Positions 1-44,366 of a stretch of 44,366 nucleotides of DNA are shown piece after piece. The stretch's first letter is position 1. Each line of letters begins with the position of its first letter. The translations under genes and the position numbers were made by a program. Under the pieces are notes generated by a model, which did no database searches, was not told the origin of the DNA, and saw only the letters and a list, made by a program, of their open reading frames with translations. Location of the stretch: IMG/VR virus record IMGVR_UViG_3300010397_000059, positions 1 to 44,366 of that record; one strand, given 5' to 3'. The DNA comes from a virus.

Positions 1-123
1 CATTCTAGTGCTCGGAACGGGTCGTCTCAGATGGCCTACATATAGTAGTGTCGCGGTGTGGCTGGCATGCAATAGCTTTCACACGGCAGGGGTCAGTGGT
101 TCGATCCCACTATCGTCCACCAA
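1..123. repeat. Terminal direct repeat, left copy (contains attP core)
   Basis: Bases 1-123 are identical to 44244-44366, the last bases of the window. Both copies carry the same non-tRNA sequence upstream of a tRNA-Val 3' half. In an integrated prophage only one side would keep phage sequence there, so the simplest reading is one attP region duplicated by opening a circular genome (assembly overlap). A true long terminal repeat is the alternative. Confidence 0.9.
78..122 (+). other. attP: attP core: 3' half of tRNA-Val(CAC)
   Basis: From the anticodon loop onward this matches a bacterial tRNA-Val: anticodon CAC at 80-82, the GGCAG 3' anticodon stem, T-arm AGTGG/TTCGATC/CCACT, the acceptor 3' strand ATCGTCC and ACCA ending at 122. 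The 5' anticodon stem, D-arm and 5' acceptor strand are missing, so it is not a functional tRNA. It is the crossover core that would restore the host tRNA after integration. The identical second copy is at 44321-44365. Confidence 0.85.
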
Positions 124-136
124 ATAAATCAATAGT

Positions 137-1126
137 TTACGCACCGTTCGCCGCCTTACGTTTTCTGGCTGGTGCAATTGCTGGTGTAAAAGTTCGCTCC
201 AATCCGTCCCGCATGCGATCAATTTTTAGGTGCGCATAGTGCTTCTCGGTGACTGCCGAGGATGAATGGCCGAGCACCTTGCTGACCACGTATAGGTCGA
301 CGCCGGCCTGGACCATCATTGTCCCGCACGAGCGCCGTAGATCGTGAAAAGTCACATGCGGCAGCCCCGCGTCCTCCCTGGCTCGCCGGAAGCCTGTCTT
401 TAACCCCTCAAAATTCAGCGTCAGCGGCAAGCAGGCAAGCCACGGCCGCAATGGCGCGACGATCGGCACTGTGCGCGTGCGTAGCGTCTTCGTGTTGCCT
501 GCGCGCACTGTGAGGGCATCCTGACCGATGTCGGCCTTGCGCAGCGCCAGGATCTCGCCACGGCGCATTCCCGTATAGAGCGCGATCCAGATCGCAGCGC
601 GTACCTGCTGGCTGGCTTCATCGGCGATCGCCTTGACCTGGTCGATCGTCACGGTGACATCGCGTGTGTTGTTATCCTGCACACGCTTGATCCGCAGGCC
701 GTGATTGTCATGCGTGAGACCCTGATCCCAGGCTAGCGCGAGCGCTTTCTTGATCGTGCCGATCGTGCGATTGATCGTCGCCGGTTCATACGCGCCGGCC
801 ATATCCTGAATCATCGCGGCAACGGCCTCGCGCGCCTGGCTGGCGCGGAATCCTTCAAGCCAGCGGCCGGAGCGCGCGGCATGAAATTTCGCGGTGTCCG
901 GGCTGCGAAGCGTTTCGGCATGCTTGAGAAACAACGCCATGACGTCTGCCATCGCCGGATCTCCCGGAACGACTATGCGGCGTCGTCCAATCGATTCCCG
1001 GATGGCGGCTTCGGCTTGCTTGGCATCACTCGCAGATGCACCCGGCGGGAGATTTCTGTGAACGCGTTGCCCATTGACCATGACGCTAACGTGGCGGCGT
1101 CCGCGTTTATCGGTCCAGGTTGACAT
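137..1126 (-). CDS. int: Tyrosine recombinase integrase
   Basis: Site-specific integrase that recombines the adjacent attP with the host tRNA-Val gene. The N-terminus (about residues 1-40) is an arm-binding fold of the type with DKRGRRHVSVMVNG, followed by a SAM-like core-binding domain and the catalytic domain: Arg in YTGMRRGEIL, the HxxR box HDLRRS, and LGHSS followed by the nucleophile Tyr in TEKHYAHL. About 329 residues is normal for the family. The ATG at 1126 has a GAGG ribosome-binding site. A start at 1153 is possible but lacks one. The 3' end overlaps candidate integrase arm sites, and the stop lies 14 bases from the attP core. Confidence 0.96.
   Translation of the reverse strand: MSTWTDKRGRRHVSVMVNGQRVHRNLPPGASASDAKQAEAAIRESIGRRRIVVPGDPAMADVMALFLKHAETLRSPDTAKFHAARSGRWLEGFRASQAREAVAAMIQDMAGAYEPATINRTIGTIKKALALAWDQGLTHDNHGLRIKRVQDNNTRDVTVTIDQVKAIADEASQQVRAAIWIALYTGMRRGEILALRKADIGQDALTVRAGNTKTLRTRTVPIVAPLRPWLACLPLTLNFEGLKTGFRRAREDAGLPHVTFHDLRRSCGTMMVQAGVDLYVVSKVLGHSSSAVTEKHYAHLKIDRMRDGLERTFTPAIAPARKRKAANGA
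169..190 (+). promoter_or_regulatory. Candidate integrase arm-type sites, int side
   Basis: Two tandem copies of CTGGTGYAAW (169-178 and 181-190) lie in the 3' end of int, about 50 bases from the attP core. Two more copies of CTGGTGCAWT lie at 44227-44248 on the other side of the core. Paired short direct repeats flanking a core are typical of arm-binding sites of tyrosine recombinases. The assignment is inferred from position and repetition. Confidence 0.5.
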
Positions 1127-1281
1127 TGACGACCTCTTAGCCAGGCCTTGCACTCGGCCAGATCATAACGTTTGCTGCGCCCGACAGGTGTATACGGCAT
1201 CCCAGCGATTTCCAGGCGGCGCACGGTTGACTCGCTGATTGCGAGCTCGGCGCATAGCTGCTGGCGGTTGAGCTCGCTCAC
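973..1281 (-). CDS. xis: Excisionase-like HTH protein (AlpA/HTH_17 type)
   Basis: The first 50 residues form a MerR/AlpA-type winged helix: AELAISESTVRRLE, a short wing, then VGRSKRYDLAECKAWLRG. This fold is typical of phage excisionases, which bend attP/attR DNA and favour excision. It starts with GTG at 1281 in a GTGA overlap with the upstream gene's stop, so it is probably translationally coupled. Its last ~50 codons overlap the start of int in another frame and show no domain. It could also act as a transcription factor for int. Confidence 0.75.
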   Translation of the reverse strand: MSELNRQQLCAELAISESTVRRLEIAGMPYTPVGRSKRYDLAECKAWLRGRQCQPGPINADAATLASWSMGNAFTEISRRVHLRVMPSKPKPPSGNRLDDAA

Positions 1282-1445
1282 TTCTGAGTAAGGTCCTTGG
1301 GTCGATTCGCCGCGAAAATGGCATGCGCGCGCCGCGTGTTGAGCACCGGGCCTTTGCGCCAGGGCGAAACCTTCGGCGGGTTTTGCTGACGCAAGCGCGC
1401 CAACCTGGCACGGTCGTTGGCGCGCTTTTGTTCTCTGCTGATCAT
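1278..1445 (-). CDS. Small basic protein, 55 aa, unknown
   Basis: An open frame of 55 codons starting MISREQKRANDRARLARL and ending in a TGA that overlaps the GTG of the excisionase gene. It is Arg/Lys-rich and probably helical at the N-terminus, so nucleic-acid binding is possible. It starts 4 bases after the stop of the secreted-protein gene upstream on this strand. Tight packing and the overlapping stop/start support translation. No family was recognised. Confidence 0.6.
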   Translation of the reverse strand: MISREQKRANDRARLARLRQQNPPKVSPWRKGPVLNTRRAHAIFAANRPKDLTQK

Positions 1446-1449
1446 GGCT

Positions 1450-2166
1450 TCAATTCGTGATGTACCAGGTCAGCGAGGATTTGCAGAACGCCTTGCCGCA
1501 GTTCGAATACCAGCCCGCGCCCGTCGTGCTGAGCTTGGCCGATACGAAGTTGAAAAAGTACGTCTTGTTCGGATCGAGCTTGCATTGCGCTGTGGTGCTG
1601 CCGTTTGACGAAATGCGCAGGGCTGGATTGTCCGTTGCCGAACAAACAACGCGTGGGTCTCCTTTGGCGAATATCCCAGGAACGGTGCTTACGGAGTAGT
1701 ACTGCACGCCATCGGCATACGTGTCGTTATTGTCGATATGGATCGTATGCCCAGGCGATGGCTTGAATGGCACCGATACGAACTGCGATTTGTTCAGTTC
1801 GACTGTCGACGAGTTACCCTGTCCTGACCCGGGCCACGGGCTGCGAAATAGGAAATCCCAAGTGTATTGATGCGTCGTCTCAGTGATGTCCTGGCCTTCG
1901 CCGCTGTGCAAAACATATTGACCTGCGCAGTGGCGTTTGTAACCCGGAATGTCGCCGGCTGAACCTTCGGTGCATACAGTCGACGTTGTGTCTGGCGGCG
2001 GAGTGACTGCGACGGCATCGCATACGACGCTCAGGGACTTGTGATCGCCGGCGATCGACACCTGGGAAATTGCCGCTACGGTGCATGGCTGCGACAGCGG
2101 TATGCTGACCGTGGCGGCGAACGCGTCGTGAACGAGAATCGCGAAAAGTATAAAGATGTATTTCAT
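1450..2166 (-). CDS. Secreted protein of unknown function
   Basis: A 238-residue protein with a clear Sec signal peptide (MKYIFILFAILVHDAFA, cleavage after AFA). The mature part is Ser/Thr/Asn-rich with at least seven cysteines, including Cys in the C-terminal SNCGKAFC segment, consistent with disulfides in the periplasm or outside the cell. It follows the ParB-like gene by 6 bases and belongs to the minus-strand cargo operon. No enzyme motif is visible. Being exported and lying in the integrase-side operon, it is a candidate lysogenic-conversion gene. Confidence 0.75.
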   Translation of the reverse strand: MKYIFILFAILVHDAFAATVSIPLSQPCTVAAISQVSIAGDHKSLSVVCDAVAVTPPPDTTSTVCTEGSAGDIPGYKRHCAGQYVLHSGEGQDITETTHQYTWDFLFRSPWPGSGQGNSSTVELNKSQFVSVPFKPSPGHTIHIDNNDTYADGVQYYSVSTVPGIFAKGDPRVVCSATDNPALRISSNGSTTAQCKLDPNKTYFFNFVSAKLSTTGAGWYSNCGKAFCKSSLTWYITN

Positions 2167-2172
2167 TGCAAA

Positions 2173-4098
2173 TTACTCCTTTGTGGCGGGGGTGAAACGC
2201 ATGAATTTCGGGAGCCAGCGCGCGAGCAGCGGTTTTGCGTGCGCGGCGAGCTCGATTTTTTTCATCTTGTCGGTGGCGGCGAGATCGACCTTGGTGATTC
2301 CTGCGTCGGCCATGGCGGCGCGGATGAAGTCGGCGGAAATGCGGCTCAGGTAGCCATCGCCGGCGCTCCAGCGCGTCGACATGTCCAAATTGAGCGAGGA
2401 TGCCAGTGCCGCTGCACGCCGGTTCTTTTCGTCGGCGACGACGCCGTCGATCGATTCGGCGATGCAGAACGCGAGCACGCGTGAGACGGGGCTATCCTGC
2501 GTTTTCAGCCAGCCGAGCAGCTCGGCTGCTTTCTTCGGCAGCAGTGCCTTGAGTGCTTCGCGCTCCGCGCAAAGCTTGGCGATATCTGGGTTGCCGGTGA
2601 TATCGATGCCGAGCGCCTCGGCGCGTGCTTTCTGCGATCCATTGCTCCGGTACTCGCTCGGCGCGCCGAGCTGGACTGGATCGTCCAACCATGTCGAGGA
2701 GGCGCTATAGAACTGCGCCAGCGCTAGCTTGTGCGTCAGCGCGATGATTGCCATGCCCGGATTGGCGATCAGCTCGGCGGCGATCGCAAACGTCACGTTG
2801 GCGCTCAGCTCGCGCGTCAGCGCTTCGGAATGCCAGGCGCCGGACTTGATGTCTTTCGCCTTTTCCTTGGCCTTGGTGGCTTTGGTTTCCTTGTCGACCT
2901 TCAGCTTGCCTTTGACCAGGCCGCGCAGGATCTCGAGCTCGCCATTCTCGAGCGTGATGATCGCGCCGGCGGTCGAGAGTACGGTCGGCGAATAGGTCGC
3001 GAGATCCGCCTCGATCGAGCGCAGTTCGCTGCCGATATCGGCGACGCGATTTTCGAGATCTTCGAACTTGTCGAAATCCTCGTCGTCATGCGTTTCGTTC
3101 AACTGCTTTTCGAGCGCGTTGCGCTCGGCCGTGAGTTGCTTAATGCGTTTGCGCTCGACATCGGTCGGTTTGCGCTTGCCGGTCGGTTGCGCAGTCGAGA
3201 ATTGGCTGCGCTCGTCGTACGGAAACGTCGGGCGCACGTCCACCCATGACCAGGCCTCCTTGCGCACGCGCTCGGCAATCTCCTCGAGCTTGGCGGCGGC
3301 CAGGGATTGCAGCAGCCGGCCGTCGACGATGTATCCTGCATTGCTGTCGCTGAACAGATCGCGATGCACGACGCCGCCGGCGCGCTCGTAAGCCTGCACA
3401 CCGACGAACTTGGCAAGCGGATCCTCGCTGGCATCGATCTCCGTCGCGGTGAGCGCTTTGCGCAAGCGATCGGCGCTACGCTGCCAGGGCTGTTCGGCCT
3501 TGAACCAGACGGTTTCCTGTGCCGCATGATCGTCGCTGATGGCGAGCGCCATCATCTGATCCATGTCCATCTGATCAGTGCGGAACAGCTCGAATAACTT
3601 GGGCGAAACGTTGGCCAGCTTCAGGCGGCGTTGCACAACGATCGGTGTGACGCCAAAGCGCGCGGCAATATCCTCGATCGACTTACCGGCATCGATCATG
3701 GATTGGAACGCGACGAATTCGTCGGCCGGGTGCATTGCCTCGCGAATGGAGTTCTCGGCCATGCTGGCGGTTAGCGCCTGCGCTTCCTCGATCACGCGGC
3801 ATGGCACTTCGTAGTCGGTCTGGAGCACTCCATCACTGACCAGTTTGTACAACGCACGCAGGCGCCGGCTCCCTGCTATCACCTGGTAACTCTGCAATTC
3901 CTCGGCGCCGGCGAGCGGTGCATCCGGATCCGGCACGACCGTGAGGTTCTGCAGTAGGCCTTCGGCCGCGATCGATGCGGCCAGGGCATCGATGCTGATG
4001 CCGTTGGTCTTGCGCACGCCGTGCGCGATTGGATTCAGCCGGGAAATCGGTACGAAGATCAGGCGCGGTTCGAGCGCCGGGGTAGTAAGTTGGTTCAT
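2173..4098 (-). CDS. ParB/RepB/Spo0J-family protein
   Basis: A 641-residue ParB-like protein. Residues ~10-125 form the ParB N-terminal domain with the arginine motif IAGSRRLRALY (the CTP-binding box in ParB) and AENSIREAMHPADE. An HTH follows (IEDIAARFGVTPIVVQRRLKLA). The long C-terminal half contains a charged stretch (~residues 300-420) and an unrecognised Ala-rich helical region. The ATG at 4098 overlaps the RT stop (ATGA) and has AAAGG upstream, so it is coupled to the DGR reverse transcriptase. Partition, DNA clustering or regulation are possible; no ParA gene is present here. A role in the DGR is inference only. Confidence 0.88.
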   Translation of the reverse strand: MNQLTTPALEPRLIFVPISRLNPIAHGVRKTNGISIDALAASIAAEGLLQNLTVVPDPDAPLAGAEELQSYQVIAGSRRLRALYKLVSDGVLQTDYEVPCRVIEEAQALTASMAENSIREAMHPADEFVAFQSMIDAGKSIEDIAARFGVTPIVVQRRLKLANVSPKLFELFRTDQMDMDQMMALAISDDHAAQETVWFKAEQPWQRSADRLRKALTATEIDASEDPLAKFVGVQAYERAGGVVHRDLFSDSNAGYIVDGRLLQSLAAAKLEEIAERVRKEAWSWVDVRPTFPYDERSQFSTAQPTGKRKPTDVERKRIKQLTAERNALEKQLNETHDDEDFDKFEDLENRVADIGSELRSIEADLATYSPTVLSTAGAIITLENGELEILRGLVKGKLKVDKETKATKAKEKAKDIKSGAWHSEALTRELSANVTFAIAAELIANPGMAIIALTHKLALAQFYSASSTWLDDPVQLGAPSEYRSNGSQKARAEALGIDITGNPDIAKLCAEREALKALLPKKAAELLGWLKTQDSPVSRVLAFCIAESIDGVVADEKNRRAAALASSLNLDMSTRWSAGDGYLSRISADFIRAAMADAGITKVDLAATDKMKKIELAAHAKPLLARWLPKFMRFTPATKE

Positions 4099-5345
4099 GG
4101 GAATGCCTTTGCGCATTGGCGCAGTTGGGAAGAAAGAACGAACGCGGCAGCATGGGAAAAATGGCCGAGGTAACTGGCGAGCACGGATGCGCGAGCCGGC
4201 TGATCCGCCGTGCGCACCGCCGAAAATGCGTGCCGGACGACACGCCGGCGAACGCGCGTGTGCGTCGGATAGATGACATAGCCGAGAAAATCGATGCCGG
4301 CGGACAATGGTCGCAGCGGCGCGTTGGGTTTCAGCTCGAGGCGAAGGCGCTCGCGCAGGAATGCTGCAATCTGTGCCTGCCAGTGCTCGAGCTGTGCGCG
4401 GTCGCGGTGCACGAGCACGAAGTCATCGACATAGCGCAAATACCGCTGGGCCTTGAGTTCGCGCTTGACGAACTGGTCGAGCGCGTCCAGATAGACGTTC
4501 GCAAAGAATTGGCTCGAAAGGTTCCCGATCGGCAGGCCGCAGCCAGGCGCTGCGTTTTCCAGGCGCTTGTGCGCCGGAACGCGCGCACGCTCGGCGGGCG
4601 TCGACCGGTAAATGACGCGCTGGCGCAGCGTGGATTCGCGCAATAGCGAATGCGTGATGCGTTGCGCCAGGAGTGGTAAGCCGCGCCGTTGCATCTTGCG
4701 CTTGAGCATCGCCCATAGCGTCGGGCGATGAATCGAATTGAAGAAATTGCGAACGTCGAGCTGCAGGTACCAACCCCCGCATTGCCCGCTATGGACTTCG
4801 CGCACGAAGCCGCGCAACCGAGTCACTGCGGCATGCGTGCCTTTGCCGACGCGATTGGCGTAGCTGTCAAATAGAAAGCCTGGCTCGAATAGCGCATCGA
4901 GCTGCGGCACGAGCCAGTGATGCACGATGCGATCGGCAAAATCCGGTGCGTGGATCTCGCGCGCCTTCGGTCGCTGCGCGATGAAACAAGTGGTCGGGCC
5001 GGGCGACCAGGCGCCGGCGTTGATTCGCTGCACCAGGTCTAGCAGGCGATCGATCCAGTTCGTTTCGAACGCCAGCTGGTTATCGCTCGGCACCTTGCGA
5101 CGCCGTGCGGCCTGCCAGGCGTCGAACAGATCGCGGAATGTGACACCCCGATACTCACGGGCACGCGCCGACCGAACGGAGCGCACGAGGCCCTCGTTGT
5201 TCTGGTTGTTGTAGTCGGAATTGCCGTTGTTGAAGTTGACGTTCCACGCGTAGTCCGACGGCGACGAGGCGTCCGGGGACAACACTCGATCCGGCACTTG
5301 CGACCCTGCCGCACAGCTCCTGGGGACGTAGCGCGGCGTCGTCAT
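4095..5345 (-). CDS. DGR reverse transcriptase with in-frame template repeat
   Basis: Makes the mutagenised cDNA of the diversity-generating retroelement, reading the TR with adenine-specific errors. RT motifs: the fingers segment from YRGVTFRDLFDAW (residue ~64), REIHAPDFADRIVHHWL, YANRVGKGTHAA, catalytic Asp in YLQLDVRNFFNSI, the DGR signature LPIGNLSSQFFANVY (group II enzymes have QGxxxSP) and the active site LRYVDDFVLVH, then INFLGY-like IDFLGYVIYPTH. There is no maturase or integrase domain. The total is 416 residues; BPP-1 Brt is about 330. The extra N-terminus encodes the TR in frame. The ATG at 5345 overlaps the Avd stop (ATGA), which supports this start. No in-frame ATG lies between the TR and the RT core. 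Confidence 0.95.
   Translation of the reverse strand: MTTPRYVPRSCAAGSQVPDRVLSPDASSPSDYAWNVNFNNGNSDYNNQNNEGLVRSVRSARAREYRGVTFRDLFDAWQAARRRKVPSDNQLAFETNWIDRLLDLVQRINAGAWSPGPTTCFIAQRPKAREIHAPDFADRIVHHWLVPQLDALFEPGFLFDSYANRVGKGTHAAVTRLRGFVREVHSGQCGGWYLQLDVRNFFNSIHRPTLWAMLKRKMQRRGLPLLAQRITHSLLRESTLRQRVIYRSTPAERARVPAHKRLENAAPGCGLPIGNLSSQFFANVYLDALDQFVKRELKAQRYLRYVDDFVLVHRDRAQLEHWQAQIAAFLRERLRLELKPNAPLRPLSAGIDFLGYVIYPTHTRVRRRVVRHAFSAVRTADQPARASVLASYLGHFSHAAAFVLSSQLRQCAKAFP
5157..5278 (-). repeat. DGR template repeat (TR)
   Basis: A 122-base template with 25 adenines, nine of its codons being AAC or AAT (Asn). Its 3' ~36 bases have no adenine and form the mutation-free initiation region. It matches VR1 (5808-5929), VR2 (6268-6389) and VR3 (8079-8200) over exactly 122 bases, and every difference is at a TR adenine. 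The base just after the block (5156, G on the coding strand) differs from C in all VRs, giving a CGTGAGTA versus CGTCAGTA distinction like IMH* versus IMH. It lies inside the RT ORF (codons ~23-63). Confidence 0.97.
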
Positions 5346-5779
5346 GGATTGGCCTCAAAGAGCGAGGCGGCCGAATCACTCAGTATCTGGGCACGCTGCT
5401 GCGGCGCCCTACCGGCGCCGGCATTCTGGCCCTTGGGGTGCTGCTGTTTGAACCAACCGCCGACCTGGCAGCCGAGCTCGGCGGCTGTGCGCACGAGCGC
5501 TTCGAATTGCGCGAAGCTGGCAAACGCGCGAATGCGGCTGCCGATCTGCAGGTTGAGCTTCAGATCATCGACCGCCCATACGAGCTTGCGTGTCCATTCC
5601 TGCCGATGTGCGCCATCGCGCCAAGCACGATGCGCAAATTGCGCGATCTGCATTGCGCGTTTGCGCAGATCGGTGCCGATCGAGTACTTGTGATAGCGCG
5701 CAAAGCGGCGAACCGCCTGCTCGATGTCAACGAGCAGGCGTTCGGCCAATTTCACGATCGGTGGCAATGAAAAGGACAT
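5342..5779 (-). CDS. avd: Avd-like DGR accessory protein
   Basis: A 145-residue, predominantly helical basic protein directly upstream of the RT. Avd proteins are pentameric four-helix bundles that bind RT and RNA and are required for mutagenic cDNA synthesis. Visible helical segments include VKLAERLLVDIEQAVRRF, LRKRAMQIAQFAHRAWRD (the usual conserved LR..a..i..A helix) and KLVWAVDDLKLNLQIG. A Gln/Gly/Ala-rich tail follows. Its stop overlaps the RT start (ATGA), and it starts 22 bases after VR1's gene. The assignment rests on size, helix pattern and DGR context. Confidence 0.85.
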   Translation of the reverse strand: MSFSLPPIVKLAERLLVDIEQAVRRFARYHKYSIGTDLRKRAMQIAQFAHRAWRDGAHRQEWTRKLVWAVDDLKLNLQIGSRIRAFASFAQFEALVRTAAELGCQVGGWFKQQHPKGQNAGAGRAPQQRAQILSDSAASLFEANP

Positions 5780-5801
5780 GGCGAATCAGCCAAAAAGCCA
5801 A

Positions 5802-6221
5802 TTACTGACGGGCACGCGCCGACCGAACGGAGCGCACGAGGCCCTCGCCGCTCTGGCCGCCGTAGTCGGAATAGCCGAAGCTGAAGTAGACGTACCACGC
5901 GAAGTCCGACGGCGACGAGGCGTCCGGGGTACTCGACCAGTACCAATCCGATTGCAGACTGAGCGCGGGATCGGCGGCCGGCCCATAGAGGGTGCGATCG
6001 CGCAGCGATTCCAATTCTTCGATGGTCGGCAAGCGCCAGTCGTCAAAGCCGGCTATGCCAGCCTCTGCTGCGACTTTATTTGCGTCCGCCCAATTGTGCC
6101 GGCCGGCAAGATCCTGCGCTGCCCACATTAAGCCGGTTTTCTTATCGAGCAAGGCGATCGCCTTGGCGCGGCTGCCTGCTGCGAGCGGCTTGCCATTCTT
6201 CCCAAGTTTCGTGAGATTCAT
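5802..6221 (-). CDS. DGR variable protein 1 (DUF1566-like lectin fold)
   Basis: A 139-residue target of the DGR. The core shows DUF1566/Lcl-type signatures: TGLMWA, NWADANKVA, DDWRLPTIEELESL, then WYWSSTPDASSPS leading into the variable segment and the invariant end LVRSVRSARARQ. DUF1566 resembles the C-type-lectin-like fold that displays DGR variable residues on a ligand-binding face. Variable residues here read F, Y, Y, S, F, Y, G, G, S, G. There is no signal peptide or membrane segment. The ATG at 6221 is preceded by GAGG. It lies 40 bases after VR2's gene and 22 before avd. The ligand is unknown. Confidence 0.92.
   Translation of the reverse strand: MNLTKLGKNGKPLAAGSRAKAIALLDKKTGLMWAAQDLAGRHNWADANKVAAEAGIAGFDDWRLPTIEELESLRDRTLYGPAADPALSLQSDWYWSSTPDASSPSDFAWYVYFSFGYSDYGGQSGEGLVRSVRSARARQ
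5808..5929 (-). repeat. DGR variable repeat 1 (VR1)
   Basis: A 122-base copy of the TR with 14 substitutions, all at TR adenines (to T or G). The last ~36 bases are identical to the TR. It is followed by CAG TAA, ending the gene, and then the VR-specific flank AATTGGCTTTTTGG. Confidence 0.97.
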
Positions 6222-6261
6222 AGACGGTTATCCTCGAAAGTGTGTTTTGCCAAAAGGCCGA

Positions 6262-6705
6262 TTACTGACGGGCACGCGCCGACCGAACGGAGCGCACGAG
6301 GCCCCCGTTGTCCTGGAGGTCGTAGTCGGAATAGCCGCCGTCGAAGTTGACGCTCCACGCGTAGCCCGACGGCGACGAGGCGTCCGGGGTGCTCGACCAG
6401 AACCACGGGTAGCCATTTTCAGGAAGGCGGAAAAAGGTTGTGTCGATGGCTGGATCGAAGCGCGCGTAATCGACGATCGACAGCAGCTCCTGGATCGTCG
6501 GCAGGCGCCAGTCATCATTGCCGCCGATGCGTTGCGCCGGCGCGTAATTCTTGGCAGCGTTCCACTTCATGCGCTCGCCGAGCGCGTCGGCCATCCAGAC
6601 TAGGCCAGTGGCGTTATCACGCACCTGCGACCATGTTGAGGCGTCGGCGGGCAGTTCGTTGTTGGCGTCGTCGAGTTTGACGAAGCGCGGATTTGACTCG
6701 GACAT
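6262..6705 (-). CDS. DGR variable protein 2 (DUF1566-like lectin fold)
   Basis: A 147-residue second target. Same architecture as variable protein 1 with a diverged N-terminal two thirds: TGLVWMADALGE, DDWRLPTIQELLSIVDYA, FDPAIDTTFF, WFWSSTPDASSPSG, then the variable strand and LVRSVRSARARQ. Variable residues read G, S, N, D, G, Y, D, L, D, N, plus a Glu-to-Gly change at GAG. There is no signal peptide. The start at 6705 has GAGGGAA upstream. DWRLPT and FDPAID are hallmarks of DUF1566 domains. It is probably a small single-domain binding protein. Confidence 0.92.
   Translation of the reverse strand: MSESNPRFVKLDDANNELPADASTWSQVRDNATGLVWMADALGERMKWNAAKNYAPAQRIGGNDDWRLPTIQELLSIVDYARFDPAIDTTFFRLPENGYPWFWSSTPDASSPSGYAWSVNFDGGYSDYDLQDNGGLVRSVRSARARQ
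6268..6389 (-). repeat. DGR variable repeat 2 (VR2)
   Basis: A 122-base copy of the TR with 11 substitutions, all at TR adenines (to G, T or C), including one in the GAG codon. It is followed by CAGTAA and AATCGGCCTTTTGG. The 5' edge of homology is CCCCGG, as in the other repeats. Confidence 0.97.
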
Positions 6706-6718
6706 AAGGGCATTCCCT

Positions 6719-6958
6719 CTATTGGCTAACTCGTGATTCCCACAAAGGCGTTGGGCTGCCGCGGCGTTTGCTCATGACAAAACCGGCGCGGGCGATCACG
6801 CCTGCTTTGAGCGCTGCGCGGAATGGGTTTCCCCACGCGCGCGGATCCGGCGGCGCAGGGAGTTGGGCGGCGGCGGTGCACTCCTCGCCGGTGAAGCGAG
6901 CATGCGATCGCGCATAGGCGGTCACGTGTTCGCACGCTTGATCGAGCCAGTCGCGCAT
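6719..6958 (-). CDS. Hypothetical protein, 79 aa
   Basis: Starts at the ATG at 6958 (MRDWLDQACEHVTAYARS). A TTG at 6964 is possible but less likely. It begins just after the SleB-type hydrolase stop. The segment PPDPRAWGNPFRAALKAG followed by VIARAGFV resembles small winged-helix-like phage proteins whose role is unknown to me. No signal peptide. It lies between the hydrolase and variable protein 2, with 13 bases before the latter's start. Confidence 0.65.
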   Translation of the reverse strand: MRDWLDQACEHVTAYARSHARFTGEECTAAAQLPAPPDPRAWGNPFRAALKAGVIARAGFVMSKRRGSPTPLWESRVSQ

Positions 6959-6960
6959 GA

Positions 6961-7473
6961 TCAATTCGCCGCCAAGCGCGATTTCTGCGCGGGCAGTGGC
7001 TCGGTGTAGAACGTATGCGCGCCGATGCGGCAGACCACGCCATGGTTCAAGCGCGGCGGATCCTGATCAAAACCCGTGGCGAACTGACAGAGAAACGGAA
7101 TTGGCGCCGTTCCGGCGATAACGCGATCGGCCAGATCGAGCGCGCGCTGCCAGGACTTCGGATCGATGCGTTCCGGATGACGCGGTACCGGCCAGCGATC
7201 GACACCGAGGAACTGCCCTGGCTGCAGCGCGACATCGCATAGTGTCTGCGGCCAGCGATGCGCCGGATCGGTCGCGCGATTGATCACGACCTTCATCACC
7301 GCCGCCATACCGGCATCGCCCTGGTCGCGGGCTTCGCTGAAGCCCACCAGCGCCAGGCACGTGTGGCCATAGTTGCGCTCGAGCGGGGCCGACTGCGCTG
7401 GCGCGTCGTCGTTGAAATCCAGGCCGGAGCCGAGGATGGCCAGGATGCCTAGCACTTTGGCGAACGTGGTCAC
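6961..7473 (-). CDS. SleB-type cell wall hydrolase (Hydrolase_2)
   Basis: A 170-residue peptidoglycan hydrolase of the SleB/Hydrolase_2 family (lytic transglycosylase-like). The signature runs FSEARDQGDAGMAAVMKVVI, NRA, then WPQTLCDVALQPGQF, with the catalytic Glu in SEAR. The N-terminus has a short hydrophobic stretch (VLGILAILGSGL) ending before an acidic segment, a signal peptide or signal-arrest sequence taking the enzyme to the periplasm. It overlaps the upstream gene by 4 bases. It is distinct from the M15 lysin in the late lysis cassette, so the phage carries two wall-degrading enzymes, this one inside the DGR operon. Confidence 0.85.
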   Translation of the reverse strand: MTTFAKVLGILAILGSGLDFNDDAPAQSAPLERNYGHTCLALVGFSEARDQGDAGMAAVMKVVINRATDPAHRWPQTLCDVALQPGQFLGVDRWPVPRHPERIDPKSWQRALDLADRVIAGTAPIPFLCQFATGFDQDPPRLNHGVVCRIGAHTFYTEPLPAQKSRLAAN

Positions 7474-7691
7474 GCGGCGGACGCCAGCGAGGCTTTCGCT
7501 GCCAGCGATTCCTCGGTGATCACGATCATGCTGCGCGCGCGCAGGCGCAGAGTGATCGAATCGCCTGGTTGCAGCAGCTGCTCGGATTCAAGCGCATGCG
7601 GCTCACCGCCGGAATTGACGTCGGAGCGAACGACCTGGATCTTGACGGTGCCGACGTCGCCGGTGTGGGTCAGGCGCAAAGGGATTTGCAT
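7470..7691 (-). CDS. Hypothetical protein, 73 aa, beta-rich
   Basis: MQIPLRLTHTGDVGTVKIQ opens a small protein that looks like a beta-sandwich (alternating polar and hydrophobic strands, PGDSITLRLRARSMIVI) with an Ala-rich tail. There is no signal peptide or recognised domain. Its stop overlaps the start of the wall hydrolase by 4 bases, so the two are translationally coupled. The function is unknown. Confidence 0.65.
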   Translation of the reverse strand: MQIPLRLTHTGDVGTVKIQVVRSDVNSGGEPHALESEQLLQPGDSITLRLRARSMIVITEESLAAKASLASAA

Positions 7692-7704
7692 TTGTATACT
7701 CCTT

Positions 7705-7944
7705 TCAGGCGATGCTACTGACGGCGGCGGAAAGTTCGCGGGCGCGCAGCTGCTCGGCGCGTGCTTTGCCGGCGCGAATCGCGCTCAGCGTGTCGTGGCC
7801 GTTCTTGATGCCCCAATTGACTGAGGCAGTGGCGTTGCTAGCTGTGCAGCCGAGCGCGAGGGCAAATCGGCAGACGACTGCGCCGACGGACTCGGCATCG
7901 AGATTCTCGCCAGCCGGCAAGACGAAGAAGGCGACGGCGCTCAT
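7705..7944 (-). CDS. Hypothetical protein, 79 aa
   Basis: Begins with the ATG at 7944 (MSAVAFFVLPAGENLDAES) that overlaps the TGA of the tiny membrane protein upstream (ATGA). This overlap, not a strong Shine-Dalgarno, fixes the start. The middle is Ala-rich with VGAVVCRFALALG, and the C-terminus is a charged helix (RAGKARAEQLRARELSAA). No family was recognised. Confidence 0.6.
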   Translation of the reverse strand: MSAVAFFVLPAGENLDAESVGAVVCRFALALGCTASNATASVNWGIKNGHDTLSAIRAGKARAEQLRARELSAAVSSIA

Positions 7945-8051
7945 TGCGTGACCGCCGCGTAGATCTGCGAGGCGCCGAAGCCGACTAAGCAGATCGACGC
8001 GCATATCGCGACGGTGTAGCCGAGGAACGCAAGCCAATCGTTTAGCTTCAT
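7941..8051 (-). CDS. 36-aa single-span membrane protein (holin-like candidate)
   Basis: MKLNDWLAFLGYTVAICASI starts a protein with one clear transmembrane segment (about residues 6-32) and almost no soluble part. It ends in an ATGA overlap with the next gene and starts 21 bases after the VR3 gene's stop. Its size, and its position two genes upstream of the SleB-type hydrolase, make a mini-holin or membrane-permeabilising partner plausible. A regulatory or leader role cannot be excluded. Confidence 0.6.
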   Translation of the reverse strand: MKLNDWLAFLGYTVAICASICLVGFGASQIYAAVTQ

Positions 8052-8072
8052 GGGAATGATCCAAAAGGCCAA

Positions 8073-8495
8073 TTACTGACGGGCACGCGCCGACCGAACG
8101 GAGCGCACGAGGCCCTCGTGGCTCTGGAGGTGGTAGTCGGAAAAGCCGCTGCCGAAGCCGACGTCCCACGCGTAGCCCGACGGCGACGAGGCGACCGGGG
8201 TGCTGGTCCAGCACCAGCCGCCTTTGGTCTTGAAGAAATCCGTGTCGATCGCCGGATCAAAGCGCGAATCGTCGACGAGCGTGAGCAGCTCCTTGCGCGT
8301 TGGCATGCGCCAATCGGTGAAGCCGGCGAGGTCGAGTTCCGCCGCCAGCTTAGGTGCTTTCGCGAAGGTCGCGTGCTTGGACAGCTCCGCGCGCGGCCAC
8401 ATGAGATCGGTTTCTGTATCGAGCACGGCAACCCATTCGGCTGCCTCGTGCGGAAGCTGTTCGCCAGTGCTGCTGATCTTGATGAAGCGGCTCAT
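8073..8495 (-). CDS. DGR variable protein 3 (DUF1566-like lectin fold)
   Basis: A 140-residue third target. The start at the ATG at 8495 is supported by AAAGGAG eight bases upstream and by an ATGA overlap with the preceding gene. DUF1566 signatures are TDLMWPRAEL, FTDWRMPTRKELLTLVDDS, FDPAIDTDFF and WCWTSTPVASSPSG, then the variable segment and LVRSVRSARARQ. Variable residues read V, G, D, G, G, S, F, H, L, S, H. It lacks a signal peptide. It is separated from the other two targets by the hydrolase block, so the DGR acts on targets up to 3 kb from the TR. Confidence 0.92.
   Translation of the reverse strand: MSRFIKISSTGEQLPHEAAEWVAVLDTETDLMWPRAELSKHATFAKAPKLAAELDLAGFTDWRMPTRKELLTLVDDSRFDPAIDTDFFKTKGGWCWTSTPVASSPSGYAWDVGFGSGFSDYHLQSHEGLVRSVRSARARQ
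8079..8200 (-). repeat. DGR variable repeat 3 (VR3)
   Basis: A 122-base copy of the TR with 15 substitutions, all at TR adenines, including the first adenine of the repeat (GAC to GTC). It is followed by CAGTAA and AATTGGCCTTTTGG. It is the most diverged of the three VRs. Confidence 0.97.
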
Positions 8496-8707
8496 GGTGT
8501 GACTCCTTTGCGCCACAGACGATCCTCGGCCGCGCGGCGCGCAAGTTCAGCCGTCGCGAAATGCTCGAGGCGCGAGCCGTGGTTGTTTTCGGTGGCGAGC
8601 GCGGCATACGTGCCGCAGTCGTGAACGGTGACGAGCTCGCCGCAGCCATGCGTGGCGCAGAACTGCAGGCCGTCCATGTCGGGGTCTGTCCATAGGTATG
8701 CGCTCAT
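8492..8707 (-). CDS. Hypothetical protein, 71 aa
   Basis: Starts at the ATG at 8707, overlapping the pilin stop (ATGA), and ends in an ATGA overlap with variable protein 3. It thus links the pilin and a DGR target in one coupled unit. It begins [17 protein letters not shown] and contains [15 protein letters not shown] (three Cys, two His), perhaps a small metal site, then a charged helix. No family was recognised. Confidence 0.65.
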
Positions 8708-9135
8708 GGACGGCAGCCAGTGGGCAGGTACTTGAGCGCGATCGTGCTGCTCGAGCACGTCCAGACCACCGATCCGGCATCGGGCGCGAACGTCGGCGAT
8801 AAGGACAATGTCTGTCCGACAACCGCTTCGTTGACCTGGTTGCCGTATTTGACGGTGATCACGCCGTCGACCACGTCAAGCTCGGTCACGAACTTGCCGG
8901 TGATGCTGGTGGGTGCTGCGAGCCCGGCGATCGTGTTATCAGCGGGCGGAGTGCCGGTATGGCTGTAGACGTCAGCGACGGCCGTCTTGGCGCCATCGGC
9001 AATAACGATGCCTTCGGACACCTGGGAGCGGATGACGTAGTCCTGGTAGGCGGGGATGGCGATAGCGGCCAGGACGGCGATGATCGCGACCACGATCATC
9101 AGTTCGATCAGGGTGAAGCCGGTGGCACGTTTCAT
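8704..9135 (-). CDS. Type IV major pilin (PilA-like)
   Basis: A complete 143-residue type IVa pilin. A short leader MKRATG precedes the prepilin peptidase site [19 protein letters not shown] with the invariant Glu5, the N-terminal alpha helix [16 protein letters not shown], a beta-rich globular domain, and a C-terminal disulfide loop between Cys of VVWTCSS and Cys of LPTGCRP. It would be inserted in the inner membrane, processed by the host PilD and assembled into host pili. No pilus assembly genes are nearby, so it depends on the host. A pilin in a phage is unusual; many phages use type IV pili as receptors. Confidence 0.93.
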
Positions 9136-9173
9136 TTTCTGCCCTCTTGGTCCGGAATGGACTGGGGGCGAGA

Positions 9174-9201
9174 GGATTACACATGGTGTTTATAAAGTCA
9201 A
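9174..9201 (-). promoter_or_regulatory. Possible sigma70 promoter for the pilin-DGR operon
   Basis: Minus strand: TTGACT (9196-9201), 16 bases, then TAATCC (9174-9179), about 40 bases before the pilin ATG. The -35 is good and the -10 weak. No sigma54 pilin-type promoter is visible. This would let pilin, the variable proteins and perhaps the DGR be expressed apart from the repressor transcript. Confidence 0.3.
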
Positions 9202-9267
9202 CAGTGAGTTTAACGCCGCGTGTACAATGATGCGCGCACGGGTGATCTGGCCCGGAGGAGCACGGGC

Positions 9268-9513
9268 ATGGCGACGAAGGCAGAAATTGAGTGCTCTGGG
9301 CCGAGTGCTGGCTCAGCCACGCAGCTGGACGATTCAGATCAGCGAAAACACGAATGCGACCGAACGGGTAAGCGCTTGATCGAGCATGGCGCAGTAATCA
9401 TTTTGAAGCATCGCGTTGCGCCTTTTGCTGATCGCATTGCCGCAATGCCTCGCGCATGGCCTTTTCTGATTCCGTGCGGAGATTGGCGTTCTGCTGTTCT
9501 TTGGTGGCGATGA
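9268..9513 (+). CDS. Possible small plus-strand ORF, 81 aa (doubtful)
   Basis: An ATG at 9268 follows an excellent ribosome-binding site (GGAGGAG, spacing 7) and, 40 bases upstream, a TACAAT box at 9223-9228. The first half (MATKAEIECSGPSAGSATQL) lies in the pilin-DUF4124 intergenic gap. The second half runs antisense through the 3' end of the DUF4124 gene. No domain is visible. The signals are better than the protein sequence. Confidence 0.3.
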   Translation: MATKAEIECSGPSAGSATQLDDSDQRKHECDRTGKRLIEHGAVIILKHRVAPFADRIAAMPRAWPFLIPCGDWRSAVLWWR

Positions 9514-9934
9514 CAGCACGTAGGCCAGCTGCGCGGGCTCGATCGGCCGCCTCCAACTGCTGAGAATTGGCGTTTTCTACGCCGGTGCGAACACTTACGT
9601 ACCGGGAACTTTCAAGGTCGCGAACCTGTGCCTTTAGGCTATTGATTTCGGACAAGTCCGGATCGTAGGCAAGTTTTTGCGCGTCACGGCGACATTGCGA
9701 ATCCGCGACGTTATCGGACATTGCCTTGAGTGGGTCGTTCTGTTGCGTCGATGGATGACCAGGTGCGCTTGATGCTGGTTTCGGAACATCCATAATCGCT
9801 TGCGCGTCTTTGCCACATTCTTGTTGGCTGAAGGTAACAACGCCGTTGACCGTGCATTTGTATACTTTCTGCGCATTCGCTGATCCACCCATGGCCATGC
9901 CGGCAAGCGCTACGCATGCAAATAACATTCGCAT
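9398..9934 (-). CDS. Periplasmic DUF4124-domain protein
   Basis: A 178-residue exported protein with a signal peptide (MRMLFACVALAGMAMGGSANA) and then a DUF4124 domain (QKVYKCTVNGVVTFSQQECG) at residues 22-45. The rest is a long charged helical region with Gln-rich coiled-coil character (ATKEQQNANLRTESEKAM). DUF4124 proteins are small periplasmic proteins common in beta- and gammaproteobacteria, with unclear function. It is part of the minus-strand cargo run between a small helical gene and the pilin. Confidence 0.8.
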   Translation of the reverse strand: MRMLFACVALAGMAMGGSANAQKVYKCTVNGVVTFSQQECGKDAQAIMDVPKPASSAPGHPSTQQNDPLKAMSDNVADSQCRRDAQKLAYDPDLSEINSLKAQVRDLESSRYVSVRTGVENANSQQLEAADRARAAGLRAVIATKEQQNANLRTESEKAMREALRQCDQQKAQRDASK

Positions 9935-9952
9935 AAAAGCCTCCCTGTTCGG

Positions 9953-10300
9953 TTAACGCGCTGGCGGCGCATCATCAGGATCGCACGCACATTGCACGCA
10001 CTCTTCGTAGTATTCCATGCGGTCGCGCAAAGTGAAAATGGCATCATCCGGCAAGTCATCAACATAGCTCGCCTTGTGGCGATCCAGCGTTCGAACTATT
10101 TCTGAATGCCATTGGCGCGAATGAATGATCTCGGAGATGCGTCGCAATGCTCGCGCGCGCTCGGTTTGCTCGATCTCTGGGAATGGCTTGGCAGGCGGCG
10201 GCCTGCATTGTTGCGGATCGACTTCAATTTTTCGCGGCGGCATATTTGCCGCGATCAAGTCCGTGAGCTGCTGGATGCGCTCTTCACGTAGATTCAACAT
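9953..10300 (-). CDS. Hypothetical protein, 115 aa
   Basis: The start at the ATG at 10300 (MLNLREERIQQLTDLIAANM) has GGAGAAA upstream. A start at 10321 lacks a site. Helical and charged, with a Pro-rich linker (CRPPPAKPFPEIEQ) and a C-terminal acidic CxC-containing tail (CVQCACDPDDAPP). It overlaps the 3' end of the repressor C-terminal frame by 17 bases. No family was recognised. Its place next to the repressor suggests co-expression in the lysogen. Confidence 0.65.
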   Translation of the reverse strand: MLNLREERIQQLTDLIAANMPPRKIEVDPQQCRPPPAKPFPEIEQTERARALRRISEIIHSRQWHSEIVRTLDRHKASYVDDLPDDAIFTLRDRMEYYEECVQCACDPDDAPPAR

Positions 10301-10568
10301 TCGATTTCTCCCTTTCTGCAAGATAGCGCCTGACCAATGAGATCAGATTTCCCTCATTGACCGTTTCTTTGGAGTCGGCTAGGAGGGAGTAGGCAAGCGC
10401 GATTTCACGCGGAGCTGGCTGGCGCTCGGGAACGTCTTCCATTTGGGCGACGCCGCTCAACACTTTCATCGCGTCGCGGAGAATGGATGGGTCCAATCTC
10501 GCCGCTTGAGACCCGCCAGCGACGACAATTGATCCCCCAGCGCCTTTGAGCTTCGAATGCGCCTTCAA
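10284..10568 (-). CDS. Repressor C-terminal frame (frameshifted part)
   Basis: A 94-codon frame lying +1 to, and overlapping, the HTH frame upstream. From SQAARLDPSILRDAMKVLSG to LISLVRRYLAEREKS it looks like the helical C-terminal part of short phage CI-like proteins, which in relatives is fused to the HTH. Its only start is a TTG without a ribosome-binding site. The simplest explanation is that it and the HTH frame are one gene separated by a one-base insertion. A five-base G run (coding strand, 10534-10538) is the likely spot. Confidence 0.55.
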   Translation of the reverse strand: MKAHSKLKGAGGSIVVAGGSQAARLDPSILRDAMKVLSGVAQMEDVPERQPAPREIALAYSLLADSKETVNEGNLISLVRRYLAEREKSNVEST

Positions 10569-10794
10569 ACGAGACCCCGCGCGTCCGCCAGTTACTTACG
10601 CGCGCAGTAGACCAGACAAATAGCTTACCCAAGTCCGTGGTGCCCATATCCAGACCCGGCTCGTTGAGAGCGATGGCTAATGCTTCCATCAGCCTATGGA
10701 AACTGGATGGGTCTGGGATCTTCTTGGTCACGCCCAATTGTCCGCGAACTAAACGCGCCGTTGTTACACTGGACGTTGACATTTCTTTAAACAT
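10405..10794 (-). CDS. CI-like repressor, HTH frame (apparently frameshifted)
   Basis: Starts at the ATG at 10794 or 10782. It contains a phage repressor HTH (residues ~55-95): TTDLGKLFVWSTARVSNWRT followed by RGVSFEGAFEAQRRWGIN. After this point the frame becomes Arg-rich nonsense, and the +1 frame continues with a plausible repressor tail. It lies divergent from the Cro-like gene, and its 5' end overlaps the cro promoter, so it probably binds there to keep the lytic operon off. If the shift is real, the phage may be clear-plaque or use another repressor; a homopolymer sequencing error is equally possible. Confidence 0.65.
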   Translation of the reverse strand: MFKEMSTSSVTTARLVRGQLGVTKKIPDPSSFHRLMEALAIALNEPGLDMGTTDLGKLFVWSTARVSNWRTRGVSFEGAFEAQRRWGINCRRWRVSSGEIGPIHSPRRDESVERRRPNGRRSRAPASSA

Positions 10795-10804
10795 GACGTG
10801 TAAT
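10776..10804 (+). promoter_or_regulatory. Early lytic promoter (PR-like) with candidate operator
   Basis: Plus strand: TTGACA (10776-10781), 17 bases, TGTAAT (10799-10804): a near-consensus sigma70 promoter. The start would fall about 3 bases before the cro ATG at 10814, making a nearly leaderless transcript. An imperfect palindrome ACATGACGTGT (10791-10801) overlaps the -10 and could be an operator. The repressor start codons also lie here. Confidence 0.6.
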
Positions 10805-11209
10805 TCGCGCCATATGAGCGCCAATCGCACGCCAGAACTTCACCCGCATGCCGAGCTTATCGATCGCTTGGGCGGCCCAAGCAAGCTTGCAGACGCGCTG
10901 GGATTCGAAGGTCCCGGTCGCGTGCAGCGAATCCAGAACTGGAAATATCGCGGCATCCCGGAAGTGATCTTCCTGCGCAACCCGCAGATTTTCGGCATCT
11001 GGGGCGAAGGCGATAAACGCGATGCGGAGGCGGCGTGAGATGTTCTCAGTGATGCGTGATCCTTTTTTCGGCTTGCGTTTGTGCTGCGACTTGTGCGCCG
11101 CGATTGTTTGCAGCATTTCCTGCCGCGTCACCTGCCGATATGCGAGCACCTCGTATATCACGTCGTTCTGCGCATCCTTGATCGATGTCTTGACAGTGGG
11201 CAGCTCCAT
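10787..11209 (-). CDS. Minus-strand ORF opposite cro, 140 aa (uncertain)
   Basis: Has a strong ribosome-binding site (GGAGG, spacing ~6) before the ATG at 11209 and a plausible N-terminus (MELPTVKTSIKDAQNDVIY, then a Lys-rich HKSQHKRKPKKG). From about residue 60 it runs antisense through cro and loses protein-like character. It may be a real small gene whose frame happens to stay open, expressed when cro is silent. No domain was recognised. Confidence 0.4.
   Translation of the reverse strand: MELPTVKTSIKDAQNDVIYEVLAYRQVTRQEMLQTIAAHKSQHKRKPKKGSRITENISRRLRIAFIAFAPDAENLRVAQEDHFRDAAIFPVLDSLHATGTFESQRVCKLAWAAQAIDKLGMRVKFWRAIGAHMARITRHV
10814..11038 (+). CDS. Cro-like HTH regulator
   Basis: A 74-residue protein divergent from the repressor. 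The HTH runs from IDRLGGPSKLADALGF to RVQRIQNWKYRGIPE, ending with a short tail (IFGIWGEGDKRDAEAA). This is the usual form of small Cro proteins encoded opposite CI in temperate phages, and it would repress repressor transcription after induction. The ATG at 10814 lies just after the predicted promoter without a leader. The stop is followed by the TGAGATG motif, repeated at 11307-11313 and after the AEAT-type end near 11690. Confidence 0.8.
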   Translation: MSANRTPELHPHAELIDRLGGPSKLADALGFEGPGRVQRIQNWKYRGIPEVIFLRNPQIFGIWGEGDKRDAEAA

Positions 11210-11233
11210 TCCGGCCTCCGTGTGTGGTGACGA

Positions 11234-11285
11234 CTTCGCAAGCGAAGCCTATCACGGTGCGCCGGGACTCTATTGGAGTTCCCGG
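11234..11285. promoter_or_regulatory. Two hairpins between small early genes
   Basis: CTTCGC AA GCGAAG (11234-11247) is a perfect 6-base stem. CCGGGACTC/GAGTTCCCGG (11262-11285) is a 9-base stem with one bulge. No U-run follows on either strand. They lie in the leader of the 11209 minus gene and in the plus-strand region downstream of cro, so RNA regulation or attenuation is likely. Otherwise 11210-11344 holds no convincing gene. Confidence 0.45.
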
Positions 11286-11344
11286 TTTCTGACGGCAGAG
11301 GCGGCGTGAGATGGCGACTCGCGGAGAAATAATCGAATATTTGT

Positions 11345-11611
11345 TCAATCCGACCGATGTGCAGGGTCTGGTTGCCGAGCTGCAAGCCATTTTGTCAAAG
11401 CAGCAATCACGCCGCTGTCGGTGCTGTGTTGAGTGCTGCCGCCGCGCTTTAGCGATGAAAGCGAAGCATCGATCGAAACCAAAACTGCGGCGCGATTCGA
11501 AGCATTCGAAACGAGGGCATCGATGATCAATTCGTTCATCAATGCATTCGTCTGCAGATCCTTCAGCGCCAAGGCTATCTCGCGCGCTAATTCTTTCGTC
11601 AAATCGTTCAT
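11345..11611 (-). CDS. Small helical protein, 88 aa
   Basis: MNDLTKELAREIALALKDLQ opens a helical protein with leucine spacing (TNALMNELIIDALVSN), then a Ser-rich linker. Its ATG at 11611 has GGAG upstream, and that site lies in the arm of an inverted repeat (11620-11627 with 11650-11657), so translation may be controlled by RNA structure. No family was recognised. It is the second of three small minus-strand genes lying inside the plus-strand early operon. An overlapping plus frame (11311-11526) is judged a shadow. Confidence 0.6.
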   Translation of the reverse strand: MNDLTKELAREIALALKDLQTNALMNELIIDALVSNASNRAAVLVSIDASLSSLKRGGSTQHSTDSGVIAALTKWLAARQPDPAHRSD

Positions 11612-11619
11612 GCGGGACT

Positions 11620-11657
11620 CCGGTATGTGGATGATGTCGCAACCGGAAGCATACCGG
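11620..11657 (-). promoter_or_regulatory. RBS-overlapping inverted repeat
   Basis: CCGGTATG (11620-11627) and CATACCGG (11650-11657) form an 8-base stem with a 22-base loop on the minus-strand leader. The stem includes part of the GGAG ribosome-binding site (11618-11621) of the 11611 gene, so folding would hide it. Confidence 0.5.
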
Positions 11658-11869
11658 GGTTCCGCTTTCTTGCGCGCCGAGGCGACATGAGATGAGCCAG
11701 GCGCGCATCATCATCTTGGTCTGCCCGTGCTGCGGTAATCCGCGCTGCCAGCGACACCGCGTCGCGCCAGCATCCAAAGACAATCGACCGTTCCCCGATT
11801 CGAACGCCAGCGCCGTAACTAGCAATCGTCCTTTGCCTCGACTATTCGGTGGCGCGACCGTTGCGTTGC

Positions 11870-12166
11870 CTATGCCAGCGCTTGAACTAGTTCGCGCAGT
11901 GAGTTCGATTCGGTCTGCATGCCGTTCGTCTGATTGCGCGCCAGCGTCTCGGAGCCACGCAGGTAATAACCTTGCGGTAGCGCCGCGACGGTCAATGCAT
12001 CGGCTTGAGCCAGAGCGAGAAATTGCATGACTGCGCGCATCTGTACTTCCGGCAATGCGCGGATCAATGATGCGCACACCGCGCGATATTCGAGCAGTCG
12101 GCCTTCGAGCGTTTCGACGCGTCCGAATAAGTGCTCGATCAACTGTCGATCGGGTATCTGTTCCAT
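11870..12166 (-). CDS. Small helical protein, 98 aa
   Basis: Starts at the ATG at 12166 (MEQIPDRQLIEHLFGRVETL), with GGAG seven bases upstream. A predicted coiled-coil N-terminus (LFGRVETLEGRLLEYRAVCA) is followed by a second helix pair. No domain was recognised. The frame is open upstream to 12355, but those codons read through the hairpin leader and are probably not translated. The start region is covered by two alternative hairpins (12173-12241). About 250 bases between this gene and 11611 hold only leader and repeats. Confidence 0.65.
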   Translation of the reverse strand: MEQIPDRQLIEHLFGRVETLEGRLLEYRAVCASLIRALPEVQMRAVMQFLALAQADALTVAALPQGYYLRGSETLARNQTNGMQTESNSLRELVQALA

Positions 12167-12172
12167 GGCGGG

Positions 12173-12241
12173 CTCCGGCTGGTTGGTTACGTCGCTGTAC
12201 CAAGCATGCCGGAGTGCCGTCTTTTTCTCCAACACTCCGGC
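12173..12241 (-). promoter_or_regulatory. Leader with two mutually exclusive hairpins over the RBS
   Basis: On the minus-strand RNA, element A GCCGGAGTG (12233-12241) is complementary over 9 bases to element B CACTCCGGC (12208-12216). B is also complementary over 7 bases to element C GCCGGAG (12173-12179), which contains the ribosome-binding site of the 12166 gene. B can pair with A (site free) or C (site hidden), but not both. This is switch- or attenuator-like. P1/P4-type C4 antisense control also uses complementary segments over a start site. The mechanism is inferred. Confidence 0.55.
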
Positions 12242-12353
12242 TTCCCAATGGGCACAGCGCCCGCCTGCTGTTAGCCAGGCTTCGGGAAATGCCGGTTTTT
12301 TCTTCCCCTTGCTCGCGCATGCGGGCATTCCATCATTCTTGCCGGAGTAGGGC

Positions 12354-12977
12354 ATGTCGAACGATTACCAGTCAGCCAGCTGCTCGATGCCGACGCGATC
12401 ACGATTGATTATGCATCGCACGATGCAGGCGATCAGTGCCAGCGGGCTCAATATCCTGAAGTTCGCTTCGCGCGTTGCCGAGAGATACGTCGGTTCGGTG
12501 CAGCCTCTGGAGCGCATCGTGGACTTCCACGAATCGGGCAGTACGGTGGAATCGGCGGTACGCGCAGAGCTTGGCAATGGGAAGCTCGTCGATCGGTTCA
12601 TCAAGGGGGTGGTGCGATTTCCTGTAGACCTCGAGGAAATATGGGTGGACTGTCTGCCCGAACCGAACCGCAGTGATCTGATCCGCGAGCTGGCATGGCG
12701 CTATGGGTTGATCGGGGCCAAGCTCCCAGCCGAGACGGCACACGAGCATATGGCACGGCTCAGTGATGTACTGGCCGACGCCGGTCGTACGGCCCAACTG
12801 CTCGCGCCGATGTTCGGGAGCGGCAAGCTCAGCCTTGAAGGCGAGAGCGGGCAGCGCATCAAGCATTCAATGGTGGTGATCGATCGAGCGATTGGCAACC
12901 TGGTGAGCCTGCGCGAGCAGATCGAATCACAACAGCAGCCAAAGCCTGCAGCCAAACCGGCGAAGCGCCGGCGCTGA
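12354..12977 (+). CDS. Hypothetical early protein, 207 aa
   Basis: The ATG at 12354 has GGAG seven bases upstream. A soluble, mainly helical protein: ISASGLNILKFASRVAERYV near the N-terminus, ELAWRYGLIGAKLPAETAHE centrally, SLREQIESQQQPKP and a basic tail AAKPAKRRR suited to nucleic-acid contact. It is the first well-supported gene of the plus-strand early operon after cro and is followed by a small gene and the primase-helicase. Replication or regulation is likely from position; no domain was recognised. Confidence 0.75.
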   Translation: MSNDYQSASCSMPTRSRLIMHRTMQAISASGLNILKFASRVAERYVGSVQPLERIVDFHESGSTVESAVRAELGNGKLVDRFIKGVVRFPVDLEEIWVDCLPEPNRSDLIRELAWRYGLIGAKLPAETAHEHMARLSDVLADAGRTAQLLAPMFGSGKLSLEGESGQRIKHSMVVIDRAIGNLVSLREQIESQQQPKPAAKPAKRRR

Positions 12978-12987
12978 AGTGATAGCC

Positions 12988-13248
12988 ATGGGGAGATTCC
13001 ATGCGCATCGCGTAGCCGATCTGCCGCCGAAGACGGCGGCACAGGTGCGCCATGCCATGGACGTACTCGATGCTGATGCGGAGTTCACTGATGTCGATCA
13101 TGCCGAAGCCGCAGCACTGCTCGCGCAACAGCATGACTCACCGCAGCGCTGTCTTGATCTGACCCCGCTCCCCAATAGTGGAAAAGTATACGATTCGCAG
13201 TTTGCTGCGGGTGATAACAAATATGGCCGTGGCAAAGGTACTCCCTAG
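12988..13248 (+). CDS. Hypothetical early protein, 86 aa
   Basis: Starts MGRFHAHRVADLPPKTAAQV at 12988, ten bases after the previous stop. An in-frame start at 12979 is possible. The middle is acidic (MDVLDADAEFTDVDHAEAAA), and the C-terminal ~30 residues are Gly/Lys-rich and low in structure. No family was recognised. It lies directly before the primase-helicase, with an 80-base gap in which I see no gene. Confidence 0.6.
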   Translation: MGRFHAHRVADLPPKTAAQVRHAMDVLDADAEFTDVDHAEAAALLAQQHDSPQRCLDLTPLPNSGKVYDSQFAAGDNKYGRGKGTP

Positions 13249-13328
13249 CACCTATAGACGCGGGTAGAAAGACCGCATTTTTCGCGTAGTTAGTTGGATT
13301 GTAAGTTACTGAACTCTCGGGGCTGGCG

Positions 13329-15749
13329 TTGACCTCAAACTATCAAGATATCCTCGACCAGCTCAGAGCCGGCGGTTTGATCGTCGAGACGCTCAAGGTC
13401 GGGCGTCTGATTCGATGCAAGGTCGATGGCGATCGAGAGAAGCGCGGCTGGTACATCCTGCACGAGATCACCACCGGCACCGGCGATCGCCTCTATGTCG
13501 GATCATGGGGAATCTGGCGCGGCAACGACCAGGGCGCGACGAAGCTAGAGCTCCGCGGCGCCAAGTCGCAGCTCACCGACGACCAGCGCGATGCCCTGCG
13601 TCAGCGCGCTCGCGAGGATCGCCGCCAGGCCGAGGAAGCTCGCGCCGTCGAAGCGCGCCGCGCTGCTGAGCGCGCATCGGCCACCTGGGCAAAATGCCTG
13701 CCGACAGGGGAATGTGATTACCTCACGCGCAAGGGCGTCGGCGCGCACGGTGTGCGCTTCTCGCCATCCGGCGCGCTCGTCATTCCGCTGCTCGATGCCG
13801 TCGGCGTCATCCATGGCCTGCAGGTCGTGCGCTCGCGCAAGAACGCGAAGGCCGAGCACCGCCCGGAGAAAGAATTCTGGCCGCAAGGCCTGGTCAAGAA
13901 AGGGCACTTTCACCTGATCGGCGGAACGCCGACATGGATCGTGCTGATCGCCGAAGGCTACGCCACCGCAGCATCGCTGCACGAGGCCACCGGCCATCCG
14001 GTCGCGATCGCGTTCGACGCCGGCAACCTGGCGCCGGTAGCCCAGGCGCTGCATGCCCGCTATAGCACCGCGCGGATCCTCATCTGCGCCGACGACGACA
14101 TATTCGCCACGCACAAAGGCACCGACGCGTGCGGCGGCCGCATCGTCCTGCCCGAGCACGACACCGATTGCCCGCACTGCGGCAAGCCGCACAAGCGCAT
14201 CAACACCGGCGTCAACGACGCCAGCATCGCCGCACTGCTCGTCAACGGCGCGTTCATCGTGCCGCGATTCGCCGACGAGGCTGGCCGCCGCGCCAAATTC
14301 GTCGACCGCGGCATCAAGCTGACAGACTTCAACGATCTACACGCGCTCGAAAACCTGCTCGTGGTGAGTGCGCAGATCGATCGCCGCCTTACGGAGCTTA
14401 AGTGGTCTGCGAAAACTGCGGCGATCACATCAGGCACAAGCGGGGAGGGGAAGGCCACGCTCGAACCGATCAAGCAGCTCGATGAGCTGCTTACGCGCTT
14501 CACGCTGGTCTACGGCCAGTCCGGCACTGTGTTCGATCGCGCCGAGCACCAGCTCGTCGCGCTCAGCGATATGCGCGACGCCTGCCTCACGCGCTACCTG
14601 CATCGCAGCTGGGCCGAACATCCGGCGCGCGAGATCGTGCGCATGGAAGAGGTCGGCTTTGATCCAGGCGGCCGCGATCCGAACGTCACCTGCAACCTAT
14701 GGGGCGGCTGGCCGACGAAGCCATCGAAAGAGGGCAGCTGCGAGAAGCTGCTCTCGGTTTTGCGCTACATGTGCAGCGCCGACGAGAAACCCGAAAAGTT
14801 ATACGAGTGGATTTTGTGCTGGCTGGCCTATCCGATCAAAGTGCCCGGCGCGAAAATGAAGAGCACGCTTGTGGTGCACGGCCCGGAAGGCACCGGCAAG
14901 AACATATTTTTCGACGCGTACCGAATGATCTACGGCCGCTATGGCCGCATCATCGGCCAGGACGCTATCGAGGATCGCTTCAACGACTGGTCGTCGCGCA
15001 AACTGTTCCTCATAGCCAACGAAGTCGTCGCGCGCAGCGAGCTGTTCCATGTCAAGAACAAGCTCAAGTCGCTGATCACCGACGACCTGATCCGCATCAA
15101 TCCGAAAAACATGGCCGCCTACGATGAGCGCAACCATGTGAACCTGGTATTTCTTTCGAATGAAATGATCCCGGTCGTGCTGTCCGAAGACGACCGGCGC
15201 TACGCCGTCTGCTACACACCGCCGCCGCTCGCTGCGGATTTTTACGAGCAGGTCGGTGAAGAGATCAAGGCCGGCGGCGTGGCTGCATTGCACCAGTACC
15301 TGCTGGATCTGGATATTGGCGCATTCAGCGAGCACACCAAGCCGCCGCTGAATTCCGCCAAGCTCGAACTGATCGAACAGAGCCGCGACAACATCAGCCG
15401 GTTTTTCTTTGATTTGGAAGACGGGGATATTCCCGGCTTCACCGCCATGCCGGCGCTGGCCAAGCACGTCTACGAGGCCTATCGCACCTGGTGCAGCTCG
15501 ACCGGCCATCGCGCGGCGCCAATGCCGAAGCTGATCAGCACGTTCAAGCGTAAACACCTCGTCGTCGCCACGCGCGAGCGCTGGAAAGACGAATTCGCCG
15601 CGATCAAGGGTCCGCACGGATTCCTCATGCTCGGCGGCCTGGCGAAGACCGAATGCCCGCCAGGCAAGGATCGCCTCGCCTGGCTCGGTGAATGCGCCAT
15701 GGCCTTCGGCAAACAACTCGAAGACGCGCAAAAGCGGGTGGCTGCGTGA
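13329..15749 (+). CDS. Primase-helicase (TOPRIM + DUF5906-type ATPase)
   Basis: An 806-residue bifunctional replication protein. The N-terminal ~90 residues may bind DNA. The TOPRIM primase domain (~residues 195-265) shows IAEGYATAASLH (catalytic Glu), AFDAGN and LICADDD. A CPHCGKPH cysteine pair follows. The SF3-like helicase (~residues 480-670) has Walker A VHGPEGTGKNIFF, LFLIANEVVA and a final NLVFLSNEMIPV. It synthesises primers and unwinds the phage origin, as in P4 alpha-type proteins. The start is TTG at 13329 (MTSNYQDIL). The iteron cluster lies just downstream, in line with an adjacent origin. Confidence 0.92.
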   Translation: MTSNYQDILDQLRAGGLIVETLKVGRLIRCKVDGDREKRGWYILHEITTGTGDRLYVGSWGIWRGNDQGATKLELRGAKSQLTDDQRDALRQRAREDRRQAEEARAVEARRAAERASATWAKCLPTGECDYLTRKGVGAHGVRFSPSGALVIPLLDAVGVIHGLQVVRSRKNAKAEHRPEKEFWPQGLVKKGHFHLIGGTPTWIVLIAEGYATAASLHEATGHPVAIAFDAGNLAPVAQALHARYSTARILICADDDIFATHKGTDACGGRIVLPEHDTDCPHCGKPHKRINTGVNDASIAALLVNGAFIVPRFADEAGRRAKFVDRGIKLTDFNDLHALENLLVVSAQIDRRLTELKWSAKTAAITSGTSGEGKATLEPIKQLDELLTRFTLVYGQSGTVFDRAEHQLVALSDMRDACLTRYLHRSWAEHPAREIVRMEEVGFDPGGRDPNVTCNLWGGWPTKPSKEGSCEKLLSVLRYMCSADEKPEKLYEWILCWLAYPIKVPGAKMKSTLVVHGPEGTGKNIFFDAYRMIYGRYGRIIGQDAIEDRFNDWSSRKLFLIANEVVARSELFHVKNKLKSLITDDLIRINPKNMAAYDERNHVNLVFLSNEMIPVVLSEDDRRYAVCYTPPPLAADFYEQVGEEIKAGGVAALHQYLLDLDIGAFSEHTKPPLNSAKLELIEQSRDNISRFFFDLEDGDIPGFTAMPALAKHVYEAYRTWCSSTGHRAAPMPKLISTFKRKHLVVATRERWKDEFAAIKGPHGFLMLGGLAKTECPPGKDRLAWLGECAMAFGKQLEDAQKRVAA

Positions 15750-15766
15750 ACGAAACCCTCAATCTT

Positions 15767-15993
15767 GTGCGGCATGTGCGGTATCGGTGCGGCATCGTGT
15801 GCGGTATGAAACTGCAACAGAATAAATGCTGTGCGGCATGTGCGGCATATTGCGCAAATCCCTTCATGCGCGCATGCGCACACACCCGCGCGCACCCGCG
15901 CGCACATGCGCGCACGCCTGTGCACCCGCACATACCGCACATGGCGCACTGGCGCGCTTTCGTGCCGCACGGCATGCCGCACCGATACCGCAC
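15767..15993. repeat. Iteron cluster GTGCGGYAT (candidate origin or cosB/pac)
   Basis: Nine copies of GTGCGGYAT. Six are on the plus strand (15767, 15776, 15787, 15799, 15831, 15840) and three inverted (ending 15940, 15982, 15993). Between the two orientations lies an alternating purine-pyrimidine tract rich in GCGC and CACA (~15866-15930). A 19-base block TGCGGTATCGGTGCGGCAT occurs at 15777-15795 and inverted at 15974-15992. No gene is seen in 15750-16050. Position between primase and small terminase fits either a replication origin or a terminase recognition site. Confidence 0.7.
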
Positions 15994-16050
15994 GCGCGCG
16001 CGCGTCTATTTCTCATTCCTGTTTTTCGAAGAAAAAAGGGTAGTGACCTC

Positions 16051-16623
16051 ATGAGCTCCTATCCGGAAACCGCCAGCTTTGCTGATTTTGCGCGTATCGC
16101 GAATTTTCGCGCCAGCTACATCAAGCAGCTCAAGGACAATGATCGCCTGGTCCTCACCGACGACGGCAAGCGCGTGCGTGTCGCCGAATCCCTGCAGCGC
16201 ATCGACGACACCAAGGATCCGACGAAGATCGGCGTCGCGCGCCGGCACGCCGCTGCGCGTGCGGCGACAGAGCAAACCGATGATGGCGACGCAGCAGCGA
16301 CGGAAGAAACGGATCCGAACGGCGACGTCGCCGGCACGCAATCCATCCGCCGCGATGTGGAAGCCGAGAAGCTCCGCCAGCTGCGCCGCGAGAATGACCT
16401 GGCCGAAGGCAAACTGCTCCTCGCCACGGATGTCGCGAACGCCGTACGCACAGGCGTGGTGACGCTACGCACGCGCCTGGAATCGTTGCCCGACACACTC
16501 GCGCCGCAACTCATCACCATCACCGACGAAGCGAAGGCGCGCTCGCTGCTCGCCGCCGAGATCGAGCACGCCCTGCACGAGCTCGAGCGGCAGTTCGGCG
16601 CGATCGCAAGGGAGGCCGCATGA
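16051..16623 (+). CDS. Terminase small subunit (gpNu1-like)
   Basis: A 190-residue DNA-recognition subunit of the packaging motor. It opens with a small HTH-like domain (ASFADFARIANFRASYIKQL, then DRLVLTDDGKRVRVAES), followed by an acidic Thr/Asp linker and a helical C-terminal half (DVEAEKLRQLRRENDLAEGK, LLLATDVANAVRTGV) that resembles Nu1/DUF1441-type oligomerisation regions. It begins right after the iteron cluster, which could be its binding site. The large subunit is 1.6 kb downstream, separated by five small genes. Confidence 0.85.
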   Translation: MSSYPETASFADFARIANFRASYIKQLKDNDRLVLTDDGKRVRVAESLQRIDDTKDPTKIGVARRHAAARAATEQTDDGDAAATEETDPNGDVAGTQSIRRDVEAEKLRQLRRENDLAEGKLLLATDVANAVRTGVVTLRTRLESLPDTLAPQLITITDEAKARSLLAAEIEHALHELERQFGAIAREAA

Positions 16624-17156
16624 GCACGTGGCTCGCACGCTTGACCAACTGGCTTATCGTTCGCGTCAGCACCAGACCGGCCGACTTCATCATCGGCGGC
16701 GCCGACAATCCGTACATGCTGCGCTGGTGGCTCACGCCATGGTCCGGCAAATACCGCGACATCGCCGACGAAGACAAGACGCTGCTGCAGCGCCTGGTGT
16801 CGAAGCTGCCCGGCTGCTACCTGCACCTGATCATGCGCAGCGACGACGATCGCGCTCTGCACGATCATCCTTGGCGCAATTGCTCGATCGTTCTGCGCGG
16901 ATCCTACCTCGAGCACACCATTGCCGCCGGCGGCGTGCATGTGCGCACGCGCCGGACCGCCGGCGATATCGTCTGGCGCCGCGCGAGCGACGCGCACCGC
17001 ATCGAGATCGACAGCGGAGCATGCTGGTCGCTATTCCTCACCGGTGCGCGCGTGCGGCAGTGGGGATTCCACTGCCCGAACGGCTGGGTGCATTGGCGCA
17101 TCTTCACCAATCCCACAGACGGCGGCAAAACGATCGGCCGCGGGTGCGCATCGTGA
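16620..17156 (+). CDS. Cupin-fold protein
   Basis: A 178-residue protein with an RmlC-type cupin core: MRSDDDRALHDHPWRNCSIV supplies the HxH metal ligands, followed by LRGSYLEHT, TAGDIVWRRASDAHRIEI (Gly turn and second His) and WSLFLTGARVRQWGFHCP. It may bind a metal and act on a small molecule. No substrate can be inferred. The ATG overlaps the small terminase stop by 4 bases. Similar cupins occur near terminase genes of other phages, with unknown role. Confidence 0.75.
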   Translation: MSTWLARLTNWLIVRVSTRPADFIIGGADNPYMLRWWLTPWSGKYRDIADEDKTLLQRLVSKLPGCYLHLIMRSDDDRALHDHPWRNCSIVLRGSYLEHTIAAGGVHVRTRRTAGDIVWRRASDAHRIEIDSGACWSLFLTGARVRQWGFHCPNGWVHWRIFTNPTDGGKTIGRGCAS

Positions 17157-17338
17157 TCGCGCTGTTCTGTCCGCATTGCCATGCCGTCGCAGTCGTCGAC
17201 GCGCCGCCGGAAATCGGCAAGCCGCTGATGTGCCCATGTCTGGATCATCCGCCGATCACGAAACCGGTCGCGTTCATGCGTCTGCACTTGCCGGAAGGCT
17301 ATGAGCTGATCGCGAAGCAGCGGGAGGCATCCGCGTGA
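17153..17338 (+). CDS. Small zinc-ribbon-like protein, 61 aa
   Basis: Starts with GTG at 17153 in a GTGA overlap with the cupin stop (MIALFCPHCHAVAVVDAP). CPHC and CPC pairs about 20 residues apart suggest a zinc ribbon. The stop overlaps the next start. It is one of a chain of five overlapping small genes between the terminase subunits. No specific function was recognised. Confidence 0.65.
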   Translation: MIALFCPHCHAVAVVDAPPEIGKPLMCPCLDHPPITKPVAFMRLHLPEGYELIAKQREASA

Positions 17339-17571
17339 GCACGCTGCACATTCTCTGCACCACTGGACACTACGTCGGCCAGGTCCGCGGCATCGGGTGC
17401 CGCAACTGGCGGACGGTGACCGGGCACTGTCGGGAGTCGACTAACGCATTGTCGAAAGCCGTCGCTCGGATGGGTGATCGCGATAAGCGCGCCCGCGCGC
17501 TCTACGTGCCGACTGGCGACACCGGATCGTATTACGGTCCGTCGCTCGCGATGGAGGCGCGTCGCGCGTGA
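17335..17571 (+). CDS. Hypothetical protein, 78 aa
   Basis: GTG start at 17335, overlapping the previous stop by 4 bases. It begins MSTLHILCTTGHYVGQVRG and contains CRESTNALSKAVARMGDRDK then YVPTGDTGSYYGP. It is compact and soluble with no recognised domain. The chain of 4-base overlaps argues for genuine, coordinated translation. Confidence 0.65.
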   Translation: MSTLHILCTTGHYVGQVRGIGCRNWRTVTGHCRESTNALSKAVARMGDRDKRARALYVPTGDTGSYYGPSLAMEARRA

Positions 17572-17651
17572 CTGGAGCCCGCGCGAATTTTGTTTTCCTT
17601 TCAGGATCGCCAGATCCACTCAAACTAATCCCAGCGGATCGGAGGTTTTTC

Positions 17652-17903
17652 GTGAAACAAACCGCCAACTGGACCGAAGAATACCTGCGCCAGATCGACG
17701 ACTGCGAGCGCCGCGAATCGCGCCTCACTGATTGGGAACGCAACTTCATCGATTCGCTGCGCCGGCAGATCGAAGGCGGTCGCGCGCCGACAGGCAACCA
17801 ATTCATCGCAGTCCAAGAGCTGAGCGATGGCCTGCATTTGTGGTTCGTCGATGAAAAGACGGCGCAAAAGCTCGCACGCAAACATGGGGGCTTGCCGACG
17901 TGA
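17652..17903 (+). CDS. Hypothetical protein, 83 aa
   Basis: I choose the GTG at 17652 because GGAGG lies six bases upstream (17641-17645). The frame is open to a GTG at 17568 with no such site. It is helical and charged (MKQTANWTEEYLRQIDDCER, then LTDWERNFIDSLRRQIEGG) with a beta-like end (LHLWFVDEKTAQKLARKHGG). The stop overlaps the next start by 4 bases. No family was recognised. Confidence 0.65.
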   Translation: MKQTANWTEEYLRQIDDCERRESRLTDWERNFIDSLRRQIEGGRAPTGNQFIAVQELSDGLHLWFVDEKTAQKLARKHGGLPT

Positions 17904-18265
17904 AGCCGATCTTTCGCTGGATCAAGGATCATTGGCAGCGTCGCGAGCCGTGTGTTTGCCTGACGGACGGTTCGCCGGTTCCCGAGGATCGCTCGCATGT
18001 CGAGAATCGCGGCGATGGTCAGCAGCGCGGTTACGTCGTGCTGTGCGAATCGGAACGCAAGCAAGGGTTTGTGAGGCCGGTTCGCCGTTCGTATGTCCAT
18101 GAGAAGTGCGGAACGCGCACGACGATGGGGCAGGCGCTGGCCGAGACGTACGCACGCAATCCCTATTTTTACAGCGGCACATTCTGCTGCCGCTGTAGAG
18201 CGCATTTCCCGGTAGGCGAAGACGGCGAGTTCGTGTGGGAAGACGGCACGAAGGTGGGAACCTAA
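17900..18265 (+). CDS. Hypothetical cysteine-containing protein, 121 aa
   Basis: GTG start at 17900. It contains CVCLTDGSPVPEDRSHVEN, VLCESERKQGF, VHEKCGTRT and a C-terminal FCCRCRAHFPVGEDG, so metal binding is likely. It precedes the large terminase with no gap. Its role in packaging is unknown. Confidence 0.65.
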   Translation: MKPIFRWIKDHWQRREPCVCLTDGSPVPEDRSHVENRGDGQQRGYVVLCESERKQGFVRPVRRSYVHEKCGTRTTMGQALAETYARNPYFYSGTFCCRCRAHFPVGEDGEFVWEDGTKVGT

Positions 18266-20281
18266 GTGCTCGCCGCCGCCCCCCGCATCGCCAGCGCCAT
18301 TGCCGCAGCCATCGCGCCGCGCAAGGCTCTGTCGGTGTCGCAGTGGGCGGATGCGGAAAGGTATACAACGTCGAAAGAGGGACCGATCGAAGGCCGCTGG
18401 GTCACCGATCGCAATCCACCACTGCGCGAGATCATGGATTGCATGAGCCGCGATAGCGGCGTGCACGAGGTCTGCGCGAAGCTGCCGATCCAGTTCGGCA
18501 AGACGGCGGTCGAGCTCAACGCGCTCGGTTACACCATGTCGCACGATCCGTGTCCGGTGATCGTGTTCCTGCCGGATGATCTGACGAAAGACGCGTGGAT
18601 CTTGCAGAAACTCAACCCGATGGTCGAGAACACGCCGGCGGTGCAGCGCGCACTCACCACGCAGAACAGCCGCGACAGCGCGAACCAGCGCGCATTCAAG
18701 GATTTCGCCGGCGGCCAGCTATTCGTCGAGCACGGCAAGACTGCCACGCGCATGGCGCTGCGCACGGCGAAGCGCATCCTGGTCGACGAGATCGACAAGC
18801 TGCAGTCGGTTATATCGACCGGCGAGGATCCGCTCGAGCTGATCCGTGGCCGCGTCAGCGCGTACCCGAGCAGCTACCAGATCGCCTATGTCGGCAGTCC
18901 CGGCATTCGCGGCGTGTCGCGCATGGACACGATCTACGAGGAATCCGACCAGCGCGAATATCACGTGCCGTGCCCGCACTGCGGCGAGTTTCAGTCGCTG
19001 ATTTGGCGGCACGATAGCGGCAGCGGCCTGCAATGGATTCCGGGCGGCAAGGAATGCTGGTATGCGTGCCGCATCAACGGCTGCGTGATCGAGGAGGCGC
19101 ACAAGACGCAGATGATCGCGCTCGGCCATTGGGTGCCGAAATATCCGGGCCGGCGCATCCGCGGCTATCATCTCAACTGCCTCTATTATCCATTCGGCCT
19201 GGGCCCGCGCTGGCTCGAGCTCGTGCGCCTTTGGCTCGATGCGCAAGGCGACCCGGCCAAGCTGCAGGTGTTCGTGCAGGAACGTCTCGCACAGGCCTGG
19301 GAAGATCCGGCACTGCGCAAGGTCAAGCACAACCTCATCGCCGATCGTGCCGAGCCGTACAAACTGCGCACCGCGCCGCGCGGCGTGCTGGAGATCACCG
19401 CCGGCGTCGACGTGCAGGGCAATCGCCTGGTCTATCAAATCGTCGGCTGGGGTCGCGGCAACCGCAGCTGGACGCTCGACTACGACGAGATCTTCGGCGC
19501 GCCGAACGAGGACGACGGGAAAGGCAACCTCGCGCCGGTGTGGACCATGCTCACCGATCGCCTCAACCGCGCGATCGAGCACGAGCTTGGCGCGCAGATC
19601 CGCGTCGGCGCCACCGCCATCGACATGCGCCACTGCGGCGAAGACGTGAAAGCGTACGTGCGCCGCAGCCTGATCCGCCGGCCGATGGCCATCTACGGCG
19701 CCAAGGCCAACAACGCGCCGCCGCTCGGCCGCCCGAAGCTCATGGACTGCAACTGGCGTGGCCAGAACGACAAGCGCGGCATCAAGGCCTACCAGGTCGG
19801 CACCGTCGAGATCAAACACCAGCTCTACCGCAACCTCGCCATCGACGGCGACGCCAAAGTCGTCGATGGCCAACAGGTCGAGAAAACAGCAGATGATCGC
19901 ATCGTGCATTTCAGCGATGAGCTCGGCCGCGAATTCTTCGCCGGTGTCGTCTCGGAAGTGTTCGATCCGAAAGCGAACCGCTTCATCAAGCGTAAGGGCG
20001 GTGTTCGCAACGAGCCACTCGATACCTGGGTATATGCGCGTGCTGCGGCGATGCATCCGGAGCTGCGCCTGCATCGTCGTACGAATGCCGAGTGGGAGGC
20101 CGCGGCTGCGCGCCTGGGTGCACCGGCGCTTCCTAATAAGGAAGCGCAGCAAGTAACCAAAAGTTCAAAAGTGGAAAACGTTCCACGGGAAACACCCCCA
20201 CAGAAACCGCCGCAAGCTGCGTCACCGAGCCGCGGGTCGTGGAGTGACGGAAACGACAACAACGGTCGCGGCTGGGGTTGA
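18266..20281 (+). CDS. terL: Terminase large subunit (lambda GpA family)
   Basis: A 671-residue packaging ATPase and nuclease. ATPase domain: the deviant Walker A in KLPIQFGKTAVELNALGY, then Walker B RILVDEIDKLQSV, motif SYQIAYVGSPGIRGVS and a zinc-binding VPCPHCGEFQSLIW. The nuclease domain starts near residue 375: ITAGVDVQGNRLVYQIVGWG, AIDMRHCGEDV, and the GpA-type IKAYQVGT to HFSDELGREFFAG segment. The C-terminal ~50 residues are Pro/Gln-rich and may bind the portal. Start is GTG. The GpA type implies cos-like or pac cutting as in lambda relatives. Confidence 0.95.
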   Translation: MLAAAPRIASAIAAAIAPRKALSVSQWADAERYTTSKEGPIEGRWVTDRNPPLREIMDCMSRDSGVHEVCAKLPIQFGKTAVELNALGYTMSHDPCPVIVFLPDDLTKDAWILQKLNPMVENTPAVQRALTTQNSRDSANQRAFKDFAGGQLFVEHGKTATRMALRTAKRILVDEIDKLQSVISTGEDPLELIRGRVSAYPSSYQIAYVGSPGIRGVSRMDTIYEESDQREYHVPCPHCGEFQSLIWRHDSGSGLQWIPGGKECWYACRINGCVIEEAHKTQMIALGHWVPKYPGRRIRGYHLNCLYYPFGLGPRWLELVRLWLDAQGDPAKLQVFVQERLAQAWEDPALRKVKHNLIADRAEPYKLRTAPRGVLEITAGVDVQGNRLVYQIVGWGRGNRSWTLDYDEIFGAPNEDDGKGNLAPVWTMLTDRLNRAIEHELGAQIRVGATAIDMRHCGEDVKAYVRRSLIRRPMAIYGAKANNAPPLGRPKLMDCNWRGQNDKRGIKAYQVGTVEIKHQLYRNLAIDGDAKVVDGQQVEKTADDRIVHFSDELGREFFAGVVSEVFDPKANRFIKRKGGVRNEPLDTWVYARAAAMHPELRLHRRTNAEWEAAAARLGAPALPNKEAQQVTKSSKVENVPRETPPQKPPQAASPSRGSWSDGNDNNGRGWG

Positions 20282-20306
20282 TCATGAGCACCGGGGAATA
20301 TTGAAA

Positions 20307-20633
20307 ATGGCAAAAGACGCAACTGCTGAAGAGCTAGTCGAGAGCCTGCGCGCGGCGTTCTGTGAAACGATACGAGCAGCGCTCGTGGCGTTACCTGCGC
20401 ATGAGGCGCTGCAGCTCGCCGATGCTGTGTGCACGACATGGCTAGACCGCTTACAGGGTTTGCGCGTGACGCATCGCGAACGACCGAAGATCGATGCGAA
20501 GGCACTCGCTGAGGACTGGGCGCGCGGCTTATCAGTCACGGAAATCGCCCACAAACATAAATGCAGCCGCGCGACTGCGTATCGCCTGCATCCAAACGGC
20601 CCGCAAAAAAAAGTCTCACAAAAACCTGAATGA
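20307..20633 (+). CDS. HTH protein (Mor-like helix-turn-helix)
   Basis: The start at 20307 (MAKDATAEELVESLRAAF) is preferred; the frame is open further upstream inside terL. A helical N-terminal half (LPAHEALQLADAVCTTWLDR) is followed by a C-terminal HTH: AEDWARGLSVTEIAHKHKCS then RATAYRLHP, like the Mor/Resolvase-type HTH. It may regulate late genes or help packaging. It lies between large terminase and gpW. Confidence 0.7.
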   Translation: MAKDATAEELVESLRAAFCETIRAALVALPAHEALQLADAVCTTWLDRLQGLRVTHRERPKIDAKALAEDWARGLSVTEIAHKHKCSRATAYRLHPNGPQKKVSQKPE

Positions 20634-20662
20634 GACACGACTGACGTGGACGATACGCGTCC

Positions 20663-20902
20663 ATGTCAGCACCGACCCTGCAGGAACAGCTCGATGCCGC
20701 GATCAACGCGCGGCAACGCATCCTAACCAGCGGCCAGGAACTCAGTGTTTCTGACATGCGTAAACGCTCTGCGGATCTCGCGCAAGTCAACAAGACGATC
20801 GCATCGCTACAAGCCCAACTCGCCAATGCGACTGCTGCTGCGGCAGGTCGATCATCGGCATCGCTCAGTTTCGCCACGGTCGATTTTGGGTGCCGCAAGT
20901 GA
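20663..20902 (+). CDS. gpW-like head-tail joining protein
   Basis: A 79-residue protein of the lambda gpW family: LQEQLDAAINARQRILTSGQ then ELSVSDMRKRSADLAQVNKT and IASLQAQL, the typical helix-beta-helix arrangement. It sits on the portal ring and completes the connector. Its end overlaps the portal start, as in lambda-like gene order (terminase, W, portal). Confidence 0.85.
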   Translation: MSAPTLQEQLDAAINARQRILTSGQELSVSDMRKRSADLAQVNKTIASLQAQLANATAAAAGRSSASLSFATVDFGCRK

Positions 20903-23900
20903 ATTTGCTAGAGCGCGCGATTGCTACTGTCTCGCCGCGCGCTGCGCTGCGACGCGTCCAGGCCAGACTGGCGCTTTCGGCAATCAATGCCCGCTATGAC
21001 GGCGCGAAGCAGAGCAAGACGTATAAAGTCTCGCGCGACAACACCACTGGAGATGTGCAAGTCGTCCGCGATGCGGCTACGTGCCGCGCGCAGGCGCGAG
21101 ACTTTGAACGCAACAATGATGTGTTCCGCGGCGCACTCCATACGTTGGCGCGCAATATCGTCGGGCCGAACGGCATCAGTATCGAGCCGATGCCACGCAA
21201 CGCGAATGACGATATCAACGACACGTTCGCGCGCGATCTGCTGAACCTGTGGCGCGAATTCACGGCTTCGCCGGAAGTCACAAAAACACTCGATTGGGTA
21301 CAGACGCAGTACCTCGGTTGCTGCAGCTGGTTGCGCGACGGTGATCTGTTTGGGCAGATCATCCAGGGCCCGACAACGTTCTACAACTACGCCACGCGCA
21401 TTCCGCTCGCCATCGAGCTGCTCGAAGCCGATCACGTGCCGCTCGAATATTCGAACGGCGACAATATTGAAGCAGGCATCGAACGCAATGCGTGGAACGA
21501 GCCTGTTGCCTACTACGTTTACAAGACGCATCCAGGCAGCGCGCGCGCAATGCTTACCGACACCGCGCTCAAGCGCGTGCCGGCGCAGAAAATGCTGCAT
21601 GTCGCAATCCGCGAGCGGCTGTCAGGGCTGCGCGGCATCAGTCAGTTCGCGAGCGTCTTCGTCCGGCTGTACGACATCAAGGATTACGAGGATTCGGAAC
21701 GCCTGGCCGCGCGCATCTCTGCGGCTATCGCTGCCTACGTCAAGCGCGACGTCAACATGGAGTACTCGCCACCGGCTGGCACGGATCCGGACAAGCGCGA
21801 TTTCCGTCTGAATGCCGGCGCCGTATTCGACAAGCTGATGCCGGGCGAAGAGCTCGACATGCTCAACCCGAGCCGGCCGAACACCGCGCTGAACGATTTC
21901 TGCTCGGGACAGTACAAGCGCGCGTCGCGCGGCGCACAGCTCACCTATTCGGCAATCAGCGGCGACTACAACGGCACCTATTCGGCGCAGCGTCAGGAAC
22001 TCGTCGAAGGCTACGACGGCTATCGCATGCTCACTGCGATTTTCGTCGCTCGGTTTGTGCGCCCGATCTGGGAAGCCTTTGTCTCGACGTCGATCGCAGC
22101 TGGTCTGGTGAAGGTTCCAGCCGACGTGCGCCCGGAAACTGTCGCGCAGGCCGAATTTCGTGGCCCGAAAATGCCGTGGATTGATCCGGTGCGCGAAGCG
22201 CAGGGGCAGCTCACGATGGTGCGCGCCGGATTCCAATCCGCTCAGTCAGTCATTGCTGATCGCGGCGGCCGTTTGCAGGACACGTTCGAACAGCTCGGGC
22301 GCGAGCGCCGCCTCGCCGACGAAATCGGCTTGGTTCTCGACAGCGACGCGCGCTACGTCTCCGACACGGGCGTCGCGCAGTCGAACGCTCCGAAAACAGA
22401 TCCCAGCGCCGACACCGGTGCCGCCAATAGCAAGGTCATCCCCATGCCGAACCGACTCAATTCGCTCACCGCTGGCGTGCGTGCCGGCCTGCGCAACCAG
22501 CATCGCGAACAACGTGAGCATATCGAACCGAGCATGCAGCTCAAGCCATCCGCCGCGGCGAACGAATACGAATTGCTGATCTACGGCGATATTGGCGAGA
22601 GCTGGTTCGGCGAGAGCATCACAGCGCTGTCGATCGTGCAACAGCTGCTCGCGCTGCCGGTAGCCGTGACGACGATCAACGTGCGCATCAACAGTTATGG
22701 CGGAAGCGTGTCCGATGGGCTAGCCATCTACAACGCACTCAAGCGTCATCCGGCGACGAAAGCGGTCACTGTCGACGGTGTTGCCATGTCGAGCGCCTCG
22801 CTGATCGCCATGGCGGGCAGCACAATCGCCATGCCGGCGACGTCGCTGATGATGATTCACGCGCCGTGGGGTGGCATCGCCGGCAACGCGCAGGAGATGC
22901 GCGAGTACGCGCAGATTCTCGACACCTACGCCGAAGCGATGGCGGACGCCTACGTCGCCAAGAGCGGCAAGGCACGTGCCGACGTTCTTACGCTCTTGCA
23001 GGACGGCAAGGATCACTACTACACCGGCGAGCAAGCTGTCGCCGAAGGGTTTGCCGACTCGCTGATCGACGCCAGTTCAGCCGATGCGGAGCCTGATGAA
23101 AATGCCCGCGCATTTGCCGCCGGCATTCTGCACCGCTACGCCGTAACCCTTGGCAGCAATGCTCAGCTCGCCGTCGCGGCCGCATTGCGCCCACCTCATA
23201 CCTCGCAGAAGCGGACCGTGCCCGCCGGGGAGCGCCCCGGCGAGACGGTGCCTGCGAATCCAATTTTGCCGGCTGATGCCGGCAACCAACCGCCGGCATC
23301 AGCCGGTAATCCTACCGGAGCCCATGTCATGCCAGAAGCAACCGCAACGCCAGTCGCCGCGCCGACCCGCGCGGAAATCCTTGCCGCCGATCGCCAGCGC
23401 CGCGACGCAATTGCGGCGCATTTTGCACCGTACGCGCGTCACAACGATCTCGAAATCGCCAAGCTGCAGAAAACCTGCGAAGACGATGTCGAATGCAGCG
23501 CCGAAAGCGCCGGCCTGAAACTGCTCAAACACCTCGGCAGCGGTGCCGAACCGCTCAATGGCGGCCTGCGCGTCGAACCGGGCGCGCAGCAAGAACAGGC
23601 GACCTATCGCGAAGGCGCCATCAACGCGCTGCTCAATCGCGCCAATCCGAGTGCGGTCAAGCTCGACGACAAAGGCCGGCAGTTTGTCGGCTTCTCGCTA
23701 AACGATCTCGCACGCGATTGCGCCGAACGCTCCGGAGTGCGCACGCGCGGCATGGCCAAGCCGGAAATTGCCATTAAGGCCATGCAGAGCACGAGCGATT
23801 TTCCGAACATCCTGGAAAACATCATCACGAAATCGCTGCGCGCTGGATATGCCGGAGGCTCGCGCACGTTCACGTCGTGGGCTCGCCAGGGCGAATCGCT

Positions 23901-24678
23901 TCCGGACTTCAAGCTCGTCAGCCGTACACAGCTCGCCGGTGCACCTGCCCTGAAGCGTGTGGTCGAAGGTGCCGAGTATGAAGAAGGCTTCATGGGCGAC
24001 GGCGCCGAAAAATATGCGGTGCAGAAGTACGGCCGCATCGTCGCGATCACCTGGGAAACCATCGTCAATGATGATCTCGGTGCGATGACGCGCATTCCGC
24101 AGGCGTTCGGTGCCAGCGCGGCCGATCTCGAGTCGGATCTCGTCTACGCAATTGTGAATGGCAATCCGAACATGGCCGACGGGAAGCCGCTGTTCGGCTC
24201 CGACCATAAGAACCTTGGCACGGCCACGGCCCTCAAAGCCACCTTGGACGATACCGCCTCGCTCGATCCGATTGCTGAGATGCGCGAGCTGATGCTTCTG
24301 CAGAAGGGCATCGAAGGCCGCTACATCACCGTGCGCCCGAAGTACCTGCTGGTTCCGCCGAAGCTCGAGCAGACCGCGCTGCGCATTTGCAGTGCCGCCT
24401 TCGTCGCAGCCAAGGGCCTCGACATCAACGTGCTCGGTGCTCTGCTGACGCCGGTAATCGAGCCGCGTCTGCACGATGAAAGCGACACGGCTTACTACGG
24501 CATCTCCGATCCCGCCACGGTCGACACTATCGAATACGCCTACCTGCAAGGCAATGAGGGCGTCTTCACCGAAACCAAGAACGGATTCGAGATCGATGGT
24601 GTGCAGGTCAAGTGCCGGCACGTGTTCGGTGCCAAGGCAATCGACTGGCGCGGCATGGTCAAGAACGCCGGCGCGTAA
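20890..24678 (+). CDS. Portal / ClpP-type protease / major capsid protein in one ORF
   Basis: One uninterrupted 1262-residue frame. Residues ~1-510: lambda-type portal (TYKVSRDNTTGDVQV, NDVFRGALHTLARNIVGPNG, YKRASRGAQLTYSAISGDYN, YDGYRMLTAIFVARFVRP). Residues ~519-745: ClpP/S14-type head protease (INSYGGSVSDGLAIYNAL, catalytic Ser in GVAMSSASLIAMAG, His in MMIHAPWGG). After a Pro-rich linker, residues ~814-1262: scaffold-like helices and an HK97-fold capsid protein (ARQGESLPDFKLVSRTQLAG, YGRIVAITWETIVNDDLGAM). Internal ATGs at 22444 and 23329 with AAGG or GGAG upstream could give separate protease-capsid and capsid products. GTG at 20890, or at 20899 in a GTGA overlap. Protease-capsid fusions are known; the added portal is unusual. 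Confidence 0.9.
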   Translation: MPQVNLLERAIATVSPRAALRRVQARLALSAINARYDGAKQSKTYKVSRDNTTGDVQVVRDAATCRAQARDFERNNDVFRGALHTLARNIVGPNGISIEPMPRNANDDINDTFARDLLNLWREFTASPEVTKTLDWVQTQYLGCCSWLRDGDLFGQIIQGPTTFYNYATRIPLAIELLEADHVPLEYSNGDNIEAGIERNAWNEPVAYYVYKTHPGSARAMLTDTALKRVPAQKMLHVAIRERLSGLRGISQFASVFVRLYDIKDYEDSERLAARISAAIAAYVKRDVNMEYSPPAGTDPDKRDFRLNAGAVFDKLMPGEELDMLNPSRPNTALNDFCSGQYKRASRGAQLTYSAISGDYNGTYSAQRQELVEGYDGYRMLTAIFVARFVRPIWEAFVSTSIAAGLVKVPADVRPETVAQAEFRGPKMPWIDPVREAQGQLTMVRAGFQSAQSVIADRGGRLQDTFEQLGRERRLADEIGLVLDSDARYVSDTGVAQSNAPKTDPSADTGAANSKVIPMPNRLNSLTAGVRAGLRNQHREQREHIEPSMQLKPSAAANEYELLIYGDIGESWFGESITALSIVQQLLALPVAVTTINVRINSYGGSVSDGLAIYNALKRHPATKAVTVDGVAMSSASLIAMAGSTIAMPATSLMMIHAPWGGIAGNAQEMREYAQILDTYAEAMADAYVAKSGKARADVLTLLQDGKDHYYTGEQAVAEGFADSLIDASSADAEPDENARAFAAGILHRYAVTLGSNAQLAVAAALRPPHTSQKRTVPAGERPGETVPANPILPADAGNQPPASAGNPTGAHVMPEATATPVAAPTRAEILAADRQRRDAIAAHFAPYARHNDLEIAKLQKTCEDDVECSAESAGLKLLKHLGSGAEPLNGGLRVEPGAQQEQATYREGAINALLNRANPSAVKLDDKGRQFVGFSLNDLARDCAERSGVRTRGMAKPEIAIKAMQSTSDFPNILENIITKSLRAGYAGGSRTFTSWARQGESLPDFKLVSRTQLAGAPALKRVVEGAEYEEGFMGDGAEKYAVQKYGRIVAITWETIVNDDLGAMTRIPQAFGASAADLESDLVYAIVNGNPNMADGKPLFGSDHKNLGTATALKATLDDTASLDPIAEMRELMLLQKGIEGRYITVRPKYLLVPPKLEQTALRICSAAFVAAKGLDINVLGALLTPVIEPRLHDESDTAYYGISDPATVDTIEYAYLQGNEGVFTETKNGFEIDGVQVKCRHVFGAKAIDWRGMVKNAGA

Positions 24679-24689
24679 CACCGAGTTCC

Positions 24690-24716
24690 GGGGCGGCGCC
24701 CAGCTCGGGCCGCCTC
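24690..24716. terminator. Hairpin after capsid ORF
   Basis: A GGCGGC/GCCGCC stem with a ~11-base GC-rich loop directly after the capsid stop, in the 69-base gap before the decoration gene. No U-run follows, so it is more likely an mRNA-stabilising or attenuating hairpin than a full terminator. Confidence 0.35.
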
Positions 24717-24747
24717 GATCATTTCACGATCAGAGGAGTAAGCAATC

Positions 24748-25230
24748 ATGCGTAATTTCGTCAACCGGGGTGAAACGATCACTTGCCCGGCGCCCGCGAC
24801 GGTCACGTCCGGGCTTGGTTATGTTCTCGGCTCCGCTTTGTTTGGCGTGGCGGTCACCGATGGCGCGAGCGGAGATCCGGTCGCGTTCGTCGTCGAGGGC
24901 GTCGTCGAATTGCCGAAGCACAGCACGACAGTGCTGGCGGTTGGCGATCTCGCGATTTGGGACGTCTCCGCAGGCGAGCTGATCGGCAGCGGTCCGGCAA
25001 GCGGCGACATTTCGAACGTCGGCATTGTCATCGAAGCAGCGGGAAGCGGCGACACGACGGCGAAGGTCAAGCTGTTGCCGGAAAAGGCATACGTTTATCC
25101 GAATGCCACCGACGCAGCCACCGCGACCAGCATCGCCAACCTCAACGCCTGGGCCACCGCCCTGGCAACGAAGTTGAACGCCGACGCCGGTGTCACCGAC
25201 ACGAACTACGATACCAACCCGCAGGCGTAA
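24748..25230 (+). CDS. DUF2190-like capsid decoration protein
   Basis: A 160-residue protein with the DUF2190 pattern: MRNFVNRGETITCPAPATVT, GYVLGSALFGVAVTDGASGD, VEGVVELPKHSTTVLAVGD, GIVIEAAGSGDTTAKVKL. These beta-rich proteins sit on the capsid surface in many phages. It has a strong ribosome-binding site (GAGGAG). It follows the capsid gene as expected. Confidence 0.82.
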   Translation: MRNFVNRGETITCPAPATVTSGLGYVLGSALFGVAVTDGASGDPVAFVVEGVVELPKHSTTVLAVGDLAIWDVSAGELIGSGPASGDISNVGIVIEAAGSGDTTAKVKLLPEKAYVYPNATDAATATSIANLNAWATALATKLNADAGVTDTNYDTNPQA

Positions 25231-25268
25231 CGCTACCACCCAAGGCGGCAATCGTCGCCGTGTGAGGA

Positions 25269-25295
25269 GCTGGCGCCGGATTTTCCGGCGCCAGC
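25269..25295. terminator. Strong hairpin between head and lysis genes
   Basis: GCTGGCGCCGG / CCGGCGCCAGC, a perfect 11-base stem with loop ATTTT. No U-run follows on the plus strand, so it may be a weak terminator, an attenuator or an RNA-processing site that lowers lysis-gene expression relative to capsid. Confidence 0.5.
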
Positions 25296-25323
25296 ATTCG
25301 AAGCAAAAGGAAGATTTATCGAC

Positions 25324-25527
25324 ATGACCACGCACTGGCTCGATCGCCCCCGCAATGGCCTCGTGCTCACGTTCGTGATCGTGGCCTTCGGCGGCGCATG
25401 GCGATTCAACTCGGATCTGTCGGAGCTGAATCGCGATGCGGTCAACAAGGATCGCGAGCTCAACCAGATGCACGCGGAAATTTCGGAACTTCGTCATTCA
25501 CCCCACTGCAGGCGGCCCAATGAGTGA
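25324..25527 (+). CDS. Small membrane protein, 67 aa
   Basis: An N-terminal membrane segment (NGLVLTFVIVAFGGAW) and a charged helical tail (LSELNRDAVNKDRELNQMHA). AAGGAAG precedes the ATG. The position at the head of the lysis cassette suggests a holin, pinholin or antiholin-like protein, but the single span and coiled-coil tail would also fit a membrane anchor. It ends in a GTGA overlap with the next gene. Confidence 0.65.
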   Translation: MTTHWLDRPRNGLVLTFVIVAFGGAWRFNSDLSELNRDAVNKDRELNQMHAEISELRHSPHCRRPNE

Positions 25528-25817
25528 TCGAGCTCGAGCAAGCAGCGTCGAAGATTCGGGGGCTGGTCTACCGCGCGAAGAAAGCGACGGGGCAGCCGGA
25601 ACGGGAATCCCTCTACCGCGAAATGCTCGAGACGCTGACCTGGTGTTTGGGGTGGCTCGAGGAGCCTCACCCGAACGAAGAGCCCCTCAAATTTGCCCTG
25701 CACGCCTTGATGCAATCCGCCAGGCGTACGGAGCTCGGAAACTGGTACGTCACTGATGTGGAATTGTATACCTGGGCAATGGATCAACTGGACACCCTCA
25801 TACCTGTAATGCCATGA
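25524..25817 (+). CDS. Hypothetical protein, 97 aa
   Basis: GTG start. A soluble helical protein (MIELEQAASKIRGLVYRAKK, CLGWLEEPHPNEEPLKFALH, VELYTWAMDQLDTLIP). It overlaps the M15 endolysin start by 4 bases. No signal peptide. Unknown role in the lysis operon. Confidence 0.65.
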   Translation: MIELEQAASKIRGLVYRAKKATGQPERESLYREMLETLTWCLGWLEEPHPNEEPLKFALHALMQSARRTELGNWYVTDVELYTWAMDQLDTLIPVMP

Positions 25818-26275
25818 CACCGCTTTCCGACCACTTCACGCTCGAAGAACTCACTGCCTCGCAGTGGGCTGCGCGCGCGGGCGTGGACAATACGCCGCCG
25901 GCCGATGTGCTGGAGCGCTTGCGCGTCGCGGCCAAGGGCATGGAACAGGTGCGCGCGCGCCTGGGCGATCGCGCGATTCTCGTATCGAGCGGCTATCGCA
26001 GCCGCCTGGTAAATGCAGCGATCGGCGGCGCGGTCAACAGCGCGCACGTGCTCGGTTACGCCGTCGACTTCACGTGTCCGTCGTTCGGTTCGCCGTTCGA
26101 TGTTGCGCGGCATCTGTCGATCCAGGTCGACCTGGTGTTCGATCAGCTGATCTACGAATTCCGCAATTGGGTGCACATCTCGTTTGATCCGCGCGAACGC
26201 CGCGATCTGCTGACGATTCGCAGCAACCGCGAAGGCTATATGCGCGGCATCATCGATATGCCGGAGTCGCCATGA
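25814..26275 (+). CDS. Endolysin, peptidase M15-type
   Basis: A 153-residue D-Ala-D-Ala-type carboxypeptidase/endopeptidase that cuts peptide crosslinks in peptidoglycan. Motifs: LSDHFTLEELTASQWA, SSGYRSRLVNAAIGG, the zinc site AHVLGYAVDF (His and Asp), and a second His in FRNWVHISF. It has no signal peptide, so it needs the holin to reach the wall. It is directly followed by the holin candidate. Confidence 0.92.
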   Translation: MTPLSDHFTLEELTASQWAARAGVDNTPPADVLERLRVAAKGMEQVRARLGDRAILVSSGYRSRLVNAAIGGAVNSAHVLGYAVDFTCPSFGSPFDVARHLSIQVDLVFDQLIYEFRNWVHISFDPRERRDLLTIRSNREGYMRGIIDMPESP

Positions 26276-26719
26276 ATGGGCGCCTGGCTGCAGCAGTGTC
26301 TGGACGGCCTGCATCCCATGACGATCTTCATGGCGATATCGCTCGTCGTCGGCGTAGTGCTGATCCTGCCGATTCTATGGCGCGTGCAGCGCGCGAAGAA
26401 TCAACTGGATCTGGCCGACTGGCTGCGCGGTGCGGACGGCAAGGCGAGCTGGAGCAAGGCCGCAGCCATCGGCGGATTCATGATCGGCAGCTGGTGCTTG
26501 ATCATGATCACGCTGGCCGGAAAAGTTCCGGAAGGCTACATGCTGCTGTTTCTCGTGTACTTCGCGATCGTCATCGGCAACCCGGCAGCGATCGAGCTCG
26601 TCAAGCAACGCGATTCACGCCCACCGGTCGCGCCACCTACCACGGTCAGCGTCACTACGCCGCCAGGGCAGACCACCAACGTGCAGACCGGACCGACGCC
26701 ACCGGACGGCGCTGCCTGA
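26276..26719 (+). CDS. Holin candidate (multi-span membrane protein)
   Basis: A 147-residue protein whose ATG directly abuts the endolysin stop. Three hydrophobic spans: MTIFMAISLVVGVVLILPIL (~15-34), AAAIGGFMIGSWCLIMITLA (~62-81) and YMLLFLVYFAIVIGNPA (~88-104). A Pro/Thr-rich soluble tail follows. Its position after the endolysin and before the spanins supports a holin role, although it is larger than many holins. Confidence 0.7.
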   Translation: MGAWLQQCLDGLHPMTIFMAISLVVGVVLILPILWRVQRAKNQLDLADWLRGADGKASWSKAAAIGGFMIGSWCLIMITLAGKVPEGYMLLFLVYFAIVIGNPAAIELVKQRDSRPPVAPPTTVSVTTPPGQTTNVQTGPTPPDGAA

Positions 26720-26738
26720 TCGCCTTTGGAGAAAACGT

Positions 26739-26897
26739 ATGAGTCTCGGCACGATTCTTTTGATCATTCTCATCCTGCTGCTCGTCGGCGCCTTTCCCAC
26801 GTGGCCGCATAGCCAGGACTGGGGCTACGTCCCCAGCGGCGGTATCGGACTGCTGCTGCTAATCCTCATCATCCTGATCATCAAGGGCCGGGTGTAA
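26739..26897 (+). CDS. DUF3309-like small membrane protein, 52 aa
   Basis: MSLGTILLIILILLLVGAFP, then TWPHSQDWGYVPSGGIG and a second hydrophobic segment. This closely matches the DUF3309 pattern of small bacterial two-span membrane proteins. GGAG precedes the ATG. It is unusual inside a phage lysis cassette; it may be a captured host gene used as an accessory holin or antiholin. Confidence 0.8.
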   Translation: MSLGTILLIILILLLVGAFPTWPHSQDWGYVPSGGIGLLLLILIILIIKGRV

Positions 26898-26899
26898 CC

Positions 26900-27322
26900 G
26901 TGTTCGCCTTCCTGCTGCCGCTGCTTGGCTGGGCCAAAGCGATCCCGATCAAGGATTGGCTGTATGCCGGCGCGTTCGCGCTGGCGGTTGCTGGCTATCT
27001 GTTCTGGGCGCACCACGAGCGCGCGATCGGCCGCGCGCAGGATGCCGCGAAGATCGTCGCAATCAGCGCGCAGCTCACCGAAGCACAGAGCGCGAACCGC
27101 AGCAACGCCGATGCGATCAAGGCGCTGCAGGAAGCCAATCACCAATGCGAAGCCGGCCGCCTCGCCGATCAGAGCGCGCAGGTAGCAGCGCTGAAAGATC
27201 GCGATATCGCGCAGGCGAAACTATCCAAGGATGCCGCGGCCGCGCGCACGAAGCTGCAGGCGCTGCTCGCCGGTCGCTGCAAGGCCTGGGCGGATCAGCC
27301 GGCTTGCGGGGTGATGCCATGA
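26900..27322 (+). CDS. i-spanin (Rz-like)
   Basis: GTG start. An N-terminal membrane anchor (AGAFALAVAGYLFWAHHERA) and a long periplasmic coiled coil (AAKIVAISAQLTEAQSANRS, AALKDRDIAQAKLSKDAAAA), ending in a Cys-containing segment. It has typical inner-membrane spanin layout, 140 residues. Its stop overlaps the start of the o-spanin (ATGA), as in many Rz/Rz1 pairs. It fuses inner and outer membranes at the last step of lysis. Confidence 0.85.
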   Translation: MFAFLLPLLGWAKAIPIKDWLYAGAFALAVAGYLFWAHHERAIGRAQDAAKIVAISAQLTEAQSANRSNADAIKALQEANHQCEAGRLADQSAQVAALKDRDIAQAKLSKDAAAARTKLQALLAGRCKAWADQPACGVMP

Positions 27323-27678
27323 TGCGCGTCGCCTTCGTGTTCGCAGTCGCCTTGCTGATTGGCGCTGCGATCGCTCTGCTGTCCGCGTGCGCGCCGGCAT
27401 CGCAGATCGTGCGCACGCAAACCGTCGAAGTGCCGAAGTACATCCGCACGCCGATCCCGGCGAGGCTGATCGCGCCGACGGTGGTTACGGATCCTGCGCC
27501 GTTGTGCGGCTCGGCATTTTGCAATGGTCAGCTCGCGACGATGCTCGGCGACTACCGCTCCGGATTGAATCAATGCAATGCGGACAAGGCGGCATTGCGC
27601 GTGCTGAATTCCAACGACGACCAGAGCCAGCCCGCGGCAGGTGCGCCCGCCGCGGTGCCCGCTGGTGGAGTGCAGTAA
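27319..27678 (+). CDS. o-spanin lipoprotein (Rz1-like)
   Basis: A 119-residue lipoprotein. The signal sequence VAFVFAVALLIGAAIALLSA runs into the lipobox LLSA|C at Cys24, followed by a Pro-rich mature part (VEVPKYIRTPIPARL, ending in Ala/Pro). It starts in an ATGA overlap with the i-spanin. Longer than lambda Rz1 but the arrangement is diagnostic. Confidence 0.85.
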   Translation: MMRVAFVFAVALLIGAAIALLSACAPASQIVRTQTVEVPKYIRTPIPARLIAPTVVTDPAPLCGSAFCNGQLATMLGDYRSGLNQCNADKAALRVLNSNDDQSQPAAGAPAAVPAGGVQ

Positions 27679-27998
27679 TGGCCCAGCTCGCCTTCCGTCA
27701 ACAGATCGCTTCCGACATGTTCGACGGGCTCGTCGATGCAGGCATGGCCGATCTCGGCAGCTACACACCGCCCGGCGTCGGTCAGGCACCGGTGCCGTGT
27801 CGCGTCGTGATCAACCGTGGCCAGGCACCGTTCGGCACGTTCGGCTCGGTGATGGGCGACAAGACCAGCGTGCGTATCTTGCTCGCCGAAATTCCGGCGC
27901 CGGTGCGCGGTGCGGTGATCGCGGCCGATGGCGGATCGTTCGAGCTGGTCAAGGAACTGGCGAACGACGGCGCGCTGTCGACATGGGACGTGAACTGA
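27678..27998 (+). CDS. Head-tail joining protein (gpFII-like)
   Basis: A 106-residue protein starting in a TAATG overlap (MAQLAFRQQIASDMFDGLVD). Beta-rich segments VPCRVVINRGQAPFGTFGSV and KTSVRILLAEIPAPVRGAV resemble the FII/stopper-type connector fold. Its position between the lysis genes and the tail terminator fits a head-completion or stopper protein. Confidence 0.6.
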   Translation: MAQLAFRQQIASDMFDGLVDAGMADLGSYTPPGVGQAPVPCRVVINRGQAPFGTFGSVMGDKTSVRILLAEIPAPVRGAVIAADGGSFELVKELANDGALSTWDVN

Positions 27999-27999
27999 C

Positions 28000-28491
28000 A
28001 TGACCGCGCCCACCGTCGATCCGATCCTCCTGCGCATCCTCACGGCGCTATGCGTGCCGCTGCGGCTGATCACGCAAGCGAACGGGTTCTATCACGACGT
28101 TGCCAACGTCGGCATCGAGCCGTTTGCGTTCAATGCGCAGGATCCATTTCAACAGATCGTCGTGCACGAGGAATCCGGCGAAATCGTCGACTCCACGGAG
28201 GACGGCTTCCAGGATGAAAACGTCGTCGCGTTTCACGGCTATATGAAGATCGCATCGATGGCATCGGCCTACGCCGAAGCGCATCGCTTTGCGGCCGACA
28301 TGAAACGTATCGCGAAGTCGATCACGCGCACGACTTTCGACGACGGCAATGGCGGATCGCTCGTTCGCTCCTGGTCGATCAATCAGAAACACGAAATCGT
28401 CCCATCCGAATTGGGCGAAGGCTTTCTGGAAGTGATCGTGCGCGTGGCGCTCGATTACCGCGATTTTTCACCGCCGGTTCCCGGCATCTAA
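28000..28491 (+). CDS. Tail terminator / tail completion protein candidate
   Basis: A 163-residue protein. The start MTAPTVDPILLRILTALCVP is followed by LITQANGFYHDVANVG, a pattern common in tail-terminator proteins (PLRxITxANGY). The C-terminal beta strands end RVALDYRDFSPPVPGI. It lies immediately before the tail tube gene. The function is inferred from that pattern and the gene order. Confidence 0.65.
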   Translation: MTAPTVDPILLRILTALCVPLRLITQANGFYHDVANVGIEPFAFNAQDPFQQIVVHEESGEIVDSTEDGFQDENVVAFHGYMKIASMASAYAEAHRFAADMKRIAKSITRTTFDDGNGGSLVRSWSINQKHEIVPSELGEGFLEVIVRVALDYRDFSPPVPGI

Positions 28492-28509
28492 CCTCAAGAG
28501 GCACACGTC

Positions 28510-29523
28510 ATGAACTTCAACGGTAATTTGCGACTCGCCGAGTGCGACGAGAACGGGATCGTCACCGGCGCTTTCATCGGTCTACTCAACCCGGTCAAGG
28601 TCGAGCTGGTCACGCCGGCGGCGGAAAACGTCGACGAAGTGAGCCGCTTCATCGATTCGGCCGGCCAGCTGCTCAGCCGCGGCCAGATCCCGAAATTCAC
28701 CTCGGCGAACGTCTCCACGAGCTCGCTGCGCGACAAGCGCGTGCTCGCGTACGCGATGAATGGCCGCGCGGTCGGCTTCGCCCAGGCCGCGAATATCATC
28801 GCCGTGCAGACCGGCAGCACGGTCACCGACGAAGCGGACTCGGCCACGACGCTCGGCACGCCGATCCAACTGGCCAAGCATCACGTCAGCTCCGTGGTCG
28901 TCAAGAACACCGCGGGCTCGACGACCTACGTCCTCGGTACCGACTACACGGTCGACGCGAACCTCGGTCAGGTTACGCCGCTCGCGAGCGGCACGATCAC
29001 CGCATCGCAGGCGCTCAAGATCAGCTATGTCGCGGCGACCACGGCGGCCGAAGCGGTCACCACCGGACAAGTGGGGGACTGGGTCAAGCTGGCCAACCGC
29101 CGCATCAGCAACGTCGTAGTCAAGAACAGTGGCGCCACGGTGACGTACACCGCTGGCACCGACTACGTCGTCGATGCCAAGCCGGGCTTCATCAAGCCGC
29201 TGCCGGGTGGCCTGATCACCGAAGACCAGGATCTGAAAGTCACCTATTCGTGCGCGGCGCTCGCCGGCACCACGGTGCAGGGTTCGGTGGTGCCGTCCAA
29301 GCTGCTGCGCGTGGAGCTGCAGCTCGCCGACCTGGTCGATCAGTCCGAGAGCTACCTGATCATCCCGCTGTATCAGGCCGCCTCGTCCGGCAACAAGGAC
29401 CTGATGGGCAAGACGGTGATCAACGCGGATCTCAGCGGCGCCATGCTCGTGCCGCCCGAAGGCACGGACATCGCCACGGAAACCGGCGGCGCGCCGTACA
29501 TCATCACGTCGCTCGCTGCCTGA
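28510..29523 (+). CDS. Major tail tube protein with duplicated insert domain
   Basis: A 337-residue tail tube subunit, well expressed judging by AGAGG upstream. The N- and C-terminal parts (FIGLLNPVKVELVTP, SKLLRVELQLADLVDQSESY) form the tube fold. Between them are two ~60-residue repeats, one with VVVKNTAGSTTY and GTDYTVDANLGQVTPL, the other with VVVKNSGATVTY and GTDYVVDAKPGFIKPL. They probably project from the tube surface like the Ig-like decorations of other tails. No tail sheath gene is present, supporting a siphovirus. Confidence 0.8.
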   Translation: MNFNGNLRLAECDENGIVTGAFIGLLNPVKVELVTPAAENVDEVSRFIDSAGQLLSRGQIPKFTSANVSTSSLRDKRVLAYAMNGRAVGFAQAANIIAVQTGSTVTDEADSATTLGTPIQLAKHHVSSVVVKNTAGSTTYVLGTDYTVDANLGQVTPLASGTITASQALKISYVAATTAAEAVTTGQVGDWVKLANRRISNVVVKNSGATVTYTAGTDYVVDAKPGFIKPLPGGLITEDQDLKVTYSCAALAGTTVQGSVVPSKLLRVELQLADLVDQSESYLIIPLYQAASSGNKDLMGKTVINADLSGAMLVPPEGTDIATETGGAPYIITSLAA

Positions 29524-29539
29524 TTCGTTCCCGTGAACC

Positions 29540-29557
29540 GCGGCCACGGATGGCCGC
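29540..29557. terminator. Hairpin after tail tube gene
   Basis: A GCGGCC/GGCCGC stem with a 6-base loop in the 52-base gap between tail tube and the gpZ-like gene. No U-run; probably an mRNA-stabilising or attenuating hairpin. Confidence 0.35.
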
Positions 29558-29575
29558 CTGCGCTTATGAGTCCCC

Positions 29576-30172
29576 ATGGCCTTCCGTGTCGAAAACCTCG
29601 AAGCACTCGCCCTCGGCAAAGGGAAGCTCGAACGCCTGCGCGACGGCGGCGTGAAGGTGCTCGAGCGTGCGGCGAGCACACTCAAGCGACGCCTACCCGC
29701 GCAAGCCAAGCGCGATATCGGTGCGCAATACAATCTTCATTCGCGCGATATCGGTAGCCGCCTGCGCTGCACGGGCGATCGCACGAGCGTCACGCTGACC
29801 GGCCTGGGCCGCAATCAAACACTGATCAAGTTCGGCGCGCGGCAAAACGCGACCGGCGTCGCGGTGCAGATCGAGAAAGGCAAGACGCTCAATATCGCGC
29901 ATGCTTTCATCCGCGTTCCGTCTGGAACAGCTGCCGGCGCCGGGCCGCAGGTTTTGATCCGTTCCGAACTCACGCCTTCCGTTGCCGAAAAGCTCCAGGT
30001 GCTCGACGTCGTCGATCACAACCGGCATGGCTATCCGATCTCGCTGCTCGGCGGACCGACGGTCGCCGACATGCTGAAGGATCCAGGCCGCGAAGAGCGC
30101 TTGAGCGAATTCGTGCAGAAAACATTTGCCGCAGAAGTCGATCGTCTGGCGGAGGTCGCTCGTGGCAAATAA
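29576..30172 (+). CDS. Minor tail protein Z-like
   Basis: A 198-residue protein resembling lambda gpZ/virion-morphogenesis proteins: VKVLERAASTLKRRLPAQAK, YNLHSRDIGSRLRC and the C-terminal helix LSEFVQKTFAAEVDRLAEVA. In lambda gpZ acts in tail completion. The length and helix-beta order fit. Genes equivalent to the usual G/GT chaperones were not found between tube and tape measure. Confidence 0.7.
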   Translation: MAFRVENLEALALGKGKLERLRDGGVKVLERAASTLKRRLPAQAKRDIGAQYNLHSRDIGSRLRCTGDRTSVTLTGLGRNQTLIKFGARQNATGVAVQIEKGKTLNIAHAFIRVPSGTAAGAGPQVLIRSELTPSVAEKLQVLDVVDHNRHGYPISLLGGPTVADMLKDPGREERLSEFVQKTFAAEVDRLAEVARGK

Positions 30173-30185
30173 AGCTCCGGCCAGC

Positions 30186-30665
30186 ATGACAGCAGCAACG
30201 CTACATAGATGGCTGGATTTCGACGCATCGGAAGGGACATTTACTTGGCGCGCTAGCCGGCCTGGCGTCGCGCTAGGCTCCATTGCTGGGTGCGTTGGTC
30301 GTAGCGCGCGGTACATGCAAATCCGCATTGACGGCGTCGCCTATATGGCGCATCGGCTGGCGTGGTTGCACTACTTCGGCGAATGGCCTGCTGGACCAAT
30401 CGACCACATAAATGGCAATCCGCGAGACAACAGAATTGCGAATTTAAGAGCGGTCGATGCACGCACAAATTCGCAAAATACGCGGCATGCGAACTCACGG
30501 AGCACAACCGGCCTTCTTGGCGTCGCTAGACATCGCAACAAGTTCAAGGCGGTAATTCGCGCAAATAATAAAAGTATACATATTGGCGTGTTTGAAACGC
30601 CTGAGTTGGCGCATTCTGCCTACATAGCGGCTAAGCGCCGTCTCCACTATGGATGCACACTTTAA
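30186..30665 (+). CDS. HNH homing endonuclease with AP2-like domain
   Basis: A 159-residue free-standing endonuclease. HNH_3 core: YMAHRLAWLHYFGEWP, then PIDHINGNPRDNRIANLRAV and NSQNTRHANS. The AP2-like DNA-binding end is TTGLLGVARHRNKFKAVI, IHIGVFETPELAHSAYIAAK. It starts at the ATG at 30186, 13 bases after the gpZ stop. The sequence is more AT-rich (for example around 30560-30590) than its neighbours, a sign of recent insertion. Its stop overlaps the tape-measure start (TAATG). Confidence 0.9.
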   Translation: MTAATLHRWLDFDASEGTFTWRASRPGVALGSIAGCVGRSARYMQIRIDGVAYMAHRLAWLHYFGEWPAGPIDHINGNPRDNRIANLRAVDARTNSQNTRHANSRSTTGLLGVARHRNKFKAVIRANNKSIHIGVFETPELAHSAYIAAKRRLHYGCTL

Positions 30666-33600
30666 TGGCTACTAGAGATGAGATAATTAAGTATCTCTTC
30701 GAAGCCCAGCAGATCGGCATCGATGAGGTCATCAAGCTGCTCGAGGGCACGAAGCAGAAATCCGAGGAAGCCGGCAACGCCTTCGAATTTCTGAAGAAGC
30801 ACATGGCGGAGATTGTCTCCGTCGCCGCGGCCGTCGAGATCGCATTCAAGGGCATCGAATTCGGCAAGGAATCGCTCAAGAACGCCGAGGACGTCGAAAG
30901 CTCACTCTCGCGCGTGCGTGCGCTCGCCGGCGATGCCGCGCAACAGTTTGGCGACATGCAAGAGGCGGTCGAGAAAGCTGCGCAGGCCGTTAACGTCACG
31001 TCGCAAACATCGGCCAGCGGCCTGGCTGCTCTAGTCAGCACCGGGCTGAGTGCGAAAAACGCGATCGACGCGCTGGTCCCGACGCTGCAGCTGGCAAAAA
31101 TCGCCAATATCGACATCGCCCAGGCGGCCGAACTCGTCGGCAAGCAGCTCGATGCATTTCATCTGCCGGCGAGCGATGCGCAGAAGGTCGTCGACGAGCT
31201 CACACAAGCCAGCCACGGCGCCTCCGGTGGCCTTGGTGCAATGTCCAGCGCTGCCGCGCAGCTGGCTCCGGACGCGAAAGCGCTCGGCTTGTCGTTCACG
31301 GATACGGTTTCGATTCTCGGCCTGCTCAGCAGCAAAGGGCTGGATGCCGAGAAATCCACGCGCGGTCTGCGCACCATTTTCCAAGAACTACAGGATCCGA
31401 CCAGCAAACTGCGTGGTGAGCTGGGAACCCTCGGTGATTATACCGGCGATTTCGACAAAGCAATCACGGCGCTCAACGGCAATACGCCGCGCGCGCACCA
31501 AGCGCTGCTGACGCTCAGCGGATCCTCGCGCACGCTCGTCGAGGTGCTTGGCCAGGCCGGCCCCGAAGCGCTGGCGAAGTTCAATGCCGGCCTGCAGCAG
31601 ACCGAAGGCGTCGCCGAACGCGCTGCGAAAATCCTCGACGACAACCTGAAAGGCGCGTCAACGCGTTTCGGCCTGGCGATCGAGCAGATCGGCGAGAAGC
31701 TGGCCCGGCCGGTACTTGAGCCGTTCAAGCAGGAATTGGAGAAGCTCGCCGAGAAGCTGAATGCGTTCGCTGATACGCCTAAGTTTAAGGAGATTGAGGC
31801 GAAGGTTGGTGAATTGGCCACGAAGGCTGCCGCTGCAATTGATAAGTTTATTAATAATTTCGACTGGGATGCGTTTCTTTCCGACGGAACGGATGCACTT
31901 GATGGTGTCAGCAAAGCTCTGACGGAGCTGGCCGATAATGCTACGGCCGCTGCCTCGGCAATCAATAAGACGTTCGAAGCAATCGGTGGCACCTATCATG
32001 CCGCTGCTGCTGTGGTTGATGGTGCCGTCGGACAGCTCGCCAAAGCCGGCGACGTCATCGTCGATATCGCGCAAAAAACCGATGCCGCATCGGAGGGTGC
32101 AGAAATTGCGGCGCGCAAGTTCGAAAAGCTGCATTCGGTATTCCAGTCTGTCGGTGGCGAGGCATCGGCTCAGGCTGCTGAACATATTGAGAAGCTCGGC
32201 GACGATCTGGGCGCTCTAGTCGACGCCACCGATAAGGCGGCGACAGCAACAAAGTCGCATGGCGATGCAGCTGCAGCAGCAACAAGCAAGATCACCGAGC
32301 AAGCCCAGGCCGCCGACAAATATGAGCAAGCCGAACAGCGCTTAGCGGACGCTGCTGCTGCTGTAGACAAGGCCGACGCCGCGCAAGCCGAATCAGCGCG
32401 ACACGCAGCGCAGGCGAACCAAGCATTCGCCGAAACTCTGCGTGTGGCTGCAGATTCGTCGAGGACCGCCACGGCGGACGTCGCTGCACTGAAGACGGCG
32501 TTCAGCGCATTGAAGATTTCCAGTCAGCAGGATTTGCAACAGGCAGCGACCGATGCGGCCTCGGCTTTTGCGGTGATCGATAAGAGTGCCGCAAATACAG
32601 CTGAGGGGCTCGCGGATCGGCAAAACGCATTTCTCGCCTACGCCAAGGCCGCGCTAGCGGCTTCCGCGCAGCTTGATGTCGGTGCACGGGCATCCATCCA
32701 GTACCAGCTTGACTCAAAGGCTTCCGTGCTCGGCGTTACGGAAGCGCTGGCAGATATGGAAAAACAGTCCGATGCCAGCGCAGCTGCTCTCACAAGCGAT
32801 GCCAATCGCGAGGCCGCATCTTTCGATCGCGCAAGAGAAGCTGCCGATCGTGCCGCCGCGGCGACACAGAGCGCGGGTAATGAAGCGCAATCGACCGGCG
32901 AAAAATACGATCGCTTCAAGGACAAGGGCGAGGAAGGTTTCGCGGATCTGACCCAAGCGATCGCGCGGACGCGTTCCGAATTCCTATCTATCTCGGATGC
33001 CGCCGCGAAATTTTACGATACCGTCCTCGATGCTTCGTTCAAGCTTGGGCACTCCGATGATGGTTCTGGTTTCGATCGCACCGCACGCGCAATTCAGCAG
33101 GCGGTAGAACAAACAACGCAGAAAATTGCCGATCAGCGGCAAGAGCTTAACAGCGAAATCGCCGGCATCGATCAGCTCGGCTTCAAAGCCGAGAGCAACT
33201 TCGGTGTGTTCCGCGGCAACGTCGAGCAGACGACGAAGCAGCTCGACAGCATGATCGCCTCGATTCAGGACGGCACCTACGATGCCGGCCTGCTCGGGCA
33301 GCAAGACCTCGGGCCGCTACTGCAGTCGCTGCAGGCTGCCAAGCAACGCATGGATGCGCTCAAGGCGGCCACCGAGCAGGCGAACCAGCAGCTCGCCGAC
33401 CTGAGCCAGCAGCTGCAGGACGAACGCGACCAGCAGACCGGCAACCAGACCGATATCGAAAACCGGCGTTACGAAAAGCAAGTGCAGCAGATCAAGGATC
33501 TGGCCGACAAGGCCGACGCCGCCGGCAAAGCGCAAGCGGAAAAAGACCTGCAGCTCGCCGAGCAGATCCATCAGAAAAAACTCAAGGACATTGCCGACGA

Positions 33601-33868
33601 AGCGAATGCGCGCAATGGCGGCGGTGGCGGTGGTGGTGGTGGCGGCGGCGGTTCGTCACCGGCGCCCTCTGGAGGTGGCGGAAGCAATCCGCGCGGCGGC
33701 GGCGGCGCGTCCGGCTCGGGTTCGGCCGTCGCCGGCGTGCCCGGCATCACGCATCACACGACGATCAACATCAACGGTCAACCGATAGATCTATATTCGG
33801 ATGGACCCAATGCAGACGCGCTACAGCAGTTCGTGCAGCAGGTCCGCTTCGTGAAGTCGCGCACATGA
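30665..33868 (+). CDS. Tape measure protein (TP901-type)
   Basis: A 1067-residue tail-length ruler, starting at 30665 (MATRDEIIKYLFEAQQIGID). Conserved core: NAEDVESSLSRVRALAGDAA, ASGLAALVSTGLSAKNAIDA, GLSFTDTVSILGLLSSKGLD and STRGLRTIFQELQDPTSKLR. Long Ala/Asp-rich helical repeats follow (~residues 450-800), then a Gln-rich coiled coil. A run of 11 Gly plus a Ser/Gly linker precedes a short beta end (THHTTININGQPIDLYSDG). At ~0.15 nm per residue the tail would be about 150-160 nm (inference). Confidence 0.92.
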   Translation: MATRDEIIKYLFEAQQIGIDEVIKLLEGTKQKSEEAGNAFEFLKKHMAEIVSVAAAVEIAFKGIEFGKESLKNAEDVESSLSRVRALAGDAAQQFGDMQEAVEKAAQAVNVTSQTSASGLAALVSTGLSAKNAIDALVPTLQLAKIANIDIAQAAELVGKQLDAFHLPASDAQKVVDELTQASHGASGGLGAMSSAAAQLAPDAKALGLSFTDTVSILGLLSSKGLDAEKSTRGLRTIFQELQDPTSKLRGELGTLGDYTGDFDKAITALNGNTPRAHQALLTLSGSSRTLVEVLGQAGPEALAKFNAGLQQTEGVAERAAKILDDNLKGASTRFGLAIEQIGEKLARPVLEPFKQELEKLAEKLNAFADTPKFKEIEAKVGELATKAAAAIDKFINNFDWDAFLSDGTDALDGVSKALTELADNATAAASAINKTFEAIGGTYHAAAAVVDGAVGQLAKAGDVIVDIAQKTDAASEGAEIAARKFEKLHSVFQSVGGEASAQAAEHIEKLGDDLGALVDATDKAATATKSHGDAAAAATSKITEQAQAADKYEQAEQRLADAAAAVDKADAAQAESARHAAQANQAFAETLRVAADSSRTATADVAALKTAFSALKISSQQDLQQAATDAASAFAVIDKSAANTAEGLADRQNAFLAYAKAALAASAQLDVGARASIQYQLDSKASVLGVTEALADMEKQSDASAAALTSDANREAASFDRAREAADRAAAATQSAGNEAQSTGEKYDRFKDKGEEGFADLTQAIARTRSEFLSISDAAAKFYDTVLDASFKLGHSDDGSGFDRTARAIQQAVEQTTQKIADQRQELNSEIAGIDQLGFKAESNFGVFRGNVEQTTKQLDSMIASIQDGTYDAGLLGQQDLGPLLQSLQAAKQRMDALKAATEQANQQLADLSQQLQDERDQQTGNQTDIENRRYEKQVQQIKDLADKADAAGKAQAEKDLQLAEQIHQKKLKDIADEANARNGGGGGGGGGGGGSSPAPSGGGGSNPRGGGGASGSGSAVAGVPGITHHTTININGQPIDLYSDGPNADALQQFVQQVRFVKSRT

Positions 33869-34278
33869 TCACTCTCGTCACGACCAGCGGGACCATCAAC
33901 CTGCCAGGCGATCTCGTCTGGCAGGACAAATACAAATGGTCGCCGGTGAATACGGCAGCGTCCGTCACGCTCGGCGGCGCGCTGATCGTCGAAAAGTCGA
34001 CGCAGCTCGCCGGCCGGCCGATCACGCTGGGTGGAATTTCCAACTCCGCATTTGTCACTGCCGCGCAGCTGGATGAACTGCGCGCGGCCGAGATCGCACA
34101 GGGCGATACGCCCATGACGCTAACGCTGCACGACGGTAGCTCGTTCACGGTGCTGTTCTATGGCACTGGCAATCAGCCAGCCATTGACGGCACGCAGGTT
34201 TACCCGCGCGCCGGTGCCAATTCCACAGAGCGCGATGCCTTGCCGCATTGGCTCACCCTTCGCTTTATCGAGGTCTGA
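33865..34278 (+). CDS. Tail protein, 137 aa
   Basis: Overlaps the tape-measure stop by 4 bases. All-beta sequence: MITLVTTSGTINLPGDLVWQ, VTLGGALIVEKSTQLAGRPI, MTLTLHDGSSFTVLFYGTG, ending in LPHWLTLRFIEV. Small size and place after the tape measure suggest a distal-tail or tip adaptor. No named family can be assigned with confidence. Confidence 0.65.
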   Translation: MITLVTTSGTINLPGDLVWQDKYKWSPVNTAASVTLGGALIVEKSTQLAGRPITLGGISNSAFVTAAQLDELRAAEIAQGDTPMTLTLHDGSSFTVLFYGTGNQPAIDGTQVYPRAGANSTERDALPHWLTLRFIEV

Positions 34279-34283
34279 TCACC

Positions 34284-37200
34284 ATGGCGGACGTCAAACT
34301 CCTTGCATCGCAACGCCTGACCGACAACCCCGATGGCGGCGGCCTGATGACCTCGACCGAGATCGTCGACGGCGTCGTCAACAACCTGTGGCCGGACATC
34401 TCGCGCGTCGATCGCGCGTATGGCGTGGTGAATCTGCGCAAGCTATTCGTCAAGGCTGACACAGCCGATACGGCAATTTATTCCGGACTGCACATCATCT
34501 GCCTTTTCCCGCCGCAGGATCCGCGCGTCACGGTGACGATGTTCAGCACGAACAATTGGACGGACGTGCGCGATGATGCGCGCAGCGCGGTGGAGCGCTA
34601 CCTCGATGAGTCCGTTCCTACGCGGATGATTCCATTCGATCGGCAGCTCGAAGGCCAGCGGACGATTCTGGTGTTTCAACGCCCTGAGCTGGATCTGCCG
34701 AACATCGGCGAGGTCTATGTCATTTCCGATCAGCCGAACGAAAACAATCCGCAGTTCGTTCGCATCATCGGTCTAACGCAATCCGTGCAGACGTTTACGG
34801 ACTTGTTGAACGGGCCGCCGGTGGATTTCCAGGCGCGTGTGATTACCCTGCAGCTCAGCGAGCCGCTCAAGTATACATTTCAAGGATCGCAGCCATCGCG
34901 CCTTTTCACGGCGCAGAGCAATACGAGCAACATTCGCAAGACGATCGTCTCAGATGCGGCCAATTACCACACCGTTCACACGCTGACGAACGATGCCGCT
35001 ATTGGCGATCTGACCATCGACCTGGGCTCCGTGTTTGCCCAGCTCGTGCCGGCGTCAACCTCAGAATCGGCGATTCTGGATGCGCCGCCTGGGCAGACCG
35101 TGGTTGTCGTGGCCGCCGCGACGGCACCGGTCACTTTCCTTTCCGACGTGTTTCTGTTTGGCACGATCTTTACCAGCCGCGCCATCGTGCCCGGCAGTTT
35201 GGTGGTTACGCAGGCGGGAACAACCTACTACCTCGACAATGGCGCCGGCGTCATCATTCGCGGTTCGTCGCTCACGTCGACGATCGTGGCTGGCAGCGTG
35301 GATTACGCGACAGGCCAATTGGTGTTCGATGGCAGCGTCACCAACATCGCCGGCGCCAGCATCACCTATATCCCGGCTGCGGCGGTCAGCAAGGTTTCGC
35401 AAACCTTCCAGCAACCGGTCACGCAAAGCACGCGCGGCTTCGTTTATGCGGCGACGCTGCATCCGATCCCGATCCCGCAAACGCTATCCGTCAGTTATCG
35501 CGCGCTCGGAAAATGGTACACGCTCGCCGACGACGGCAGTGGAGCCATCCTCGGCGATATCGGTATCGGCACCGGCTCGATCAATTTCGCCACGGGCACC
35601 GATTCGGTGTCGCTGGGCGCACTGCCGGATATTGGCAGCAGCCTCATCTACAGCTGGGGCGGCGGATCGGAATTCGAGATCAAGGTGGGCGATGTAACGA
35701 TCGGCACGCCCGTTGTCAACGGAGTACTCACGGGCGGCAACGTCAAACCGAGCTCGTTGACGGTTACCTGGTATGCCGGGGCTGTACTGAAAACGGCAAG
35801 CGATGACGGCAGCGGCGGCTTTACTGGCGACGCAACCGGTCGCGTGATTTATGGCAGCGGCGAGGTTTCCATCAAGCCGACCCTGCTGCCGGATCCAACT
35901 ACGGCATTCAGCTTCGCCTATCAGAAAGCCACGGCCGTTCATACCGAGCTGTTCAACCCGAGCATTTCCGGCTCCACGATCACGACGACGGTCGCGCATG
36001 CGCCGGTGCGCCAGAAGTCGATTCTGATCACGTTCCAGCAATCGTTTCTCAACTATTTCGGCAAGCTCTACAACATCGCCGTGCAACTGATCGATGACGG
36101 CGCCGGCGGCTTGACTTACCTCGATGGCACTGCGCTATCTGGCTCAACGGTGGACTACACAACTGGCGCGATCGAGTTTGCGCCGAACGGCACAATCAAA
36201 GTGCCGACGATCACCTATAGCCAGTTCGACAATGCCGCTCCGCGGCGTAGCGTCGATCCGTCCACCGGTTATTACTCGCCATCGGCCCGCGCCGGTTTGT
36301 GGCCGACACAGGTGTCGCCATACGACCACGTGTCCAGTTTCGTCGACGGTTCCAATGTCACGATTGCTTACAAAGAGGACGGCGCGACGGATTCGGCCGC
36401 GACCTATTCATTGGCCACGCCGGCGCTGTCAATCGATTTGACGCCAACCGTCGCCAGCAACATCGTCCCGGGTGGCGTCATGTTCACGCTGGGCGGCCGC
36501 ACATATATCGATCGCGCCGGATCGCTGTATTACGCGGTCAATCCATCGACCAATGCCGGCACGCTGGGTGGCAGCATCGATTACGCAAGCGGTGCCGCCA
36601 ACGTCACGCACTGGGTGGGCGGCACGAGCAGCGCGCTCACGCTCAACGCGCTGCTCACACAAGTCGATCGCATGCCGATGTTCGTGCTCAATGGGCGTGT
36701 GCCTGGCTCTCCGCTGCGGCCCGCCTCGTTCTATATCCAAGCCAACAAGCTCGACGGCACGCTCATCAGCGCTACGGCCGACGTCGACGGCAAGATCGCG
36801 ACGGCGGACATGCACGGCTATGTCGATGTCCAAACTGGCGTGTATAGCGTCGTGTTCGGCCGCTATGTACTGGATTCCTCGCTGACCGTCGACGACAAGG
36901 CGCAGGATTGGTATGACCCTGCGAACGTCGATGCGGACGGTTATTACCTAGTGCCCGATCCGGTCGAGCCCAGCTCGATCACGTACAACGCCGTCGTTCA
37001 AGTCTCGTTGCCGCTCGACAGCACGATTCTCGGCATTGATCCGGTGCGTCTGCCGCTCGATGGGCGAGTCCAGGCCGTGCGCAATGGCTACATGCTGATC
37101 CTGCACGACACGCAGGTCTACACGATGCCGAGCGGGCTAACAGCCGGCCAAGTCGTGACGCTGCCGCGCGATGCCCTGGCGCTCGTGGAAGTGCGCGACA

Positions 37201-37949
37201 GCAGCTCCACGCCGCTGGTCGTGCCCGGCCAGGTCGCTGGCGGCCCTGTCGTCACCGGAGCAAAGTTCACTGTCGATCTCGCCGCCGGCACGATCACGAT
37301 GGCCACGCCGCTGGATCTGACCGCGTTCACCGAACCGCTGGTGGCGACGCACCGCATCGAAGACGCTTCCGTCGTCACCGATGTACAGATCACCGGCCAG
37401 GTGACGATTGCCGACGCGCTGACGCATGGTTATACGGCCAGCAATAGCTATGCGAGTACCGCACTGATCGCGCCGTTCGTGGGCGGTAGCGTGCAAGCCG
37501 CCTATACCCATCTGTTCAGTCAGCAAACCTGGGACAACGCGCACCCGAATTGGACGGACGCGATCGTCGGCAATCCGACCACGGCCGCCGTCGATGATCT
37601 GAACTATCCCATTCAAGTGCTAAATCGCGATGCGATCACGGAAAACTGGGCGTTCATCGTCAAAGGCGGCGGAACGCATGTGGATGTAGTTGGCCAACAT
37701 CTGGGCGTGGTTTTGGTCAACGCCAGCATGGCCAGCAATATCGAGCCGATCAACCCTGGCACTGGTAATCCGTACTTCCTGTTTGATTACCGCGCGTTCG
37801 GCGCCGGTGGCTGGAATGACGGTAACGCGATCCGCTTCGATACGCAGGGTGCCGGCATGTCGGTCTGGCTCGCGCGCACCGTCAAGAGCGGGCCGGCCAG
37901 CTTCACGGATGATTTCGATGTGATCGAACCGCGCTGGGATAAGAGCTAA
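34284..37949 (+). CDS. Large tail protein with beta-hairpin repeats, 1221 aa
   Basis: The start at 34284 (MADVKLLASQRLTDNPDGGG) follows the previous stop by 5 bases. The N-terminal ~250 residues look like a tail-tip domain (VNLRKLFVKADTADTAIYSG, FDRQLEGQRTILVFQRPEL). The rest is beta-rich with a recurring motif: GSVDYATGQLVF, GSINFATGTDSV, GRVIYGSGEVSI, STVDYTTGAIEF, GSIDYASGAANV, GYVDVQTGVYSV, each following a strand and a Gly/Asp turn. The C-terminus has an unrelated globular part (ENWAFIVKGGGTHVDVVGQH). Probably a central tail spike or baseplate component. Confidence 0.75.
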   Translation: MADVKLLASQRLTDNPDGGGLMTSTEIVDGVVNNLWPDISRVDRAYGVVNLRKLFVKADTADTAIYSGLHIICLFPPQDPRVTVTMFSTNNWTDVRDDARSAVERYLDESVPTRMIPFDRQLEGQRTILVFQRPELDLPNIGEVYVISDQPNENNPQFVRIIGLTQSVQTFTDLLNGPPVDFQARVITLQLSEPLKYTFQGSQPSRLFTAQSNTSNIRKTIVSDAANYHTVHTLTNDAAIGDLTIDLGSVFAQLVPASTSESAILDAPPGQTVVVVAAATAPVTFLSDVFLFGTIFTSRAIVPGSLVVTQAGTTYYLDNGAGVIIRGSSLTSTIVAGSVDYATGQLVFDGSVTNIAGASITYIPAAAVSKVSQTFQQPVTQSTRGFVYAATLHPIPIPQTLSVSYRALGKWYTLADDGSGAILGDIGIGTGSINFATGTDSVSLGALPDIGSSLIYSWGGGSEFEIKVGDVTIGTPVVNGVLTGGNVKPSSLTVTWYAGAVLKTASDDGSGGFTGDATGRVIYGSGEVSIKPTLLPDPTTAFSFAYQKATAVHTELFNPSISGSTITTTVAHAPVRQKSILITFQQSFLNYFGKLYNIAVQLIDDGAGGLTYLDGTALSGSTVDYTTGAIEFAPNGTIKVPTITYSQFDNAAPRRSVDPSTGYYSPSARAGLWPTQVSPYDHVSSFVDGSNVTIAYKEDGATDSAATYSLATPALSIDLTPTVASNIVPGGVMFTLGGRTYIDRAGSLYYAVNPSTNAGTLGGSIDYASGAANVTHWVGGTSSALTLNALLTQVDRMPMFVLNGRVPGSPLRPASFYIQANKLDGTLISATADVDGKIATADMHGYVDVQTGVYSVVFGRYVLDSSLTVDDKAQDWYDPANVDADGYYLVPDPVEPSSITYNAVVQVSLPLDSTILGIDPVRLPLDGRVQAVRNGYMLILHDTQVYTMPSGLTAGQVVTLPRDALALVEVRDSSSTPLVVPGQVAGGPVVTGAKFTVDLAAGTITMATPLDLTAFTEPLVATHRIEDASVVTDVQITGQVTIADALTHGYTASNSYASTALIAPFVGGSVQAAYTHLFSQQTWDNAHPNWTDAIVGNPTTAAVDDLNYPIQVLNRDAITENWAFIVKGGGTHVDVVGQHLGVVLVNASMASNIEPINPGTGNPYFLFDYRAFGAGGWNDGNAIRFDTQGAGMSVWLARTVKSGPASFTDDFDVIEPRWDKS

Positions 37950-37952
37950 GCC

Positions 37953-38873
37953 ATGCCCGGCACGAACTTTCCAGCCTCGCTCGATACATCGACCGATCTG
38001 CCGGCGATCGCTTCGACCGATCAGGAAAACACGCCTGGCAAAGAGCATCATTTTGTCACGACGAACGTCAACGCTGCGGTGCTCGCTCTCGAAACGAAGC
38101 TCGGCGCTGACAGCAGCGCCGACACAGCATCGGTCGATTACAAGCTCGCCGATGCGCGCTCGCGCCTAACGACAGCAGAGAGCGCGATCGCAACGAAGGC
38201 TGATCTTGTCTCTGGCAAGGTGCCGAGCAGCCAGCTGCCGAGCTACGTCGATGACGTCCTGGAGTACGCCAATTTCGCCGCGCTGCCAGCCACCGGCGAA
38301 ACCGGCAAGATCTATGTCACGCTCGACGATAACGCTGAATATCGCTGGTCGGGCAGTACCTATATCCAGCTTGTCGCGTCACCGGGCACGACAGATGCGG
38401 TGCCGGAAGGATCGACGAACCTGTATTTCACCGCGGCGCGCGTGCTTGCCGTCGTGCTCACCGGGTTGTCGACGGCTACGAATGCCGCGATCACCGCGAC
38501 GGATACAGTACTGAGCGCACTCGGCAAGCTGCAGAAGCAGATCACCGATCTGATCGCCACAGTCAACGGCAAGGTGGATCAGTCCATTACGGTCAATGGC
38601 CATGCCCTCTCGAGCAATGTGACGCTAACAACGGCCGACGTCGCCGATGGTACGAACAAGCGTTACGTCACCGACGCGGAGCTCGCGGTTCTCGCGGCGA
38701 CATCGGGCACGAATACCGGCGATCAGACGAACATTACCGGCAACGCTGCCACGGCAACCGCCTTGCAGACCGCTCGGAACATCAACGGGCAACTGTTCGA
38801 TGGAACAGCCGATATCACGATCCCTACAGGCGGCGGTGGCTCTGGCGGCTCGATCTCAGTTTATTTCGCGTGA
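37953..38873 (+). CDS. Tail fibre protein, 306 aa
   Basis: N-terminal segment with TPGKEHHFVTTNVNAAVLAL, a helical stalk, and fibre-type repeats: VPEGSTNLYFTAARVLAVVL, SITVNGHALSSNVTLTTADV, GTNKRYVTDAEL and TGNAATATALQTARNINGQL then FDGTADITIP, which are common shaft motifs in phage fibres. A Gly-rich end closes it. It carries no DGR variable repeat. Confidence 0.85.
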   Translation: MPGTNFPASLDTSTDLPAIASTDQENTPGKEHHFVTTNVNAAVLALETKLGADSSADTASVDYKLADARSRLTTAESAIATKADLVSGKVPSSQLPSYVDDVLEYANFAALPATGETGKIYVTLDDNAEYRWSGSTYIQLVASPGTTDAVPEGSTNLYFTAARVLAVVLTGLSTATNAAITATDTVLSALGKLQKQITDLIATVNGKVDQSITVNGHALSSNVTLTTADVADGTNKRYVTDAELAVLAATSGTNTGDQTNITGNAATATALQTARNINGQLFDGTADITIPTGGGGSGGSISVYFA

Positions 38874-38881
38874 GGTGACAA

Positions 38882-39079
38882 ATGAGAACTTTATACATTC
38901 CCTTTTGGTACAAGTCCGGCGACGTGCGCGGCGAATGCTTCCAGAAAATCCGCGTAGACGATGACGGCAAGCATTCGCTGATCGGCTACGTGGATGGGGC
39001 CGATAAGCCATTCATGCTGCCGGAGCCGCATGAAGGCGTGCTCATCAATCCGCGCAACCCGATGGAAACGTTGCCGTGA
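38882..39079 (+). CDS. Hypothetical protein, 65 aa
   Basis: MRTLYIPFWYKSGDVRGECF opens a small soluble protein ending LINPRNPMETLP. It lies between the fibre gene and the next tail gene, and its stop overlaps the latter's GTG. It could be a fibre chaperone or tip component; nothing diagnostic is visible. Confidence 0.6.
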   Translation: MRTLYIPFWYKSGDVRGECFQKIRVDDDGKHSLIGYVDGADKPFMLPEPHEGVLINPRNPMETLP

Positions 39080-39525
39080 GCAATAACACGTCGCAGATTT
39101 TCAGCCTGCGCCCAAAATGGAACTGGTGCGCATTGACTGCGGCCAATACGGCGATGGACGGCACCGGCACTGTCGGAACCTTGTTCACTGCGACGAGCAC
39201 GAGCGGCGTCGACAGTCGCATCGAACGCATTCGTTGTATGGCGCAAGGGACTAACGTCGCCAGCGTCGCGCGGGTTTTCGTGAACAACGGCAGCTCGAAC
39301 GCGACAGCATCGAACAATTCGTTGATCACTGAAATCGCGTTGCCTGCAACATCGGCAAGCAATAGCGCGCCGGTAAATCCGACCTTGATTGAGCTCCCCA
39401 GTGCTGCGGATCTCAATGCATTGTTCCCGAACGGTCTGCCGAACGGCTACAAAATCAATATCTGTCTCGGCACAGCAGTTAGTGCCGGGTGGCAATTCAC
39501 GGGCCTTGGCGCGGACTACGGCTGA
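39076..39525 (+). CDS. Tail-associated protein, 149 aa
   Basis: GTG start in a 4-base overlap. A beta-rich protein (WNWCALTAANTAMDGTGTVG, LFTATSTSGVDSRIERIRC, ARVFVNNGSSNATASNN, LITEIALPATSASNSAPVNP) resembling small virion proteins of tail-fibre clusters. It has no signal peptide. It ends in a TGATG overlap with the SPRY-like gene. Confidence 0.65.
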   Translation: MSNNTSQIFSLRPKWNWCALTAANTAMDGTGTVGTLFTATSTSGVDSRIERIRCMAQGTNVASVARVFVNNGSSNATASNNSLITEIALPATSASNSAPVNPTLIELPSAADLNALFPNGLPNGYKINICLGTAVSAGWQFTGLGADYG

Positions 39526-40463
39526 TGAAACTCGTCAGTGACATGGGTGGCTTTCCGCGAACCGGAGTGCCTATTATCGTGGATCGCGCGGGCTACCCGG
39601 TTAACCGCGATGCGCCACTGCTGTTTCCGAGATCGGACATCAATCTCATCGCGACTGGCGGTGAAACGCGCATCGCTTTTGCTTATGCACCTTACGGCGG
39701 CGTCGCCACCGTCTATAAAAACGGCGTTCCGCTCGGGCCGCGCGATTGCGTTATATCTGGCCGCGCCGGCGTGTTTGCGATCGCGCTTTCCGCGCTCGAC
39801 ATCATTGATGTCAGTTATTGCACGGCCGAAACGTCCTTGCCAGCGGCCTCTACGCTCACTGGCAATAGGTTGTTTGCAACGTGGAATCCGGCGGACTCAA
39901 GCGCGAACGAGACGTTGACCAATGGGAATTTGACGGCCACCGATTCGAACAATTCTACGTGGAGCGCGTGCCGAACGACGTTGTCGAAAACGTCCGGTAA
40001 ATGGTACGTGGAATTCACCTTGACGGCGCTTACGACGTCGGGCACTACCGTTTCTGGCGGAGTCGGTTTTGGCGATGCTTCCATGGCGCTGGGTAATTAC
40101 TTGGGCAGCGATGTCCACGGATTTTCGGAATTTCTGCACGACGGTGGCGGCACGACCAATAAATACAACAATGGATCCGGAGCCGCGCTTTCGTTCGGTT
40201 CGCAGTCGGCGGGAGCCAAGGGCAAGCTTGCGATCGATGTGGATGCCGGCAAGCTATGGTTTGGCTTAGTCGGGACAGGATGGAACGGCTCAGGGGATCC
40301 GGTGATTGGCGCGAGCCCAGATTACACGTTCACTGCAGGCACAGCGATGTATGTGGCTTGCAGCAATATCCACCAGTCATCGATCACGCTCAATAGTGGC
40401 GGCAGCGCTTTTGGCGATGCAGTGCCGGCCGGCTTCTCTGCGGGATTTTATGCAGATTCATGA
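39525..40463 (+). CDS. Tail protein with SPRY-like domain, 312 aa
   Basis: Starts at 39525 (MKLVSDMGGFPRTGVPII). The first ~120 residues are a beta-rich attachment domain. The second part shows a SPRY/concanavalin-like pattern: SGKWYVEFTLTALTT, VSGGVGFGDASMALGNYL, GKLAIDVDAGKLWFGLVG and GDPVIGASPDYTF. SPRY-type domains bind proteins or sugars and are recurrent in phage tails. It is a good candidate receptor-contact protein. Confidence 0.75.
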   Translation: MKLVSDMGGFPRTGVPIIVDRAGYPVNRDAPLLFPRSDINLIATGGETRIAFAYAPYGGVATVYKNGVPLGPRDCVISGRAGVFAIALSALDIIDVSYCTAETSLPAASTLTGNRLFATWNPADSSANETLTNGNLTATDSNNSTWSACRTTLSKTSGKWYVEFTLTALTTSGTTVSGGVGFGDASMALGNYLGSDVHGFSEFLHDGGGTTNKYNNGSGAALSFGSQSAGAKGKLAIDVDAGKLWFGLVGTGWNGSGDPVIGASPDYTFTAGTAMYVACSNIHQSSITLNSGGSAFGDAVPAGFSAGFYADS

Positions 40464-42337
40464 GCGCGTACACCAAGCCAGCGCCATATACCAAACCGCA
40501 GACCTATGACGGCGGTGAAACCGCGCTTCCCATCGTTGCGCCGAACAATCTCGGCAGCACCGGGCTGCGCTGGCTCGATGCCGATGATCATTTCGCGCGC
40601 ACCGAATTCGACTGGCAGCAGGCGCAAGCCTCGAACGTGCCGATCGCAGCACCGTGGGAACGGCTCGATGCATTCTCGCGCTCGCTGTCGCAGGCGTGGC
40701 AGCAGGCAAATCAGTTCGGCTTCGATGCGGGATTACCTTGGAGCAAGCCAGGCGCTTTTGCCGCGGCGTTGTCGGCGCCCTGGCTGCAAGCCAACCCGTT
40801 TGATCGTGCTGCGGCCATGCCATGGGCGCAATTCCGCCAGCGTCTGGCCACGCAAACCGGCCTGCCATGGATCACGCCCGACGCGCACGGTTTCGCCGCA
40901 GCGCTGCCCTGGGCGACGCTGGCAGCCTACTCAGCGAGCAAGTCGCTGCTGTGGAAGCGCCTGGGCGAGCTCGGCGCGCATATCGCGTTGCCGTGGGGTA
41001 CTGGCAGCAACTACCAGACCGGCTATCGCAATCCCTTCGTCAATCCGCCCGACGACGGCAGCTCGCTCGTCTTCCCCGACCTTCCGGTGTACATCATGAT
41101 TCCGACCATTACGGCTGTTGTCACTGCCGGCGGTGCCGACTTGGACCCTCTCGCGCTCACAGTCGACGAGGACGTTGACTCGTTCTGTGCAAGCTTTGAG
41201 ATGCAGATCCCGGGCGTCGCATTACCGCTGATCGATCCAGGCGCATCCGGTCCGACCCCGATCAGCGTCACGATGAACGGGTATCCGTGGTCATTGCAGG
41301 TCGAAAGCTATACCGACAACCGCAAGTTCGGCGCCCGTGGATTCACCGTGCGCGGCCGCGGCTTGTCGGCCGCTTTCGCCGATGCGCCGGCGCGCACGCT
41401 ATTGCAGGCCGACGACTACAACGCCGCGCAACTCGCACAGCACGAAGTCGATCCGACCGGCTGGACCGTGATATGGGACGCCGTAGACTGGCTCGTGCCT
41501 GGTGGCACATTCAGTTACAACGACCTCGCGCCGATCGCTGCTATCCAGCAGCTGGCGAGCGCCGTCGGTGCGGTCGTGCTCACGGATCCGGACGCGCTCA
41601 CTATTCGGGTCGAGCCACGCTACCCGAATAAGCCGTGGGAGTGGGGCGGTGCAACGCCCTACGCTATCGTGCCGGCAGCGTTGCTCGATGCGGTGAGCGG
41701 TGATTGGCGCGGCGGCGCGAATCCGAACGGCATCTATGTTTACCCGAAGAACGCGACCAGCGGCGCATTCGTGCGCATCACTGGCAGCGCAGGCGATGTG
41801 CAGCTGCCGATGGTCGTCGAAACCATTCTGACCGACTCCGGAGCGCAAGCCGCACGCGGCATCTCGGAGCTGGCCAAGGCAGGCAAGACCAAGCGCGAGC
41901 AGATCACACTGCCGTTGCTGCCGGCGCCGGCGACGCCGGGGCTTATTCCGTTGCAGTCGCTGCTGCTCGCGATCGACGAGTATCCGCACGCACCGTTTAC
42001 CATCACGACGGCGGATTTCACGATCGCCGCAGTCGACGTGACGCAGTCGGTGCATGTCACTTCCGCCGCCTCGTTCGCGATCGATGACTATGTATTGATC
42101 ACCGCGCCTGGTCAGAAGTTGTTCGGGCAGATAACGGCGATCGCCGGGACAACGATCACCATCAAAACGGCGGCCATTTTTGCCGGTACGGCCGGCGATA
42201 CGATCGCAACCGATGCGTTCTTCACAAAGGCCAAAGCATGGAAAGGACAGGTGATGGCCAGGCAGATCACCGGCACGCGCAGCGGTGGCGCGCTCAGCGT
42301 GCGGCAGATCCTCACGGTCGAGAGGCAATTCCGGTGA
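40460..42337 (+). CDS. Baseplate hub-like tail protein with 14-residue Trp repeat
   Basis: A 625-residue protein. Residues 38-179 hold eleven tryptophans at 38, 52, 66, 80, 94, 108, 122, 137, 151, 165 and 179, i.e. every 14 residues with one 15-step, several as PW and often with Phe/Tyr six residues on. From ~residue 210 a hub/late-control-like region begins: YIMIPTITAVVTAGG, DVDSFCASFEMQIPG, VTMNGYPWSLQVESYTDNRK, FTVRGRGLSAAFADAPARTL, and later beta domains. It is probably part of the tail tip. Confidence 0.78.
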   Translation: MSAYTKPAPYTKPQTYDGGETALPIVAPNNLGSTGLRWLDADDHFARTEFDWQQAQASNVPIAAPWERLDAFSRSLSQAWQQANQFGFDAGLPWSKPGAFAAALSAPWLQANPFDRAAAMPWAQFRQRLATQTGLPWITPDAHGFAAALPWATLAAYSASKSLLWKRLGELGAHIALPWGTGSNYQTGYRNPFVNPPDDGSSLVFPDLPVYIMIPTITAVVTAGGADLDPLALTVDEDVDSFCASFEMQIPGVALPLIDPGASGPTPISVTMNGYPWSLQVESYTDNRKFGARGFTVRGRGLSAAFADAPARTLLQADDYNAAQLAQHEVDPTGWTVIWDAVDWLVPGGTFSYNDLAPIAAIQQLASAVGAVVLTDPDALTIRVEPRYPNKPWEWGGATPYAIVPAALLDAVSGDWRGGANPNGIYVYPKNATSGAFVRITGSAGDVQLPMVVETILTDSGAQAARGISELAKAGKTKREQITLPLLPAPATPGLIPLQSLLLAIDEYPHAPFTITTADFTIAAVDVTQSVHVTSAASFAIDDYVLITAPGQKLFGQITAIAGTTITIKTAAIFAGTAGDTIATDAFFTKAKAWKGQVMARQITGTRSGGALSVRQILTVERQFR

Positions 42338-42714
42338 GCCGCGCGAAAATCGTCACTGACAACGAAGGCGGGTTCTATGGTGTAAGTATCTTGTGCCCTG
42401 GGTGCCTATGGCCATCCGGCAGGCCTTCAAGTCACCTATTACAGACCGATTGGATGCCTGCCGGCATGGCGCGCACTGCGCACGCGCGTCCGGATTTGTG
42501 GGAATTCAACGGCGACCTGGAACGGCCAACATTCACGCCATCCCTGCTATGCAAGTCGACGCGCGGTGAAGATCATACGCCGTATGTTTGCCATTCTTTC
42601 ATCGGGCGCGAAGGCGCACAGCCGGGCCAGATTCGATTTCTGACCGACTGCACTCACGCGCTCGCCGGCAAGACGGTCGATCTTCCGGAATTTGGCGAGG
42701 ACTGCGAGGACTGA
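42334..42714 (+). CDS. DUF6527-like protein, 126 aa
   Basis: GTG start in a GTGA overlap with the hub gene. Pattern: ILCPGCLWP, LWEFNGDLERPTFTPSLLC, VCHSFIGREGAQPGQIRFLT then DCTHALAGKTVDLPEF, which matches the DUF6527 family found in many phages (Cys/His residues suggest a metal site). Function unknown. Confidence 0.75.
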   Translation: MSRAKIVTDNEGGFYGVSILCPGCLWPSGRPSSHLLQTDWMPAGMARTAHARPDLWEFNGDLERPTFTPSLLCKSTRGEDHTPYVCHSFIGREGAQPGQIRFLTDCTHALAGKTVDLPEFGEDCED

Positions 42715-42716
42715 CG

Positions 42717-42947
42717 ATGTTCAATGCCTGGAAAGACTTCCTTGACCAACTGCCCAAGGCGCCGATCCTGGTCGCCCAAGTGATCGAGCACCGCGCCGAC
42801 GGCCTCACCAGCATCGTCCAGTTCCCGAACGGCAGCCAGGCTGTAGCGCAAGGGCAGGGTGTAGCCGAGAGTAGTTATGCATTCGTCCGATCTGGTGAGA
42901 TCATCGGAGAAGCGCCGGCGATCACGCCGGTAACGATTTTCGTCTGA
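42717..42947 (+). CDS. Hypothetical protein, 76 aa
   Basis: MFNAWKDFLDQLPKAPILVA then VIEHRADGLTSIVQFPNGSQ. A small beta-rich protein three bases after the previous stop, ending VTIFV. The pattern VxxHxxDGxSxVxFPxG recurs in small phage tail-cluster proteins of unknown role. Confidence 0.65.
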   Translation: MFNAWKDFLDQLPKAPILVAQVIEHRADGLTSIVQFPNGSQAVAQGQGVAESSYAFVRSGEIIGEAPAITPVTIFV

Positions 42948-42988
42948 TTGTCGCGGCCGCTGAGACGCGCCGGCAATACGGTAAGCGC

Positions 42989-43147
42989 ATGAGATTCAGC
43001 AGCCTACCCAAAGACGTCCAGGAACGGATCTGGCGCCAGCGCGCCGAGCAGGAACGCGCGATCCGCAATGCCAGATATCGCAGCCGCGCGAAAGAGCGCA
43101 AACGGCGCGAAGATTCCCTTCGTTCAATCGGCGTTCGCAACCCCTGA
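42989..43147 (+). CDS. Small basic protein, 52 aa
   Basis: MRFSSLPKDVQERIWRQRAE leads into a very Arg/Lys-rich helix (RNARYRSRAKERKRREDS). It is likely helical and nucleic-acid binding if expressed. The ribosome-binding site is weak. The gap it fills would otherwise be ~220 bases without a gene. Confidence 0.5.
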   Translation: MRFSSLPKDVQERIWRQRAEQERAIRNARYRSRAKERKRREDSLRSIGVRNP

Positions 43148-43171
43148 GACTGCCCGCGCTATGCTTCAAGC

Positions 43172-43426
43172 ATGGCGCGCGAGCTCACCTATAGCCTCGA
43201 GGGCGGCGTCCCGCTTTGGAAGATGCCATGCGGCGTGTGTGATCACTGCGGTCGGTACTGCTGGGCCCTGCACCAGGCCAGCATCAAGTGCTTCTGGTGC
43301 GACTACGGCACGTTCATGCACCGCGGCCAGTTCGAATGGCACTGGTGTGCGTGCGAGTGGCGAGATCCGTATTGTCCGGAGTGTTGCGGGAGCGGGGTGG
43401 TGCCAGCCAGGCGAAACTACGATTGA
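43172..43426 (+). CDS. Cysteine-rich zinc-binding protein, 84 aa
   Basis: Contains CGVCDHCGRYCW, KCFWCDYGTF, WCACEWRDPYCPECCGSG: twelve cysteines spaced as in zinc ribbons. Last gene of the plus-strand late region. It converges with, and overlaps by 10 bases, the minus-strand pair near attP. No specific function was recognised. Confidence 0.65.
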   Translation: MARELTYSLEGGVPLWKMPCGVCDHCGRYCWALHQASIKCFWCDYGTFMHRGQFEWHWCACEWRDPYCPECCGSGVVPARRNYD

Positions 43427-43626
43427 CGCTTGATCGGCGCCACGCCTTCTCGGATTTTTCCACCATATTCTCGGAATACAAACATTCCCGTTTTGCGATC
43501 GAAACAGAACATATCGTCCTTGGTCGGTGGCTGAGCGTACTGACCTTCGCATTCGATTGCGAAGTCCTGATCGCCGTGCTCGGCGATGGCCTTCTGCAGC
43601 AGATCGATCAGTTCGCTGGCTTTCAT
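43417..43626 (-). CDS. Hypothetical protein, 69 aa
   Basis: MKASELIDLLQKAIAEHGDQ opens a small protein of the type common in phages and plasmids (xxSELIxxLxxxxxxHGDxx), ending REGVAPIKRQS. Its start overlaps the stop of the larger gene upstream (ATGA-type), so they are coupled. Function unknown. Confidence 0.7.
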   Translation of the reverse strand: MKASELIDLLQKAIAEHGDQDFAIECEGQYAQPPTKDDMFCFDRKTGMFVFREYGGKIREGVAPIKRQS

Positions 43627-44210
43627 TCGCGTGTAGTCGTTTGGTATATGTAGGCGAAGTTCATTTTGACCACGCCTTCCAGATAATCGATGCGGCCGAC
43701 GATCTCGGAATTTCCGTTAGCCTGGCGCGCTACGATATTGCCGTTACCATCATCGACGATCGCGCCGGCCGCTGGTATTGGCATACCGAAAATTCGTTCC
43801 GCGTACATCGTAAACGTTCCCGGCCGCACCGGAATGTGATCAAGCTTTAACGTGCATTCGTGCGCGGCCGCACCCTCATAGATAGGGCCGAGAGCCGCGA
43901 TCGGGCCGACTGGGTTGGTGATGACCGTATCGCGAGACTTGAATATCTCAGGATCGACCTTCGGCGGATCGCTTGTGATCATGCACTTTTCAGGCGGCAC
44001 CCGCTGAGTGTATTCAATCGATCCCAAAGGCCGCTTGCATAATTCGTCGGCGAGCGCCTGCTCACGCTCATGCGTGGTGAGCGGTTGCCAATATGCGCCA
44101 GGCGCTTCAGCAGCGAGCACCCAAACCGATCGGCATTCCGGACACGTGAAGCGGTCGCCCCAGCGGGCCAAACCGCGCGGCTTGTGATCCATGCATTTCG
44201 GGCAGCTCAT
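43623..44210 (-). CDS. Zinc-ribbon-containing protein, 195 aa
   Basis: N-terminal zinc ribbon (CPKCMDHKPRG, FTCPECRSVW), a short helical linker (LTTHEREQALADEL), then a beta-rich C-terminal part (HIPVRPGTFTMYAERIFGMP, EIVGRIDYLEGVVKMNFAYI). It starts close to the attP arm sites and is transcribed away from attP. No family was recognised. Confidence 0.65.
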   Translation of the reverse strand: MSCPKCMDHKPRGLARWGDRFTCPECRSVWVLAAEAPGAYWQPLTTHEREQALADELCKRPLGSIEYTQRVPPEKCMITSDPPKVDPEIFKSRDTVITNPVGPIAALGPIYEGAAAHECTLKLDHIPVRPGTFTMYAERIFGMPIPAAGAIVDDGNGNIVARQANGNSEIVGRIDYLEGVVKMNFAYIYQTTTRE

Positions 44211-44226
44211 GTATCCCTCTCAAAGG

Positions 44227-44248
44227 CTGGTGCAATTCTGGTGCATTC
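44227..44248 (+). promoter_or_regulatory. Candidate integrase arm-type sites, distal side
   Basis: Tandem CTGGTGCAATT (44227-44237) and CTGGTGCATTC (44238-44248), about 73 bases upstream of the attP core copy at 44321. They mirror the pair at 169-190 on the int side. Integrase or excisionase binding is inferred. Confidence 0.5.
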
Positions 44249-44366
44249 TAGTGCTCGGAACGGGTCGTCTCAGATGGCCTACATATAGTAGTGTCGCGGT
44301 GTGGCTGGCATGCAATAGCTTTCACACGGCAGGGGTCAGTGGTTCGATCCCACTATCGTCCACCAA
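44244..44366. repeat. Terminal direct repeat, right copy (contains attP core)
   Basis: Identical to 1-123, with the tRNA-Val(CAC) 3' half at 44321-44365. It is best explained as the overlap of a circular phage genome opened within attP. Confidence 0.9.

Follow-up and report, generated by a model that had tools for sequence, protein, structure and literature searches.

In the DGR of Bordetella phage BPP-1, the 3′ spacer that follows the template repeat (TR) recruits bRT-Avd and primes cDNA, according to the available text of PMC12875486. The DiGReF paper describes a structural group 3, defined by overlap of the TR with either end, 5′ or 3′, of the reverse transcriptase (RT) ORF; in one section of that paper, the TR and RT RNAs were inferred to be separately transcribed and their spatial arrangement to be irrelevant (PMC3521204). 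For the Pseudoalteromonas phages ACA1 and ACA2, a 2023 report explicitly describes a translated TR that extends the RT at its N-terminus (PMC10612066). Here we analysed a DGR on a viral sequence of 44,366 nt (positions 1–44,366 of IMG/VR record IMGVR_UViG_3300010397_000059, called the window below), in which the TR also appears to be read as the start of its own RT and in which the same bases belong to a covarying RNA.

Judged from its genes and repeats, the minus strand of the window carries a complete DGR with three targets, avd, TR and RT:

8073–8516, minus strand: target 3, an Lcl_C (DUF1566) lectin-type protein; VR3 at 8074–8200
6262–6705, minus strand: target 2, an Lcl_C (DUF1566) lectin-type protein; VR2 at 6263–6389
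5802–6221, minus strand: target 1, an Lcl_C (DUF1566) lectin-type protein; VR1 at 5803–5929
5342–5779, minus strand: avd, the Avd accessory protein (145 aa; phrog_3206, E 7.5e-15)
5342–5345, minus strand: ATGA overlap of the RT start codon (5345–5343) with the avd stop codon (5344–5342)
4095–5345, minus strand: RT ORF (416 aa), with residues 1–22 pre-TR, residues 23–65 TR-encoded and the core from about residue 67
5279–5345, minus strand: pre-TR part of the RT ORF, codons 1–22 and the first base of codon 23; it holds the 3′ strand of helix P3 and both strands of helix P4
5152–5278, minus strand: TR, 127 nt, in the RT frame and matching VR1, VR2 and VR3

Each VR lies at the C-terminus of a C-type-lectin-like target, here the three Lcl_C proteins. 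Matches of the avd product to the Avd models of NCBIfam (NF033474, E 1.7e-8) and Pfam fall below the cutoffs of those models. The RT matches phrog_1423 (E 1.8e-93), Pfam RVT_1 spans its residues 127–340, the DGR-group motif (I/L/V)GxxxSQ is present as IGNLSSQ at residues 273–279, and YVDD occupies residues 305–308. Its best PDB match is 8ub7 (E 9e-40), with an alignment that begins at RT residue 68, opposite residue 13 of 8ub7_A; the title of this chain is only 'Reverse transcriptase', and we take it to be BPP-1 bRT. The stop codon of the RT and the start of a ParB-like ORF of 647 aa (phrog_7783) overlap (window 4095–4116, minus strand), so that avd, RT and the ParB-like ORF look translationally coupled. 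A type IV pilin gene (8704–9135, minus strand; Pfam Pilin E 2e-25, N_methyl E 1e-8) lies beside the DGR targets; the pilin was rejected as a regular DGR partner, as a prepilin motif was found in 0 of the 93 other clade loci examined.

Comparison of the TR with the three VRs showed that 40 of 43 mismatches fall at TR adenines, which make up 27 of the 127 TR sites (binomial p = 8e-24). The sole non-adenine difference is a G-to-C change at 5156 that is common to all three VRs. In the window and in its clade, the 3′ end of the repeat reads GTCAGT in the VR and GTGAGT in the TR, the distinction expected between IMH and IMH*; the VR sequence mostly runs from GTCAGT into a stop codon, whereas the TR has no stop and its frame continues. 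The same few bases thus set the donor apart from the recipient repeat, drop the lectin stop and so permit read-through into the RT, and supply one strand of helix P1 (see below). A similar T-rich segment (TTGGCCTTTTGG-like) is found just after each of VR1–VR3 (at 5802, 6262 and 8073 and below) and could form a small stem-loop; in BPP-1, a stem-loop downstream of the VR is required.

An initial annotation of this DNA had placed the beginning of the RT ORF in the ATGA overlap with avd and had proposed that the TR, taken to span 5157–5345, is translated as the N-terminus of its own RT. The start is as described: apart from the ATG at 5345, no ATG precedes the RT core, and the frame that opens there crosses the TR, so that no in-frame ATG intervenes between TR and core, as had also been noted. 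The TR does lie inside the RT ORF, but the repeat proper is the 127 nt listed above and the remainder, 5279–5345, is pre-TR sequence. Other in-frame start-type codons upstream of the TR are GTG at RT residues 17 and 21 and TTG at residue 22; an in-frame GTG occurs further on at residue 54, inside the TR, and another at residue 85, inside the RT core. The accompanying view that a TR is normally located outside the RT gene is broadly correct, although DGRs whose TR overlaps the 5′ end of the RT have been described as a class (PMC3521204).

In order to follow the frame in relatives of this DGR, 160 RT relatives were collected from IMG/VR as well as from genomes of bacteria and archaea by exact peptide patterns, which makes them a non-random sample. 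The nearest relatives in cellular genomes come mostly from Rhodanobacter, Dyella, Stenotrophomonas, Xanthomonas and related genera. A repeat search tolerant of changes at adenines located the TR in most of the 160, where it usually ends no more than ∼22 nt from the RT core. The window belongs to a clade of ∼100 DGRs (RT identity ∼54–73%), with 101 loci in which the avd stop was located and 94 distinct loci; in a quick tree search with RT cores, the clade was monophyletic, with one split and a support of 100. The gap between TR and RT core is 0–22 nt in almost all of its members. The avd-overlapping ATGA is the same throughout the clade, the starts being ATGACGA-like with a single GTGA; in one locus (L029), which the avd search had missed, the RNA model located the ATGACGA start, again in frame. 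A G-rich, Shine-Dalgarno-like sequence precedes the start in 92 of 94 relatives.

The distance from the avd stop to the RT core ranges from 149 to 212 nt among the 101 clade loci and takes 21 values, all of them in one frame, while at least 42 changes of this distance are required on the RT-core tree. In 45 outgroup loci, the same distance falls into all three frames (19, 14 and 12 loci). Across the region, the RT frame is open in all 94 distinct loci, compared with 0 and 6 of the 94 for the other two frames; a homologue with a stop codon in the TR frame, named by the initial annotation as grounds for refutation, was looked for among the 94 and none was found. The comparison of homologues that it had suggested therefore came out in its favour, since the ATG-to-core frame was kept through all of these length changes. 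Passage between the fused and the stop-in-TR state accounts for one change among the scored tips of the tree. A GTG or TTG falls within the TR of most relatives, the window included, so that an additional internal start is conceivable there; in five loci, however, all three start-type codons (ATG, GTG and TTG) are missing between the start of the TR and position +60 of the core, and in 46 they are missing from the TR end onwards. Taken together, the single frame, its repeated maintenance, the open frame in every distinct locus and the five loci lacking another start argue strongly that translation begins where avd and RT overlap and continues across the TR into the RT.

The initial annotation had also allowed for a non-standard RT start downstream of the TR. 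If the RT were made from an internal non-ATG codon near the TR 3′ end, most of the TR would be untranslated in the RT, and the window does offer a candidate, the GTG of residue 54 at −33 with GAGGG ∼5 nt upstream, as do the many relatives with GTG or TTG in the 3′ part of the TR. However, the positions of these codons are not conserved and the loci that lack them have just been described; moreover, an internal start leaves unexplained both the upkeep of the ATG-to-core frame and the avd-overlapping start in every clade member, so that we regard it as very unlikely. Less credible still is a by-product explanation, in which the TR is kept open for the sake of the lectin genes and is in phase with the RT by chance. 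Lectin and RT frames coincide in ∼95% of loci, as such an explanation would have it, but in five loci (L053, L061, L072, L076 and L095) the TR frame, assigned by inspection of translations, differs from that of the locus's own VRs, the RT frame is regained after the TR and the frame from ATG to core is open all the same. This shift occurred in at least four changes on the tree. In addition, the pre-TR segment, which is not copied, also keeps the frame, and the outgroup distances scatter over three frames despite the same lectin constraint on TRs. We reject the by-product explanation on the strength of the shifted-frame loci. Considering that these loci keep the ATG-to-core frame, it is evidently the translation that is conserved and not the lectin peptide; the earlier suggestion that the RT carries an unmutated lectin strand describes an unconserved feature, since the shifted loci encode a Thr-rich peptide instead.

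With translation from the avd overlap as the preferred reading, selection might act on the TR-encoded tail as a protein element of the RT, such as a stretch rich in Asn or in basic residues that contacts template RNA or Avd. As this would predict, every clade member has a tail, and the tail end is frequently basic. On the other hand, the Thr-rich tails of the shifted-frame loci have a different chemistry, frame continuity needs a tail in any case, and AlphaFold2 predicts the tail to be disordered, with low confidence over RT residues 1–65, high confidence from about residue 68 and values mostly above 90 in the core. Furthermore, synonymous codon identity is raised over RT residues 1–66 (ratio 1.3–1.9 in blocks) and returns to ∼1 from residue 67, which points to constraint at the nucleotide level. 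We consider selection on the tail peptide unlikely, and from the shifted-frame tails and the structure prediction we read the ∼65 residues as a tolerated passenger, flexible and probably incidental.

The nucleotide-level constraint was examined in an alignment of 72 diverse clade members that extends from the end of avd up to the RT core. Folding of this alignment gave five helices, P0–P4, with the following positions in the window:

5402–5420, minus strand: hairpin in the avd coding region in the minimum-energy fold of the window, the probable equivalent of P0
5382–5387, minus strand: 5′ strand of P1 (GATACT), inside avd; clade consensus GANACT
5370–5376, minus strand: 5′ strand of P3 (ATTCGGC), in avd; each of the 7 pairs of P3 shows compensatory changes, and 97.4% of cells pair
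5365–5368 paired with 5352–5355, minus strand: P2 hairpin, with the Shine-Dalgarno sequence of the RT as its 3′ strand
5352–5356, minus strand: Shine-Dalgarno sequence GAGG(C) of the RT start
5308–5337, minus strand: P4 hairpin, downstream of the RT start codon; compensatory changes in 5 of 6 pairs
5289–5295, minus strand: 3′ strand of P3 (GCCGGAT), in the pre-TR segment, supported by covariation
5150–5155, minus strand: 3′ strand of P1 (AGTATC), at the TR 3′ edge in RT codons 64–66; clade consensus AGTNTC

The helix set comprises 28 pairs, of which 22 show changes on both sides, and 96.1% of alignment cells are paired. Its covariation score was 0.443, compared with 0.147 ± 0.008 in shuffles (reached in 0 of 500, with related sequences treated as independent) and with at most 0.117 when the helices were slid along the alignment. 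P1, paired in 99.3% of cells, pairs the end of avd with the bases that directly follow the TR and closes a loop that contains both the RT start and the TR; its variable pair occurs as CG (24), AU (23), UA (11), UG (10) and GC (3). P0 covaries in the relatives, the window row being out of register in that part of the alignment. A known RNA family was rejected as the identity of the module, as an Rfam search of the window gave no family match at E values up to 5. Since the constraint ends ∼12 nt past the TR, no BPP-1-like 3′ spacer is present: the TR ends at RT codon 65, the window gives no match to RF03022, and a spacer hidden in the codons of the RT core was rejected because synonymous identity is at background from residue 67.

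P1 also exists in outgroup DGRs, where it is formed by other sequences; there, the mean run was 5.3 bp with each locus's own partner versus 3.9 bp with mismatched partners, and the highest shuffle gave 4.4 bp. A model search with P2–P4 found the element upstream of the TR in relatives with an unfused RT, for example L106, L109 and L111. These occurrences indicate that the RNA module predates the RT fusion, and the three unfused loci show that the RNA does not require translation into RT. In the same three loci, a short ORF starts in the RNA module, crosses the TR and ends just after it or, in L111, past an inserted hairpin-like sequence; such ORFs may mark the route by which the fusion arose or was lost.

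Our preferred explanation, to which we give a probability of roughly 85%, places the RT start in the template RNA itself, in its 5′ part upstream of the TR, and has the TR translated into an RT tail while the same avd–TR–RT RNA folds into a template module. Comparison among relatives establishes the translated frame and the helices. Ribosomes finishing avd would reinitiate on the ATG that overlaps its stop and translate first the pre-TR segment, then the TR and finally the core of the RT, which would thereby carry its flexible N-terminal tail. The avd–TR–RT RNA would fold such that P1 ties the avd 3′ end to the nucleotides after the TR, bringing the end of avd alongside the 3′ end of the TR, with P2–P4 around the RT ribosome-binding site and start. 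The folded form would be the template presented to RT and Avd and the unfolded form the message, ribosomes leaving avd unfolding the RNA and exposing the RT start. Since no 3′ spacer is found here, recruitment and priming, if they proceed as in BPP-1, would have to use the 5′ module, and by this analogy the folded module may recruit and prime the RT. The geometry of the helices further suggests that folding hides the RT start, in which case message and template uses would exclude each other. More tentatively, and with odds below even, this would amount to a permuted template RNA, with a 5′ RT-recruiting and priming structure over the avd end and RT start and no 3′ spacer, whose folding hides the ribosome-binding site so that each transcript serves as either message or template. 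Such an arrangement, if true, would provide built-in feedback on the mutation rate. Independently of this reading, the segment is a clear example of a single RNA constrained at once by coding (avd end and RT start), by its role as template (the TR, copied into lectin genes) and by structure (P1–P4), and avd–TR–RT is a naturally compact cassette. For annotation, the RT start in this clade is to be placed upstream of the TR.

A TR that forms the N-terminus of its RT is already known in kind. The clade-wide translation test, the shifted-frame lineages and the 5′ RNA module over the RT start were not found in the open-licence literature searched, as far as the available texts go, and appear to be new. 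The ACA1/ACA2 and VHML/VP58.5 DGR lineage resembles the window in that an ATGA shared with avd provides the RT start codon and the TR is crossed in the RT frame; the records of ACA1 (L174) and VP58.5 (L171) are annotated with the TR inside the RT. However, ACA1 and VP58.5 have ∼127 nt more translated sequence between TR and RT core, whereas in the window the TR abuts the core, and the RT core of that lineage is only ∼31% identical to the window RT. Neither a conserved RNA module nor a frame test was found in the available text of PMC10612066. The window shares with DiGReF group 3 a TR that overlaps an end of the RT ORF, but that group, in the text available, is defined by layout only, whereas in the window clade the layout is tied to one conserved RNA. 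The Rfam RT-15 RNA (RF03018), found in Pseudomonas, Shewanella and Burkholderia phages, is likewise structured and sits between avd and a TR directly adjoining the RT core, although its sequence and model differ from those of the window module. With BPP-1, the window shares the avd–TR–RT order, adenine-directed TR/VR differences and homologous RT and Avd. In BPP-1 (L165), however, the structured RNA lies 3′ of the TR, as the spacer between TR and brt that Rfam RF03022 matches at 2325–2457, whereas the window has no 3′ spacer and carries its covarying RNA 5′ of the TR. This implies a template RNA arranged otherwise than in the best-studied DGR, and bears on how these RTs find and prime their template.

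Follow-up and report, generated by a model that had tools for sequence, protein, structure and literature searches.

The window, a stretch of 44,366 nucleotides that covers the IMG/VR virus record IMGVR_UViG_3300010397_000059, contains a gene for a tail hub protein with eleven tryptophan residues at almost constant distances in its N-terminal part. What maintains these distances, what kind of structure do they specify, and is the same arrangement known from other phage proteins? The features considered are the following.

40460..42337, plus strand: tail hub protein with an N-terminal tryptophan array (open reading frame; phrog_6079, E = 7.6e-86)
40460..40570, plus strand: leader, residues 1-37, before the array, lacking the LNLG-type strand motif of most relatives
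40571..40996, plus strand: array of eleven tryptophans, residues 38-179, in units of 14 residues (one of 15)
40997..41083, plus strand: linker between the array and the hub fold, residues 180-208 (pLDDT below 50 to residue 208, except residue 199; hub alignments begin at about 209)
41084..42334, plus strand: hub fold of the gp44/gp27 kind, residues 209-625 (pLDDT above 85 for most residues that are not in the insertion; VIA matches)
41978..42232, plus strand: insertion of about 85 residues in the hub, residues 507-591, limits approximate (alignments of relatives; low-to-middling pLDDT)
42717..42947, plus strand: gene of 76 amino acids, phrog_5076 (E = 2e-17)
34248..37949, plus strand: tail protein of 1233 amino acids (phrog_6128), whose gene is conserved in relatives and precedes their variable part
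30653..33868, plus strand: tape measure protein (PhageMin_Tail), an open reading frame separate from the array
37953..40463, plus strand: fibre-like and other open reading frames (306, 65, 149 and 324 amino acids) between phrog_6128 and the hub

The array and the hub that carries it

The open reading frame starts with ATG and encodes 625 amino acids, the stop codon being included in its coordinates. The tryptophans occupy residues 38, 52, 66, 80, 94, 108, 122, 137, 151, 165 and 179, with successive gaps of 14, 14, 14, 14, 14, 14, 15, 14, 14 and 14. The first codon begins at 40571 and the last one is 40994-40996, which are the limits of the array given in an earlier, sequence-only reading. That reading had counted eleven tryptophans with a step of 14 and one of 15, and this is exact, nine of the ten gaps being 14 and one 15. 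It had also noted that several of them occur as PW; by direct reading, proline immediately precedes tryptophan in seven of the eleven units. The aromatic residue that it had often seen at position +6 is a feature of the window (phenylalanine or tyrosine in 6 of 11 units), but not of the family, where this position is mostly leucine, valine or isoleucine.

The spacing in the window is not due to chance or to recent duplication of DNA. When the order of residues 1-185 was randomised 100,000 times, at most five gaps of 14 were obtained, compared to nine observed. The mean pairwise identity of the units is 21% for protein and 38% for DNA, and fresh tandem duplication was rejected on these values. 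The units of L226, L019 and L036 (relatives are denoted by locus numbers) resemble each other more than those of the window do, and thus local homogenisation occurs in a few relatives.

A search with the PHROGs profiles assigned the protein to phrog_6079, annotated as 'tail protein', with the best stretch at residues 202-535. The family includes gp21 of Stenotrophomonas phage S1 and its relatives; S1-like members also match the N-terminal part of the profile. The listing gives the name 'tail protein' only, and no repeat is named. The AlphaFold2 model of the window protein, built from 54 aligned sequences, is confident in the C-terminal part, pLDDT being mostly above 85 outside the insertion. 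In Foldseek and VIA-align comparisons, residues from about 209 to 625 match tail hubs of Neisseria (3d37), Mu (9ki1, 1wru), Milano (8fqc), 7-7-1 (9rku) and T4 (1k28). The VIA Z scores are 22.9 for Mu 9ki1_G, 23.9 for Milano 8fqc_C1, and 17.9 for T4 1k28_D; many solved hub entries score 17-24, and the hubs of Milano, 7-7-1 and Mu 23-24. The sequence profile of the hub matches 1wru/9ki1 with E = 0.0032. Residues 209-625 are a tail hub of the gp44/gp27 type; the sequence-only reading had called the protein a tail hub protein. The fold search bears on this fold and not on the array, which is of low confidence in both AlphaFold2 models considered here.

The fold of residues 209-625 is common to the hubs of Mu (gp44, or gpP) and T4 (gp27), but the matching hubs of this kind have no counterpart of the first 208 residues. 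In most of the solved hub chains, the aligned part begins close to the start of the chain and at about residue 209 of the window protein, and thus the array is an added N-terminal domain.

The insertion at residues 507-591 (approximate limits) has no counterpart in the aligned relatives and is modelled with low confidence; it is possibly a separate inserted domain. In the tail module of the window, the tape measure gene is followed by the phrog_6128 gene and then by the hub gene. The phrog_5076 gene is also found just 3' of the hub in all four annotated relatives tested (S1, ACPWH, vB_Pae_U8, Vibrio 1.050), which suggests a tip partner. In the window another open reading frame separates it from the hub, and phrog_5076 has no assigned function. 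The locus L204 of Extensimonas vulgaris (6638-11185) apparently contains a tandem pair of hub genes, of which the first bears the array. In L023 and L061 the hub reading frame is broken or shortened (421 and 381 amino acids in the matched frame), either by a frameshift or by an assembly error.

Spacing and unit number in relatives

A search of phage records produced 31 matching genomes, mostly through the hub part. In the 13 of them that were inspected, the N-termini often had the same spacing, sometimes with tyrosine or phenylalanine replacing tryptophan (e.g. Acidovorax phage ACPWH). Scans of IMG/VR and of genomes extended the set to loci numbered up to L237. The closest matches in the genome scan, at 41-45% identity, were in Luteimonas and another member of Lysobacteraceae, and the hosts were mostly Gram-negative Beta- and Gammaproteobacteria. 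Two alignments were made, which held 54 and 52 of the available proteins; L021, L023, L033 and L061 were left out of them as cut or broken reading frames.

For the analysis of spacing, nine of the 221 loci L017-L237 were set aside (short or open N-terminus), identical sequences were merged, leaving 181, and these were clustered together with the window. The resulting 95 N-terminal clusters have representatives less than 50% identical to each other. Pairs of tryptophans at lag 14 occur 403 times, compared to 40.2 in shuffled sequences (z = 60), and pairs at lag 15 occur 132 times, compared to 39.9 (z = 14.5). The counts at lags 28/29 and 42/43 are also high, whereas lags 13 and 16 are depleted. 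In the 63 clusters outside the S1-like group, lag 14 is observed 182 times, compared to 17.7 expected (z = 36.9). The spacing of 14/15 between aromatic residues exceeds that in shuffles (p<0.05) in 75 of the 95 representatives and fails to do so in the other 20. The sequence-only reading had asked whether the repeat occurs in other phages and whether its spacing is conserved in homologues; both are the case.

The unit number and the gap pattern were considered in 69 of the 95 representatives, those with at least five tryptophans in a chain. Exactly 11 units are present in 39 of the 69 arrays, and 10-12 units in 46. Outside the S1-like group, 11 units is the mode as well (11 of 37), the number of units varying between 5 and 13; this is a tryptophan-only count, which shortens arrays ending in other aromatic residues. 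Gaps of 15 residues favour every second gap (51 compared to 19.9 expected overall; 11 compared to 5.7 outside the S1-like group, P = 0.002). Such alternation would be as for a strand-turn-strand pair of approximately 29 residues. The same unit index in different proteins is clearly more alike than other indices only inside the S1-like group.

Motifs of the LNLG/LVFG type are found on both sides of the array in 48 of the 69 representatives: before the array in 55, compared to 13.8 in shuffled sequences, and after it in 54, compared to 7.1. Strand motifs of this type flank the array in L028, L034, L059, and most S1-like N-termini. They may pair together and close the domain. The window and its nearest relatives have neither of the two motifs.

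Some arrays, in L019, L020 and L072, have an additional tryptophan four residues N-terminal to the regular one, the gaps being 10 and 4. If the units are strands, it would lie on the same strand face.

Possible occurrence of arrays in other proteins was considered and rejected. A scan of all frames of the window and of all loci (at least five tryptophans, steps of 14/15) produced 170 matches. Besides that of the window, nine were outside the listed hub reading frames, in L204 and eight unlisted loci. The array reading frame of L204 is at the original hub match, and the other eight are each at the coordinates of their own hub gene. The tryptophan-rich query L071 retrieved only Acidovorax hubs from the phage records.

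Variability of the array

Comparison of four segments in 48 of the 52 S1-like loci gave the lowest mean conservation for the array (0.30), followed by the fibre (0.39), the small gene (0.45), and the hub fold (0.74). Among 16 S1-like proteins, there are pairs whose hubs are 95-99% identical, whereas their arrays are mostly about 28-38% identical and share the 11 tryptophan columns. The exceptions are L041 and L064 (array 60% identical) and three close pairs (over 90%). Across 52 S1-like proteins, the tryptophan columns of the array have an entropy of 0.10 bit, compared to 2.69 in its other columns and 0.81 in the hub. A clear pattern of column covariation within the array was not found in these 52 sequences.

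The DNA identity of L034 to L041 and to L038 is lost approximately 45 codons into the neighbouring gene and regained at the end of the array. Synonymous change in such pairs is near saturation in the array, compared to approximately 0.14-0.17 in the hub. In our reading of these comparisons, the arrays may be old alleles exchanged by recombination. In the phrog_9600 gene of S1-like loci (L034 5539-6510, L041 5504-6526), the first 45 residues or so are kept, and the rest is divergent. Such a pattern resembles that of a fibre whose anchor is fixed and whose tip is exchangeable.

Positive selection on the array was considered but not seen. In related pairs, dN/dS by a simple method is about 0.24 in the N-terminus and 0.043 in the hub, the former value corresponding to relaxed or weak purifying constraint. 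Since this is not positive selection, the variability of the array need not mean diversification of receptors.

Structure and possible role of the array

The sequence-only reading had suggested a repeated alpha-hairpin or a solenoid, and the relatives speak against it. Hydrophobic residues concentrate at positions -8, -4, -2, 0, +3 and +6 relative to tryptophan. In the nine residues before each tryptophan (587 segments), hydrophobic power at period 2.0 exceeds that in shuffles (z = 8.0), whereas there is none at period 3.6 (z = -1.1), and a helical solenoid is not supported. In the AlphaFold2 model of L034, based on 52 aligned sequences, most of the array has one strand per unit, mostly of 6-10 residues, with pLDDT of about 40-51. 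In the model of the window protein, which is confident for the hub fold, no fold is drawn for the array: pLDDT is about 24-37, strands are absent, and the short helices at 123-129 and 151-156, two in number, have meaningless confidence. AlphaFold2 thus fixes no fold. Beta strands are supported but not proven; judged from the hydrophobic pattern and the model of L034, the units are likely, though not established, to be strands and not helices.

The array has no assignment to a known repeat family, in agreement with the initial impression. At E<=1, Pfam contains no match to the window array, and four relatives have two chance-level matches below the cut-off. The 54 full family proteins have two weak single-member matches in Pfam, a remote relation to known repeats being possible, and none in NCBIfam. 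Regularly spaced tryptophans in a phage tail protein are known from tape measure proteins, where Trp/Phe repeats have period 11 or 11-11-18 and a variable number tied to tail length (Belcaid 2011, PMC3271669). Unlike these, the array has a period of 14/15, usually 11 units, and is located in the hub, the tape measure protein being a separate reading frame. Neither period 11 nor 11-11-18 is found in it, and lags 11 and 18 are not enriched in the arrays of relatives (L023 left out). No paper on a 14/15-residue tryptophan repeat was found in the open-access literature searched. The hub is of a known kind, and the tryptophan array is a conserved repeat, undescribed within the limits of that search.

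Our preferred explanation, held tentatively and at somewhat below an even chance, is as follows. The hub of a siphophage-like tail would have an extra domain of approximately 150 residues before the canonical hub fold, consisting of eleven units of 14-15 residues. Each unit would consist of a short, amphipathic beta strand, with the tryptophan at its end or close to it, and a turn after the strand. The tryptophan side chains would form a buried lattice, and since this lattice would be nearly the sole sequence requirement, the exposed residues could drift or be exchanged almost freely. We infer such a tryptophan-held scaffold, tolerant to change elsewhere, and it is probably placed at the tail tip. 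The three arrays of the hub trimer would together make up a module of beta structure at the tip. This module would be directed towards the cell surface and act in surface contact or in opening of the tip.

The orientation towards the membrane side is suggested by analogy, as the tail tip is built by the hub, and a comparable hub has its N-terminus at the bottom of the cup. A tip-exposed, surface-contacting role may be proposed with modest confidence. Lining of the tail tip or contact with a membrane, both raised in the sequence-only reading, are possible, as the position of hub N-termini would allow them. A likeness is the hub trimer of JBD30, gp53, from a siphophage of a Gram-negative host (PMC11445458). 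However, gp53 consists of seven pb3-type domains and may differ from the window hub in the placement of the N-terminus; the word 'tryptophan' is absent from the main text of that paper.

A stronger version, which we consider possible but rather doubtful, is that the array represents a class of beta repeat that is new. A fold of eleven units would be set almost wholly by one tryptophan per 14-15 residues, and the tip module would have a surface rewritable wholesale with the fold and the unit number fixed. If the tryptophan lattice is indeed all that the array needs for folding, the scaffold is permissive to an unusual degree and well suited to studying the minimal sequence that determines a fold; should a structure reveal a beta repeat of a new kind, the standing of the array as new should rise. 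The array also marks a fast-changing part of the tail tip, distinct from the annotated fibre genes and maybe overlooked in studies of receptors and host range. It is carried by phages and prophages of Stenotrophomonas, Pseudomonas, Acidovorax, Comamonas, and their relatives.

The main rival, which we regard as unlikely but worth serious consideration, is an extended chain of tryptophan anchors. Such a chain would have little fold of its own and run along a partner, each tryptophan entering a pocket at a fixed distance. Conservation of tryptophan alone and the unfolded window array in AlphaFold2 are as it would predict, the usually fixed unit number would fit a partner of fixed size, and the regularly spaced Trp/Phe of tape measure proteins are described as anchors for small auxiliary proteins (PMC3271669). 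However, neither the amphipathic alternation in the nine or so residues that precede each tryptophan nor the 15-residue gap at every second unit is expected of a bare chain, and the residues adjacent to tryptophan vary even where phrog_6128 is 75-90% identical.

The same alternation could instead belong to a membrane-active amphipathic beta module, the three arrays entering the outer membrane at DNA ejection to form a barrel or belt, with tryptophans at the lipid interface. The genome-scan hosts, mostly Gram-negative, and the composition of the family arrays (arginine 11.9%, compared to 7.2% in the hub; tryptophan 7.1%; mean net charge +6.8 per 100 residues) are consistent with this. But the net charge of the window array is zero, the units are short for membrane-spanning strands, and, with -2 and 0 set aside, the even positions of the S1-like alignment are just 38-59% hydrophobic. 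The alternation is present, but neither AlphaFold2 prediction is confident for the array. We consider this module improbable.

Slightly less probable still is a docking platform for the adjacent variable fibre or receptor-binding protein, which in S1-like phages is phrog_9600, the two changing in concert. The array and the fibre are both in the variable stretch between the conserved phrog_6128 gene and the conserved hub fold. However, their identities are uncorrelated over 48 S1-like loci (Spearman 0.05, Mantel p 0.22), whereas the fibre and the adjoining small gene do track each other (0.43, p 0.002). Between L053 and L083, the identity is 77% for the fibre and 43% for the array.

Finally, a low-constraint linker with the tryptophan spacing as an inherited relic would suit the dN/dS of the N-terminus, approximately six times that of the hub fold, but is very improbable, as the tryptophan columns are nearly invariant with the remainder near saturation, and the spacing is retained in families of unrelated sequence.
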